From NCBI GenBank assembly GCA_032622095.1, contig CP136064.1:248281827-248345826 (forward strand): a DNA stretch of 64,000 nt, in the 5' to 3' direction. Source of the DNA: Siphonodentalium dalli. Taxonomy: Eukaryota; Mollusca; Scaphopoda; Gadilida; Siphonodentaliidae. The notes below the pieces were generated by a model, which was not told the origin of the DNA, searched no databases, and saw nothing but the letters and a program-made list of their open reading frames with translations. The translations under genes were made by a program, and so were the position numbers. This document shows, in pieces, positions 1-64,000 of this stretch. Numbering within the stretch: the first letter of the stretch is position 1; the number at the start of each line of letters is the position of its first letter.

Positions 1-368
1 GTATGAAGGGTCTTTGGTTTACTGGGGTTCTGATTTGTTAAAATGGGGTCACTGGGGCAAACATGAGCAGGGTCAATATCTTTTAAAAAAAACTATTTTT
101 AGTATTAAGTTTTTAGATTTAACTCCTTTTGCTAAATTTAACAAAATAAATAATTTTTACCGGTAAATGAAAAAAAATTTAGTAAATTTGACTCCTTGCA
201 CAATTGTTTTGTTTTTTTTTAATGAATTTATTTTTTCAATTTTAAATTTAAATTTTGAAAAATAAATTATGTTATAACAACATACTGACTATTGTAGTCT
301 TCAGAGTCCCAGTCTTCTCCGTCTTTACAGTCTGGTGAGCGACCCCACAGTCATTGACTGTCTTGTTA
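1..368 (+). repeat. 3' part of dispersed element also present at 20.9-22.9 kb
   Basis: The first 80 bases (ctgatttgttaaaatggggt and the GGTCACTGGG context) match the module repeated many times in 20930-22880. The end (tttacagtctggtgagcgac at 325, then cacagtcattgactgtcttg) matches the end of that second copy at 22832-22876. The element is cut by the window start. The poly-A/T interior at 80-270 matches the A-rich middle of the other copy. No coding capacity. Confidence 0.7.
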
Positions 369-1107
369 ATTTGTTCGCCCACAACTACGTCACACGTAGT
401 CAAGTCACGGAAATCTCCGAATACCGGTGGTGGTATTATTTATTTATTTTACAGGTTATTTATTATGGGACTAGGGTCATTTTAATCACAACAGGGAGGG
501 CTTTACGATTGCGTTTTGTAGTTTCTAGACCGAATAAATCCTTTAAAAGTGTTCTTCTTCAATTTTCATCTCACATTGAAGTGACCAAGTGATAGGATAG
601 GATAATTTTATTTATAATACACATATGAGTAGTACAATGGAATTCACATATAACAAGATATTAATGCAGTATATAGTGGGGGGGGCGGGTAACTACTAAC
701 ATAGCCCTACCGGGCTGTCTTCCTGCTTCCCCCAAAACAAATATTAATATATGAATAATTAATATTAATATTAATGATCGTCCTAACTGGTCCTAACTCA
801 AATGAAACTCAACCCACCTGTCTTTAGCTAATGGATAGTTTTATATAGTGCTTATTCCAAGAGATACTAAATTATTTTGATATTATCATTACCAATTTGT
901 TGAACAAGCCAAAAATGTAATGCCACTTGACAGGCACTCAATAGAGCAACGAGACATACACTCGCAGATCTACACACCATAACTTATGCTTGTTGAAAAA
1001 AACGAGTGCCTAGGTATGCCAGAGTAATTACAGTATGAGTGGTGTTGCTAAAGGGTCTTAACATTGGCTGAGGTTTTCAGCATAATATAGGACTCTGCCA
1101 TTATATG
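369..1107. other. AT-rich non-coding stretch upstream of CHEK2 exons
   Basis: No gene recognised. A short GATAG tandem at about 590-603 followed by AATTTTATTT resembles the tail of a degraded retroelement, but nothing upstream supports that. A nine-base G run lies near 678. Confidence 0.4.
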
Positions 1108-1528
1108 TAGGGCTGCAACGATTCCGATGCATTGTGTTTTAAAGTTCATGATGCATCATAATTAGAGGATGCGATGTAAAAACTTCATGTATGCAGAGTT
1201 ATCAATGGTCAGAGATACAAACTTTTCCACCCAAAACTTCACATCTGGGTTTATCTGGGGACTGTATTAGCTATTATAGTCTACTTGTAATACCTGGCCA
1301 TGCATTTTGGTCATTTTAGTTACATGTAGGTCTTGTTATTTACTTCACTGAATATGTTGAGAACTTGAGGTGAACATTGATGAGATATACATACCGGTAC
1401 TAAAATAATTAAGTGGTTCATCTAGTTTTGACAGCCGTCAGTTTGCAAAAATTGCATCGCGATGCGCATTGCATCGTGATAGTAAAATCATGATTCGCAT
1501 CATGGAGGTCTGAATCATTGCTGCCCTA
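1108..1528. mobile_element. hAT-like short non-autonomous element
   Basis: The left end TAGGGCTGCAACGATTCCGA is matched in inverse at the right end (TGAATCATTGCTGCCCTA). Subterminal ATGCATTG/TGCATCGCGATGC motifs are inverted too. TAGGGCTGCAACGATT-type ends are typical of hAT elements. The flanking 8-mers (attatatg, gttgaatg) match poorly, so the target duplication has decayed or the boundary is off by a base or two. Confidence 0.55.
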
Positions 1529-1600
1529 GTTGAATGTTGCCTAATTACCTCAAAACTAAGACACTCAACAGTCCACCAATAGGCATCGATCTCTTGCCAT

Positions 1601-1680
1601 CTGCGGATAACTCAGTTGGTTAGTCGGCCGACCTCTGAGCTACACAATTGACACGGTCCGGGGTTCACATCCAGAATGGT
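1601..1680 (+). repeat. tRNA-derived SINE head / tRNA pseudogene
   Basis: TAACTCAGTTGGTTAG (from 1609) resembles a tRNA A box and D arm. GGTTCACATCC (1662-1672) resembles the B box and T arm, at about the right spacing. The cloverleaf is not intact and no acceptor stem closes, so this is a pol III-promoter relic rather than a working tRNA. A tail of unknown extent follows. Confidence 0.5.
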
Positions 1681-2548
1681 ATCGGTTGGACTTTGTGTCT
1701 CCATCTGCATTCCCGGTACCATTAGCATCACAAATCGACCATCAATGCCATGATCAAAGCTCTGATAATTATTTCTTGAGCAAAAGAATCTCAGACACAT
1801 CGAAAAATCTACTGGATAAGGTATGTTCCTCCGCTCCTCATAGTGTCATGTCCAGGGGTAACACACTACTAAGCAAAACATCAGATGGTGAGTTAACGCT
1901 AATGACTCCCATGTGCAACAATGTTCATATGTTAAAGAACCCTACCATGGCGATGAAGTCAAGGGTAAACGGCAAAATTACCTGGTCAAATTTGAGACAT
2001 CAAACTTATGAAACCACAGTGGAAATTAGTCATTAGTATGGCTGAATTGGTCATTGTTGCATGGTATCGTGCAAAAAGGCACCCAGGGTCTCTCAAACAT
2101 GCAAATAGACACCCAGGATTTCAAAGTATCGTTCGTCTGTGACAGTTAAACTCAACGTGGGTGGAATACCTATTCAATTTCCCTTGAAATTTCACTCTAA
2201 AATCACAAACAAATAACTATGGTAATAATAATTAACATGTGACTAATTTAAAATAGAATTTTTTACTAGGAATTTTAGATGCTGGTTGACTTTTTACAAA
2301 TTTTGTGAGATCATGGGTGTCTTTTTGCACATTTAGGAGATCCTGTGTGTCTTTTTGCACGAAACCATGCGACAATGACCTTATTCAGAATTTGTATGAG
2401 CCTTTACTGCACTATGCCAGATCTTGGGTCGAAATAAACTCACTCATACTTTGCCTTGTCAGTGCTACAAGGTGAACGCTCTTTAACCACTGGACCTCTG
2501 AGCTGCATCAAACAATTATCATACTTAGACTTTGTTTTAAAATTTCAG
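1681..2548. other. CHEK2: Presumed CHEK2 intron; no N-terminal exon seen
   Basis: I looked for the Trp-rich PW-x-RL / GF-x-x-L segment that precedes the FHA core, and for a donor leaving one base of a split codon. I found neither. The stretch holds the 2049-2380 MITE and otherwise unrecognised AT-rich sequence. Confidence 0.5.
2049..2380. mobile_element. Small TIR element (MITE) with GGTCATTGTYGCATGG ends
   Basis: GGTCATTGTTGCATGGTATC at 2049 is inverted at 2343-2380, with about 40 bp of terminal inverted repeat including the GTGCAAAAAGRCAC motif. It is 332 bp long with no coding capacity, and sits 168 bp upstream of the first visible CHEK2 exon. Superfamily not recognised. Confidence 0.65.
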
Positions 2549-2664
2549 ACCTTGACAAAGATGAATATTCCCTTGGTAGAGGTGAACAGTGTGATATCTG
2601 TTTTAATGGCAAGAAGGACACATGTTTCCAAGCTTACAGCAAGGTGCACTTCAAAATCATTCGG
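2549..2664 (+). CDS. CHEK2: CHEK2 exon: first half of FHA domain
   Basis: Acceptor tttcag ends at 2548 and donor gtaagt starts at 2665. The exon begins with the last two bases of a split codon and ends in phase 0. It encodes 38 residues including [13 protein letters not shown] and [10 protein letters not shown], the beta-strand 3-5 core of the FHA fold with the phosphopeptide-binding Arg and Ser. The preceding exon, which must end with one base of the split codon, was not found in 1-2548. Confidence 0.95.
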
Positions 2665-5600
2665 GTAAGTTTTTTATCACATAATACGGCCATAAAAGCA
2701 GTTTCATAATTATCGGTAATAGACACGTTTAATATCAGCGCGTGCGATGACGTCACAGCGTTCTTCAAATAACTTTCGATCGCTGTAGTTTATGATTGTT
2801 GTTTTCGATGAATATTGCGCGTTGCTTCGGGTTTATTTGATCATGTGATAAAAGGTATCTCAAACTCGTTTTATTTTATACGTAATTTATCAACCTCGTC
2901 CACTAAATTCTATTTGAGCCTCGGTAAACCTCGGCTCAAATCGAATTTAGTGAACTCGGTTGATAAATTCCGTATAAAATAGAAACTCATGTGAGATCCT
3001 CTATATAATAGTCTTCACAAGAATGTTCAACACATTGACTGCTGACTATAAGTTAATTGTTTCTCATACTTTTTGCATGTAATTGAATAGGAGTTGGCAG
3101 TATACAGAATGAACATTTAAAATCACATAAATCAGTCGCATATATGAAGTCCATTCTTATCAGAGTCAAATCAAACATGGGGTACAATTTGGCATGCTGT
3201 CTGATTATGGTCTACATGGAATTTTCCTCACATTCAATGTCAGATTGTTAGCTATATAATCTATGAGGAATTCAGTGGAATAAAATTAATTGAAACAAAT
3301 CCAGTTTGGGTTTTTGGTTCCAAATTACATGTAAGTGACACAATTATGTGCCCTCTGCCGTGAGCGTCTCTCAAATAACAGTAGCTATACTGACTCCGAT
3401 TTTTGTGAGTGTACGATACATTGCGAGCGCATAGTTAATATTATCAGTGCGTTTTGTTTTCTGCCGACGCGTGCATATTTCATGTTCTCTCTAGCGCTTT
3501 TAGCCCTCGTTCAGTTGGGCGTGAATGCAGGGTTAATATTCCGAGCACGCTTATCTGCTGGGGCTTAGATTTCTAGAAGTGTTTATCAGGTGGACATTCT
3601 GGGCGCGCAGAGTTATTATCATCCAATATCATTATATGGCGGATATTTATGGACTACTTTAGCCCCCACATCTCAAGTACTAGGAAGTACTTTTAACAAT
3701 GCGAAAAACTCAAAGTTTTGTTATTGTCGGATGCTAGTTGTTTTGCAAGGACAATGGTATAATTCATTTTCCAGGTGTATAGATTCTGACACAAATTCAG
3801 TGAAAAATTGTCTCTTGAATTCAGTCTTCAGCTGATACTGAGTAATTTGAATTTAATCTTTGATGTGAAACTTATTGAGGATAAACAACAGTTTGATTGG
3901 AACAGTGGCATAAGACTTGATATACAACATGGGTCACTGAGAAATATGTCTATATTTATATACGAGTCTCCAATAAGGTCTCGCATATATAAGAGAACCC
4001 ACTGGATAAACATTCAAGGTCAATATTGTTAGGCCAATGTATTCTCTGATATATGCGAGGCTCCCTATGTAAGACTCGCATATAAGAGAATCTTTTCTAG
4101 ATATTGGCACAGAGTTTTCGCAAAATTTCAGGAAACTCCAGTCCTGGAAAGGTTAATGTCCGATATTTGTGCATTCAAAATTTATGTGTGTAAATTAGCT
4201 TGTTGATATTTCAGTTGATACTGGTTGATATCTGTATTTGTAGGACCCTAAATACATATAACATGATTTGACTGTACCCCAGACTAAAAACCTTGCTGAT
4301 GCAGAATGCTAATGCTCTGCATCAGTCGTTATCTATTTTCGCAGAACACATGGGCCAAAAGTACTATGTTATTATGGGTACAGTGTATACCCATTCTGAT
4401 GTTGAATCTCCATATATTTGGATAGATGATGTAAATGACGTCATCTCCTCCTATATGGAGGATGGTCCATACTGGTCTGTTATGTGTTGGCACATCACAG
4501 AGCTATATAGCAACATAGAGAGAGTAACCTACCAGCCAGGGACTAGTCAAATAACAGGATTTCATGATTGAACAAATTAGGTTAGTCAGAGGTTTTTGGC
4601 AGAACTAAGTGGTAAATTTTTCTTTTTCAGACCAAGACCAGCACTGGTTTCCATGTGTTTCTAGAAGACAACAGTGCTAATGGTACTTTTATCAATGGAG
4701 AAAAAGTGGGTAAGGAATGCAGTTGAATAATTCAGAATATTTTATGTTCTCATGAGTTGGTCAAATTACCATCAAATATAGCAGTAAACGTCGTGGAAAT
4801 CTCACTCATAATAGAGTCCATATGACAAAGTCTTCAGGTGAGAGAGGTCACTGGTCGTGTGTCAAAATATTTCAGGCTAGCTATATATATCAATGTATTA
4901 TAAGGCTGATTTCATCATTCATGAGGGATGCAAATACCATCCAAAAAAGGCCAGACCTGGTCGAAATGGATGAAAATCTCGTTGATATTTGTTTTACAAT
5001 GGATAACAACAAATGAAATTGTAAAAATTCCAGGGTTCCATATTTCAATTTGAGCAAAGTTTCAACGAAGGCAAAATTTTGCACATTGTTGTGAGAGAGG
5101 ACCAGTTGTCGCCTCTGTCAAAAATTTGCATAAATCTCCAAAATTAACCCCATTATCATAATGAAGTTCTTGCGCTAGCTTTTCTATCGTACAGTTAAGC
5201 TGGGAGGCCTGGCACTAAAAGTGTTAACCCTTTACCCAACAGAAGGGCCCTGTGCCAATGCATTATCTTATATATGCTAGTCGACCATAGGTCGCCTCGC
5301 ATATATAAGAGAATGCATTGGCTTAACACATTAAAAATTATAAAATTGTTAAAGAAAGTAAGAAAAAATGGTAAAAAGTGTTAAAAAAAAGATTTTTTTT
5401 TAGGCCAATGCATTCTCTTATATATGCGAGGCGACCTATGGTCGACTCGCATATATAAGAGAATGCATTGGCACAGGGTATAACTGTAACTATCACAATG
5501 TGGTCAAGGAGCCGGTTCCAATGATATCCATATGTGTATGGTTCTATTGAGACAGACCGAAGATATTTTAGGCTGTTGAATCTTTATTTGGCCGGTTTTG

Positions 5601-8600
5601 GCCGGTTTGTTGGGTAAAGTGTTAAATCATTTAATAGGAATGGGACTAGAACAATGTTTAAACATGCTGGATAACATGCATTCCCCACATGCTCATCTGG
5701 TATAAACAACTTATAATTGCTTCATATGACATGTGCTAAGCATGGTTGATTGAAAAACTACTTACTATTTGTTTTTTTCTAAGGCAAAGGGAACAAGCAA
5801 GTTTTGAACAACAATGATGAGATCGCACTGGCAATGAAGAAAAATAAAGGTAAGAAAACAGTTATTTTAAACCAACCAATACCTAGACATTTAACAAGGT
5901 ACCAACTAGGCCTTTGAATTTTTTCCAAATTCAATCCAGAAAAGTTGTGCCCAAAATGGGACAAATTTGAAATTTGACATCAAAAGAAGCAATTTCTTCA
6001 CATCTGAGGGTTCATTGTCTGCTTAAAAAAACATCTTTTTACTTCGATGAAAAGTTTTTGAAAATATTTTTATGTTTCTTGATGTTTCACCCCCATTATT
6101 TTCTGCAGCTTATGTGTACATGGACCTGTCACAGGAGGTAGATAAGGATCTGCCAAAAGAATTGACAGATAAATATACACTTTCCAAAGAACTAGGAAGG
6201 TTAGTATTGGTTAATTGAACAACATAAATTTGTAGAATGGCTCGGATATCTAATTTAATTGAACAACATGAATTTGTAAAATGGCTCGGATATCTAATTT
6301 AATTGAACAACATGAATTTGTAGAATGGCTCGGATATCTAATTTAATTGAACAACATGAATTTGTAGAATGGCACAGATATCTAATTTAATTGAACAACA
6401 TGAATTTGTAGAATGGCTCGGATATCTAACTTAATTGAACATGAATTTGTAGAATGGCACGGATATCTAACTTAATTGAACAACATGAATTTGTATAATG
6501 GCTCGGATATCTAACTTAATTGAACAACATGGATTTGTAGAATGGCTCGGATATCTAACTTAATTGAACAACATGAATTTGTATAATGGCACGGATATCT
6601 AACTTAATTGAACATGAATTTGTATAATGGCACGGATATCTAACTTAATTGAACATGAATTTATATAATGGCACGGATATCTAACTTAATTGAACATGAA
6701 TTTGTATAATGGCACGGATATCTAACTTAATTGAAAAACATGAATTTGTATAATGGCACGGATATCTAACTTAATTGAACATGAATTTGTATAATGGCTC
6801 GGATATCTAACTTAATTGAACAACATGAATTTGTAGAATGGCACGGATATCTAACTTAATTAAACAACATGAATTTGTAGAATGGCACGGATATCTAATT
6901 TAATTGAACAACATGAATTTGTATAATGGCACGGATATCTAACTTAATTGAACAACATGAATTTGTAGAATGGCACAGATATCTAACTTAATTGAACAAC
7001 ATGAATTTGTAGAATGGCTCGGATATCTAATTTAATTGAACAACATGAATTTGTAGAATGGCTCGGATATCTAATTTAATTGAACAACATGAATTTGTAG
7101 AATGGCTCGGATTTCTAATTTAATTGAACAACATGAATTTGTAGAATGGCACGGATATCTAATTTAATTGAACAACATGAATTTGTAGAATGGCACGGAT
7201 ATCTAATTTAATTGAACAACATGAATTTGTATAATGGCACGGATATCTAATTTAATTGAACAACATGAATTTGTAGAATGGCACAGATATCTAATTTAAT
7301 TGAACAACATGAATTTGTAGAATGGCACGGATATCTAGTTTAATTGAACAACATGAATTTGTAGAATGGCACGGTGAACAACATGAATTTGTAGAGTGGC
7401 TCGGATATCTAATTTAATTGAACAACATGAATTTGTAGAATGGCTCGGATATCTAACTTAATTGAACCACATGAATTTGTAGAATGGCTCGGATATCTAA
7501 TTTAATTGAACAACATGAATTTGTAGAATGGCTCGGATATCTAACTTAATTGAACAACATGGATTTGTAGAATGGCTCGGATATCTAACTTAATTGAACA
7601 ACATGAATTTGTAGAATGGCTCGGATATCTAACTTAATTGAACAACATGGATTTGTATAATGGCACAGATATCTAATTTAATTGAACAACATGAATTTGT
7701 AGAATGGCTTGGATATCTAACTTAATTGAACAACATGAATTTGTAGAATGGCTCGGATATCTAATTTAATTGAACAACATGAATTTGTAGAATGGCTCGG
7801 ATATCTAATTTAATTGAACAACATGAATTTGTAGAATGGCTCGGATATCTAATTTAATTGAACAACATGAATTTGTAGAATGGCTCGGATATCTAATTTA
7901 ATTGAACAACATGAATTTGTAGAATGGCTCGTATATCTAATTTAATTGAACAACATGAATTTGTAGAATGGCTCGGATATCTAACTTAATTGAACATGGA
8001 TTTGTAGAATGGCACGGATATCTAACTTAATTGAACAACATGAATTTGTAGAATGGCTCGGATATCTAACTTAATTGAACAACATGAATTTGTATAATGG
8101 CTCGGATATCTAACTTAATTGAACAACATGAATTTGTATAATGGCACGGATATCTAACTTAATTGAACATGAATTTGTATAATGGCACGGATATCTAATT
8201 TAATTGAAAATGAATTTGTATAATGGCTCGGATATCTAACTTAATTGAACAACATGAATTTGTATAATGGCACGGATATCTAACTTAATTGAACATGAAT
8301 TTGTATAATGGCACGGATATCTAACTTAATTGAACATGAATTTGTATAATGGCACAGATATCTAACTTAATTGAACATGAATTTGTATAATGGCACGGAT
8401 ATTTAACTTAATTGAACATGAATTTGTAGAATGGCTCGGATATCTAACTTAATTGAACAACATGAATTTGTATAATGGCACGGATATCTAACTTAATTGA
8501 ACATGAATTTGTATAATGGCACGGATATCTAACTTAATTGAACATGATTTGTATAATGGCTCGGATATCTAACTTAATTGAACAACATGAATTTGTATAA

Positions 8601-11600
8601 TGGCACGGATATCTAACTTAATTGAACATGATTTTGTATAATGGCACGGATATCTAACTTAATTGAACATGAATTTGTATAATGGCTCGGATGGCACGAA
8701 TCCAAATTTGTAGGATGAACAACATGAATTTGTAGAATGGCACGGATATCTAACTTAATTGAACAACATTAATTTGTAGAATGGCACGAATATCTAATTT
8801 AATTGAACAACATGAATTTGTATAATGGCACGGATATATAACTTAATTGAACATGAATTTGTATAATGGCACGGATATCTAATTTAATTGAACAACATGA
8901 ATTTGTAGAATGGCTCGGATATCTAACTTAATTGAGCAACATGAATTTGTAGAATGGCACGGATATCTAACTTAATTGAACAACATGAATTTGTAGAATG
9001 GCTCGGATATCTAATTTAATTGAACAACATGAATTTGTAGAATGGCTCGGATATCTAATTTAATTGAACAACATGAATTTGTAGAATGGCTCGGATATCT
9101 AATTTAATTGAACAACATGAATTTGTAGAATGGCTCGGATATCTAATTTAATTGAACAACATGAATTTGTAGAATGGCTCGGATATCTAATTTAATTGAA
9201 CAACATGAATTTGTAGAATGGCTCGGATATCAAATTTAATTAAACAACATGAATTTGTAGAATGGCTCGGATATCTAATTTAATTGAACAACATGAATTT
9301 GTAGAATGGCTCGGATATCTAATTTAATTGAACAACATGAATTTGTAGAATGGCACGGATATCTAATTTAATTGAACAACATGAATTTGTAGAATGGCAC
9401 GGTGAACAACATGAATTTGTATAATGGCTCGGATATCTAATTTAATTGAACAACATGAATTTGTAGAATGGCTCGGTTATCTAACTTAATTGAACAACAT
9501 GAATTTGTAGAATGGCACGGATATCTAACTTAATTGAACAACATGAATTTGTAGAATGGCTCGGATATCTAACTTAATTGAACAACATGAATTTGTAGAA
9601 TGGCTCGGATATCTAACTTAATTGAACAACATGGATTTGTATATTGGCACAGATATCTAATTTAATTGAACAACATGAATTTGTAGAATAGCTTGGATAT
9701 CTAACTTAATTGAACAACATGAATTTGTAGAATGGCTCGGATATCTAATTTAATTGAACAACATGAATTTGTAGAATGGCATGGATATCTAACTTAATTG
9801 AACAACATGGATTTGTAGAATGGCTCGGATATCTAACTTAATTGAACAACATGGATTTGTAGAATGGCTCGGATATCTAATTTAATTGAACAACATGAAT
9901 TTGTAGAATGGCACGGATATCTAATTTAATTGAACAACATGAATTTGTAGAATGGCACGGTGAACAACATGAATTTGTATAATGGCTCGGATATCTAATT
10001 TAATTGAACAACATGAATTTGTAGAATGGCTCGGTTATCTAACTTAATTGAACAACATGAATTTGTAGAATGGCACGGATATCTAACTTAATTGAACAAC
10101 ATGAATTTGTAGAATGGCTCGGATATCTAACTTAATTGAACAACATGAATTTGTATAATGGCTCGGATATCTAACTTAATTGAACAACATGGATTTGTAT
10201 AATGGCACAGATAACTAATTTAATTGAACAACATGAATTTGTAGAATAGCTTGGATATCTAACTTAATTGAACAACATGAATTTGTAGAATGGCTCGGAT
10301 ATCTAATTTAATTGAACAACATGAATTTGTAGAATGGCATGGATATCTAACTTAATTGAACAACATGGATTTGTAGAATGGCTCGGATATCTAACTTAAT
10401 TGAACAACATGGATTTGTAGAATGGCTCGGATATCTAATTTAATTGAACAACATGAATTTGTAGAATGGCTCGGATATCTAATTTAATTGAACAACATGA
10501 ATTTGTAGAATGGCACGGATATCTAATTTAATTGTAAAACATGAATTTGTAGAATGGAACGGATATCTAATTTAATTGAACAACATGAATTTGTAGAATG
10601 GCACGGATATCTAATTTAATTGAACAACATGAATTTGTAGAATGGCTCGGATATCTAATTTAATTGAACAACATGAATTTGTGGAATGGCACGGATATCT
10701 AATTTAATTGAACAACATGAATTTGTAGAATGGCACGGTGAACAACATGAATTTGTATAATGGCTCGGATATCTAATTTAATTGAACAACATGAATTTGT
10801 AGAATGGCTCGGATATCTAACTTAATTGAACAACATGAATTTGTAGAATGGCACTGTGAACAACATGAATTTGTATAATGGCTCGGATATCTAATTTAAT
10901 TGAACAACATGAATTTGTAGAATGGCTCGGATATCTAACTTAATTGAACAACATGAATTTGTAGAATGGCACGGATATCTAACTTAATTGAACAACATGA
11001 ATTTGTAGAATGGCACGGATATCTAACTTAATTGAACAACATGGATCTGTAGAATGGCTCGGATATCTAACTTAATTGAACAACATGAATTTGTAGAATG
11101 GCTCAGATATCTAACTTAATTGAACAACATGGATTTGTATTATTGCACAGATATCTAATTTAATTGAAAAACATGAATTTGTAGAATGGCTTGGATATCT
11201 AACTTAATTGAACAACATGGATTTGTAGAATGGCTCGGATATCTAATTTAATTGAACAACATGAATTTGTAGAATGGCACGGATATCTAACTTAATTGAA
11301 CAACATGGATTTGTAGAATGGCTCGGATATCTAACTTAATTGAACAACATGGATTTGTAGAATGGCTCGGATATCTAACTTAATTGAACAACATGAATTT
11401 GTAGAATGGCTCGGATATCTAATTTAATTGAACAACATGAATTTGTAGAATGGCTCGGATATCTAATTTAATTGCTACTTGCTGGTTCTCAGGAATAAAA
11501 TATTGTTCATTGTCCATTTTCAAACAGTTTAACCCTTCCATGACTGTTCAGAGCTTCCTGAAATTTTGTGAAAACCATAGGGAGCCTTGCATATATAAGA

Positions 11601-14600
11601 GAATATATTAGCCTGACAATATTTACCTTGACCTTCAAGGCTTTTAAGCCAGTGCATTCTCTTATATAAGAGAATGCACTGGCACATGATCTTTAATGCT
11701 GCACTAGCGCTGCTCCATCATGGACAGATTAATCAAGAATCGTATGCGATTTTTGTAAAATATAGCTTTTAATAGAGTGATGTTGAAATTTTCTGAATTG
11801 GATCAGTGTCTTCGCTAATTATGGCCGTTATAAGTGAAGGCCTATTCAGTTTTTAGTCAAGTTTTTTTCCAAAACTCGACTTATAGTTTGATGAGGGCGG
11901 GCGGGCTGGCGACGTGTTTTGCTTATAACTCAACCGTTTATTGACGGATTAAAAAAATTTGGTGTGTGAGTACATATCCATGCACGTAAGCTGCAGACAA
12001 AAAATTGGGTTTGTCCGCACATTTATTAGAGTTATGGCCCTTTGAATTTTCAGCTCATTAGCGAGATAACTTCAACAAACGTTATCCGATTTGATTGAAA
12101 ATTGGTATATAGGTGTCTCCCAAGAATATCTCGGATGAGTTCGAAAACCGGCCTGTTCCGATAAAATTTTATAGAGTTATGGCCCTTAAGTAGTCATTTT
12201 TCACGAATTTTCAGCTCGTTAGCGCGATAACTTCAACAAACGTTATCCGATTGATTGAAATTTGGTATATAGGTGTCTCCTAAGAATATGTCGGATGAGT
12301 TCGAAAACCGGCCAGGTCCGATAAAATTTGATAGAGTTATGGCCCTTAATTAGACATTTTTCACGAATTTTCAGCTCGTTAGCGCGATAACTTCAACAAA
12401 CGTTATCCGATTTGATTGAAATTTGGTATATAGGTGTCTCCCAAGAATATCTCGGATGAGTTCGAAAACCGGCCTGGTCCGATAAAATTTTATAGAGTTA
12501 TGGCCCTTAATGAGTCATTTTTCACGAATTTTCAGCTCGTTAGCGCGATAACTTCAACAAACGTTATCCGATTTGATTTAAATTTTGTATATAGGTGTCT
12601 CCCAAGAATAGCTCGGACGAGTTCGAAAACAGGCCTGGTCCGATAAAATTTGATAGAGTTATGGTCCTTAAGTAGTCATTTTGTACAAATTTTGAGCTCG
12701 TTAGCGCGATAACTTCAACAAACGTCATCCGATTCAACTAAAATTTTGTATATAAGTGTCTTCCAATAATATCCTGGACGAGTTCGAAAACCAGCCTGGC
12801 CCAATAAAATTTGATAGAGTTATGGCCCTTAATTAGTCATTTTTCGTGAATTTTTAGCTCGTTAGCGCGATAACTTCAACAAAAGTCCTCCGATTTGTTT
12901 AAAATTTGGAATAGACATACTTGCCAAGAATATTTCGGACGAGTTCGAAAACCAGCCTGGCCCGATAAAATTTGATGGAGTTATGGCCCTTAATTAGTCA
13001 TTTTTCAATTTTACCTATTAATTAGTCTACCAATACTGATGCACACCAATTGGCGGTAGCCACCGGCGGTAAGCCACCGAAAATGAGACACAGCATCTCT
13101 GATGTCACCTCTTGTGATGTATCTCTTGTCTAGGATTATGTCATTAGAGATGCACTGTGTTAAAGTGGTGCTTTCTTTTTTTATGCTATTGTTTTTTTTT
13201 CTTCAATGAGAAGCCCCTTTTGATGTGACAAGACTTTTCTTTGATTTTAATATTTGATTTCATTAAAATATATAGAGAATACCTACAGTTTTTGTTTGAA
13301 TATTGAAATATCTCATTAGTGTCTGGAAAGAAATATCATGAATTTTCACGAGTCACGAGTTAAAATTTGATATTGCTTTCCAGACACTCATGAGATGTTT
13401 CCGGTATTCAAACAAAAAACTGTAGGTATTCTTTTTATTATTGGTGCCTTATATCAGGACCAGACCTGTTAAGTTTTGAATATGTCAATCCGTGAGATTT
13501 TTGCGGGAGGTATGCCCAAAGATGTTCATGTTCCAAAAATAATTTTTATGATGAAGATTGAATAGTTTTTATGAGTTTCTATTTTATAAATAAAAGTATA
13601 TAGATCTAAATAAAATGGCAATGAATGTCCTGTTGGTAATTGTAATAGAGCTGCTCTGTGTGGGAGATACCACCATTTATTCAAAAGAAAGAAGCAGATC
13701 ACACTTCGTAAAAATACTCAGAATTTCACCAGATACAGCCGGATATGCGCGAAACCGAAAGTACAACATCGTAATAAACTACAAAATGTACTCGTCTTAC
13801 GGTTTGACCCACAAAAGAAATGCACACATTCCACCATTTATTAAAAATTTTTAAGAAACTTTGTTTAAAGTTAGTCAAAACGAACCCGAGTTACACAGGT
13901 TACAAACCGGACATGTATGCGTGAAACCGAAAGTACAAAATGACCCGTCTTAAAAGTATTACCCGCAAAATAAAAGACACATTCCGTTATCAATGCATAC
14001 GACTATCAGTGAACTTAAATCATAAAGTATCCATTACTTATGTTCATCAATGGGGCCTCACAATACAGCTGCACACTTGTGATTAAACGTATTTATTTCG
14101 TCTGCAATTCATGCCACTAATCCGTTACTAAGAAATGTTCATCAATGAGGCCTAACAATACAAAACTTTGCACACTTGTGATTATACGTATTGTTTACTA
14201 AAACAACACCCTTTTTCGTGTGGCTTCACCAGAGTGTGACAATCAATTAATATTAGTCACAGTTCACCACAACTTGAGTCTTCAATCAAAAGTTACCAAC
14301 GGTACATTCTGTGAATGTTAATGTGTGGGTATTTACGGTACCGGAAATAAGGAAGTCACTGTCATTTGGGGAATTCCCGTAAATGCACGAATTTAAAAAA
14401 TAAACAAAAATTCGTTTTGGGATTTTCAATGTGGTGTTTTGACGAATCCGTGAGAAATTGGGGGTTATCCGTGTTTGTGGAATTGCCGTGGAAATCCGTG
14501 AGTCTCACGGACAATCCGTGGAACTTAACAGCTCTGATCAGGACTCTGTGACGTCACGAATTAACTCTGGGAAATTTATCGGTGAAATTGTGATGCACGC

Positions 14601-17600
14601 GCAACTGGTGGATTTAGCAGGCGTTTCACTTCTGCATTGAGTTTGTTTTCCTCTTCCGTGTTTACTGTTCCAAATCATGCTTTCTGATGATCAAATACAG
14701 GCTTTTATAGAGAATTAAGTGCCGACAAATACCAAAAATAACCACAAAAGTTTCAAAGTTGCTAAAGAACTCAATCTTAATTAAATTATATATTAACTCT
14801 AACTCTAGTTTGTTTTCCTCTTCCATGTTTACTGTTCCAAATCATGCTTTCTGATGATCAAATAGGCTTTTATAGAGAATTAAGTGCCGATAAATACCAA
14901 AAATAACCACAAAAGTTTGATTCTCAAAATTTGGATAAACATACAGATGAATAATAAAAACGTCATTATACAATGTTGTGTATAGTATTAGTTTTTCTTG
15001 TACTCGTCCATTGCGTGTCTCGTCCAATATGACTTTTAACCACAACCTGGAATCGTACAAGAAAATCACATACTGTACACAACATTGTATAATAACTTTA
15101 TAATATGTGGAATTATTTGCCAAATGTTCTACATTTTTGTCCTTTAAATGATAATTTTATATTTTAATAAATTTCAGGGGTGCCTGCGGTGCTGTGAGGT
15201 TGGCATTTGCAAAGGGAACATGTGAAAAATATGCTGTGAAAATCATCAATAAAAATAAATTTTCTGTTGGTGGTCGACACAAAGTTGTGAGTTCACTAAT
15301 TGTTTTCACTATAACACCGGTACTCTCTTTTCCTTGCAAGTTTCCTCTTATGCCACATGTAGGCCTGATCTAAAAACTGATTCACGTACCGTATCCGCTT
15401 AAGTGCAATAACTCTGTCGTTTACACCATGGTCGCCAACTAATAAAGTACTGAGCTGCATTAGTTGTCACTATTTTTGCCGATATAAAAACAAATGTTGC
15501 TTATTATCGCGATAACTGTTGTATTCAACTGTTGAATATCTATTGTATTCAAACCTTTTATGATGTGAAACCAAGTTGTTGTTAGTCGACGGGAGGCAGT
15601 TTATGACACATTACTGCTCGCTTGTACATCCAATTATGGGACAATGCATTTACGTATTTTATCTTGCAGACTGCCTAATCAACAAAAAATTACAGAACCA
15701 GTGTACCGATTAAGCATTTTGACGATTAGTGTTTTAAATCCAAGATTATTTGAAATGGCTGGTTAAATGTTAGAGCTTACCTTGTCCCCTTTGTACAGCC
15801 ACCACAATTCAATCAATGCTCCCATTACAAAATAAATTTGGGTTTTCATGGTATGATATTTCTGAAGTGCGAAAGCTGCATGTTCAAGAACGGTGATACT
15901 TTTGTTATCTAACTTCGTTGATCTATTCAGCTCTCAATTTGAGGTAAAAAAAAGTTTAGCCAAATGAAATTTTTATTGGCCAATTTGGCCTAACAAAAAT
16001 ATACGTTTGTTTCCGCTAACGAGCTGAAAAAAATTAGGGTAGGTAGGTAGGCTTAACTTTTTTTTTTTTTTTTAACTTATTTTTTCAGTATCTTTAAAAA
16101 TAACTGTATAATACTTGCAATAGCCCAAACTATGCACTTCTTGGCCCCAATCAGGTTTACCCAGATGACAGAGGAACTAGAAACTCCAATTCAATCTTAC
16201 ATGTACATATGCTTTAATATTTACATACCGGTATATACTAGTCTATATACTAATATAGTCTTTGATAATCCTAATATTTCCCATATGGTCTGGCGACAAC
16301 TGGAGTCAGTCCAGCACCACTGCACTGTTCACATATTGGATCTTTTAATGATGGGTTCACAACACCACCTTCTCCTCCGCATTCAGTGAAGGATCTAGGT
16401 ATTTTTTGGGGACACCTGTTTTTGGGCAATGATATGCCGAACGCATAACCTGAAGGCCTGAGCAGAGGAATGTTTGGGAGGGGTGACCCCCTGATGATGG
16501 TGGAGGTTCGTTCTCCCCCTGGAAATTTTTTGAAAATCCATTGCATTTAGAGCTAATCTAAAGCACTTTGAGTCAGTATTTTGAATTTTACTGAGAGGTC
16601 AATTTGATCAAGTTTCTCAAGCATAACTTTGGAAATTTTTTATATATGTATGGATTGGAAATGCCTATAAGTTATTGTCAGATATCGTTTGGTTCAATGG
16701 ATTATGCTTATCCTGCTTGAAATGAGACTTACCATTATCACTCTAATTCATATAAGGCCAAAACAAAATATATGTGTGTTTGGGGTCTCCCTACCTACCC
16801 TATCTTTAAAAGGTGCCTACCCTAAACTTTTGATTTGGCCTCCAGTAGATTTATAACCCAGATATTGAGTTTTTGTTAAGTAAAATTATCAAAATTAATA
16901 TATTTTGACACTATAGTGGATTATATACATAAATTTTAGATTGATACACATTGAATTTTATCATCCTAAGTATTTTGAGATCAAAAACAATTTCAATGTC
17001 CATAGGCATAGTATTTCAGAAAAATAAAAAAAAAATAATAAAAAAATCTACCTACCTACCCTAATTCTCAGAGAGGGTGTGACCCCAAACACAGGTATAA
17101 TTTTGTTTGGCCTAATAGGCTATTTTATAAAATTCATGTGAGACACATACCGTACAAAATATACTACATGTAGTACAGAAACAATGTCGGCACCCACGTG
17201 GCTAGTTGCAATTATTTCTCAGTGAATGCGCAACAGCTCATAACAACATCGATACATCAGCTCATAACACCATCGATACGTCATTTGGGTTTGGAAAGGC
17301 GAACGCGTAATGTTTTGGGCGCATTTGGATTCGCGCAGGATTGACTTAATAAATCGTCGGGTTTCAATTGTTCCTGTTAACTTTTGCCAAGGGTGCTGTG
17401 GGATATTTTGGGCTGGTTTTGTCACGATACACTTTTCGATTTAAATACATTTACAAAAGTGGCTTTTTCGCTAAATGTATATAAATATAAGGATTAACTG
17501 TCATGTGGACTGTTTTTATGGAGATGTAACCATGAGGTAAGTGGTCATAACTTGTATGTAAAACCCTTCGGACAGTTAATCCTTATATATGGTACTAATT

Positions 17601-20600
17601 TTTATGTTAATTTTTCATTTGGTATTATGAGATCCCACCTGATAACCAGGCTTATTTGATCAAATTGTTAATGTTCCTGTGCTGTAATTGATTGAAATAC
17701 TGAAGTCTGAATGCTGGATGATAAATAACCTGAACTCAAATTATTTGAAGTTTTCACAGATGAAAGCTAGATAAAGCCAAACATACTTTACAGTATGATT
17801 CCAACTGTTAAACTTAAATCTTTTTGTAAACTTAAATTTCTTATGTCAATATATATAAATATATAAATGTTTTGCATCTTGTTATTTTCAATGGCAATAA
17901 AAAGTTTAGGGTCGGTCGGGTTAGCGGAAACAAACGTCTTTTTTGTTTAGGCCTTTAAAAAAAAAATTGGCCATTGGCCAATTTGGCCACCGACAGTGTG
18001 AGCACTGGTAACTTGATGTTGCTAGTGAACTCTGGGATCTTAGGATCCCACTATATCCAACTTTATTTCTGCAAACTCTCCTCAAAGTAATTTTAAAATT
18101 TGTTCTGAAAACGCTGCAGACATATTATTATATATTGTAATTACAATTAATAAATGTATGGCTATAACAGATCTCATTATTTTCAGTTTGAATATCTGTC
18201 ATTCTGATGATTTAAACATTGAATGTATACATTTTTATTGTAGAATATGTCCTCTCATGTGATGGGTGAGGTCAGAATTCTGAAACAGTTGAAACATGTG
18301 AGTATTGCCCCTTCCTTGACTGGAGCTTCCTGAAATTTTGCGAAAATCCTGTGCCAATGCATTTTCTTATATATAGGGAGCCTCGCATATATAAGAGAAT
18401 ACATTGGCCTAACAATATTTACTTTGACTTAGAATTTGCCCATTATTTTGGTTTCCAGGTGATAACTTTAGTTTTAGCTACATGAAAATACAGGTCAAAT
18501 TCAAATTTGGGGATTCGGTCCACCCATTTTTGGTGGAGTTATGGCCTTTGTCAACTTAGAATTTGCTGATTATATTGGTTTCAGGGTGATAGCTTTAGTT
18601 ATAGTTATCTGATTGTCTTCAAACTTGGTATATGGATTACTCATATGAAAATACAGATCAAGTTTGAATTCAGGTTCGTTCCACCCATTTTTACCGCAAT
18701 TATGGTCCTTGTTGACTTATAATTTGAGAATCTGGACTCAGTTCAAAACTGGGTTACATCCGATGAATTTTGCATGATGGCTTATAATTTAAGAACACAT
18801 CCAATGAATTTTGCATCTGTCATTGAGTGATTCTGAAATAGTTAACATAGATAGTTGGAAGAAAGTTTGATTCAATGGTTGTTCCCAGAGTAAAATTTTT
18901 CATTTCTAAAAAAGCCACTGGTCAAATAAAGCCACCTTTTTCGTGGGGACATGTGTTCGTAGCGACCTTTTATTGTCCCCCGAAATTTTCTGAGGACTAT
19001 TGTAATCAGCCGCGTCCGTCCGTGCATACGTCGTACCGTGCGTCTGTTCATCCATCCGTCCGGAGTTATAACTCCAGTAATGATCATCCGATTTGATTGA
19101 AACTTGGTATGTAGGTGTATCAATCAAGAACACAGGTGCTCTGCAATTCTGGGTTTGATCCGATGTTCTTTTATGGAGTTATTTCCCTTTTTTCCACTTT
19201 TATTTTACTTATAAAATTTCTCACTTTTTCGGTTTCCAGATGATATCTCAAGTTTGGATCCTTTAATTGCAAATACCTTTTTTATGTGGATCAGTCATAT
19301 CAAGATACAGGTTGAGTTCGAATTTGATCCGATGATTTTTCCTAGAGTTATGGACTTTTTGGTTTCCGGATGATAACTCATGTTTGGACTGTTCAATTGA
19401 AAATTCTGTTTTTTTGTGGATCATTGATATCAAAATACAGGTCAAGTTCGAATTTGAGTTTGATCCGATGATTCAATTGTACTTGTTTTTTCTTTGGTTT
19501 CCGGATGATAACTCAAGTTTGGATTGTTTAATTGGAAATTCTGTTTTTTTTGTGGGTTGTTTATATCAAAATACAGGTCAAGTTCGAATTGAGTTTGATC
19601 CAATGATTTTTCCCAGAGTTATGGGCCTTTCGACTTAGAAAAACATTTTTTATAATTTTCTGTACGAGGGTACCTTCATGGTGTAATCAACTCTTCCTAC
19701 AGTTTTGATCGTAGATATTTGAAACTTCAGAGTATTGTTACCCACATATTGGAGATGTGCAACATGTATATAGATGACGGAAAAATTATTTCTTTACAGA
19801 ATTATTAACCCTTTCGACTTAGAACATTTCAACATTTTTTTTAATTTCTTTAACAAAGCGGCGTCGACTTTTTCATGTTTTCGGGGGACATTGTGGTCGG
19901 CTGACCTTTTATTATAATAGCAATGGATCATGTTTGTTGTTATTTCCTATATTTTGGTTTCATTAGATCAGTCCTGGTGTGGTCTGTCTTCAGAGGGCCA
20001 TCAAGAAGTAATAAAATTGGCTTCATTTTTCTTTTCCTCTTTCAGCCATGTATCATTGGTATAGAAGATGTCATAGACACCGCAAATGTCCTGTATATAG
20101 TTCTAGAACTGTAAGTACTTCAACAATTTCTTTTTACTGCAAAATTTTTCACACCCAAGCACCAACAGTTAAATACATGTACACTGTATAAAAAAACAAT
20201 TAGCTCTTTCACATACCATTTTGTCTTTATTTGGAGAATCCAGTTCTAAGATGAAGTAGGGACATAGTCACATGGGAAAATTGGAAGTCATATCATACAT
20301 ATTATGTTGATTTGACACTCGCTTTCCCACAAATCAGATTCAATTTTCAAACATAACCAACCTCATTTAATTCTCTTAAAAGTTAAATAATGCAACATGT
20401 TTAGACAAAACAATTCCAAGTTCCATGTTCAAATTTAACTTCAGTTACTCTGAACTATATTAATTGAAGTACATGATCCAATTTTAAAGAGTTTATATGT
20501 GATGCACAACAGTCTTTAAACTCCTTTTTGGTGTCAAAATAAGGAAGGTCGGGATAGCAGAAACATTTTGTCTTTTTGTTTCGGCCTAAGAAGTTGGTAT

Positions 20601-23600
20601 TTGTTTCTTTTGTTGATACTGGTGTCGCTATAGCAAAGTTGGACCGAGTCCTGTCCCATTACTCTTCTATAATGGACATTTCGCCCAGAATCATGGGTGG
20701 GAGTTACCTTGCTTGTAAGTTTTCAGATTAGGTATTTGCATATACCGGTATGAACATAGAGGGCAGCCTTTCCCAAGCATGATAATATCAAACATGCGTA
20801 TATCATAGGTTCATTGAATATCAAAGCAACGGGATATTTGTAAGTAAACAAAGCCTTGTTTCCCAGAGAATTTCGATTTGTCGCGCTATCAGAAAATGTA
20901 TGTGAAGAATACATTAAATATTTGTATCATCACTTTATCTCCGGTGGATCTATAGTCACCACTCCTCGTCCGTCATACATCCATCCATCCGTCCGTCCAT
21001 CCGTCAACAATTCTTTAAACATCTTCTTCGGAACCATTAGACCGTATGGGTTCATATTTGGTGTGGATGTTCCCGAGGTGACTCACATTCAGATTTGTTC
21101 AAATGAGGTCACTGGGTCAAATAGTTTCGAAAGCAGGGCCATAACTCTATTCTTCCATAGAAATTCTTTGAACTCCTTGTTCAATTTAAAAAAAAAAATT
21201 TGATTTGAAAAAAAAAAAATGTTTTTATGTTTTGTGTTTTTTTCAAATAAATTTTTTTTATTTTAATTAAGATTAATTTCTTGCTCAATTTAAAAAAAAA
21301 TTAAAACCATTATAACATCCAGTGTGACTCAACCAAATTTGGTTTAATTCAGTCTAAAATCAAGAACATGCAAACAGCAGATACTCAGAGCTCTATGAAA
21401 TATGAGGAAGGTGCCTGCAATCACAGAATGTATACTTAACACCATATATAAGTCACATTGATTATAAAGTAATAAATGAAATGGCAGTGTTAACAAAAAC
21501 TGATTGGAGTGACAGCTCCTTTGATTAATACCCTAAAATGATCTACCTGTTAGAGAGTTTGTATATAAATGACCTGGCTTATGATAACAAACTCCCAAGG
21601 CCAAGTGTGAATGATGAATCTGACAGTTAGGCCAGTAAAACTAAATACCTGTTTTCTCAGGCAATTACATATGGGAACTGTTTTCTCAGGCAATTACATA
21701 TGGGAAACTGGATGAGAAAGAAGGAGGCATTTTTCTTAGCTTACCTGAGATGAAGAATGAGACATATTTTGTGTGGATGGTCCCTAGGTAGCTGGGATTC
21801 AGTTCTGTTCAAATGGGGGTAACATGGTCAATAAAGTGGCATAGCTAGGGACCTAACTCTTCCATCCATAGTAATTCTTAAAACATCTTCTCAAGAATCA
21901 TCAGGGCTATTTATCGGTAGCTTATAATTGGTATGGAAGGTCCTTGGGTGACAGGGATACAGATGTGTTAAAATGAGGTAACCTAGTAAAATAAGGGCAG
22001 AGCCAAGGACATAACTTGTCCATCCATTGTAATTCTTAAAATGTCTTCCTATCAAGAACCATCAGGCCTATTCAGCTTATATTTGGTATGGGTGACTAGG
22101 ATTCAGATTTGATTCATAATTGGATCACTGGGTCAAATAGGGTCAGAGCCACGGACATAATTCTTTCCCTCATTAGTTATTCTTAAAACATCTTCTCAAG
22201 AACCATTTGGGCATATTTAGCATACATTTTGGTATAGAGAGTCCTTGGGTGACTGGGATTCAGATTTGTTGAAATGGGTTCACAAGGTAAAATAGGGGTG
22301 CGACCAGGGACATAACTCTTCCCCCCCCCCAATAGAAATTCTTAAAATGGCTCTTCCTCAAGAGCCATCAGGCCTATTTAGCTTATATGTAGTAACTAGT
22401 ATGGAGGGTCCTTTTGTTACTTCGGACTGGGTTACAGATTTGTTAAAATGGGTTCAACAAATCAAGAAATGGCATTTGGTGTATATGGCCTATGGAGAGT
22501 TGGGATCAAAATTTGTATGAATGGGGTCCACCATTATAAAAGGGGGGCATGTCAGGTTGTAACTTTGCCACAGTTAGGAAAGCTTGAGGTATCAGTTGTA
22601 AAATTCAAACATGTGCAAAGGAATTTTATGAACTTGGGAGTGCGTTTGCTTCAGTTGGGAGGGAGCAGACTATGGAATATGTGGGGTGGGGGGAATCTGG
22701 ACCATATTTCAAGGTGGACACCCCACTGCTCAATGGAGACCCTCCAGGCTACGTCCCTCTTTGGGACTACTTGTTTTTAAGTGAATTTGACAAGTACTAA
22801 CTCTTTATTTAATATAGTCCTCCGAGCTCCAGTCTTTACAGTCTGGTGAGCATCTCCACAGTCATTGACTGTCTTGTTCTATCATGGTAAATGATATATT
22901 AATTTAAAGGCATATCAATTGCTGACATGTCAGATGAATAATCACATGCATGAGTTCACGTGAATACCCGGGCTCCACTTGTGAATGTAGTGAATCTTTT
23001 CAAGGAAAGCCCGTTAAAAGGGAACTAAGTCCAAAACAGCATTAACTCAACCGATGTCCCAAGCTGTTTTGGATTGAGAAGACTTGGTCTATATCTGTGT
23101 ATCCTTTAATGATGCTGCTTCATTGATTGCTTCATTTGTCTGTGATACTGAACTTTTTGTTTAAACCTTTCTATATTAAATTGATACTTCCACACAGAAT
23201 GAGGTCCCAGAGAGTGGGCTAACATCACCAAATTCACCCTCGTGGGACATCATTCTGCTTAGGTCTCATCTTCGGAAGTATATATATAGTCTCAAAGTAA
23301 CATTGTTTTAGTTACTTTTTCCCTTCTGGGAAGTTTCTATATTCCCTCATTTGAAGAAGATAAAATGCATAATCGAGGCGACTAATGGTTGAATATCACC
23401 AACTTCAACTGGGGATATTCAATCTGATCCTAGGTCTCTCATAGCAGTTGAGGCCTAAGCAGAATGAGGTTCCCAGAGGGTGAATTTGGTGATGCTATTC
23501 TGCTGTGCGGGATAGCATCAATAAATTCACCCTCTGGGGACCTCATTCTGCAAATGTCAGACACACTATTTCCAGACTTGTAAATGATTCTTACCTAAGT

Positions 23601-26600
23601 CTTGACTTTATCCATTCATCAATTCATCAAGTTAATAAATTAGTGTCCTATAAAATTGGTGTCCAGTAAGCAAGAAATCAGTGTATTCAGCAACCTTATT
23701 TTTGTTTTTGTCTTCAGAGTCGAAGGAGGAGAGTTGTTTGACAGAATCATCAGTGTTGGGCAATTTAGTGAAGCAGAAGCAAAGCTGATGTTCTACCAGA
23801 TGATTTGTTCTGTGAAGGTTAGAGTCATTCTATTTATTACAGGACATATCTTTCTTGTTAACCCTTTGAGTGCCAGGGGCCGATCTCATCGGCCCTAAAC
23901 CTACACAATAAGTCTGTTAAAGAATATAATAAAATATATTAAAATTGTAAAAAACTGTAAAAAAAAAAAAAAATGTTAAGCCAATGCATTCTCTTATATA
24001 TGCGAGGCGACCTATGGTCGACTCGCATATATAAGAGAATGCATTGGCACAGGGTATATGGGTTGATACAAAAATCGGACCTCGCACTCAAAGGGTTAAA
24101 TGGTTTACTACAATTTAGCTGTAATTGTCAGTCCGAATCAGGGACCAGCCTGGAAGGTGACTTGGGAGATATCTTCTCCCTAAATTGTGTCACTTCACCT
24201 TATTTTTGAAGCGATGTTCAAGTCCACAAAACATACAGAGAAAGTATCCCTGTCTTTTTTATATCTAAACAGATGCATTAACCCTTTGAGTGCCAGGGGC
24301 CGATCTCATCAGGCCCTAAACCTACAAAATAAGTCTGTTAAAGAAAATAAGAATAAATTATTAAAATTGTAAAAAAAAAAATTAAAAAAAAAAAAAAAAT
24401 TGTTAGGCCAATGCATTCTCTTATATATGCGAGGCGACCTATGGTCGACTCGCATATATAAGAGAATGCATTGGCACAGGGTATATGGGTTGATACAAAA
24501 ATCGACCTGGCACTCAAAGGGTTAAAACAATTGATAAATTATTTCAACTTTTAAGATTCACTTTGATCGTATCCAGATACTTTCATATATCCAGTGGAAA
24601 ATCATATTATAAAGACACTTTCTCGCTATTTCATATATTCATTTTATAATATGTAGATTATGGTAGCAATTATGTTGTATTATTTGGCCAATGAGAAGAT
24701 ATGTACCATATTGTTATAAATCTATTGTCCCCTGAAAAATTTCGGAGGACTAATATAATCATCATGTCCGTGCATCCGTCGGTTCGCATCCTTTTCCACA
24801 TGATTACTTGAACAATATTCAACAGAATTTCTTGATATTTGGCATGTGGTATACATTTGAGGAGATGCAGGCCAAGTATGAATATTTGGTCACGGTCCAA
24901 TGATTTTTGACTGAGTTATTATGCCCCATTTTCGACTTAGAAAGTGCTATTTTCGTGTTTTCCACACAGTAACTTGAGCAATATTCAACAGAATTTCTTG
25001 ATATTTGGCATGTGGTTCTCATTTGAGAAGACACAGGCCAAGTTGTAATTTATTCCATTTAGAAATAACATTTGTGTTGTCTTCAAAAGAATCTCTTGAT
25101 ACTTGGTGAGTGGCTCACCTTTGAGAATATGCAGATCATTGTCTAGTTTGAGTCAAATTTTGTCAGAATTTGAATTGTTTGTTTCTTAAAAAATGCCAAC
25201 GTCCCAAAAAGCCACCTTGATTCGGGGGACTTGGGGTCTGCGACCTTTTATTAATATTGTATCATTGATGTTTTTCAGTACTTGCATGACCAAGGCATCA
25301 CACACAGAGACTTGAAGGTAATTATTTTGTTTCTATTTTGAAATTTTAACCCTTTCATGAGGTTCATGATGGGAGCGGCTCTTGTGCCGCATTAAATATC
25401 CTGTGTAGTACATTCTCTTATATATACGAGTCTCATATATATATACACTGGCTTACAAGGTGAATGTAAATATTGTTAGGACAATGTATTTTCTTATATA
25501 TGCGTGGCTCCCATATGCGTGGCTCCCTATGGGAGACTCGCATATATAAGATAATACATTGGAACAGTGTTTCGCAAAATTTCAGGAAGCTCCAGTCATG
25601 GAATGGTTAAACAAAAGCCAGTGTACCAAAAAACTGTCCTTTCTGAAAAGCCAATGTTCCAAACAAAAGCCGTTTGCATATGTGGTCATGTGACCTTTTG
25701 TCATATTTATTTGATGTTATTTGTAATTCCGTTCTAATTTTGGTAGAGCTCAATACAAATTACGGTTTTGTAAATTTATTTAATATTAATTTAATTGGAT
25801 AGTTTCCTGTTTGTAATTCTAAATTCAACTTCCAATATTATTTTTCTCATTAACTGGAAGTATTGAGATAGTAACCATTGATTTGTATTACATGTGCATT
25901 ATATTATATGTAAACCTATCTTTAGAAGTATTTAATGACTGATGATCAACTTAATTGTGGTCCTGCCTGCTTCGTTAGAAATAAGGCAGTTTGAAGATAG
26001 TAATTAACTACCTGTGGTACACAGATATACATGCTATAAGAAACATTTAATGATTCTCGTGGAACAGCTTGAATATGAGTCCAACACTGGAGTTGAAAAC
26101 AAGTTGGAAATTTATTTGTTACATTTTGGTCCCTTTTATTATTTTCAGCCAGAGAATATTCTGCTATGTGAAGACAGTAATGAAACACTGATAAAAGTGA
26201 GTTAGATAACCATTCTCAGAATTTCTCATGTCAATAAATATCTGTTATGCTCACGATATCTCCCAATTTGGTTTTTGATTAGTTTTCACATCTCCATTCT
26301 TGAGTATTGTTTAACCCTTTACCCAACAGAACGGCCCTGTGCCAATGCATTCTCTTATATATGCGAGTCGACCATAGGTCGCCTCGCATATATAAGAGAA
26401 TGCATTGGCTTAACACATTAAAAATTATAAAATTGTTAAAGAATGTAAGAAAAAATGGTAAAAAGTGTTAAAAAAAGATTTTTTTTAAACCAATGCATTC
26501 TCTTATATATGCGAGGCGACCTATGGTCGACTCGCATATATAAGAGAATGCATTGGCACAGGGTATAACTGTAACTATCACACTGTGGTCAAGGAGCCGG

Positions 26601-29600
26601 TTCCAATGATATCCATATTTGTATGGTTCTATTGAGACAGACCGAAGATATTTTAGGCTGTTGAAGGTTTATTTGGCCGGTTTGTTGGGTAAAGGGTTAA
26701 AGCCACATGGTAGTTTGTGCTCCAGAATACGCCTTATAATATTTGCTTTTGATTTTTTCCCTGTATCAAAATAGGTCAATAAATACCTGAACTACTTCTC
26801 TAAGAGCATTATATATCCCAGAAAATGCATTGAGGTAATAAAAAATACAACTTCGAACATGATGATCGGGTCCTGATCAAATAGTGCACCATTTGTATTC
26901 ATTGCAATTCTGGAATAGGAAACGGAATAACATGCGACTCCCAGAAAAGGTACAGTAATGCCCTAAGTAATCGACTCCTTAACCACAGCAGAATTATGGG
27001 TAACTTTTCAGGATTTAGTCGGAAATATGGCTTGTTGCCATTCATCGGAAAGCTCTCAGTGAAATATGGCTTGTTGCCATTCATCGGAAAGCTCTCAGTG
27101 AGAGCTTTCCGATGAATGGCAACAAGCCATATTTCCGACTAAATCCTGAAAAGTTACCCATAATTCTGCTGTTAAGGAGTCGATTACTTAGGGCATTACT
27201 GTATATCTTGGTGGGGAATCACGTTGGTGAGTACCACGCACTCAAAATGTGTAAACGCACAAAAACATAATATATGAGGAATTGACACAAAACATCGCAT
27301 GTTGACTATTATGAGCATATGCTAATTTATTTTTAAAACAAGTTGATATCTTATTTGTTCGGAAATACTCACTAGTTTGCTATAACATTCTGACTAAAGT
27401 TTCCAGTCGGGGGTTCGTGGAATACACAAGACCATACATCTAGGAGAATCCTTCGACTGACAACTTTGGTCAGAATGTTAGCGCAAACAACTGTGAGTTT
27501 GGACACAAATTAGGTTTCACCTTGTTTAAAAAATAGTATAGCATATGCTCGTAGCTGCCAAAATACCATGTAATATATATTTATCCTAGTTTATTACCTT
27601 TTTCCTCGTTTCTGGTCTCGTTTGCGATCGCCTCGGCCATTTTAAATGCGTGGTACTCATCAACTCTAAACCAATTGATTCCCCACCGTGTATATCCATT
27701 ATCTTAACATGAAACAATTTAAAAACTTCACGCACTGCTTTCTCTTTGTTATAATCATCAAAATTATGTCGTACCATAAACGGATCACAGCGAAGACAGT
27801 AGATGGTCTACATGTGCAATTTTTATGCGATTGCTGATTGACAAATTCCAACTGACAGACAAAACTATTTCGAAAAATATAAGAAACGTATTTTCTGCGC
27901 TATATCAACGAATTGTTTGGAAATCTACACATGTATGTTTTGAGATACCTCTTAACAATTATCGATATATTATTTTGGTGTTTGAATGCGCCATGTCCAT
28001 TTGATCTTTGCTCTCAGAATGCATGCACCTGTTCCCGATTGATTGTTGTTTCAGTTTTTCAAGAAAAGCATGCATGCCACCCCACTTTACAATTTTTGCT
28101 CAGTAAGTCAAATTTATAGGCCTGCTTCTTAACATGTGAGATGTTGAATTTCATTGATTTCTCATAGACTACCATTAACACTGACCCAATTTCCCCCATG
28201 AATACCACACATGTATTCATATCAATCACACAAAATTCTTAGCACTTTGCAAGCTAGAGTGACAGCTAGATGGGGGACCAGCTCGCAAAATTAGGAAAAA
28301 TGTTCCATGGCAAATTTAATGCAATGGCATGTGAGATTCAAATGTTGCCACAGAGTTTCCCATGGGATTGCTTATTGCCATGACCAATTTCGATGACTGG
28401 GGGACATTCAGTTTCTCCATTGTTAATTAGAAGACACTGCAGTACATTGCAAAAGTTCAATTTAACTCAATTCAGTGCTGTTAAGACTTTGATTCAAAAG
28501 CTGTGGTCAAGGTTAAAGGGGTACTGTACACTAAATCTGGCCATATATGGGACCATCTCCTTTTATAAGAATTTGAAAGAATTTGAGCCATGGATTGGTG
28601 CAAAGTACACGCATTTGCTCTATGAATGATGGATGCACACAACATGGTAATTATAATGAAAATGAATTGGAGTCATTAATTCATTTTCATGTGAAATGTG
28701 GACACTTTTTTTATTTCTGACCAATAACTTTGTTTTCAGTTAATAAGAATTAAATAATGTAGGTTTGTTCCCACTTGGATTCATGCTTCCTGAGGGGTAC
28801 TTAACCCTTCCATGACTGAAGCTTCCTGACATTTTGCGAAAACCCTGTGCCAATGCATTCTTTTATATATGTGATTCTCCCATAGGGAGCCTGCATATAT
28901 AAGAGAATGCATTGGCATAACAAAATTTACCTTGTAAGCCATTGCATTCTCTTATATATGCGAGGCTGCACTGGCACAGTATCTTTAATGCTGAGCCAAG
29001 CCTGAGTTTAGTGTGCCTGTCATTTGCAGAATGAGGTCCCCAGAGGGTGAATTTAGTGACGCTATCCCGCAGTGGCTAGCATCATTAAATTCACCCTCTG
29101 GGGGACCTCATTCTGCTTAGGCCTCATCTTCTCTGGAAAGATTCTTTATTATCAAATTTCTATAGAAACTTCTTCACAATGATTCTATTTCTTTTTTAGT
29201 TTAGTTTCTCTATATCCCCAAATTGGCAGACGACACATTGCATAATCAAGTTCCCAATGGGTGTTCATCACAATATTCACCATTTGGGAACTTCAATCTG
29301 AGTCCATGTCTCCCATAGCAGATGAGGCCTAAGCAGAATGAGGTCCCCAGAGGGTGAATTTAGTGATGCTAGCCCGCTATGCTACGCTATGGAGCAACTT
29401 CTTTCTTGAAATTTGGTCCTGGCTATACAAATTTGCAACTCACAGAAATATGTTAATTTTTCTGCTGCTATTACTTTACAGGTGACAGATTTTGGTTTGT
29501 CAAAGTTTATTGATGCTGGGTCCATCATGAAGACATTCTGTGGAACACCTACGTACTTAGCTCCAGAGGTTATACTCACCGCGGGAACGGGTGCATACAC

Positions 29601-32600
29601 AAAGGCAATCGACTGCTGGAGTCTCGGTGTTATTCTCTATATATGGTATGATTCTGTTGGCTAATTTTATACTCTATGATTCTATTGGCTAATTTTATGC
29701 CCACCATGGGAACGGGTGCACAAAGGCAATCTGCTGGAGACTCAATCATTCTCTATATATGGTATGATTCTGTTGGCTAATTAGTTATGGAGCTGAGAAG
29801 AGAGTATCCCATTCACTCCTGAGTAAGTTTCCTTTGTACACAGTAACATATTACAATCTCCACTTTTTTGTCCCCCGAAAAATTCATTTTCGGGGGACTA
29901 TTGTAATCAGCTCCGTGCGTCCCTCCGTCCGTCTGTCTGAGTCTCTGTCCACAGTTATAACTCCAGTAATGATAATCCGATTTGATAGAAACTTGGTATG
30001 TAGGTTCTCAACCAAGAACACAGGTGCTCTGCAATTCTGGGTTTGATCCGATGTTCTTTTATGGAGTTATTTCCCTTTTTTCAACTTTATTTTTACTTAG
30101 AAAATTTCTCACTTTTTCGGTTTCCTGATGATATCTCAAGTTTGGATCCTTTAATTGCAAATACCGTTTTTATGTGGATCAGTCATATCAAGATACAGGT
30201 TAAGATCGAATTTGAGTTTGACCCGATGATTTTTCCTAGAGTTATGGACTTTTTTTTACTTGGAAAATTCAATTTTGCTGCTTTTTTCTTTAGTTTCCGG
30301 ATGATAACTCAAGTTTGGATTGTTTAATTGGAAATTCTGTTTTTTTTTGTGGGTCATTCATATCAAAATACAGGTCAAGTCGAATTTGAGTTTGATCCAA
30401 TGATTTTTCCCAGAGCCTTTCGACTTTCGATTTTCTGTATGAGGGTACCTTCATGGTGTAATCAACTCCTCCTACAGTTTTGATCGTAGATATTTGAAAC
30501 TTCAGAGTATTGTTACCCACATATTGGAGATGTGCAACATGTATATAGATGACGGAAACATTATTTTTTTACAGAATTATTAACCCTTTCGACTTAGAAC
30601 ATTTCAACATTTGTTTTAATTTCTTTAACAAAGCGGCATCGACTTTCCACGTTGTCGGGGGACACTGTGGTCAGCCGACCTTTTATTATCTACTAGAAGC
30701 GAATCATGGAAAATGAATACCAAATAAACACATAAAGTAACTTAAAATAACATATCATAACTTTACATAACATAACATAACTTTAAATCAATAAGCTAAT
30801 CATTTCTATGCTCATTTCTCCAAGAACATCGCTTTTCCAAAGTTTTTCACTTATCTGACAAGTTTAGATCGAGAACTTCTAACTTCAATGTTCCCATGAT
30901 GCATCTGATCAGCAGGCATTCTCGCATATTGATCAAGATGGATCACATTTATCCTTATTAGAAAAAGTCTCACAATTGAGTCAGTTGGGTGACTGTAGGC
31001 AGTTAACAGTGACTGGCATTTGAAGTTAGAAATTCACCACCTAGACATGTCTATTCTGTTAGCAAAGCTCACCTGTTATTACTTTAGTCCCATAAACAGC
31101 ACACAACCACCATTGACCACCATTGACATCTCACTCACTTTCCCTCTAAATTGTCTCCTGATCACTTCCTGTTTCAGCAGACACTCACTTCCTGTCTATA
31201 TTTAGTAACTGTTATATACACTGTCATTTACACTGTAGTTCATATTAACATATTCTATCATGCCAAACTTGTAGTTGGAGCTATAATTCCAGCTTTTATA
31301 TTGCACCTGATATAGAGAAATTATTGGAATAACGTAGACCATGATGTTATATTTAATTGTATGGACTGACAGATTACATTCTAATCCACAGTTTGGTTGG
31401 ATATCCACCATTTTCTGATGAGAGGAAAGACATGGACCTAACTAAGCAGATCACTGGTGGACATTACACATTCCCAAAACAGTATTGGAGTAGCATTTCT
31501 GAGGATGGTAAGTTCTGTAATGCAGACAGTACCATTGCAAACAAACTTATTATCCTGTACCGGAAGCTATGGTTGTTGGGCATGGTGCTATCTGAGTTGA
31601 AGTTAATCTGTTAAATGAATTTTATGAGAATAGCAAAATTATAATCTCGATATAATTAGACCTATAAGATTAAATCCTGCAAAATGTCCTGTTCGGATTC
31701 CCAAAATTTTTATGAATGTCAATGTCATGTTTATAACATGCACCGGCAAATATTATTATTGAAGTCGCACCATGGAAATATGGTGATTTTCGTAACATTG
31801 TATCAAAAATAGGAGACATTAGATGGATACCACAAATAAAATATCTTAGAAAAGTCAACATAATCCTCTTTATTTCATAAACTTATAATGTTATTGCTAT
31901 GTGTTTGTGATAAACTATATTATAATAAACCAAATCGGTATGTGACTCAAAACATCTGTCGGCAATACTGCATTAACAATTTTTAGTAAGCCCCAAATAG
32001 TAATTGTGATGTCATACAGGTGCTGTCTATATTTTGGCCAGGAAAATCTCTTTATGGCTTGCATGTTAGATCTGGTATTGATACCAAATATCACCTAAAG
32101 CATATCCAAGTTGCTAACCAGTAAAATCATCTGTATTTTCCTGGAAATATTGTAATATTCCTGAAAATTATGCTCTGCCTGCTAAAGCAGGCTGCCGTGA
32201 TGAACGTAAATTACGTCATGCACCCTAAAGTGGGCAGCAGTGATGAATGTAAATTACATCATGCACCCTAAAGTGGGCAGCAGTGATGAATGTAAATTAC
32301 GTCATGCACCCTAAAGTGGGCAGCAGTGATGAATGTAAATTACGTCATGCACCCTAAAGTGGGCAGCAGTGATGAACGTAAATTACATTATGCACCCTAA
32401 AGCGGGCAGCAGTGATGAATGTAAATTACGTCATGCACCCTAAAGTGGGCAGCCATGATGAAAGAGTTGAGAGGCCTGTTTGGCTTGTAAATCTTCAGAC
32501 ACAGATTTCCTTGAAATCACATTGGCATCGTCAGATTTGTGTTGTCAATAAATTTGAACATCATTTCATTCTCACACAGAATATCTTTCTTGTTAGTTAT

Positions 32601-35600
32601 CTATACATGATATCTTCTCTTGCAGCTGTTGATCTTTGTAAGAAGTTGATGGCTGTTGAACCAAAATCAAGAGTTCCTCTGTCAGAAGCCGTCAACCATC
32701 CATGGTTCAAGGTATCATTGTTTTCATTTGTTAAAATGAAACATCCTTATATTTTAATATACAATATATTGATACTGCTTGTGTAATATATATAGAATAT
32801 GTAGCTAGTGTCGTAGCTTAAACTGTTTATGTCCATGATGGAGATTTGTGCATCTATTAGGCGAGGCTCTGCCAAGTCCAATATATGCCAAATCCCACGA
32901 GCGGACATAAACAAGCGACAACATTAGCTACATATTTTATTTATCCATCGCACAAAACTTGCTTTTTGTGAGTTTTACATTCATTATTTTGATGATGCCC
33001 TTACATTTATTAGGTCAAGCAAACTTATTAGCATTCATGATGTGGGAAAACCGGAGTGCAGCTTAAGATTGAAATGATTCATTGGGTTTGTTTTATAGTT
33101 ATTCTAAGCTGGCCTTGTTGTAATGGCTTATAGATGTTTAGAGTGAAAACACATATCCTTTTACAAATTTTGTGTCAATTGGGGTGGATTATGGACGATA
33201 AAAACATCCCAAAATCACAATGACTGCATTTGTGTCGGTTGACGTCCCTAGTTACCTGCGCAATTAACATATGCAATTACGTCATGAAAGTAGTACTAAC
33301 CTAATAAAGCTACGTTGACCTAATAAAGCCACATTGACGTAATAAACGTAATGTTTATTAGGCAGGCTTTATGTAGGCAATATAGTTAGTGAGCGGTGGA
33401 TATATATTGATTTCAATTCCTAATCATTGTAAAATGACCATTTTATTATTAGTGATATTATTGACATATGAAGCTTTCATTATATTTGAAGATCAGGGAT
33501 TTAAAAAAAATTCTATCACATGTGGCCATAATCTGTCAACAAATGCAATTCTCATGGTTTCTGTTCTCAGTCACCGGAAATATCATGTTGATAACTTTCA
33601 TTAGAGATTAGTATTAAATTCATCTTAAATGCATGTGGAGTACTATAAGCTTATTTTAGGGCAAATTTTTTTTGCAGAATTCATTCCATTTCAAAATCAT
33701 TACTTGAAAAATGAAAGGGCCCACAAGGCCCAGGATAACACAGTAAAGGCTCATACTACCTCCTTATTTCCTTATTTCCACTGTGATTGGGATGTAAAGG
33801 CTCATTTTCAACAAAAGGTATATAGTCGTTTGATAAACGGCCTATGGACATTTCTTGAATTTACTATCTGAACATTTCCTAAGGGAACCATTGGATCTCT
33901 TAATTGTTCATCAGCAAATATTGATCCGTCCACCTTTATAGTGAACCATGATGTTCAAGCATAATTGACAAATTATTGTGATTCGTCTTACTTCAGTATG
34001 TACGTCACCCCATTAAAAACATATTATTTGGCAAATCTTGCTTTAGCTAAAACCTGTATCATAAAAATCACGCCTGCAAATAATGTGTCTGTTATTTGCA
34101 GAATGAGGTCCCCAGAGGGTGAATATAGTGATGCTATCCCACACTGAAGGCTAGCATCACCAAATTCTCCCTCTGGGAACCTCATTCTGTTAGGGCTCAA
34201 CTGCTATTGGAGACCTAGGATCATATTGAAGTACGCCAGTTGAAGTTGGTACATGTAATGTTCACCCATTAGTCACCTCAATTATGCATTTTATCTTCTG
34301 CAAATTTATGGGATATAGAAACTTCCCAGAAGGGAAAAAGTAACTAAAAACAATGTTAATTGGAGACCAGTGTTCGCGCTGGACCGAAATTTTATTTAGC
34401 CAAAAGTTTAGCCAAATGAAAATTTTATTAGCCAAATGAAAAAAACTTTAGCCAAATTTGTTTTGGCAAAATTAAAAAAAATATGGCCAAATTAAATCAT
34501 CGTTTTATTGTCGGTTCACAATTAATGACTAAAACGTCAAATCTAACAGGCACAGGTAAAATACACAATAATTTAACTAATTTTGATGAACTAGAAATAT
34601 TTTTATATATGTCATTTATTAAAAATTTATTAATCTTTATGTGAAAGAGTGATTTGGGGGGGGGGGGGGGGGGGGTGGTAACCCGGGATTGGGTATACGG
34701 ACATTTCCCAACCGGACATTTCCCCACTTTCTTCTTTTAAATCATTAAATATTAATTATCCTTGCGAAAATATCTAAGTGACATCTCTGGAAACTAATAA
34801 CTTAATATTGTTACGCCATTATCAAATTACAATCTGTCATAAACGCATGCATATTATTTTGAATGTATCGGTATTGACGAAAAATAGCGACAAAATATCT
34901 GTCGTGATTCACATTTGGCTGATTAAGCTATTGTCTTACACTTGGTGCTCATAAACCTTGGCCGTCATAAATACAATGTCATCATAAACATGCATTGTGC
35001 AGGAGCCCCGTGAGCAGGGTTCGCGCTGCCACGTGCCAAATTTGCCAATGGCAAAAATAATTCACATTTGGCAAAACATATTTTCATTTGGCAAAAGTTT
35101 TGGCAAGTAACTTTTTAATTCCTCAAGCAATTTGAAAAATATTGGTAAATCACTACCAGTAATTTCAGGAAACGCTTTCACCGTCATTATATTAGTGGTG
35201 TTTTATAAGGTTTAGGGAAAGTCAACACCTCTATTAAGATGCAATTAATCACATAACATTAGTACTGATGTTTGGAGGGATTACTAATCCTTGTGCGATG
35301 TACCCTTCTGATGGAGAAACCCTTCTACAATTGTGATTGGCTTATTGGTGTATGATAAACCACAATAGAGATGCGAGTATAATTAATTATCAACTAACTA
35401 CTTTTCTATCGATATAAAAAGTCGTTCAAACCGAGAGTGTCAAAACTTAAGGTTGCAGAAAATGATACTTGGCAATTGCTAAAATAATTTGGCAAAAAAT
35501 ATTTTCATTTGGCAAATAATTTGGCAAATGTAAATTTCGGTCCAGCGCGGACCCTGCCCGTGAGTGACCATACAGACAATGGGGGATTAGCGGATTAAAT

Positions 35601-36842
35601 GTAAAATAATGATATGACCTTTTGCTGTTTCGTGCAGAGTGACGGGTTTCCCTTTGTACTGTCCGCGATCGGGTTTCGGGTTTCCACGTACGTATACAAT
35701 GTTTTCGGACAAGATCGTTCACATCACAGAATTAAAAACCCACTTGCCAAAAATTCATGCTTCCAGTCTCTATTTGGGGTCAAAAAATGTTTAGCCAAAA
35801 GTTTAGCCAAATGAAATTTGTATTAGCCAAATTCGAAAAAGATTAGCCATTGGCTAATTTGGCTACCGACAGCGCGAACACTGTTGGAGACTATAGATAC
35901 ATCCCAGAAGATGAGGCTGTGCGGGATAGCATCACTAAATTCACCCTCTGGGGATCTCATTCTGCATATGACAGACAAACTATTTGCAGACTTGATAAAA
36001 ACGTGTGCTTTACAGGATGATGCCATGAAGAATAAAGCCAACAAACTGATGTTCCCCGAGTCAGAAGGAATGGCACCTCCCTTAGCAATGGTGAGTATGC
36101 TACTCAGAGTTTCCACTTAAAATAAATAGAGGATATGAAACTCGACAGTAAAACTGACCTGGTAATATATGGGTAGATCTCTGGATGTAAATTTAATAAA
36201 GGTTGGGTGATATCTGAGTTTTGTTTTACTTATTCAGAATCCAATTATTGAATAAGTTTAGATAAGTGTGAGTGATAGATACATGTAAAATCACGGTTTC
36301 CGACTTTCCGCTAGTACTGCTCAACGTCCGTAGAGCAGCCTCATTCCCCCTTGTTGATGGTGATCAGTTTGAAACATACATATACCTAAAGTCAATCGCA
36401 ATCTATCATAAAAAAAATCCCATTAAAAACGCCAGTGCATGGTTAACAGAACCCTGGTCATAAATTGCGTCAACTGAGCACAATATGTTAAAGCGTAAGA
36501 AACCTACTTTTCTCGTTAGTAGGGTGGATATCTAGGACTTGTTAATTGGAGGATTATAAATAGTTATTCCTATTATTGGAACGACTCAGATTTTTTCCAA
36601 ACATTAGCTGCGATCAGTTGAGATATACTAGGTTGTACAGTTTGAGTCAATATTTAAAATATATTGACTTGTCGTAACTAGGAATGACCTGGTACCATGT
36701 CTGCAATTCATTTTTGCCTGACATTTTTATTTTTGCTGGATTTCAGCCCACATCTAAGAAGAGAGGACACGATGGCGATGGTGGAACTAGTCCGAAAAAG
36801 AAGACCTCACATGATACATCTTCTCCACCGGGTTCTCCATGA
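2549..36842 (+). CDS. CHEK2: Checkpoint kinase 2 (Chk2) orthologue, 15 exons, 5' incomplete
   Basis: Spliced CDS: join(2549..2664, 4631..4709, 5784..5849, 6109..6199, 15178..15286, 18244..18297, 20046..20110, 23718..23817, 25279..25317, 26149..26196, 29482..29645, 31392..31507, 32626..32711, 36016..36090, 36747..36842). All introns are GT-AG and phases agree throughout, giving 433 residues and a stop. Seen: FHA motifs [16 protein letters not shown] and SANGTF (phosphothreonine-binding Arg10, Ser30, Asn55); glycine loop LGRGACGAV; ATP lysine K138 in AVKII; helix-C E162; HRDLK (D237); DFG 258-260; activation segment [14 protein letters not shown] with T273 and T277; basic C-terminal tail. FHA plus this kinase order is diagnostic of Chk2. 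Known of the family: a nuclear DNA-damage kinase activated by ATM through an N-terminal SQ/TQ cluster, then by dimerisation and T-loop autophosphorylation, acting on Cdc25 and p53-type substrates. About 110 N-terminal residues are missing, presumably before the window. All catalytic residues are intact, so the gene looks functional. Confidence 0.96.
2855..2999. repeat. Palindromic foldback element
   Basis: Arms of about 65 bp: TTTATACGTAATTTATCAAC on the left and its inverse near 2960-2980, around a centre GAGCCTCGGTAAACCTCGGCTC. The flank GAGATCCTCTATATA is shared with the hairpin at 48905-49035, suggesting a common foldback family. Confidence 0.7.
3930..4156. mobile_element. Degraded TTAA-type hairpin MITE
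   Basis: Two imperfect hairpins built from the TCTTATATATGCGAGRC motif, ending CAAAATTTCAGGAAACTCCA and GGAAAGGTTAA. This matches the inverse of the TTAACCCTTYCATGA ends of better copies. The left end is decayed. Confidence 0.55.
4631..4709 (+). CDS. CHEK2: CHEK2 exon: second half of FHA domain
   Basis: Acceptor tttttcag ends at 4630; donor gtaagg starts at 4710. Phase 0 in, phase 1 out. The encoded [20 protein letters not shown] carries the conserved NGT turn of FHA domains, with the binding Asn at visible residue 55. Confidence 0.95.
5224..5625. mobile_element. piggyBac-like MITE, CCCTTTACCCAACA ends, two hairpins
   Basis: Bounded by TTAACCCTTTACCCAACA and TGTTGGGTAAAGTGTTAA. TTAA target sites with CCC/GGG termini are the piggyBac signature. 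Inside are two copies of the 60-70 bp palindrome GCCAATGCATTCTCTTATAT in opposite centre orientation, separated by an AT-rich spacer. A nearly identical copy is at 26311-26700. Confidence 0.8.
5784..5849 (+). CDS. CHEK2: CHEK2 exon: end of FHA domain
   Basis: Acceptor tctaag ends at 5783; donor gtaaga starts at 5850. Phase 1 in and out. It encodes [20 protein letters not shown], matching the family's lysine-rich turn followed by L-NNN-(S/D)-EIAL. Confidence 0.95.
6109..6199 (+). CDS. CHEK2: CHEK2 exon: FHA-kinase linker and start of glycine loop
   Basis: Acceptor ctgcag ends at 6108; donor gttagt starts at 6200. It encodes [20 protein letters not shown] and then [11 protein letters not shown], where the kinase N-lobe begins; the glycine-loop codon is split with the next exon. 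A large satellite array starts about 8 nt after this donor. Confidence 0.94.
6211..11474. repeat. 44-bp satellite array inside CHEK2 intron
   Basis: About 120 head-to-tail copies of a 44-bp unit (GAACAACATGAATTTGTAGA, then ATGGCTCGGATATCTAATTT, then AATT). Variant classes: a 40-bp unit lacking CAAC, a 30-bp unit with a 14-bp deletion (GGTGAACAAC junctions at about 7373, 9401, 9959, 10737 and, mutated, 10852), GGCTC versus GGCAC, TAGAA versus TATAA, and CTAATTT versus CTAACTT. 40-bp units cluster at 6.4-6.8 and 8.15-8.7 kb. The region 9401-10516 shows an exact 558-bp higher-order period. The unit length is not a multiple of three and no frame stays open, so it is not coding. Confidence 0.97.
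11529..11732. mobile_element. TTAA-type hairpin MITE next to the satellite
   Basis: Begins TTAACCCTTCCATGACTG and ends CATCATGGACAGATTAA. It contains shortened versions of the GCATTCTCTTATATA hairpin and the AATTTTGTGAAAACC motif of the CATGATGGG subfamily (compare 39340-39587). Confidence 0.65.
11885..13010. repeat. ~161-bp tandem array, about six units
   Basis: Units start at CAGCTCGTTAGCGCGATAAC near 12051 (divergent), 12212, 12372, 12533, 12694 and 12855. Each contains TTGGTATATAGGTGTCTCC, GAGTTCGAAAACCGGCCTGG and GATAGAGTTATGGCCCTTAA. A divergent leader with GGGCGGGCGGGC precedes it. The wording resembles internal modules of the CCGTCC-type elements in the window. Confidence 0.9.
13275..13442. 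repeat. Palindromic foldback element
   Basis: AGAATACCTACAGTTTTTGT at the left is inverted at the right end (TGTAGGTATTCT). The internal TCTCATTAGTGTCTGGAAAG is also inverted. Arms are about 70 bp around a short AT-rich centre with CACGAGTCACGAG. Confidence 0.75.
13443..15177. other. CHEK2: Intron remainder with local duplications and one hairpin
   Basis: No gene. Three local repeats are visible. GAAACCGAAAGTACAA units lie at about 13752 and 13927. TGTTCATCAATGRGGCCT units lie at about 14040 and 14136. A 120-bp segment starting GTTTGTTTTCCTCTTCC is duplicated at 14641 and 14808. An imperfect hairpin with TTATACAATGTTGTGTA arms spans about 14962-15098. Confidence 0.6.
15178..15286 (+). CDS. 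CHEK2: CHEK2 exon: kinase glycine loop and ATP-binding lysine
   Basis: Acceptor atttcag ends at 15177. It encodes [20 protein letters not shown] and then [16 protein letters not shown], with the beta-3 lysine at visible residue 138. Donor gtgagt at 15287 was preferred over gttgtg at 15284 because it fits the consensus better. Both are in frame and differ by a single valine. Confidence 0.93.
16548..16755 (+). repeat. Dispersed repeat, copy 1 (second copy at 37165-37375)
   Basis: TTGAATTTTACTGAGAGGTC and TTCAATGGATTATGCTTATC occur in the same order and orientation here and at 37203-37340. About 200 bp are alignable with scattered differences. Element type unknown. Confidence 0.75.
17490..17588. 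repeat. Short inverted repeat
   Basis: ATATAAGGATTAACTGTC at about 17489 is inverted at about 17570-17588 (GACAGTTAATCCTTATAT), enclosing about 65 bp. It lies inside the degenerate hAT-like region and may be a small insertion. Confidence 0.6.
18244..18297 (+). CDS. CHEK2: CHEK2 exon: kinase helix C
   Basis: Acceptor attgtag ends at 18243; donor gtgagt starts at 18298. Eighteen codons, phase 0 both sides: [18 protein letters not shown]. The Glu of GEVRIL (visible residue 162) is the helix-C glutamate that pairs with K138. Confidence 0.93.
18307..18432. mobile_element. Truncated TTAA-type hairpin MITE beside a splice donor
   Basis: CTTCCTTGACTGGAGCTTCC, GAAATTTTGCGAAAATCCTG and one hairpin of the GCCAATGCATT module match the CATGATGGG subfamily. 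It starts about 9 nt after the donor of the helix-C exon. Both TTAA ends are gone. Confidence 0.6.
18433..18820. repeat. Short tandem modules (~150 bp)
   Basis: Two to three diverged units sharing GTGATARCTTTAGTT, GAAAATACAGRTCAA and CCACCCATTTTTRSYG. They resemble the modules inside the GTCCCCCGAAA elements and may be the tail of a related copy. Confidence 0.6.
18970..19921. repeat. GTCCCCCGAAA / CCGTCCGTCC dispersed element, copy 1
   Basis: Starts TTATTGTCCCCCGAAATTTT and ends TTTTCGGGGGACATTGTGGT followed by GACCTTTTATTA. The first ~60 bp carry GTCCGTCCG repeats; the interior has about four modules with GATGATAACTCAAGTTTGGA and AAATACAGGTCAAGTTCGAA. Closely related copy at 29868-30691; shorter relative at 24715-25258. 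The 18913-18972 stretch looks like the end of another copy, so two may have been head to tail. Confidence 0.75.
19922..20045. other. CHEK2: Intron sequence before the hinge exon
   Basis: Unremarkable sequence ending in a pyrimidine-rich tract (TTTTTCTTTTCCTCTTTCAG) that serves the acceptor at 20045. Confidence 0.6.
20046..20110 (+). CDS. CHEK2: CHEK2 exon: N-lobe strands 4-5 and hinge
   Basis: Acceptor tttcag ends at 20045; donor gtaagt starts at 20111. It encodes [20 protein letters not shown] followed by E; the -LYIVLEL- stretch is the hinge typical of Chk2. Phase 0 in, phase 2 out. Confidence 0.94.
20111..20929. other. CHEK2: Intron with a small repeat fragment
   Basis: No gene. AAGGTCGGGATAGCAGAAAC at about 20544 followed by TTGTTTCGGCCTAAGAA is a fragment of the element end seen at 17916-17950. 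The rest is not recognised. Confidence 0.45.
20930..22880 (+). repeat. Dispersed element with ~165-bp internal modules (full copy)
   Basis: Starts near TCTCCGGTGGATC with CATCCATCCGTCCGTCCATC at 20981. It then has modules with TTCTTAAAACATCTTCTCAA, TTGGTATGGAGGGTCCTTGG-type and GGGATTCAGATTTGTTNAAATG sentences, about six times between 21000 and 22450. It ends CACAGTCATTGACTGTCTTG (22857-22876). The same 3' end occurs at 325-366. An A-rich stretch lies at 21185-21310. Confidence 0.75.
23194..23580. mobile_element. Three-hairpin MITE, copy 1 (left end lost)
   Basis: Arms AGAATGAGGTCCCAGAG and GGGGACCTCATTCTGC, a central region AATATCACCAACTTCAACTG, and right terminus GTCAGACACACTATTTCCAG then ACTTG. 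It ends 137 bp before the CHEK2 exon at 23718. Other copies: 28997, 34069, 41080, 42366, 44891 and 63339. Confidence 0.8.
23718..23817 (+). CDS. CHEK2: CHEK2 exon: helices D and E
   Basis: Acceptor tcttcag ends at 23717; donor gttaga starts at 23818. It encodes [20 protein letters not shown] and then [20 protein letters not shown] is a CAMK-group signature that follows the hinge. Confidence 0.95.
23858..24099. mobile_element. piggyBac-like MITE, CCCTTTGAGTGCC ends
   Basis: TTAACCCTTTGAGTGCCAGG at the left and GCACTCAAAGGGTTAA at the right. One near-perfect ~74-bp palindrome of the GCCAATGCATTCTCTTATAT module, centred on GACCTATGGTC, lies in the right half. No coding capacity. Close relatives at 24278-24525 and 62862-63148. 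Confidence 0.85.
24278..24525. mobile_element. piggyBac-like MITE, CCCTTTGAGTGCC ends (second copy)
   Basis: Same termini and hairpin as the copy 180 bp upstream, in the same orientation, with a longer A run in the middle. The two copies sit in the same intron. Confidence 0.85.
24715..25258. repeat. GTCCCCTGAAA dispersed element, copy 2 (short form)
   Basis: Starts TATTGTCCCCTGAAAAATTT and ends TTCGGGGGACTTGGGGTCTG then CGACCTTTTATT, 20 bp before the HRDLK exon acceptor. Two internal modules with TTCAACAGAATTTCTTGATA at about 24819 and 24986. TCCGTGCATCCGTC lies near the left end. Confidence 0.75.
25279..25317 (+). CDS. CHEK2: CHEK2 exon (39 nt): catalytic HRDLK loop
   Basis: Acceptor tttttcag ends at 25278; donor gtaatt starts at 25318. 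Thirteen codons, [13 protein letters not shown], with the catalytic Asp at visible residue 237. The exon is too short for ordinary ORF finding and rests on phase continuity and the motif. Confidence 0.95.
25346..25610. mobile_element. TTAA-type hairpin MITE, CATGATGGG subfamily
   Basis: TTAACCCTTTCATGAGGTTC at the left, AGCTCCAGTCATGGAATGGT then TAA at the right, with two imperfect TCTTATATAYGCG hairpins inside. It starts 29 bp after the HRDLK exon. Confidence 0.75.
26149..26196 (+). CDS. CHEK2: CHEK2 exon (48 nt): PEN motif after the catalytic loop
   Basis: Acceptor attttcag ends at 26148; donor gtgagt starts at 26197. It encodes [16 protein letters not shown]. The Asn of PEN, visible residue 242, is the metal-coordinating residue of protein kinases. 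Phase 0 both sides. Confidence 0.95.
26311..26700. mobile_element. piggyBac-like MITE, CCCTTTACCCAACA ends (best copy)
   Basis: TTAACCCTTTACCCAACAGA and TTTGTTGGGTAAAGGGTTAA form perfect termini. Two hairpins of the GCATTCTCTTATATATGCGA module flank an AT-rich spacer. Nearly identical to 5224-5625 across its length, so the family has moved fairly recently. Confidence 0.88.
26951..27203. mobile_element. Near-perfect foldback MITE, TACAGTAATGC ends
   Basis: TACAGTAATGCCCTAAGTAA at the left is inverted at the right end (TTAGGGCATTACTGTA), and the match continues for about 100 bp (GGGTAACTTTTCAGGATTTA etc.). A 40-bp segment ending GAAAGCTCTCAGTG is duplicated at the centre. TA-CAGT ends fit a Tc1/mariner-type element with TA duplication. 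Relatives: 43231, 45870, 63794. Confidence 0.85.
27204..27695. mobile_element. TIR element (MITE) adjoining the foldback
   Basis: GGTGGGGAATCACGTTGGTG then AGTACCACGCA at 27211 is inverted at about 27645-27692. Inner inverted pairs are GAGCATATGCTAA/TAGCATATGCTC and ACATTCTGACTAAAGTT/AACTTTGGTCAGAATGT (27383-27480). Nested palindromes, no coding capacity. Confidence 0.65.
27696..28800. other. CHEK2: Intron, mostly unrecognised
   Basis: No gene. GGGGTACTGTACACTAAATC at about 28519 matches the inverse of a sequence at about 49867-49890, so a dispersed element end is present. The rest is AT-rich intron. Confidence 0.45.
28801..28995. mobile_element. TTAA-type hairpin MITE, right end lost
   Basis: Begins TTAACCCTTCCATGACTGAA and contains the TTTTGCGAAAACCCTGTGCC motif and one good hairpin. 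It breaks off at ATCTTTAATGCTG, where the three-hairpin MITE begins, so the two elements abut. Confidence 0.7.
28997..29392. mobile_element. Three-hairpin MITE, copy 2 (right end lost)
   Basis: CAAGCCTGAGTTTAGTGTGC starts the element and a full left hairpin (about 29031-29117) follows. The right hairpin has only its left arm before the sequence changes at GCTATGCTACGCTATGG. It ends about 90 bp before the activation-segment exon. Confidence 0.8.
29482..29645 (+). CDS. CHEK2: CHEK2 exon: DFG and activation segment
   Basis: Acceptor tttacag ends at 29481; donor gtatga starts at 29646. It encodes [20 protein letters not shown] and then [10 protein letters not shown] through [13 protein letters not shown]. 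It carries the metal-binding DFG, the two activation-loop threonines (T273, T277) and the APE motif. It is the longest exon. Its last ~70 bases plus the donor are repeated in damaged form about 125 bp downstream. Confidence 0.96.
29700..29785 (+). pseudogene. Damaged duplicate of the end of the CHEK2 activation-segment exon
   Basis: GGGAACGGGTGCACAAAGGC then AATCTGCTGGAG and ATTCTCTATATATGGTATGA reproduces the last ~70 bases of the real exon (29583-29645) and about 20 bases of its intron, offset by about 125 bp. Several small deletions break the frame. The donor GTATGA is preserved but there is no acceptor. Read as a tandem duplication remnant, not a used exon. Confidence 0.75.
29868..30691. 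repeat. GTCCCCCGAAA / CCGTCCGTC dispersed element, copy 3
   Basis: Starts TTTTGTCCCCCGAAAAATTC and ends GTCGGGGGACACTGTGGTCA then GCCGACCTTTTATTA. The interior follows 18970-19921 closely, including GAACACAGGTGCTCTGCAAT and ATATTGGAGATGTGCAACAT. Confidence 0.78.
30692..31391. other. CHEK2: Intron, unrecognised
   Basis: AT-rich with short ACATAACATAA-type repeats near 30750-30790. No gene or element recognised. It ends in the acceptor CCACAG. Confidence 0.45.
31392..31507 (+). CDS. CHEK2: CHEK2 exon: C-lobe helices F-G
   Basis: Acceptor ccacag ends at 31391; donor gtaagt starts at 31508. It encodes [20 protein letters not shown] and then [24 protein letters not shown] is strongly conserved in CAMK-group kinases. 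Phase 2 in, phase 1 out. Confidence 0.95.
31508..32171. other. CHEK2: Intron, unrecognised
   Basis: AT-rich sequence with no recognised gene or repeat before the 43-bp tandem array. Confidence 0.4.
32172..32470. repeat. 43-bp tandem array with a TTACGTCA motif in most units
   Basis: About seven units. CACCCTAAAGTGGGCAGCAG recurs at 32221, 32264, 32307, 32350, 32393 and 32436, exactly 43 bp apart, followed by TGATGAATGTAAATTACGTC. TTACGTCA (inverse TGACGTAA) is a known ATF/CREB-type site variant. The array lies 155 bp upstream of the HPW-motif exon. Confidence 0.93.
32626..32711 (+). CDS. CHEK2: CHEK2 exon: C-lobe helices H-I, HPW motif
   Basis: Acceptor cttgcag ends at 32625; donor gtatca (weak) starts at 32712. 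It encodes [20 protein letters not shown] and then AVNHPWFK. The D-P/E-x-x-R and HPW elements close the kinase fold. Confidence 0.94.
32712..34068. other. CHEK2: Intron with a foldback-like segment
   Basis: GAATATGTAGCTARTGT-type sequence at about 32796 is inverted at about 32918-32932 (ACATTAGCTACATATTTT), enclosing an imperfect palindrome. AATAAAGCYACRTTGAC units repeat near 33303-33345. Nothing coding. Confidence 0.5.
34656..34675 (+). repeat. Run of 20 guanines
   Basis: An uninterrupted G run inside the outer hAT element, able to form a G-quadruplex. The length may be imprecise because homopolymers are error-prone in sequencing. Confidence 0.9.
35015..35556. mobile_element. Second, nested hAT element with perfect 8-bp target duplication
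   Basis: Termini CAGGGTTCGCGCTGCC and GGTCCAGCGCGGACCCTG, flanked by CCCGTGAG at 35007-35014 and 35557-35564. Subterminal TTTGGCAAA repeats resemble, but are not identical to, those of the enclosing element, so it is a sister family. 542 bp, non-coding. Confidence 0.92.
36016..36090 (+). CDS. CHEK2: CHEK2 exon: post-kinase tail
   Basis: Acceptor tttacag ends at 36015; donor gtgagt starts at 36091. Twenty-five codons beginning [12 protein letters not shown], equivalent to the D-x-x-M-K segment just after HPW in Chk2 proteins. A hairpin MITE ends only about 21 bp before this exon. Confidence 0.92.
36091..36746. other. CHEK2: Last CHEK2 intron, unrecognised
   Basis: AT-rich, with no recognised repeat. 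It ends with a pyrimidine-rich tract and ATTTCAG. Confidence 0.5.
36747..36842 (+). CDS. CHEK2: CHEK2 terminal exon: basic C-terminus and stop
   Basis: Acceptor atttcag ends at 36746; stop TGA is 36840-36842. It encodes [20 protein letters not shown] and then [11 protein letters not shown]. The KKR and PKKK clusters fit the C-terminal nuclear localisation signal of Chk2. The Ser/Pro ending is low complexity and the exact stop is the only one in phase. Confidence 0.9.
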   Translation, partial: PTSKKRGHDGDGGTSPKKKTSHDTSSPPGSP

Positions 36843-37164
36843 TAGAAGTCGAAGGTTTTATGATGGCCAAGAATGCACATTATTTGAGGAGATGGCAAAA
36901 CACATCTTTATATATCGGTTGCATCCTTCGGTGTTCTTTAAAATTATTTTGCTATCTTGAAGGCTGGCAGTTTGGAAAAAAATACAGTGGTCTAGAAACA
37001 ATTCCTTCTGCAATGTTAATATCACTTGTATATATTTTTCCGTCTTTAATCTTGATAAAGCATAAATTAATTAAATCTGGACATGTTTATAGTGAAGGAT
37101 CACCTTTTTTCGAAGCACTGAGGTGGAGTTTTCTCCAAGAATTTTTTTTTAAATCCAATACATT
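36843..37164 (+). other. CHEK2: Presumed start of CHEK2 3' UTR
   Basis: Follows the stop codon. An ATTAAA at 37070-37075 is a possible polyadenylation signal; a later AATAAA lies at 37704-37709. I cannot tell which is used. Confidence 0.35.
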
Positions 37165-37375
37165 GAGAGCGAATTTAGGGCTGGGGTCTCAGTCAGTATA
37201 TTGAATTTTACTGAGAGGTCAATTTGATTAATTTCTTCAAATTAACTTTGGAAATTTTTATATTTGCATGGCCATGGAAATGCTTATAAATCATAGTCAG
37301 ATATCTTTTGGTTCAATGGATTATGCTTATCCTGCTTGAAATGAGATTTACTGGTATCACTCAAATTCATAGAAA
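37165..37375 (+). repeat. Dispersed repeat, copy 2
   Basis: Matches 16548-16755 in the same orientation (TTGAATTTTACTGAGAGGTC, TATGCTTATCCTGCTTGAAA). It lies in the presumed CHEK2 3' UTR or just past it. Confidence 0.75.
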
Positions 37376-37819
37376 ATCCATGTGAAATTTTTTTAGTCAA
37401 TTTTACCCTAATCCAAACTGCACCGATAATGCATCCCAGATCTGTTAAGTTTATAAAATGGCAATCTGGAAGATTTTTGCGGGCCTATGCTCAAATATGC
37501 TCATGTTCCAAAAAATTTGTGCATAAAATGGACTGTGTGGCATCACAGTTTTGAGTTTCAAACTTTCTGTTTCAGAACGTTCATACGGAAAACACGAGAC
37601 CAGTATAATCTCCTGTTTTGCCCGTGAGTCTCCCAATTTAATGCCTGAAAAACCCATGCTCCAGCAACCTCCATATAATCTCATGGTTTGGGTTAATGCA
37701 GGTAATAAAGATAAAGATGCTACATAAGAAACGCTCTTTATTGCTCCTATTTGCCGCTTTAAGTCATCTTGAGGTCAACAGAATCTATCTCATTATACAC
37801 TACGGGTCAATTTATCCCT

Positions 37820-38110
37820 GTGTTTCAATTTTCACTGACCAGAGTGCAACCATTTTGGGTATATAATTAATTATTTAATTTAATTAATTATTAGTGCCCT
37901 TTTAAGACATCAGATATCAACAGCACCCAATTCAGACTGCATAATCCATAGTGAAATATTCAATAGCATGAATTGTCATAACTTCAGTTACGGGCAGCCT
38001 ATCACAAAAATCTTTTCGGCAACATGCTCAGTGGATTAGCGGCCATCGATAATGACTGAGAAAAGCTAAACCGTGTGTAATCCTTCAATGTTGCACCAGC
38101 AAAACTCCCA
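37820..38110. repeat. Dispersed repeat shared with 49.2-49.7 kb
   Basis: TCACTGACCAGAGTGCAACC then ATTTTGGGTATATA recurs in direct orientation at about 49594-49625. AGCATGAATTGTCATAACTT then CAGTTACGGGCAGCC recurs inverted at about 49228-49280. Two pieces of one element therefore lie in opposite arrangement at the two loci. Confidence 0.65.
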
Positions 38111-38337
38111 TCATGTAAGGGTTAACATCTCTGATGTATACACTGAAACATCATTACTTGTAATTCAAGTTGAATATTTGTCGCTGAAGCACGCATTCTG
38201 ATTGGGCGAGAGCTAACTTCCGTTTTTGATTCGCCAGCATCAGCCGCTGACCGCAGATCAAATTTTGAATGCAGCATGGTCTCACTGACAGTGCAGTGAT
38301 ATATTACCGCGCTGCCAGGAGTCAACCGGAACGTTAT

Positions 38338-38943
38338 TATACCCCCCACAACGAAGTTAGGGGGGGTATACTGGAGTCAGCTCGTCCGTCCGTCATCCGT
38401 CCGTAGACACAAATTTACCGGAGTTTTTCTCAGTCGTTTTTTGATCAATTTCCGTGAAACTTGGCACAGACATCAACCACAATGGGAACCTGTGCACCTG
38501 CGATTATGACGTCTGTCGGACTTTTTTTGGTGGAGTTATCCCCCCTTTTTCGACTTAGAAAATTTTCGCAACATGTATACTTTTGTCCGAGCTTTTATTC
38601 CTACATTTTTTGGTCAATTTTTTTAAAACGTGACTGGCACAGATATTTAGTACCATGGGAACTTGTGGACCTGCGATTATGACGTCTGTCCGAAATTTTT
38701 TGTGTGGAGTTATTCCCCTTTTTCGACTTAGAAATTTTTTCGCAACATACATAATTTTGTCTAAGCTTTTATTCCTACATTTTTCGGTCAATAGGTTTAA
38801 GATTAGGGTTATGGTTGTACACCTGCAATGGAAACTGTTAATTTATTATTTTAACTAAATGTTTACTGACATGTGAAACATCTTAGTATTTTTAAAACAG
38901 GGGGGTATCCGTAGTCCCATTGGGACAGTCACACCTCTAGTAT
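38338..38943. repeat. TATACCCCCC / CCGTCCGTC dispersed element
   Basis: TTATACCCCCCACAACGAAG and GGGGGGTATACTGGAGTCAG form a short hairpin at the start, followed by CGTCCGTCCGTCATCCGTCC. About two modules with GATTATGACGTCTGTC follow. The end is GGGGGGTATCCGTAGTCCCA then CACACCTCTAGTA. A related element is at 61477-62170. Confidence 0.72.
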
Positions 38944-39138
38944 ACTATAGATACGTTTAATAGGAAGTTGTTCTGGTGCTGTTTCGAGTTACCACAAGGA
39001 ACATGCCTAGAGATTTGATCACCAAAAAAACGATAGAATTCAATGTCTATAACTACTTTTTTCTTGCAGTTTCATTTGATATTTTTGGCAGATTGAATTG
39101 TAGTGGAGATATACATACCATGCTTCATTATATCAGGA

Positions 39139-39211
39139 ATTTGAGCATGAAAATAGTTTGTGAACTTGGCATCAAGCTGGCTCGTTCACAAACTGTTTTC
39201 ATGCTCAAATT
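39139..39211. repeat. Strong hairpin, 28-bp stem
   Basis: AATTTGAGCATGAAAATAGT then TTGTGAAC is inverted after about a 17-base loop (GTTCACAAACTGTTTTCATG then CTCAAATT), with one mismatch. Pre-miRNA-like size; no flanking element recognised. Confidence 0.75.
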
Positions 39212-39339
39212 ACCGATTATCTGACTCAACAGAGTATGTTTATCTCCTAAATATGTTTCTGTTATCAAACGAAACTGTACTTGTCAGCAGTGATAGGGAG
39301 AGCACTTAAATTGGCTTTATCTCTCCACAAAATCACTGC

Positions 39340-39587
39340 TTAACCCTTTCATGATGGGAGCTTCCTGAAATTTTGCGAAAACCCTGTGCCAATTCATTCT
39401 CTTATATATTAGTCTCCCATAGGGAGCCTCGCATATATAAGAGAATGAATTGGCCTAACAATAGTTAACTTGACTTTGTAAGCCAGTGCATTGTCTTATA
39501 TATGTGAGGCATCGCATATATAAGAGAATGCATTGGCACATGATCTTTAATGCTGCACCAGCGCAGCTCCCATCATAAAAGGGTTAA
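39340..39587. mobile_element. TTAA-type hairpin MITE, CATGATGGG subfamily (best copy)
   Basis: TTAACCCTTTCATGATGGGA at the left and TCCCATCATAAAAGGGTTAA at the right. Two hairpins of the TTCTCTTATATA module lie inside. 248 bp. Confidence 0.85.
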
Positions 39588-40639
39588 CCAACTGCTTGTA
39601 AATTTTACTTGTGCATTATATAGCAAAGTAATATTGTTTCCTTTTTGTTTCATCTGCTCATTGTCTCTGATTAAATGTTTCACTTTATTCGATATAGCCC
39701 CGGACCATTTTTCCAAACAAGAGTTATTGTGACTTAATTCACAATATTCATCTTCTCTCTTATTTGTGGTGCTTTTGATATGCCAAATAATTTTTGGCTG
39801 AGTTTTTTTTTAAAACACTTGATCTATGGTTTGGTAAGATCAGTAAGTGGACGGGTATCTACAAAGGGTTATAACTTGATTTTTGTCCAGTTGTGGATTG
39901 CTAAAGAATTGTCACCATATAAAGTATTAAAGCTATATGCACAACTAGTGATATAGGAATATTTCCTCTGATGTTTCTGAAAATTGCCCAATCACCATGT
40001 GGATTATCGTGATTTTACTGTGTATTATGAACATACATTCTCGGACTTATTAAATGAATAGACATGCTTTGAGTGATGTAGACAAGTTAAAGTTGGTTTT
40101 ATACTTCATTGCTGAATCGAGGTATAAGCTGTTGGCCAATGAATCCGTGTCATTTTATTGAAAAATAGAGACATGTGTACAAAATAGTTATTTTTTGCAT
40201 AAGCAATGACCTACAGTTAAAACACTTAACCATTCGACATATGTTCCGGTTGGATCTTCTGACAGTGTACAGTGCTAATTTATTGCTAACTAGCTGAAAT
40301 ACCGTCGGAAGGGCCTGCCTTTGTGTGTTAGGAGCCTGCGGCAAAAGATCCTACTCTTTTTATATAATATATATATGCTACTTCAATATAACTTCGTGAA
40401 AATAGGTTCATATTGAACCTGAATATTGACATTGATTCATATTGGACTTATATGATTCTGGAATAAGCCCATAGTGGACTTATACCCGTTATTCTGTTGG
40501 ATGGTGCGGCCCACAGTGAAAACACATTATAAAGAGCCTACATCTGGTGCTGCAACATATCCTCATGCAAATAGGTTCATATTGGACCTAAATATTCGCA
40601 TAGGTTCACATTGGACTTATTTGATTCTAAATTAAGCCC
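39588..40639. other. Intergenic DNA with a short duplicated module
   Basis: No gene. GGTTCATATTGRACCT and ATTAAGCCCATAGTG/ATAAGCCCATAGTGGACT occur twice (about 40406-40485 and 40568-40645). CCTACTCTTTTTATATAATA at 40348 resembles element tails at 40795 and 48447. Confidence 0.5.
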
Positions 40640-40830
40640 ATAGTGAGTAAACAAATAATTTTATTTTATTTTTGTAAATTACCACTTTAAAAAACTAACG
40701 CCATTATAACCTCCAGCAGGGTACCCCGAGTCACCACACCAAATTTGGTTGAAATCAATCCAGCGGTCTGGGATAAAATTCCGAACAGACAGTTCTTACT
40801 CTTTTATATATATATAGATGACCAGACATA
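40640..40830. repeat. Retroelement-like tail, copy 1
   Basis: CCACACCAAATTTGGTTGAA, then AATCNNTYCAGNGGTCTGGG and ACTCTTTTATATATATATAG. The same sentence ends the element at 48265-48475. It may be the 3' end of a non-LTR retroelement or SINE. Confidence 0.6.
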
Positions 40831-41079
40831 AATCAAACCTGGTCATTAAGTCTTGTATAGAAGTTTCTTATTGTGATGGCTTTGTGTATATATTTAACTC
40901 AGAAAAATACAGTATCATATGCATTTATTTGTGGTTTGTCATACATGTAGGTATACTCTCACTCTTCAGATTCTGATAGAAATTTGCCTTCAACCATCAG
41001 CATATATTAACCGTTCATCATATTTCATCATAAGTTCCAAACAGGCTAGTCTTTCAAATTCATTGTCATATGATGAGTA

Positions 41080-41539
41080 CAAGCCTGAGTTTAGTGTGCC
41101 TGTCATTTGCAGAATGAGGTCCCCAGAGGGTGAATTTAGTGATGCTATCCCACATAGTGAGCTAGCATCACTAAATTCACCCTCTGGGGACCTCATTCTG
41201 CTTAAGCCTCATCTTCTCTGGAAAGTTTCTTTACTATTAAATTTCTATAGAAAATTCTTCACATGGATTCTATTTCAATTCTAGTTTAGTTTCTCTATAT
41301 CCCCAAATTGGCAGACGACACATTGCATAATCAAGGTTCCCAATGGGTGTAGATCATAATATTCACCATTTGGGAACATCAATCTGAGTCTATGTCTCCC
41401 ATAGCATATGATGCCATGCAGAATGAGGTCCCCAGAGGGTGAATTTGGTGATGCTAGCCCCTTATGCTGGATAGCGTCACTAAATTCACCCTCTGGGGAC
41501 CTCATTCTGCAAATGACAGGCACACTAAACTCAGGCTTG
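41080..41539. mobile_element. Three-hairpin MITE, copy 4 (complete reference copy)
   Basis: Perfect termini CAAGCCTGAGTTTAGTGTGC and its inverse. The left hairpin 41109-41201 and the right hairpin 41418-41510 each have a ~40-bp stem (GCAGAATGAGGTCCCCAGAG then GGTGAATTTAGTGA). A central hairpin pairs GTTCCCAATGGGTG with CACCATTTGGGAAC. 460 bp, no target duplication recognised. Confidence 0.9.
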
Positions 41540-42365
41540 GATGGGTAATGATAGTTCCATGTTGCCATGAATTATGTTGATGATTAAACTGTCAGTATAA
41601 TTTGAGTAAGCTTATGTTTATGTATGAGATGCCACTGAATGTACTAGTAAGTGGACAATTCAGTCACTATCCTTTAAATGTCTTGAGAATAATTGGAACT
41701 TGTCTGAGTGGCAAATCTTTTCAGTACACCTCTCTCCTTCAAGTATTAATTATTATTATAACAATAGGTGCATTTATGTATGTACATTCATCATTACCAT
41801 GGTCATGGGGCAATAAACACACACCCTCTACATTCACAAAATTAGCGCCCGTAAGAATCAGTACATTTTGCCATACGGTTTACATGCACGTTTCCAAGGT
41901 TCGTAAATAAATAACTGAAGGCTACACTTCATAAAAAGCAATTAACACCTGTGTCACATCAAGCCGATCATGTGCACGTGCTCGCTGCGTGTTGTTAACT
42001 TCACAAAAAGCTATTAACTACCTATATCACTTCCAGCCGATCGTATGCATGAGCTCGCTGTGTGTTATTATTGTGAGACTGTTGGAATTTGAACAATATG
42101 TTACGTACAATTGATTTGGTAGTTTTGAACAGTTGTTCAAATTATTAATGTTCTTTTAAAATGTACTGGTATATGATTATAACAAATGACTTGCAGATCG
42201 ATCGGGGTCATTGGTTTTTACCAGCAGAGTAAATAAACAAAGTTTAAAGGGATTCACACACTTCATTTAATTAATTAGGAGGAAGCCGTCTTAACAGTAA
42301 CGCAATCAAGTGTAATCATGATTATCATACTACCATTGGCTCCTGACTTTGACCTCAACTAAAGA
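41540..42365. other. Intergenic, unrecognised
   Basis: No gene. AAAAGCAATTAACACCTGTG and AAAAGCTATTAACTACCTAT, each followed by CAGCCGATC-type and GAGCTCGCTG-type sequence, form a diverged ~68-bp duplication (41936-42068). Confidence 0.45.
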
Positions 42366-42815
42366 CAAGCCTGCAAATAGTGTGTCTGTCATTTGCAGAA
42401 TGAGGTCTCCAGAGGGTGAATTTAGTTATGCTATCCCGCATGGTGGGCTAGTGTCGCTAAATTCACCCTTTAGGAACCTCATTCTGCTTAGGCCTCAACT
42501 GCTATGGGAGACCTAGGATCAGATTGAATTTCCCCAGTTGAAGTTGGTGATGTTTACGCATTAGTAACCTCGATTATTCATTTTATCTTCTGAAAATTAG
42601 GAGATATAGAAACTGATCAGAAGGGCTGAGAAGGGAAAAAGTAACTAAAAACAATGTTAATTTGAGACTAGATACTTCCCAGAAGATGAGGCCTAAGCAG
42701 AATGAGTTCCCCAGAGGGTAAATTTGGTGATTCTAACCCGCTGTGCAGGATAGCATCACTAAATTCACCCTCTGGAGAACAACTCTGTAAATGACACACA
42801 CTATCTGCAGGCTTG
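42366..42815. mobile_element. Three-hairpin MITE, copy 5
   Basis: CAAGCCTGCAAATAGTGTGT at the left and ACACTATCTGCAGGCTTG at the right. This is the CTGCAAATAG terminal subtype shared with copy 3, rather than the CTGAGTTTAG subtype of copy 4. Both side hairpins are present with mismatches. Confidence 0.88.
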
Positions 42816-43230
42816 ACTGAAGGGAAAATCCTATAGGATAATGATGACATTATGAGGTAGGCTTGGTCACCGCTGTACCACTGCAGTGCAGTCAGTTATT
42901 AGACTGTTTTCCTAACAGTCATGCATTTATCAAGAAGATTGTATTTAAAAGTCATTTTCAAAAAGTTGCCAGTGCCTTGCATGTATGTAATTGCTCACAT
43001 TACAAATTATCAGGTTGTTAATGACATGTAGGTTGTTAAGTCGTTTATAAAAATACAAATACAATCTCGCTTCATTGACAAGTCTGAAGAAATGTTTCAT
43101 GATACTTTGCATATTTTTATAGGGTCTGGTTTGAATGTTTGAGATTGGCTAAATTTGATATTTATTTTTTGACAGTTCGTTCTAAATAAACGGTGCAATT
43201 TCTGCTATCTGTTTCTGATTGTCCTCGATG

Positions 43231-43342
43231 TAAAGTAATGCCCTAAATAATTGACTCCTTGACCACAGCAGAATTATGGGTAACTTATTAGGATTTAGTC
43301 AGAAATATGGCTCATTGCCATTCATCGGAAAGCTCTCAGTGA
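43231..43342. mobile_element. Half of the TACAGTAATGC foldback MITE
   Basis: TAAAGTAATGCCCTAAATAA through GGAAAGCTCTCAGTGA corresponds to the left arm only. The right arm is missing. Confidence 0.75.
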
Positions 43343-44890
43343 TAAAAAATAAAAGATAAAGCAGACTGAATGGATTTTATGTAAGAAAGGATTATGATAA
43401 TAAATAAACTTAATTGAAGTAGTATTTTGTGATACTTGGAATTACATTCTGGCCTGAAGATTTGGTTATGCGTATTCTCATTTTATATACTAAGGTTCCA
43501 AATGGTGTATAGTAGTAATTTTGGCCCCATTGTGGACATTCAAACCAGTCCTACATATAGCTGTAGAATATTTTTGCAGTTATGTTTTATATTCTGTTTA
43601 GCTAATAGAAGTTGAGACTAGAAAGCTATTTTTATTTTATATCGTGGTGTTTGGTATATACACTCTGATGACTATTACTTCAAAAATAGTTACGCACATA
43701 AATTGGTTCCAAATTTGTTGTTGTAATGAAAAAACATGATAATATAGTACACCACTTTATAAAAAAAATATATGACCATAATTTCATTGCTACAAGATGA
43801 ATAATAAACATGCTGTTACACTGTTCTTTGTACAGTTTTATTATGACCACCCATTACATTTTATTGTATGTTACGTGAGTAGCGGATGTTTAGTGATATT
43901 TATTGTTGAATGACAGTGAGATTTTATTCTCATTTTGTATATAAATCATAGAAAAAAGTTTCCATTTTTATTTTACCCAGGATGTGGAATGTACTGTTCA
44001 TGGGTAAATTCTTATTTTTTATCGTAATGACCATATTTCGTTCAGAATGGCACATTGAGATCCCCACAACTCAGATCAACTTTGAAAATTGTTCCTGCTG
44101 TTTGCCCATGTTAGGGTCCAAAGAAATGACCTCTTGGTCTGCCCCAGACTGTGATGATGGTATCTACAAGTAGGCTCTTTAAAAAGTCAATGAAACTTTT
44201 ACCATATTTACGTCTCTGGATATCTCATTCATAATCAGTTACTGAATTGATGGGATTCCCTCCATTTCATTAGTTTATAACAGATCACTTCACAGATCAG
44301 ACGTCAATGACGTGTTGACAATTTTCCCAATCATTGTCAAACTCAACTATTGTTTGGAAAACTGAATACAGGCGATATATCCATAATTCTTTTTGTTTAT
44401 CGCAATATTGGAGACATCTTCAAGTCAAAATATTAAGACTGATTATTCTTTCGTATTTTGTTGTATTTATAACTATTTCTAAATTCTACGATTCTAACAA
44501 ACATTTACTTCGCCAGGAATGCACTCCATATTTGGAAACGGTTTCTTGCATCATGTAGGGAATGCCGCGTCGTTGTCGAAATGAAATATAATGGACACAT
44601 CTAGAGACGTACATCTGTTAGGATTATCATCGGCTTTTTCAAAGAGTCTGATCGACAACCTAACTGCCTAGGCTACAGGGGACATCCTTAAATAGGAAGC
44701 TGCTTCTCCGAGAATGAGCTGCATATTAGTCTTGAATATTGCATCAATGTGTAACACAAAACAGATCAACTGCTCTCAGTACAACACAATACTCTATCTC
44801 TGAAATTGCATACTGTAACCATTTGATTATTGTACTGGTGAAAACATGCAGGCATACTCTCTGGGCCGTCTTCCTGCATCATATTTAGTT
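43343..44890. other. Intergenic, unrecognised
   Basis: AT-rich; several short frames are open but none shows a family motif or splice pattern I can support. Confidence 0.4.
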
Positions 44891-45641
44891 CAAGCTTTGA
44901 AATAGTGTGTCTTATATTTGCAGAATAAGGTCCCCAGATGGTGAATTTAGTGATGCTACACCACACAGCCGTCAAGCATCACCAAATTCACCCTCTGGGG
45001 ATCTCATTCTGCTCAGGTCTCATCCTCTGGGAAGTATCTTCTATAGTCTCAAATTAACATTGTTTTTAGTTACTTGTTGCCTTCTTTTCAGTTTTTATAT
45101 CCCCTAATTTGCAAAGGATAAAATGCCTAATCGAGGTCACTAATGGGTGAACATCACCAACAAAGTAGGTCGTAAAATCAAAGCTCGGAAGTTCGAGGGG
45201 TACATATCAAAGAACTTTGTTTCTACACAGGAGTGTAACAACTCTAAACCCTATGAACTAATCGACGCGAAGACTCCAGAATTCAAAAACTCATTCTTTC
45301 CTAAAATACTCAAGGACTGGAATACTCTGGAAGAAGACAGCATGCGATCCATCCAAACGACAATGTACGGAGAACCAGCTGAAACCAACAAAACGTCCTA
45401 AATCATCCCATCCCATGCGCTTATACATCCGAACGGATCATGCGCGAATACAGATCAGAACTTCAACTGGGGAACATCAATCTGATCCCATGTCTCCCAT
45501 AGCAGTTGAGGCCTAAGCAGAATGAGGTCCCCAGAGGGTGAATTTGGTGATGCAAGTCTGCCTTGTGGATTAGCCTCACTAAATTCACCCTCTGTGGACC
45601 TTGACCATTCTGCAATGTCAGACACACTAATTCAAGGCTTG
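44891..45641. mobile_element. Three-hairpin MITE, copy 6, interrupted by a LINE fragment
   Basis: CAAGCTTTGAAATAGTGTGT begins it and CAGACACACTAATTCAAGGC then TTG ends it. Hairpins lie at about 44922-45012 and 45517-45614. The centre (CATCACCAAC ... TTCAACTGGGG) is split by the 45162-45460 insertion. Confidence 0.82.
45162..45460 (+). pseudogene. Non-LTR retrotransposon (LINE) ORF2 C-terminal fragment
   Basis: An open frame ending at TAA 45399-45401 encodes NSFFPKILKDWNTLEEDSM. This resembles the conserved (N)SFFPRTI-x-x-WN-x-LP tail at the C-terminus of many LINE reverse-transcriptase proteins. About 85 residues and a short 3' tail are present; the rest is absent, as expected of a 5'-truncated insertion. 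It sits in the middle of a MITE, so it arrived later. Any target duplication is at most a few bases. Confidence 0.72.
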
Positions 45642-45869
45642 ATTTAGATTAACAAACTAATTATGAAAATAATTCCAGTTGAATCGGCAATTCAGCATGA
45701 AATCTAATACGCCAGTTACTGAATGGTCAGAGCTGATAAAATATGGAAAATAACTAATTTCATGATTGATTCAAGGTAGGTTTTTATATACTTAATAGCC
45801 CAGGGCTAAGGGCCAAACTTTTATGCAATCATAACAGACAGGACAAAAGAGTTATATTTTGCTCACAAG

Positions 45870-46011
45870 TACAGTAATGCTCTAAATAATCGACTCCTTA
45901 ACTGAGAGCTTTCCGATGAATGGCAACAAGCCATATTTCCGACTAAATCCTGAAAAGTTACCCATAATTCTGCTGTGGTTAAGGAGTCGATTCATTAGAG
46001 CATTATTGTGG
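45870..46011. mobile_element. Foldback MITE, asymmetrically deleted copy
   Basis: TACAGTAATGCTCTAAATAA at the left and TTAGAGCATTATTGT at the right. The left arm is cut short after GACTCCTTAAC; the right arm is complete from GAGAGCTTTCCGATGAATGG. Confidence 0.78.
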
Positions 46012-46188
46012 AGTGGTGTGTCCCTCCCAGTATATGTCAAATCTGTTTTTCTCCAAGTAATATGTAGTGTGTTCATAGACCAAGAGCCAAATATTTTACA
46101 ATAATTTGTCAAATATCTATTAAAGTTAGAAATAATCCAACTAGCTAAAACAGGCTTAATTTTTTTTTTTTTTTTATTATTTATATAT

Positions 46189-46684
46189 ACTAGCCGATGA
46201 GCCCGACGTTGTCCGGGCTATTAAAAAAACAAATTTCAAGTCGATAGCTCCACCCGTTTCCGAGATCTGGTCTGCGCATGCGCGAAGCTGGCGTCGCACG
46301 GGCTCGGCGACCCGATAAAATTTGTATCCGGGGCAAGATACATTCACATAGCAAATTTCAAGTCGATAGCTCCACCCGTTTCCGAGATCTCGTCTGCGCA
46401 TGCGCGAAGCTGGCGTCGCACGGGTTCGGCGACCCGATAAAATTCGTATCCGGGGCAAGATATATTCACATAGCAAATTTCAAGTCGATATAGCTCCACC
46501 CGTTTCCGAGATCTCGTCTGCGCGAAGCGGGCGCCGCACGGGCTCGCCAATACGACAACGTCCACCGCCTGGCCAAACTACACACACGTACCAAGTTTCG
46601 TCCCGATCGGTCGAGAATCGTAGATTTGTATAAATGACAGACAGACAGACAGGTCTTCAAAATATATATGAGATATATATATAT
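46189..46684. repeat. CTAGCCGATGAGCCCG element with ~120-bp tandem units
   Basis: Starts ACTAGCCGATGAGCCCGACG with TTGTCCGGGC, then three units carrying CCACCCGTTTCCGAGATC, TGCGCATGCGCGAAGC and CGACCCGATAAAATTYGTAT. It ends GACAGACAGACAGACAGGTC near TATATATATATA. GC-rich compared with its surroundings. The overlapping minus-strand frames here are a by-product of the repeats. Confidence 0.8.
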
Positions 46685-47287
46685 ACTAGAAGGTGACACG
46701 ACTTCGTCCGGGCTTTGACCTTGAATTGTCCATTTTGAAGGTCAAGGTCAAGTGGGGTCACGATTTTACCAGTCCAAAACACCGCCCGGACAAAAGTACC
46801 CGACAAACGTGCCCGTCGAAATCCATCCGATTTTACCCGATTTGACCTTGAATTGATCATTTTGAAGGTCAAGGTCAGGTTGGGGTCACGACTCGACCCG
46901 CCCAAAACACTCAGTGGACAAAAATAACCCCACGTATCAAATTTCGCCGAAATCCCATCAAAATTCGCGATTTGACCTTGAAATGACCCGATTTAAAGGT
47001 CACGCCGCACGGGCAAATTAATAGGTTTATGCCACTCCCCGGCCGAAAGTATCCCCACATACCAAGTTTCATCGAAATCCCGTGATATTCGGGCGTTTGA
47101 CCTTGAAATGACCCGATTTCAAGGTCACGTCGCACGGGCAAATTAATAGGCCTATGTCACTCCCCGGCCGAAAATACCCCCACATACCAAGTTTCATCGA
47201 AATCGGGTCGGCCGTTTTCGAGTCCAATCCATCGATTACAGACACACACACACAGACACACACACAGATCTTCCAAAATATATAATA
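46685..47287. repeat. CTAGAAGGTGACNCGACTTCG element, copy A
   Basis: Starts ACTAGAAGGTGACACGACTT with CGTCCGGGC, has TTTGACCTTGAAWTGACCCG and CACATACCAAGTTTCATCGA modules, and ends ACAGACACACACACACAGAC then ATCTTCCAAAATATATAATA. Directly followed by copy B. Confidence 0.8.
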
Positions 47288-47288
47288 G

Positions 47289-48256
47289 ACTAGAAGGTGA
47301 CCCGACTTCGTCCGGGCTTTGACCTTGAATTGTCTATTTTGAAGGCCAATGTCAAGTGGGGTCATGATTTCTGCCCGAACAAAAGTACCCGTCGAAATCC
47401 ATCCGGTTTTACCCGATTTGACCTTGAATTGATCATTTTGAAGGTCATGGTCAGGTCGGGGTCACGATTTGACCCGTCCAAAACACCCAGTGGACAAAAG
47501 TAACCATATGTATAAAATTTCGTCGAAATACCATCAAAATTGGCGATTTGACCTTGAATTGACCCGATTTCAAGGCCAAGGTAACGTCGCACGGGCAAAT
47601 GAATATGATTATGAGACTCCCCATACAAAAGTACCCCCACATACCAAGTTTCATCGAAATCCCGTGATATTCGGGCGTATGACCTTGAAATGACCCGATT
47701 TCAAGGCCAAGGTCACGTCGCACGGACAAATTAATATGCTTATGAGACTCCCCATACGAAAGTACCCCCACATACCAAGTTTCATCGAAATCCCGTGATA
47801 TTTGGGCGTTTGACCTTGAAATGACCCGATTTCAAGGTCACGTCGCACGGGCAAATTAAGATGCTTATGAGACTCCCCATACGAAAGTACCCCCACATAC
47901 CAAGTTTCATCGAAATCCCGTGATATTCGGGCGTTTGACATTGAAATGACCCGATTTCAAGGTCACGTCGCACGGGTAAATTAATATGTTTATGCCACTC
48001 CCCGGCCGAAAATACACCCACATACCAAGTTTCATCGAAATCCCGTGATATTCGGGCGTTTGACCTTGAAATTACCCGATTTCAAGGTCAAGGTCACGTC
48101 GCACGGGCATATTAATAGGCCCATGTCACTCCCCGGCCGAAAATACCCACACATACCAAGTTTCATCGAAATCGGCTCGGCCGTTTTTGAGTCCATCGAT
48201 TACAGACAGACACACACACAGACACACACACAGATCTTCCAAAATATATAATAGAT
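47289..48256. repeat. CTAGAAGGTGACNCGACTTCG element, copy B, expanded
   Basis: Same start and end as copy A, but the ~125-bp module (TTTCATCGAAATCCCGTGAT at 47649, 47780, 47905 and 48030) is present about four to five times rather than once or twice. Three such elements lie head to tail over 2 kb with the 46189 element. Confidence 0.82.
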
Positions 48257-48264
48257 ATATATTT

Positions 48265-48475
48265 CATTGAGCTCCTAGCTCAAATTAAACGCTTTATTTA
48301 TTTTTTTTTAATTTTTTTTTATTGAATCAAAATTTTGTAACCTCCACCAGGTTAACCCCAGTCACCACACCAAATTTGGTTGAAATCGGTTCAGGGGTCT
48401 GGGAGAAAAATCCGGACAGACAGACAAATGGACGGACAGACAGATCCTACTCTTTGATATATATAGATTATGCTT
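48265..48475. repeat. Retroelement-like tail, copy 2
   Basis: CCACACCAAATTTGGTTGAA then GGACAGACAGACAAATGGAC and CCTACTCTTTGATATATATA. Same family as 40640-40830. Confidence 0.6.
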
Positions 48476-48904
48476 TTATTACATGATCCTACCTTTGTTC
48501 CATGCAATAAACCCATTCTATAAAATGGTGATATTAAACATTCGTTTCATACCAGGAAATAGTGCCAGGTGACCTTTGACTTCCGGTTTGTCGTCTGTTT
48601 AATTCCATACTCTTTGTCTCAAAATACTACGGCTTCCGTTATTTTTCCAACAAATCTTTAACGATTGAAGAGTTTGAACAGTTATTTCATTAAATATATG
48701 CAATTAAATGCGTTAAAGAGCTAGTCTTTATTTATCTGGGACTATTTCTTTACGTACGTGGGACAACAATGCTTAGTTACGTGAAACGTCATCGCATGCC
48801 TTATAGAAGCCGATGTTAGTTTCGCGTCCCATTTATGAGGTCTCATACATCATGTTGATTTAAGTATGTTTTGTCGATGTTTTGGATCATATAATAAACA
48901 TAAT
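48476..48904. other. Intergenic, unrecognised
   Basis: No gene or repeat recognised. Confidence 0.4.
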
Positions 48905-49035
48905 CTACAACTCGTCCCCAGTTTATAGCGGAATTTACAAAACTCGTCCAGTAAATTAGGTCTGAAGGCGAGGTCCTGACCAAATTTACTGGACTCGTTT
49001 TGAAAACTCCGCTATAAACTGGTGACGAGTTGTAG
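48905..49035. repeat. Palindromic foldback element
   Basis: ACAACTCGTCCCCAGTTTAT then AGCGGAATTTACAAAACTCG is inverted at the right (CTATAAACTGGTGACGAGTT). Centre near AGGTCTGAAGGCGAGGTC. The right flank GATCCTCTATATATAATA is shared with the foldback at 2855-2999. Confidence 0.75.
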
Positions 49036-49139
49036 ATCCTCTATATATAATAAGCATAATTCATTTGATAATTAAATTATGCTCTTTAATGCAATAGGCT
49101 GTACTATATGCTTTAGCATTGTTCTATTTTAGGTATACA

Positions 49140-49900
49140 TGGTATTAATTATAATGCTTAAAGGATTACACCAGTCTGGTCATTGTCGATGCCCACTTAT
49201 ACACTGAGTACCTTGCAGAAAAGATTTTTGTGATAGGGCACCCATAACTGAAGTTATGCCAATTCATGCGATTGAATATTCCATCCTTTACTTTCTCTGT
49301 AGATACCTCATGTTGCAGGAGAACCACATTCGAGGAGCCCTTAACAATGCTATTCCCCCTCTTAGTGTTTAACCATATGGTCGTCTCGATGGATCCGTGA
49401 AATTTCCATGAATGTAAAGTTGTACAGTTATTGTTGACTGAAATATACTGGAGGGATATTTACATAGTGTTCAGATAGCCATCATGTGTTATGCAGTCGT
49501 GATCGTTAATGTTCCCTCTTTTACTGTGCTAATCAATAACTGATTGTTTATATACAGAAACGGCTATATATATATATATATGAAAAACTGATACACTGAC
49601 CAGAATGCAACAATTTTGGGTATATAGATTAATTATTAGTGTCGTTTTACGATACCTGATGTCAACGGGACTTATCTAATAAGATTCCCCGGGTCAAATT
49701 ACCCATATATACAAATTTTCAGCTCCGTTGGTCCAGCCGTTTCTGTATAAACAATCAGTTATTGATTACTATCGGTAACTAAAAGCCAATACCCCCTCCC
49801 CCTCTTGTATTTGTTGCATGATATATATATTCTGTTGAGTATAAAATGAGATGGTAATGACCGGATTTAGTGTACAGTACCTCTTTAAGAATAATTTAAG
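49140..49900. repeat. Fragments of dispersed repeats upstream of AAMP
   Basis: 49228-49285 is the inverse of 37960-38020. 49594-49675 matches 37830-37925 directly. CCGGATTTAGTGTACAGTAC at 49862 is the inverse of a sequence at 28519. No gene. Confidence 0.6.
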
Positions 49901-50100
49901 TGTACATGTACGTTTATTCGTTGCCCTCAAGCTAAATTTACAACGTTTATGCTTCTCTAGCAGTAACGCCGTTGAATTACACTTTTTAGTGTGACCCGTT
50001 CAGATCGTTTAACGGGTCGGCTATTTCCGGTGTACGGTATTGCATGGCCACGAGAAATAATTTTTCGCAAAAAAAATACTGAATTCTCCGTTATTAAAAA
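49901..50100 (+). promoter_or_regulatory. AAMP: Presumed AAMP promoter and 5' UTR
   Basis: Lies immediately upstream of the ATG and, unlike its surroundings, matches no repeat in the window. TTTCCGG at about 50023, an ETS-type core, is the only motif I would point to. The transcription start is unknown. Confidence 0.3.
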
Positions 50101-50185
50101 ATGGATGGGAAAAGTTCTGATGACGATATCTTGTATGAAGATGAGGTTGTTGAGGTAATGGATGGTGGAGAGAATGGCGTTGAAG
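50101..50185 (+). CDS. AAMP: AAMP-like exon 1 with start codon
   Basis: Twenty-eight codons plus one base, beginning MDGKSSDDDILYEDEV, then donor gtaagt at 50186. The 100 bases upstream contain a TTTCCGG element (50023-50029) and mixed GC content, as in housekeeping promoters, but no TATA box placed with confidence. Confidence 0.7.
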
Positions 50186-53100
50186 GTAAGTTGAGTTATT
50201 TTGAGTGTTGACGATGGTATCACCCATGTTCGTTGTAACGTCTAAATATACAGTAAATGTGACTAAATATACAGTAAATGTGACTAAACATTCATACAAA
50301 GGTAATATATATCTATATACAGTAAAACCTCTGTGAATATTCGCCTGTGAATAATTCTCACTAAAAATTACCGCAATAATCCGGAAACTCTCTATTCCGA
50401 ACATTGGAGGGCTTTTCTAGTTCATAAGTGAACAAATGCATAAATTTTTACCTCAGAAATCCGAACACAGAAATGAACACCAACCGAATGCACATGCTGT
50501 AGATTTGACATACAGACCTTCTCAAAAGTAATGGACCGCGTTACGACCGCGTTGGAGTAACGTTACGACCGCGTTGGTCCAATGCGGTCGTAACGTTACT
50601 CCAACGCGGTCGTAACGTTACTCCAACGCGATCGAGGAAACCGCCAATGCAACATAACGCGGTCGGCACGACCACCAACGCAAAAAACGCGGTCGAGATA
50701 ACCGTCAACGCAACAAACGAGGTCGGGAGAATAGCTTATCAACTGTAATAATAATTATTGAATAACATTGTAAACATGAACTTTGAGACATGAACTCATT
50801 TTATTAAAAAATCATTAAATTGAAAAGAGAAAATGAACCAATTTTAGTTTCATACAATTTTCTGATAGGAAACAGAAAGTGTTGTAATCAATCGAGACGG
50901 TGACCGTGTGTTTGGCTTGGGTGATGCATGATTTATTGGTGATGTTTTACATTTACATTTAGAATTTTTCTGGAAAAAAATAATAAATAAATGCATATCA
51001 CATCGATCGCGCTGCACGAATTAATAGAGATGCAATTGAGATTTCTAACAAACAAAAAACTTTGAGTTCACGTCGCAATGTACATGTACGTGTATTCTTT
51101 GAATATTTAATATTCAGCGTCACCTCCTAATAAAGGTCAATAACCTGTACGCCAAGGGTCCGATGTCATTTGAAATCTTCGTGAGGGTACGATAAAACAC
51201 ACATCTACATTTACACGCACGTTCGTAATTGACACATGGATATACATGTACAGTGATGCAAATAATTTAGAATATTAATTATCCATGTGTTGTGAAATAC
51301 ATGTAAAACAAACAGCGCTCAGATTTGGTTACCAGTGATTTTTGTCACTTTAACCAACAGACCGCGGATCAAAAGCATGCCGCGAATGATTGACAGCGGT
51401 GTCAATAGACGCAAATACAGTACGGGGCGTGTCTTCGGTAAAGTGGAGAGTGATACCATGCGACTCAAACGGAATTCTCGATTGAAAACGTGCTGTCATA
51501 ACTTCGTCGGTTTTGATTAGCTAGTGACCACACGATGAAGTCTTGTTCAGGTGTTACTTTATTCATTGATGATGAAATAACGAAATCATTCGTATTCAAT
51601 GGTGCTTCAAAGAGACCAACAATGTATAATCCGCTATTGTGTGGGCAAGCATATGATAAATATTAACTTTCTTTTTACCGTAGGATATATAAGTTGAATA
51701 ATATTGTTAACTTCAGTTTTTTTTTCACCGGAATTAAATCACTGCAATTCAATTATTTATTTGTCTTCATCAAATATTTGAAAACAATGTACAATGTACA
51801 TTTGAAGATCCAAGCGCCGTCCGACGCAGTAGATACCAAATTAGACAATTTTTTTTCTTCTAGATATTTCCGCCAAAGGAAGCCCTCACACTGAACTATA
51901 TGGATAGATGTCCTGCGTTTGTAAACCATAGCAGAAAAGGGGTTAACTTTTTGTGGTCGCCTACGGTCACTCACGGTCTGTACTCTTCAGTGGCTTGCCT
52001 CGGAATCAGTCACGCATGCGCAGTCCCAATATAATTCACTGTACATATTGAATTAGCCAGTTTATTTTTCTGCTACCAACCTATAAACGGATCTAAGGGA
52101 GTATTTTTCCGAATTTGTCGTTTAACAATAGCGACAAATTCAATTTATCGATACAATAATTACTGGTCGCCTACGCGTTCGTTTTTATAATTATCGTTTC
52201 GAATTCACGGACCGTTTCGTTTCAAACATATAATTGTTCGTGTTTTTCGAACAGGCGGCTAACTTAAAAACAATTTATCGAATATGAAAATCAGCATTTC
52301 GCCATAATTAGCCGCCATTTCAAGGCCTTATGAGGCGCACAGATTATTGTGAGAAATACATCTATGGAATTATTATAGCACCTATAAGGTATGATAGAAT
52401 TTGTCAGATATCAAAAATGCCACGTGATTCTCCGCCGGAAGTATCCTAATTTCGTGGGAATTATTTTGACGTTTTAATGCGTGGAAATTTATTTAGCAAT
52501 AATTCCATCGCTACTGACGCTATCTCTCGTCATGTTATGAACAACGTGCTTTCACATAATACTATGTTTCAATACAAATGATCCAGATGTGTTAATCACG
52601 TTTGACCTTGAAGTTGATTACAATCTACACAAGAATACTGACAGTTGATTAGATCTTGGTTTATCAATGTCACATGCATAACAATAACTTCATATGACAG
52701 TAGTACCGTAGTGCTACGAATAAATCTCAGCCATGTCATAGATGTATGTCGATTAATAGCTACCTTGTATATACCGCTATTCTCAAAGTGATTGACCAGA
52801 AAAACGGGGTGATACCCCGGTCATGACCGCGGTGATACCGGTAATAAACGGTAGCGGTATCGGGACGGTCATGGCGTGAAGTTACGGTATTGGGCGATGA
52901 TGCCGTGGTCTTTTAGCGGGCGCCGCGTTGGTTTTGTTGAATACCGCGGTGGTTTTCATGGAACTCTTTTAGGGGGTGTATTAGTGTTCAAACGATTAGT
53001 CGACAAATAATCGTCGACGTTGGTTTGTCGGAAAATCGACTCTAACTTCCACAGTCGACTAGTCGGAATACAGTATATTTTCTCATCAGCTGGCCTTGAC

Positions 53101-56100
53101 AATGCATGGTTTCACTATTTAAAATGTGGGTCAGAAAAGCAGCAAAGATAGCTAGTCTATGTTCAAGAAGCTTTCCAAAGTCCGAACATATGTAATAATG
53201 TCGAGCTTGACATAGAACTATGCCGAAATTCGCCAATGCGATAATTCAAGTTAACCACTACTCATTTTCAATACAAGAGCAGTAACTCTATATTTGACTT
53301 CTAAAAAGCACGTGGTCCATAAACAGTGAGTATTACTAGTAGGTCGCGGCATACTTGACCGACGTCTCACGCATGTTCCAGGTTAATGCCACGATGTTAT
53401 CATTTATTTTGGTTCAAATAGTCATGAAACGGCGACAATTAACTTGCTGAGAAAATTATTCTTTTTATATATATACTCCCTATACCGCGGACGCAAAAAT
53501 TTGTAGTGTGCATTTCTAACCAACACAGGTAAAGAGGGAGGGGCTTCCACAAAAGTGTTCATCGATACTAACTGATTCTAACTCTCCGCTTGCTACGTAC
53601 GCCTTACAGAAGTTATGGAAACTTACAAAGTAGGCCTATGTACGCATCATCGTATATATAATGTGTGTCACACAGTGTGTGTGTTTTCTTTTATTTTGAG
53701 CTGACTCCGAGACTGAGTATCGTTTATTTTCTTATACCCTGGCAGGGAAGTATTTATTTGATTTCATGATTAAACAGAAAATCCCTCAATTATTTCCTCA
53801 ATTATTTATTCTCATTATCATCGTAGATTCGTAGGGAACTTATTTGCGATCGGTGTGTTTCTAGAGCACTGGTTCATTTGCAACAAAACCATGTGACGTG
53901 TCACGTTATTCAATTCTCCAATCACAGTAGAGTGTAAATATTGTGATGATGGCACGGAATTTGTAATTTTCTTTCACATGTGTTTCATTAGTATAAGGTT
54001 GGTGATGTATTTGGCCGACTAGTCGACGTCGACTCGACTTTTGGGGTTCGACTAGTCGACTCCAGAATCCCAGAGTTGTTTGAACACTAGGGTGTATTTA
54101 TTCGCACATGCTTGTTCGCGTTAACAAGCGGTATCAGTACCGCGGTATTGGAGGATACCGCGGTATACTAGTAGTACCGCCATATTAACTGGGTGACACC
54201 ACGTTATTGGTGGTTAATTACTTTAAGTATGGCGGTAGGTCTAATGAACAATAGCTGCGATTATACACCAGCCGGTTCAGCAAGCCGGTCTGAACCGGTG
54301 GGCTTGTAAATTTCTGAGAAGGATCCAGGGATGTTTTTCTACCTGTTACAGGTTTGGGCGCTCAAACTCTGGAGACCCTGGGGATAGTAATTATTCAAGT
54401 GGTTCTCCATTATTTCAACGAATTTTTCTATAATTCAACAACTAAACATGAAAATCGGATGAGATAGTCTACTAGTATGATATAGAGTCTTTATTTGCAC
54501 CATCTCTGGATCCTTCCCAGGTAGTATTTCTCGGTCGGATCTCTTCTCGGGCAGGAACAGTTCACGCTCCCCCGATTATGCCGCGGCATTAAATCAATTA
54601 GTGGGGAGGCGACCGGTGGCGATGCAGGGGTACTTGGGACCCCCAGGACATTTGGTCCCACACCGGCGCAAGCGGTTCTGTGTGCTGAAGTTGCCAAATC
54701 GCGTGCGAACGTAACGACACCGGCTGGGCGGCCTACGGCGACTTCGGCATAGGGCAGTGGCCCTACCCATTCGGTAGCAAGCCCGGTCCCCTTGGTCACG
54801 ATCTATATAAAGACACGGCCTTGCCTGCCTCTCAGCCGTCTTGGGGTTTCTGCTGCAATGGCCTCTACCCATCGTTCTGCTTGGACAGGACATTCAGCTT
54901 GGTCGGGACCACCTGCATTTGGGGGGGGGGGGGGCTCACCCCGGTCCGATGGCTCCACCTCCTTCCGGTTATCAGAAGAAACCAGTTTTGGCTATGGGAT
55001 TCTTCATTTCGACACTGGACTCCAAAATTGGAACTCAGTTTATCAGCCTTTTGCTCAAACAGTTGGCCGTAGCTTAAAATTCCATGGGAGGTATTTACAC
55101 CTCGATTGAGCCATCGCCGGAATGGGCCTCTTCTAGTGTTTTGTCGTCCATTATTGCAGGTCGTTCCGACGCTAGGGCAGAGAGCGACATGCTATCCTTA
55201 CACCCCAAGGCGTCTGAGGCTTTCGATGACGACCCGTCTGCGCACAATACGTCAGACTGTGGGTCTTTTCGGTCGTCACAGTCTGGCATCGGTAAGGCAG
55301 AAGCTGCGGATCGTGATTTCCTATCCACGGATTATCTCATCTATAGGCTTCTTCCTACTGAACTATGAACTCTCAAGCCCTCCTGGCACGCCCTGCGCAA
55401 TCGTACCACCGTCTTCAAAATGCATCGAGAACTCGATCTATCTTACCTGTGATATACATTTCATAGGTAAGGTACACGACCCGCGACTGACACACTGGTC
55501 AATAGACTTCACACATGAATGAAGCACATTTACATAGAAAGCATTTCTCTTGTCACGTGCCACAACGACCCTGCCAATGGCCTGGCCGACAGAGTACATC
55601 TCATGGCTCTTCATACTCCTATTACCAATATCAATTTGATTATCTGGCACATGGTAATAAAATTAACAGGGCACTGCACGCCTATAGACAATAGACAATA
55701 ACACGGGCAAAGACGTTTGCACTGTCCATCTCAGCTTTCTAGGAAGCTCATTGACTAGCGTTATAGACCTTTCCTTGCAGGCAGGGGACCACCCAGTCCG
55801 AGTGGATCCCAACCCCATGGCACCCGATCATAAGCGCCTGAAACCATGCTGCCAACTATGCGCGCTTCGGTATATGCCGGATTTGTCCTATCAACATTCG
55901 ACAATAAAACAGGCAAAGACGTTTGCGCTGTCCAGCTCAGCTTTCGAGGAAGCTCATTGACTAGCCATCAAAACTTTCCTTGCAGGCAGGGACCAACCCA
56001 TATGAGGGGATCCCAACCACATGGCACCAGCCGCCCAATCATAAGGGCCTGAAACCATGCTGACAACTCTGCTCGCTTCGGTCTATGCTGGATTTGTCCT

Positions 56101-59100
56101 ATTTTCCTTAAACATGCCTTCAACAGGACCACTTAGGTCGGGGGAGCTCCTCTCTATCATGGCTCTTAAAATTCAATAAGTAACAACATTATAAAGGGAT
56201 GTGTGTCCTTTACTAGGAGGATGAAAATTTCATTTGTTTCCTTAATCAGCGAGCCATTTTGGAGGGGGTCTTCCCCTAGTTTGCTGCATGCCTCACACTA
56301 ACATACCTATCACACACCTAGGTCGTTCTGCTGCATGTTTGGGGGGGAAAGTGACATGATGTTCTGGGCAGAGGCTCAGAACTGAATATTCCGTATGGTG
56401 ACAATTTACCCGTGGTTATCATCTGATTACATTGTACATCATTTGAACTGATTTCAGTTGTCATAGAGCCAAAGGGCCTTCTGCAATGATCTCATTGCTG
56501 ACTTATAGATCACCTTGATATATAATTTTTATATCATTTTTTATATATTTATATCAGTCCTTCCCAGGAGACGGGAGTGATTGCTCTCGCACCCGTATGC
56601 TCTCGTAATTTTCAATTCACGGGTGCTAAAATTCGCACCCGTTCTTCTTCACAAAATACTAATGGAGACTGTAATTGTTGGTTCAATATTGAACTATTTT
56701 AAGGTTTATTTAGATGCTTTACCATCTCAGTGCAACTATGGCATATTAAAGTGTAACTAGACATAGGTCTATTCCACAATGACTTTTTGTTTGAGCAAAA
56801 AACCCAACTTACATGTACAATTATGGTATCGTATGGGTGCCATATTACACCCGTCTTCTGCATTACGGGAGCAAATAAATGCTCTCGGTGTGTTTTCCTC
56901 ATGGGAAGGACTGTTTATATCCTCGTAAGTTTTGTATCACAGGATTTCTGTCGGATATCTTGTGATGCATAGGTACCTCAGAGACATGTGATCATTAGAA
57001 GAAAAACAAGGAAGCTGTTCTCAGAACGACAGGGGGCATGACCACCTTGCAAGATGCGGTGGTGGGGGCTCCCTCTGTTCAGATGGCTTGACTCCATTAT
57101 CGTTGTACAACCTGTTTGGCCTAATGGGTTCTCAACTCAATCCCTGTGCCACAAATTTGGCATCAGGTTCTCTGGCTTTTTCTTTGGCGAATAGCAGTTA
57201 GTTAACTTTGGTTGTCTCGCCATCGTCGGAGTGGGCCTCCGTCTGTGCCGGTCGTTCTGTCGCTAAGGCGGAGAGTGAGTTAGTCTCCTTCCTTCATGAT
57301 CCTGCATCATGGGACCTTGACGGGTGGGACCTTAGAACAGACAGCTGAAGAAGACGACAAGGTTTCTTCTAACGTTATACTTGCTCGGTTCGCTCGCAAC
57401 TATGCATTGGATGGCACCTCATGGGATGTTTGTTTCAAAACAAGGGGGGGCGGTACACATTTGAGCAATATAGCACTCTAACTATATGAGTTATTTCACG
57501 TAAATAATCCTAACAGATTCATTAAAGTGTTCATATATGGTACAATCTGTTTTAGAAGAGTACTTTTACTCAAAATTTGGCTATTAACTTTATTGCTCGT
57601 GCCTCCTCCTGGGCTTGCATTCTAATCCATATAGTTCAGTGTGAGGGCTTCCTTTGGCGGAAATATGATATTTTTAAAAATATAATATATATTTCCTTAA
57701 AGAAAGCCTGATCACTGAACTATCATAGGGCCCTCCCATGGCGGTGCCATTCCCAACCCCGCGACTCGCCAATCTTCTGATTGAGTTGAAAATAAACTCG
57801 CTAATTCAATATGTACAGTGAATTATATTGGGACTGCGCATGCGTGACTGATTCCGAGGCAAGCCACTGAAGAGTACAGACCGTGAGTGACCGTAGGCGA
57901 CCACAAAAAGTTAACCCCTTTTCTGCTATGGTTTACAAACGCAGGACATCTATCCATATAGTTCAGTGTTCAGGCTTTCTTTAAGGAAATATATATTATA
58001 TTTTTAAAAATATCATTTCCGGGTTATAAAAGCAAACTTTAATATAGTCACCATCAATTATTATGTCACAGAAATCGCAAAAAAAAAACACACAAATGTC
58101 CACCGTTTTATTATCGATCTATATCTACATACGTTTGTGGTTTTACATTGAAAACGAGTACAAACTATCATAATTTAAACGCTCTTTATTAAATACCACA
58201 TTTCGGTGTAAACATGGACGCTCTTTATTAGAAGCGATAATTTGATTTTTTTTGCAAGACTGACAACAAGTGAGTTAAATGTATTCTCTTGAAAGTCGAT
58301 ATCTAGTCATCAAAACCTCATATAATAAAAAGTTCTTTTGCACATATATTTACAGTATTCTCCGAAATTCGTTATCATTTCTACTGACAAGTACATCGTA
58401 AAATATTAACAATTCAAATCACAAGTCTACATTCGACACATGGCTTACCCGTTTGATTTGATGCCGGACTAAATATATACGGTAATTTAATGTCCCGCTA
58501 AAAAAAAAAAAAAACACACACCACCACCAGATAATTTTCTGTAACTCCACCCATATTTGAAAATTGATTGATATGTGTACATGCAGTATGTAAAAATCGG
58601 CATGACCACCAACGCAACAAACGCGGTCAAGTTATCCGTCAACACAACAAACGCAGTCGAGATAACCGTCAACGAAATGGAATGTTTCCAAAATAATACA
58701 ATGTTGTTTGCGTGACGAGATTAATGCATTCTGATTAGTGTTAAATGTTTTACATATAGGCCCACATTTAGATTTTTCCGGGGAAAAAACTAATAAATAA
58801 ATGTAGATCACGTTGATCACAACGCTGTCGAGTAAACCGTCACGCAACAAACACAGTCGAGATAACCATCAACGAAATGGAACGTTTCCAAAATAATACA
58901 ATGTTGTTGACGTGATGGGAGTAATGCATGATAGATTTGTGTTAAAATGTTTTACATATTGGCCCACATTTAGATTTTTTCCGGGAAAAAATAATAAATT
59001 AATGTAAATCACGTTGATTGCGCTGCACGAAATTAATGGAAACGTAATCGAGACTGCTAACAAACAAAACATATTGATGTCACGTTGCTATGTACATGTA

Positions 59101-62100
59101 CATGTATGTGTGTTATTTGAATATTTAATATTCAGCTTCATATCCGTTTAAATGTCGATTACCTGTACGCTCATTTATAGACCAAGGGTATTGTGTCAAT
59201 TCCGATGTCGGCCGAAACTGTATGAAACATTAAAGCGCGTTTATATACGCCATAAACAAACGCCATGAAAAATTCCAGAAATGTTCACGACGCTCGTTAT
59301 GTATACCACTATACACGTGCATGTACATGTACCGGTAGCATTAAATAAACCAATAATCATTATAAAATAAACACGATTTGTGATTTATGTCGTAGAATAC
59401 CATGACTTTATTCGGACTTTCATTAGCCTCTCGTCGGTAGTTCGTAAAATATTATCCAGATATCAGTGCCACTTTAATACAAGGAAAGCATAAATCCCCA
59501 TCGCGAACCTCTATTGGACCACGCACGCTGCTGAATGGTGACATTGTCTCGTTCTTTGAAGTTATTATTAAATTTAGATCAAAGGAATTTCTGCAAGATA
59601 TTTTTATACCATGTAGCAACTTTGTGAAGATGACTCCTCCTACCAGCTTGTATTCTGTATTGATTGACTGTGATTCAAACACAGAATTCTCGACTGGACA
59701 CGTGCAATCATAACTTTGTCTGTTTTGATTGGCTAGCGGACATCGTGTGCCACAATGATCACGCAATGAGGCCGTGTCACTTTCACGATGATGAAATAAA
59801 CTTACTCAACGTGGCTTCGAAGAGACGTTACATGTTTCAGTAATTGTCCGCTATTGTATTGGCAAGCATACATGTATGGTAAATATTAACTTTTACTTTT
59901 TACCGTACTAGTAGTATATATAAGTTTAATAATTCAGTTAAATTCTGTTTTTCTCACCAGAATTAAATCACTGCAATTCAGTTTCTTTATGTGTCCTCAT
60001 CAAATATTTAAAAACAAAACATATACATTTGAAAACGTGTGTGCTACTGTGCATTGATCATTAGCGCAACGTGTTTAACGTAAACGCGGTCTGTGTTAAA
60101 CTTCAACGAAGTCTGCATTAAACTTCAACGCGGTCCGTTGAATTTCAACGCGGTCGTAACGTATCAACAACGCGTTATCAACGCAAAAAACGCGTTACGT
60201 TGGCGTTACGACCACGTTGAGGACCGCGTTAAAAGGGCCACTTATTTTGAGAAGGTCTGTACTTGATGATGAGATCTTTTTGGCTTTGGTAGTTTGGAGA
60301 GAGAGAGTATAGGTGGGTTAAGAAGCGCCTGGGATTTCACACACGTGATGGTCAAAAAGATCAAGTGAAGCTTCTCCTTCACCCCATTGGCTTTGGTGAA
60401 AACTGGGGACCCTTTATACACAGTAACTGGACATAAACTCCCAAAAATAAGGTTTTAATCGAGTTTATAAATTGGTATCCTACTATAAGGATAAAAAGTT
60501 ATGCAGGCTTAAAAAGCCATTTCCACGTGCCCGGACAAACATATCTCAAATAAAAGCACTAAACACAAAATGCCGGGCATATGTCACCTGTTTCCTATAA
60601 ATAACATTCTCAGCTGTAACGATGTAGCACCTTCCAGGAGATACCTTCATTCCATTCCGGCCCGCGTTTCCGTTCCGTGTATGATACCCCCCGCCATTGT
60701 TGACATCACGCTTCCGCTCTGGGAGTGTCAGTAAACAGATCGCCGAGGGTGGACGCATTTCGACGTAGCAGAGATTAATTGGTTGTTATTATAAAGGTAC
60801 TTAATCAATTCATGTCTGTTATACCCTCGGAAGTGGGAGCTCCAAAGGACCATGACGGGGCGTGGTATCATATGTGTTGATTGCATATTATCATGTTTTA
60901 TTCGCCATTTATTCAATAAATTGATAAAACGTCATTTTCTGTTGCCTAATTCCGTGGACTCTTGTAGAGTCCGAACCTTTGAAATTCTGTTAATGCCCAA
61001 TGCCCCCCGGTCACTCAAAGGGTAGGACGTTACACAGCTCAAACACTGCAGCGATAAAACCGTTTAAAACATTTTTCACCATTAGCTACAAGTGACGCGT
61101 CGCCATCCATATCGCCATTTTGTTTCTAAGCATTGTGGGAAGGGAACCGGTGTTCTGAAAAAAAGTGCATGTGTTCCGACATTCTATTTGTTGCAGAACA
61201 CCGGTCTTTCCAATTACTGATTGAATAAGTGTACGAAAACATTGAAAACATGGATGGCGACGAGTGTGATAATATTTCTCTAGAATATAAATATCAATAG
61301 AGAGCTGCTTGGCAGTTCTGAGAAAGAAGTAAGTAAATTACTGAACTAGTCTTAATGCAAACTGCAGGGATAACAATTTTTGAGAACGAGGCACCTGGTG
61401 TCGGTTGTTTAGAGGGGCTCCGATTGAATCTAGGGTGTTGTCCTAGCATGTATATTGTACAACATATTGACTGACAGTATAATTATACCCCCTTTTTAAA
61501 AAAAATGGGGGGTATACTGTTTTGCACCTGTCCGTCCGTCCGTACGTCCGTCCGATGTCTGTTCATGTCATAACTTGAACAGTATTGCTCGGATCTTAAT
61601 GAAATTAGGTATGGATGTTCACTACTATGAGGACATTAAATAGAGGGTTCCATCGTTTTGTTCGGATTTTCCATTCTAGAGTTATTAATCTTTGTTTATC
61701 TGGAAATGTTGGCTTTTTGGTCCATCTGGTGTCTGTTCATGTCATAACTTGAACAGTATTGCTCGGATCTTAATGAAATTAGGTATGGATGTTCACTACT
61801 ATGAGGACATTCAATAGAGGGTTCCATTGTTCTGTTCCGCTTTTCCATTCTAGAGTTATTCATCTTTGTTTATCTGTAAATGTTGGCTGTTTGGTTCATC
61901 CGATGTCTGTTCAGGTCATAACAGTAATGCTTGGATCTCAATGAAATTTTTGTATGGATGTTCACTATGAGGTCATTTAATGGCACATTCAACTGTTTTG
62001 TTTTGGTTTTTTGTTCTAAAGTTATTCATCTTTGTTTATATGAAAATGCTGATTTTTTTTTTAAATGCTTACTTTACAGTCCGTATGTCTGAGTATATCA

Positions 62101-62368
62101 GTCACAGGTTATAGATATGCCCACACTAGGCAGTATGCCACAAGGGGGTATGTACCCGACGACAGTCCATCTCTTGTTTTTCTTATATTTACTGTAAAAC
62201 ATAAATCAGTCATCAATCTGAATTTTATTTAATGATTTTCAGTTGGGCTGAGTAATGATATTGATGACATGGATGTTGTCAGTGGTGATGAAGAAAGTGA
62301 TGATAGTGATGCAGCAGCTGCTGAAGAGATTTTTGATGATGCCAGTTTGACATTCTCGAGACATGACG
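50101..62368 (+). CDS. AAMP: Probable AAMP (angio-associated migratory cell protein) orthologue, first two exons, 3' incomplete
   Basis: CDS join(50101..50185, 62243..62368), continuing beyond 64000. The ATG follows an in-frame TAA at 50095-50097, so it is the first possible start in the open frame. The visible 70 residues are very acidic (26 Asp/Glu): DDDILYEDEVVEVMD, SGDEESDDSD, then DDASLTFSRHD. Known of the family: AAMP has an acidic N-terminus with an (E/D)-x-VEVxD stretch and a DDSxxxF...H segment leading into the first WD40 blade at SVFCV. The visible exons match that order and stop just before that blade. No WD40 repeat is in the window, so the assignment rests on a short low-complexity N-terminus. 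Alternative: another acidic-N-terminus protein. AAMP is a mainly cytoplasmic WD40 protein linked to cell migration and, in yeast (Sqt1), to ribosome assembly. Confidence 0.62.
50511..50730. repeat. Left TIR and ACGCGGTCG subterminal repeats
   Basis: GTTACGACCGCGTTGGAGTA and CGCGGTCGTAACGTTACTCC alternate in both orientations, followed by AACGCAAAAAACGCGGTCGA-type units. The mirror cluster is at 60060-60261. Confidence 0.8.
51865..52077. repeat. Left inverted terminal repeat of the DIRS-like element
   Basis: From TATTTCCGCCAAAGGAAGCC to TTGAATTAGCCAGTTTATTT; its inverse spans 57784-57985 with only a few differences. The outermost ~35 bases differ from the right repeat, as in DIRS elements. 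Confidence 0.82.
52790..54240. repeat. GATACCGCGG-rich segment split by a hAT element
   Basis: Left part 52790-52973 (GGTGATACCCCGGTCATGAC, AATACCGCGGTGG) and right part 54098-54240 (GTATCAGTACCGCGGTATTG, GGATACCGCGGTATACTAGT). The shared ACCGCGGT palindromes in both orientations suggest the subterminal repeats of yet another element, into which the hAT inserted. Its ends were not resolved. Confidence 0.5.
52982..54089. mobile_element. hAT element with perfect 8-bp target duplication, inside the DIRS-like element
   Basis: Termini TAGTGTTCAAACGATTAGTC and GTTGTTTGAACACTA, with subterminal ACTAGTCGAC motifs at both ends. GGGTGTAT lies on both sides (52974-52981, 54090-54097). 1108 bp without a transposase frame. 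Confidence 0.92.
54841..55368 (+). pseudogene. ORF1 (gag-like) remnant of the DIRS-like element
   Basis: One frame, broken by a stop at 55075-55077, reads ...PGPMAPPPSGYQKKPVLAMG..., then MGGIYTSIEPSPEWASS and IIAGRSDARAESDMLSLHPK up to 55368. It is GC-richer than its surroundings. A second, more damaged copy near 57210-57290 encodes SPSSEWAS...AGRSVAKAESELVSF, so the SxEWAS-x-AGRS-x-A(R/K)AES motif was conserved by selection in the ancestor. I do not recognise the protein family; ORF1 of the element is inference from position and strand. Confidence 0.45.
55691..56105. repeat. 206-bp tandem duplication
   Basis: GGCAAAGACGTTTGC at 55706 and 55912, each followed by CAGCTTTCKAGGAAGCTCAT, TTCCTTGCAGGCAGGG and GCCTGAAACCATGCTG. 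Non-coding in all frames as far as I can see. Confidence 0.85.
57040..57480 (+). pseudogene. Second damaged copy of the DIRS-like ORF1 segment
   Basis: GCTCCCTCTGTTCAGATGGC and CGCCATCGTCGGAGTGGGCC then GGTCGTTCTGTCGCTAAGGC parallel 54940-55190 in order. Frameshifts and a stop after DLRTDS break it. A downstream piece encodes ARFARNYALDGTSWDV in another frame. Its presence makes the interior a partial direct duplication. Confidence 0.45.
57627..57722. repeat. Internal complementary region of the DIRS-like element
   Basis: Reading inverse: ACTGATCAGGCTTTCTTTAA ... AAATATCAT is the right terminus, and ATTTCCGCCAAAGGAAGCCC ... CACTGAAC is the left terminus, joined without a gap at TATCAT|ATTTCC. 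This is the template by which a circular DIRS intermediate is completed. Confidence 0.75.
57784..58016. repeat. Right inverted terminal repeat of the DIRS-like element
   Basis: Inverse of the left repeat for about 195 bp, then a right-specific end GTTCAGGCTTTCTTTAAGGA ... TTTTTAAAAATATCAT whose complement is in the internal complementary region. Confidence 0.8.
58600..59040. repeat. 200-bp tandem duplication inside the TIR unit
   Basis: GATAACCGTCAACGAAATGG (58661) and GATAACCATCAACGAAATGG (58861) are exactly 200 bp apart. Both are followed by TTTCCAAAATAATACAATGT and CCCACATTTAGATTTTT. Confidence 0.85.
60060..60261. repeat. Right TIR and ACGCGGTCG subterminal repeats
   Basis: TTAAACTTCAACGCGGTCCG, ATTTCAACGCGGTCGTAACG and GTTACGACCACGTTGAGGAC precede the terminus GAGAAGGTCTGTA. 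Confidence 0.8.
60262..61476. other. AAMP: AAMP intron 1 outside the big element
   Basis: No gene. An imperfect double palindrome lies at 61095-61265: GTCGCCATCCAT pairs with ATGGATGGCGAC, and inside it ACCGGTGTTCTG (61149-61160) pairs with CAGAACACCGGT (61193-61204). Confidence 0.5.
61477..62170. repeat. TATACCCCC / CCGTCCGTCC dispersed element
   Basis: A TTATACCCCC/GGGGGGTATACTG hairpin start, CTGTCCGTCCGTCCGTACGT, then three 174-bp modules (GTCTGTTCATGTCATAACTT at about 61555 and 61729; diverged third at about 61903). Ends 72 bp before AAMP exon 2. Relative of 38338-38943. Confidence 0.75.
62243..62368 (+). CDS. AAMP: AAMP-like exon 2, followed by a GC donor
   Basis: Acceptor gattttcag ends at 62242. 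It encodes V, then GLSNDIDDMDVVSGDEESDD, SDAAAAEEIFDDASLTFSRH and D, plus one base. The frame continues to a stop soon after 62368. The best exit is a GC-type donor, gcaagt at 62369, keeping the same phase as exon 1. No GT donor lies near the end of the conserved segment. Confidence 0.68.
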
Positions 62369-62583
62369 GCAAGTATATCTCAGAAACATGATAGTAAACC
62401 TGCTTTCAGTTCTGGAAAATTATGTAATATAAACAATTAACATGTAAATATAACATTTTGTTATATGTATTGAATCGTAATTGAGACAACATTGCCAGTT
62501 ACCATTTTATGTGGAACTACCGATATCTTTTTTTATTTTGATTTGAAAATGAATGCAAAATTTTCAACAAACAGATGCAGGGT
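62369..62583. other. AAMP: Start of AAMP intron 2
   Basis: AT-rich and unrecognised, beginning with the GC donor GCAAGT. Confidence 0.4.
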
Positions 62584-62790
62584 TTAACCCTTTTATGACG
62601 GGTGCTATGCTTGTGCAGTATTAAAGATCCGGTGCCAATGCATTCTCTTATATATACAAGTCTGCCATAGGAAGCCTCGCATATATAAGAGAATGCACTG
62701 ACTTACAAGGTCAAGGTAAATATTGTCAGTCCAATGTTTTCTCTTATATATGCAAGGCTCCCAATGGGAGAATCAATTTATAGCATTATA
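62584..62790. mobile_element. TTAA-type hairpin MITE, right end lost
   Basis: TTAACCCTTTTATGACGGGT at the left and two TCTTATATAYGCAAGG-type hairpins. It fades after CTCCCAATGGGAG. Confidence 0.65.
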
Positions 62791-62861
62791 CGACGAAACA
62801 GCTGCTTTTACGAGAATCAGACTGAGAGTCAAGATTCTCATTCTCATCAGATTTTAAGCCC

Positions 62862-63148
62862 TTAGCCCTTTCAGTGCCAGGGGCCGATCTCATCGGGTCT
62901 AATTTACAGTCTGTAAAATCGGCCCTAAAAAATTAAAAAAAAAAAATGTCAGTTAAAGAATATAAGAAAAAATGATTAAAATTGTAAAAAATTGTAAAAA
63001 ATAATAAGAAATGATGAAAAATTGTTAGGCCAATGCATTCTCTTATATATGCGAGGCGACCTATGGTCGACTCGCATATATAAGAGAATGCATTGGCACA
63101 GGGTATATGGGTTGATACAAAAATCGGACTTGGCACTCAAAGGGTTAA
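62862..63148. mobile_element. piggyBac-like MITE, CCCTTTGAGTGCC ends (third copy)
   Basis: Left end mutated to TTAGCCCTTTCAGTGCCAGG, right end GGCACTCAAAGGGTTAA intact, with one near-perfect hairpin at 63029-63098. Most diverged left half of the three copies. Confidence 0.8.
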
Positions 63149-63338
63149 ATGATGATTCTTACCATGGAATTTTCTTATAGCAATTCTTCTTTGAAACTGA
63201 ATCCCATGGTCCAATAAAAGGTTCTCTTCGAAAATTATTATATTTCCAGAGTTGTAAGTGTTGTCATTAGTCATGTGAGGTTCGCTGACCAAGAAATTGT
63301 TGCTCTGTGAAGCATAAACAGTCCATATCATCATATAT

Positions 63339-63787
63339 AAGCCTGAGTTTAGTGTGCCTGTCATTTGCAGAATGAGGTCCCCAGAGGGTGAATTTAGTGA
63401 TTCTATCACGCACAGAAGACTAGCATTACCAACTTCACCCTCTTGAGACCTCATTCTGCATGGCCTCATCTGCAATGGGAGACATAGACTCAGATTGAAG
63501 TGCCCAAATGGTGAATATTATGATGTACACCCATGGGTAACCTCGATTATGCAATGCATCATCTGCCAATTTGGGGTTATACAGAAGCTAAACTAAAAAA
63601 GAAATAGAATCTATGTGAAGAAGATTTTAAAGAAATTTGTTAACAAAGAAACTTTCCGGAGAAGATGAGGCCTGAGCTAAGTAAGGTCCCCAGAGGGTGA
63701 ATTTAGTGATGCTAGCCCACTATGCTGGATAGAGTCACTAAATTCATCCTCATGCTGCAAATGACAGGTACCTTATTCTCAGGCCTG
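63339..63787. mobile_element. Three-hairpin MITE, copy 7
   Basis: AAGCCTGAGTTTAGTGTGCC at the left, diverged TTATTCTCAGGCCTG at the right. Left hairpin about 63368-63458; right hairpin about 63683-63760 with an internal deletion. The central inverted pair around CATGGGTAACC is present. Confidence 0.82.
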
Positions 63788-63793
63788 ATCACA

Positions 63794-63997
63794 TACAGTA
63801 ATGCTCTAATTAATCGACTCCTTAACCACAGCAGAATTATGGGTAACTTTTCAGGATTTAGTCGGAAATATGGCTTGTTGCCATTCATTGGAAAGCCCTC
63901 CGATGAATGGCAACAAGCCATATTTCCGACTAAATCCTGAAAAGTTACCCATAATTCTGCTGTGGTTAAGGAGTCGATTAATTAGAGCATTACTGTA
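63794..63997. mobile_element. Near-perfect foldback MITE, TACAGTAATGC ends
   Basis: Two ~95-bp arms from TACAGTAATGCTCTAATTAA to ATTCATTGGAAAGC, separated by only a few bases. It abuts the preceding MITE and ends three bases before the window edge. Confidence 0.88.
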
Positions 63998-64000
63998 CTG

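Follow-up and report, generated by a model that had tools for sequence, protein, structure and literature searches.

A DIRS1-type element without recognisable enzyme genes and its family of copies in the genome of the scaphopod Siphonodentalium dalli

Here we describe an element that occupies positions 51864-58016 of the window, the 64,000-nucleotide stretch of Siphonodentalium dalli DNA analysed in this work, and that carries an internal complementary region (ICR) of the DIRS1 type. The element is very probably a copy belonging to a non-autonomous DIRS1-type family that was active recently and is mobilised in trans. Its structure groups with that of the DIRS1-like elements and its coding content fails the definition of an autonomous one, so it is filed here as a non-autonomous derivative. 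A family with no recognisable genes but with hundreds of matching ICRs, a target motif, a precise unoccupied site and a 1.2-kb copy separates the cis requirements from the proteins. As such it is natural material for testing the DIRS cycle, in which ends are rebuilt from the ICR, a circle is formed and a recombinase inserts it; according to the relevant part of a 2017 review (PMC5633606), this cycle is experimentally not fully proven.

An earlier note on this DNA had reported inverted repeats and, between them, a segment complementary to both ends. Alignment of the termini with the internal segment confirmed this, the segment matching both termini, with coordinates that were right to within 2 bp (57627-57722 becomes 57625-57723, and the start moves from 51865 to 51864 when the shared AT is counted). 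Within the window, 51861-52068 and 57789-57995 align as an inverted repeat with 199 of 207 positions identical. The ICR half that matches the left end, 57625-57666, is the reverse complement of 51864-51905 at 42/42 positions, and the half that matches the right end, 57665-57723, is that of 57958-58016 at 58/59; the two halves overlap by 2 bp, AT. Chance is excluded by the within-window BLAST E-values for these halves (8e-16 and 1e-23), taken with the recurrence of the ICR in the host genome, where reversed-pattern controls gave nothing. The termini are laid out as a divergent left part of ~24 bp, a conserved inverted terminal repeat (ITR) part of ~180 bp and a right extension of ~24 bp. Several marks of DIRS1-like structure are therefore present in 51864-58016: the terminal repeats are inverted, the ICR complements both element ends and fuses them at a short junction, and one terminus is extended by a stretch complementary to the ICR alone. 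Split direct repeats, the feature of PAT-like, Ngaro-like and VIPER-like elements, were looked for in the element, and its termini proved to be inverted instead. The assignment to the DIRS group, also made in the earlier note, is upheld by these DIRS-type termini and the ICR.

Table 1. Coordinates, in the window, of the parts of the element and of its nested insertions
Feature	Positions	Strand	Remarks
Left inverted terminal repeat	51864..52068	+	first ~24 bp divergent, left-specific; from ~51888 conserved with right ITR; starts with target-shared AT
Outer nested insertion	52774..54235	.	alignment breaks at 52773/54236; carries hAT-like element
Nested DNA transposon, hAT-like	52982..54089	.	8-bp TSD GGGTGTAT; 12-bp perfect TIRs TAGTGTTCAAAC
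ORF1-like (possibly gag) remnant A	54549..55368	+	frames broken; no Pfam match
Tandem repeat, two copies of ~210-bp unit	55681..56102	+	84% identical; present too in most other copies examined
Nested TIR element (CAGTCCTTCCC...)	56555..56913	.	7-bp TSD TTTATAT
ORF1-like remnant B	57034..57290	+	177/246 identical to A; 218/255 to same-place piece in sister family (L040)
Internal complementary region	57625..57723	-	57625-57666 complements left end, 57665-57723 right end; joined over AT (circle junction)
Spacer, ICR to right ITR	57724..57788	.	63/65 identical in sister family
Right inverted terminal repeat	57789..57992	-	
Right extension	57993..58016	.	complements ICR alone; terminates in target-shared AT

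The same succession of divergent ITR, conserved ITR and right extension is tabulated for 28 DIRS1-like elements in the part of PMC3266345 devoted to them, where SkoDIRS1, for example, is given as 6052 bp with a divergent ITR of 16, a conserved ITR of 202, an rE of 30 and an ICR of 67-63 (Table 3 of that paper). Like the DIRS1-like elements as described there, SkoDIRS1 among them, the window element has both ITR parts, a right extension, ICRs that meet at a short circle junction and no target-site duplication (TSD). The junction overlap is 2 bp (AT) here, whereas most of the tabulated elements have 3 bp, AmDIRS1 and BfDIRS2 having 2 bp. Unlike DIRS1-like elements, the window family is without recognisable gag-YR-RT/RH/MT genes, and its body holds two ORF1-like remnants. 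PAT-like and Ngaro-like elements are tyrosine recombinase (YR) retrotransposons too, but in the relevant passages of PMC3266345 and PMC9210276 split direct repeats replace the ITRs and the ICR. A published derivative of YR retrotransposons, going by the portion of its paper that describes it, is non-autonomous like the window family; it is kin of the split-direct-repeat elements, is ~435 bp long, and its mobility is left open by that paper. In the sections of the literature searched, non-autonomous DIRS elements appear solely as the "deleted DIRS" of PMC3266345, and Repbase, outside the scope of that search, may hold a deposited example.

The interior had been described as lacking a recognisable reverse transcriptase (RT) or recombinase, and this description holds. 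In Pfam scans of all six frames, the window interior and one further copy (L045) gave no match above the curated cut-off to RT, RNase H or tyrosine recombinase; neither the pol (RT / RNase H / MT) nor the recombinase of an autonomous DIRS1-like element was recognised in these two sequences, which are the copies scanned whole, the absence of enzymes being defined here by Pfam profiles alone. Ten of 46 separate ORFs were also compared with Pfam and gave no match. Scans were further made of insertions in L040 (six frames) and in L036 (three frames). A DUF7145 match in an L040 insertion fell below threshold (E 0.0002, 21.8 bits against the 28.2 required), and matches to BNLF2a in one L045 frame and to PAZ_2 in L051, also below the cut-off, were disregarded.

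The element belongs to a large family. In the 2.23-Gb host genome, assembled in 9 contigs, there are 194 occurrences of an exact 47-bp ICR pattern and, when up to 3 mismatches are allowed, 614 of a 41-bp ICR core, sister-type cores (see below) included; the reversed-pattern control was found 0 times in each case. A search with the right ITR returned 1407 first-look candidates, 40 of which were scored, at 97-100% identity. From the 39 scored matches other than the window we fetched 20 copies, all ranking high in similarity to the right ITR of the window, a choice that favours intact ends; both ends were present in 18 of them. Fourteen of these two-ended copies measure 4593-5126 bp, the rest being 1196, 3195, 6013 and 6535 bp long, and where the fetched copies share sequence with the window they are 96-99% identical to it. 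A search with ORF1-like piece A gave 150 scored matches, many of them within open frames of 174-234 aa. Setting aside 35 of these, mainly rows of a 98-aa frame, leaves 115, of which 58 lie on contigs C1-C4; 45 of the 58 have an exact ICR within 4 kb among the ICRs listed. The spacing between the ORF1-like piece and the ICR is mostly uniform, at 2446 bp or close to it, so that an RT and a YR would hardly fit between them. The many broadly collinear copies without recognisable genes argue for an amplified non-autonomous family, and bear out the proposal that the element is a non-autonomous DIRS derivative.

One could suppose instead that the copies are remnants of an autonomous DIRS family that decayed independently, each losing its genes separately, and the persistence of ORF1-like remnants with broken frames would fit such a history. 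Independent decay was rejected because the copies share one body at 96-99% identity and mostly a single spacing from the ORF1-like piece to the ICR, which indicates that gene loss preceded amplification; we regard it as very unlikely. A viral contig collection contained 0 exact matches to a 22-mer, and a relative of the ORF1-like protein sought there gave 19 pattern stretches, none of which was confirmed.

The flanks of the copies reveal a target preference. With the window included and L034 left out as a duplicate of L033, AT opens the right flank in 20/20 cases and closes the left flank in 17/18, the exception (L032) having GT; L040 and L050 share flanks and were both counted in this tally. 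The base preceding the left AT is C in 10/18, and to the right of AT the most frequent bases are W-T-T-K-G-G. The circle junction as read from the ICR is C-AT-ATT. The insertion preference is thus CAT-W-TT and resembles the circle junction CATATT, so that target and circle share a core, as predicted by recombination between matching sites. When the flanks of L050 are joined, they match an unoccupied place at 160/160 positions, and 39 other scored places at 96-99%. These flanks also have secondary matches ~155 bp away, from which we take the matched places to be other units of a tandem satellite and not an empty allele of the same locus. At the L050 insertion nothing was lost, and nothing was duplicated beyond the AT. 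The pattern is that of DIRS1-like elements, with no TSD and integration where the sequence matches the circle junction.

The shared flanks of L040 and L050, which lie in satellite, and those of L033 and L034, which share both flanks and look like one duplicated insertion, raise the question of whether copy number grew mainly through amplification of a dead element, by segmental duplication or within satellite, and not through transposition. Most of the 20 copies, however, have flanks that are unrelated by eye and still follow the AT rule, and as a general account of the family such amplification seems to us very unlikely.

Within copies the two ITRs have been kept almost identical. Across 19 copies (18 plus the window; L031 and L043, without a left end, fall outside these counts) only 9 of 3343 positions in the conserved ITR parts differ (0.27%), and 13 of the 19 copies show no mismatch at all. 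The same region differs by 1.5% from one copy to another, equally in left-left, right-right and left-right comparisons; because copies were chosen for their resemblance to the right ITR of the window, both the within-copy and the between-copy figure are biased downwards. From this difference, both ITRs of a copy appear to be renewed from a single source in each cycle.

Inverted termini of ~200 bp might also be expected of a TIR DNA transposon or a foldback element moved by a DDE transposase. The several-bp target duplication typical of TIR transposons was looked for in the copies examined, and none was found beyond the shared AT; the homogenised ITRs likewise speak against such an element, and an ICR kept in 614 cores is hard to reconcile with it. 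We know of no role in cut-and-paste transposition for an ICR that fuses both ends. On these grounds (no duplication beyond AT, the ICR, the homogenised ITRs) the TIR or foldback reading was rejected, and of the alternatives weighed here we give it the least credence.

In a DIRS1-type cycle driven in trans, the element would provide cis sequences alone, namely the ITRs, the spacer, the ICR and a transcribable body, with reverse transcriptase and tyrosine recombinase supplied from elsewhere. Following the published DIRS model, an RNA without its outermost ends would be reverse transcribed, and both ends would be restored and joined on the ICR as template. The circle then formed would have the junction ...ATC-AT-ATTTCC..., and the tyrosine recombinase would exchange strands between it and a CAT-W-TT genomic target, with no duplication past the shared AT. 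The anatomy of the element and the homogenisation of its ITRs point to the RNA intermediate, and the circle intermediate is likewise presumed.

Candidate sources of the enzymes are present in the host genome. A search for PF00589 (YR) gave 1445 first-look candidates, 150 of which were scored, many of these falling in long open frames, the longest of 661 aa; these matches establish that YR-bearing elements are present, some of which may be Cryptons or Ngaro-type and not DIRS. None of the 63 scored YR matches on C1-C4 lay within 8 kb of the 99 exact window-type ICRs listed there, and none lay within 10 kb of any of the 100 sister-type ICRs listed out of 173; the ICRs listed amount to roughly half of all exact ones, and the scored YR matches to about one tenth of the YR candidates. 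At 10 of 10 YR loci examined, out of the 150 scored, the 900 bp downstream held just short, weak matches to the ends of the element (best E 0.02), and at some of these loci the open frame continues for 120-180 aa, so that an ITR could lie past 900 bp. A helper search with the sister-type right end and ICR gave no match. Full-length relatives, which might have revealed the helper supposed in the earlier note, were sought in part of the genome, where no element combining these ITRs with a YR or an RT turned up. We infer the existence of a helper that supplies the enzymes, and its identity would be a matter of inference as well.

Copy L040 holds, beside its main copy, a second, related 3' end that represents a sister family. 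Compared with the window, the sister is identical at 96/99 positions in the ICR, 63/65 in the spacer and 57/60 in the right terminal part; the conserved ITR, identical at 141/150 in a gapped alignment, is not strictly kept, and its interior pieces are mostly 73-83% identical. The near-identity of ICR, spacer and right terminal part beside this interior divergence indicates conservation of the cis parts alongside drift of the body. The family, of which less than 3 kb of one copy was read, is also numerous: the sister right end, used as query, brought 1879 first-look candidates, of which 40 were scored, and the exact sister-type ICR pattern occurs 173 times in the host genome. The sister's ORF1-like piece, which adjoins its ICR, is identical to B at 218/255 positions and to A at 216/299, A and B sharing 177/246. 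Pieces A and B probably separated before the two families did, since the sister piece is closer to B than A is to either. Both families are without recognisable genes as read, their bodies are ~17-27% apart, and ICR and spacer are near-unchanged; the gene-less state may consequently predate their split. We raise tentatively, as something rather less than probable, the idea of a long-lived parasitic lineage already gene-less before that split and sustained by a helper with different termini.

The shortest copy bears on what is needed in cis. L046, 1196 bp long, is a palindrome whose 400-bp arms are 98% identical; a left-type end is followed by an inverted spacer and ICR, a normal ICR and the right end, and the target is the standard AT. 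This copy may have arisen by template switching, with one end rebuilt from the ICR, or by recombination within near-identical ITRs, and ITR, spacer and ICR may be nearly all that is needed in cis.

The interior had also been said to contain a duplicated ORF1-like piece. Stretches 54907-55199 and 57040-57290 are indeed homologous (score 120 against 40 for the best of 200 shuffles), which sustains the homology. A recent duplication is contradicted by a DNA identity of 72% (177 of 246 aligned bases), with 48% protein identity over 42 aligned positions, and by this comparison A and B are divergent homologues, not recent duplicates. Neither of these homologous pieces, which may be gag, has a Pfam match, and the frames shift at a G run in the two copies examined. 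Conserved coding by piece A was considered on account of the open frames of 174-234 aa and is unsupported, since L061 and L062, two copies with such frames, use different ones upstream of the G run.

Nested insertions interrupt the body. The outer one, 52774-54235, is found in 5 of 20 other copies (in L031 its right part only) and is absent from this place in 13, the region being missing in 2 (L043 and L046). The transposon nested in it, 52982-54089, which we take to be hAT-like on account of its 8-bp TSD, is found in 0/20 other copies; in 4 of these the outer element is present on either side of this point but the transposon is not. The TIR element at 56555-56913 occupies the same position in 10 of 30 loci, the window included, with an apparent empty site in 18 of the 30; this position, common to several loci, suggests that after a single insertion it was multiplied by the retroelement.

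In the host genome, at C1:186027637-186028007, an exact internal complementary region (ICR) of the sister type adjoins a window-type right ITR (97%), and this locus is possibly a recombinant of the window-type family and its sister family. A palindromic mini-copy of the element, of 1196 bp, lies at 7977-9175 of the fetched locus L046 and carries two ICRs in opposite orientations.

The flanks of the element copies in loci L040 and L050 are common to both, and the right flank of the copy in L043 is similar; all three are inserted at one identical position within a ~155-bp satellite. This coincidence reflects either repeated targeting or later duplication.

Immediately outside the window's own element, at 58642-58991, ~150 bp is directly duplicated at a spacing of 200 bp with 90-94% identity. 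A tandem repeat at 27022-27101 of the window resembles, by eye, the right flank of the element copy in L044. The window also contains a tandem array at 6211-11474, with a 44-bp unit, a 132-bp period, ~41 copies and 91% matches, as well as the arrays tabulated here.

Further tandem arrays in the window
Position	Unit (bp)
12044-13007	161
47542-48173	125/256
61546-62048	174

Finally, an open frame at 32382-32786 (+) weakly matches the end of Pkinase below the cut-off (E 0.0018; 18.1 bits vs 31.7), and is perhaps an exon of a kinase gene.
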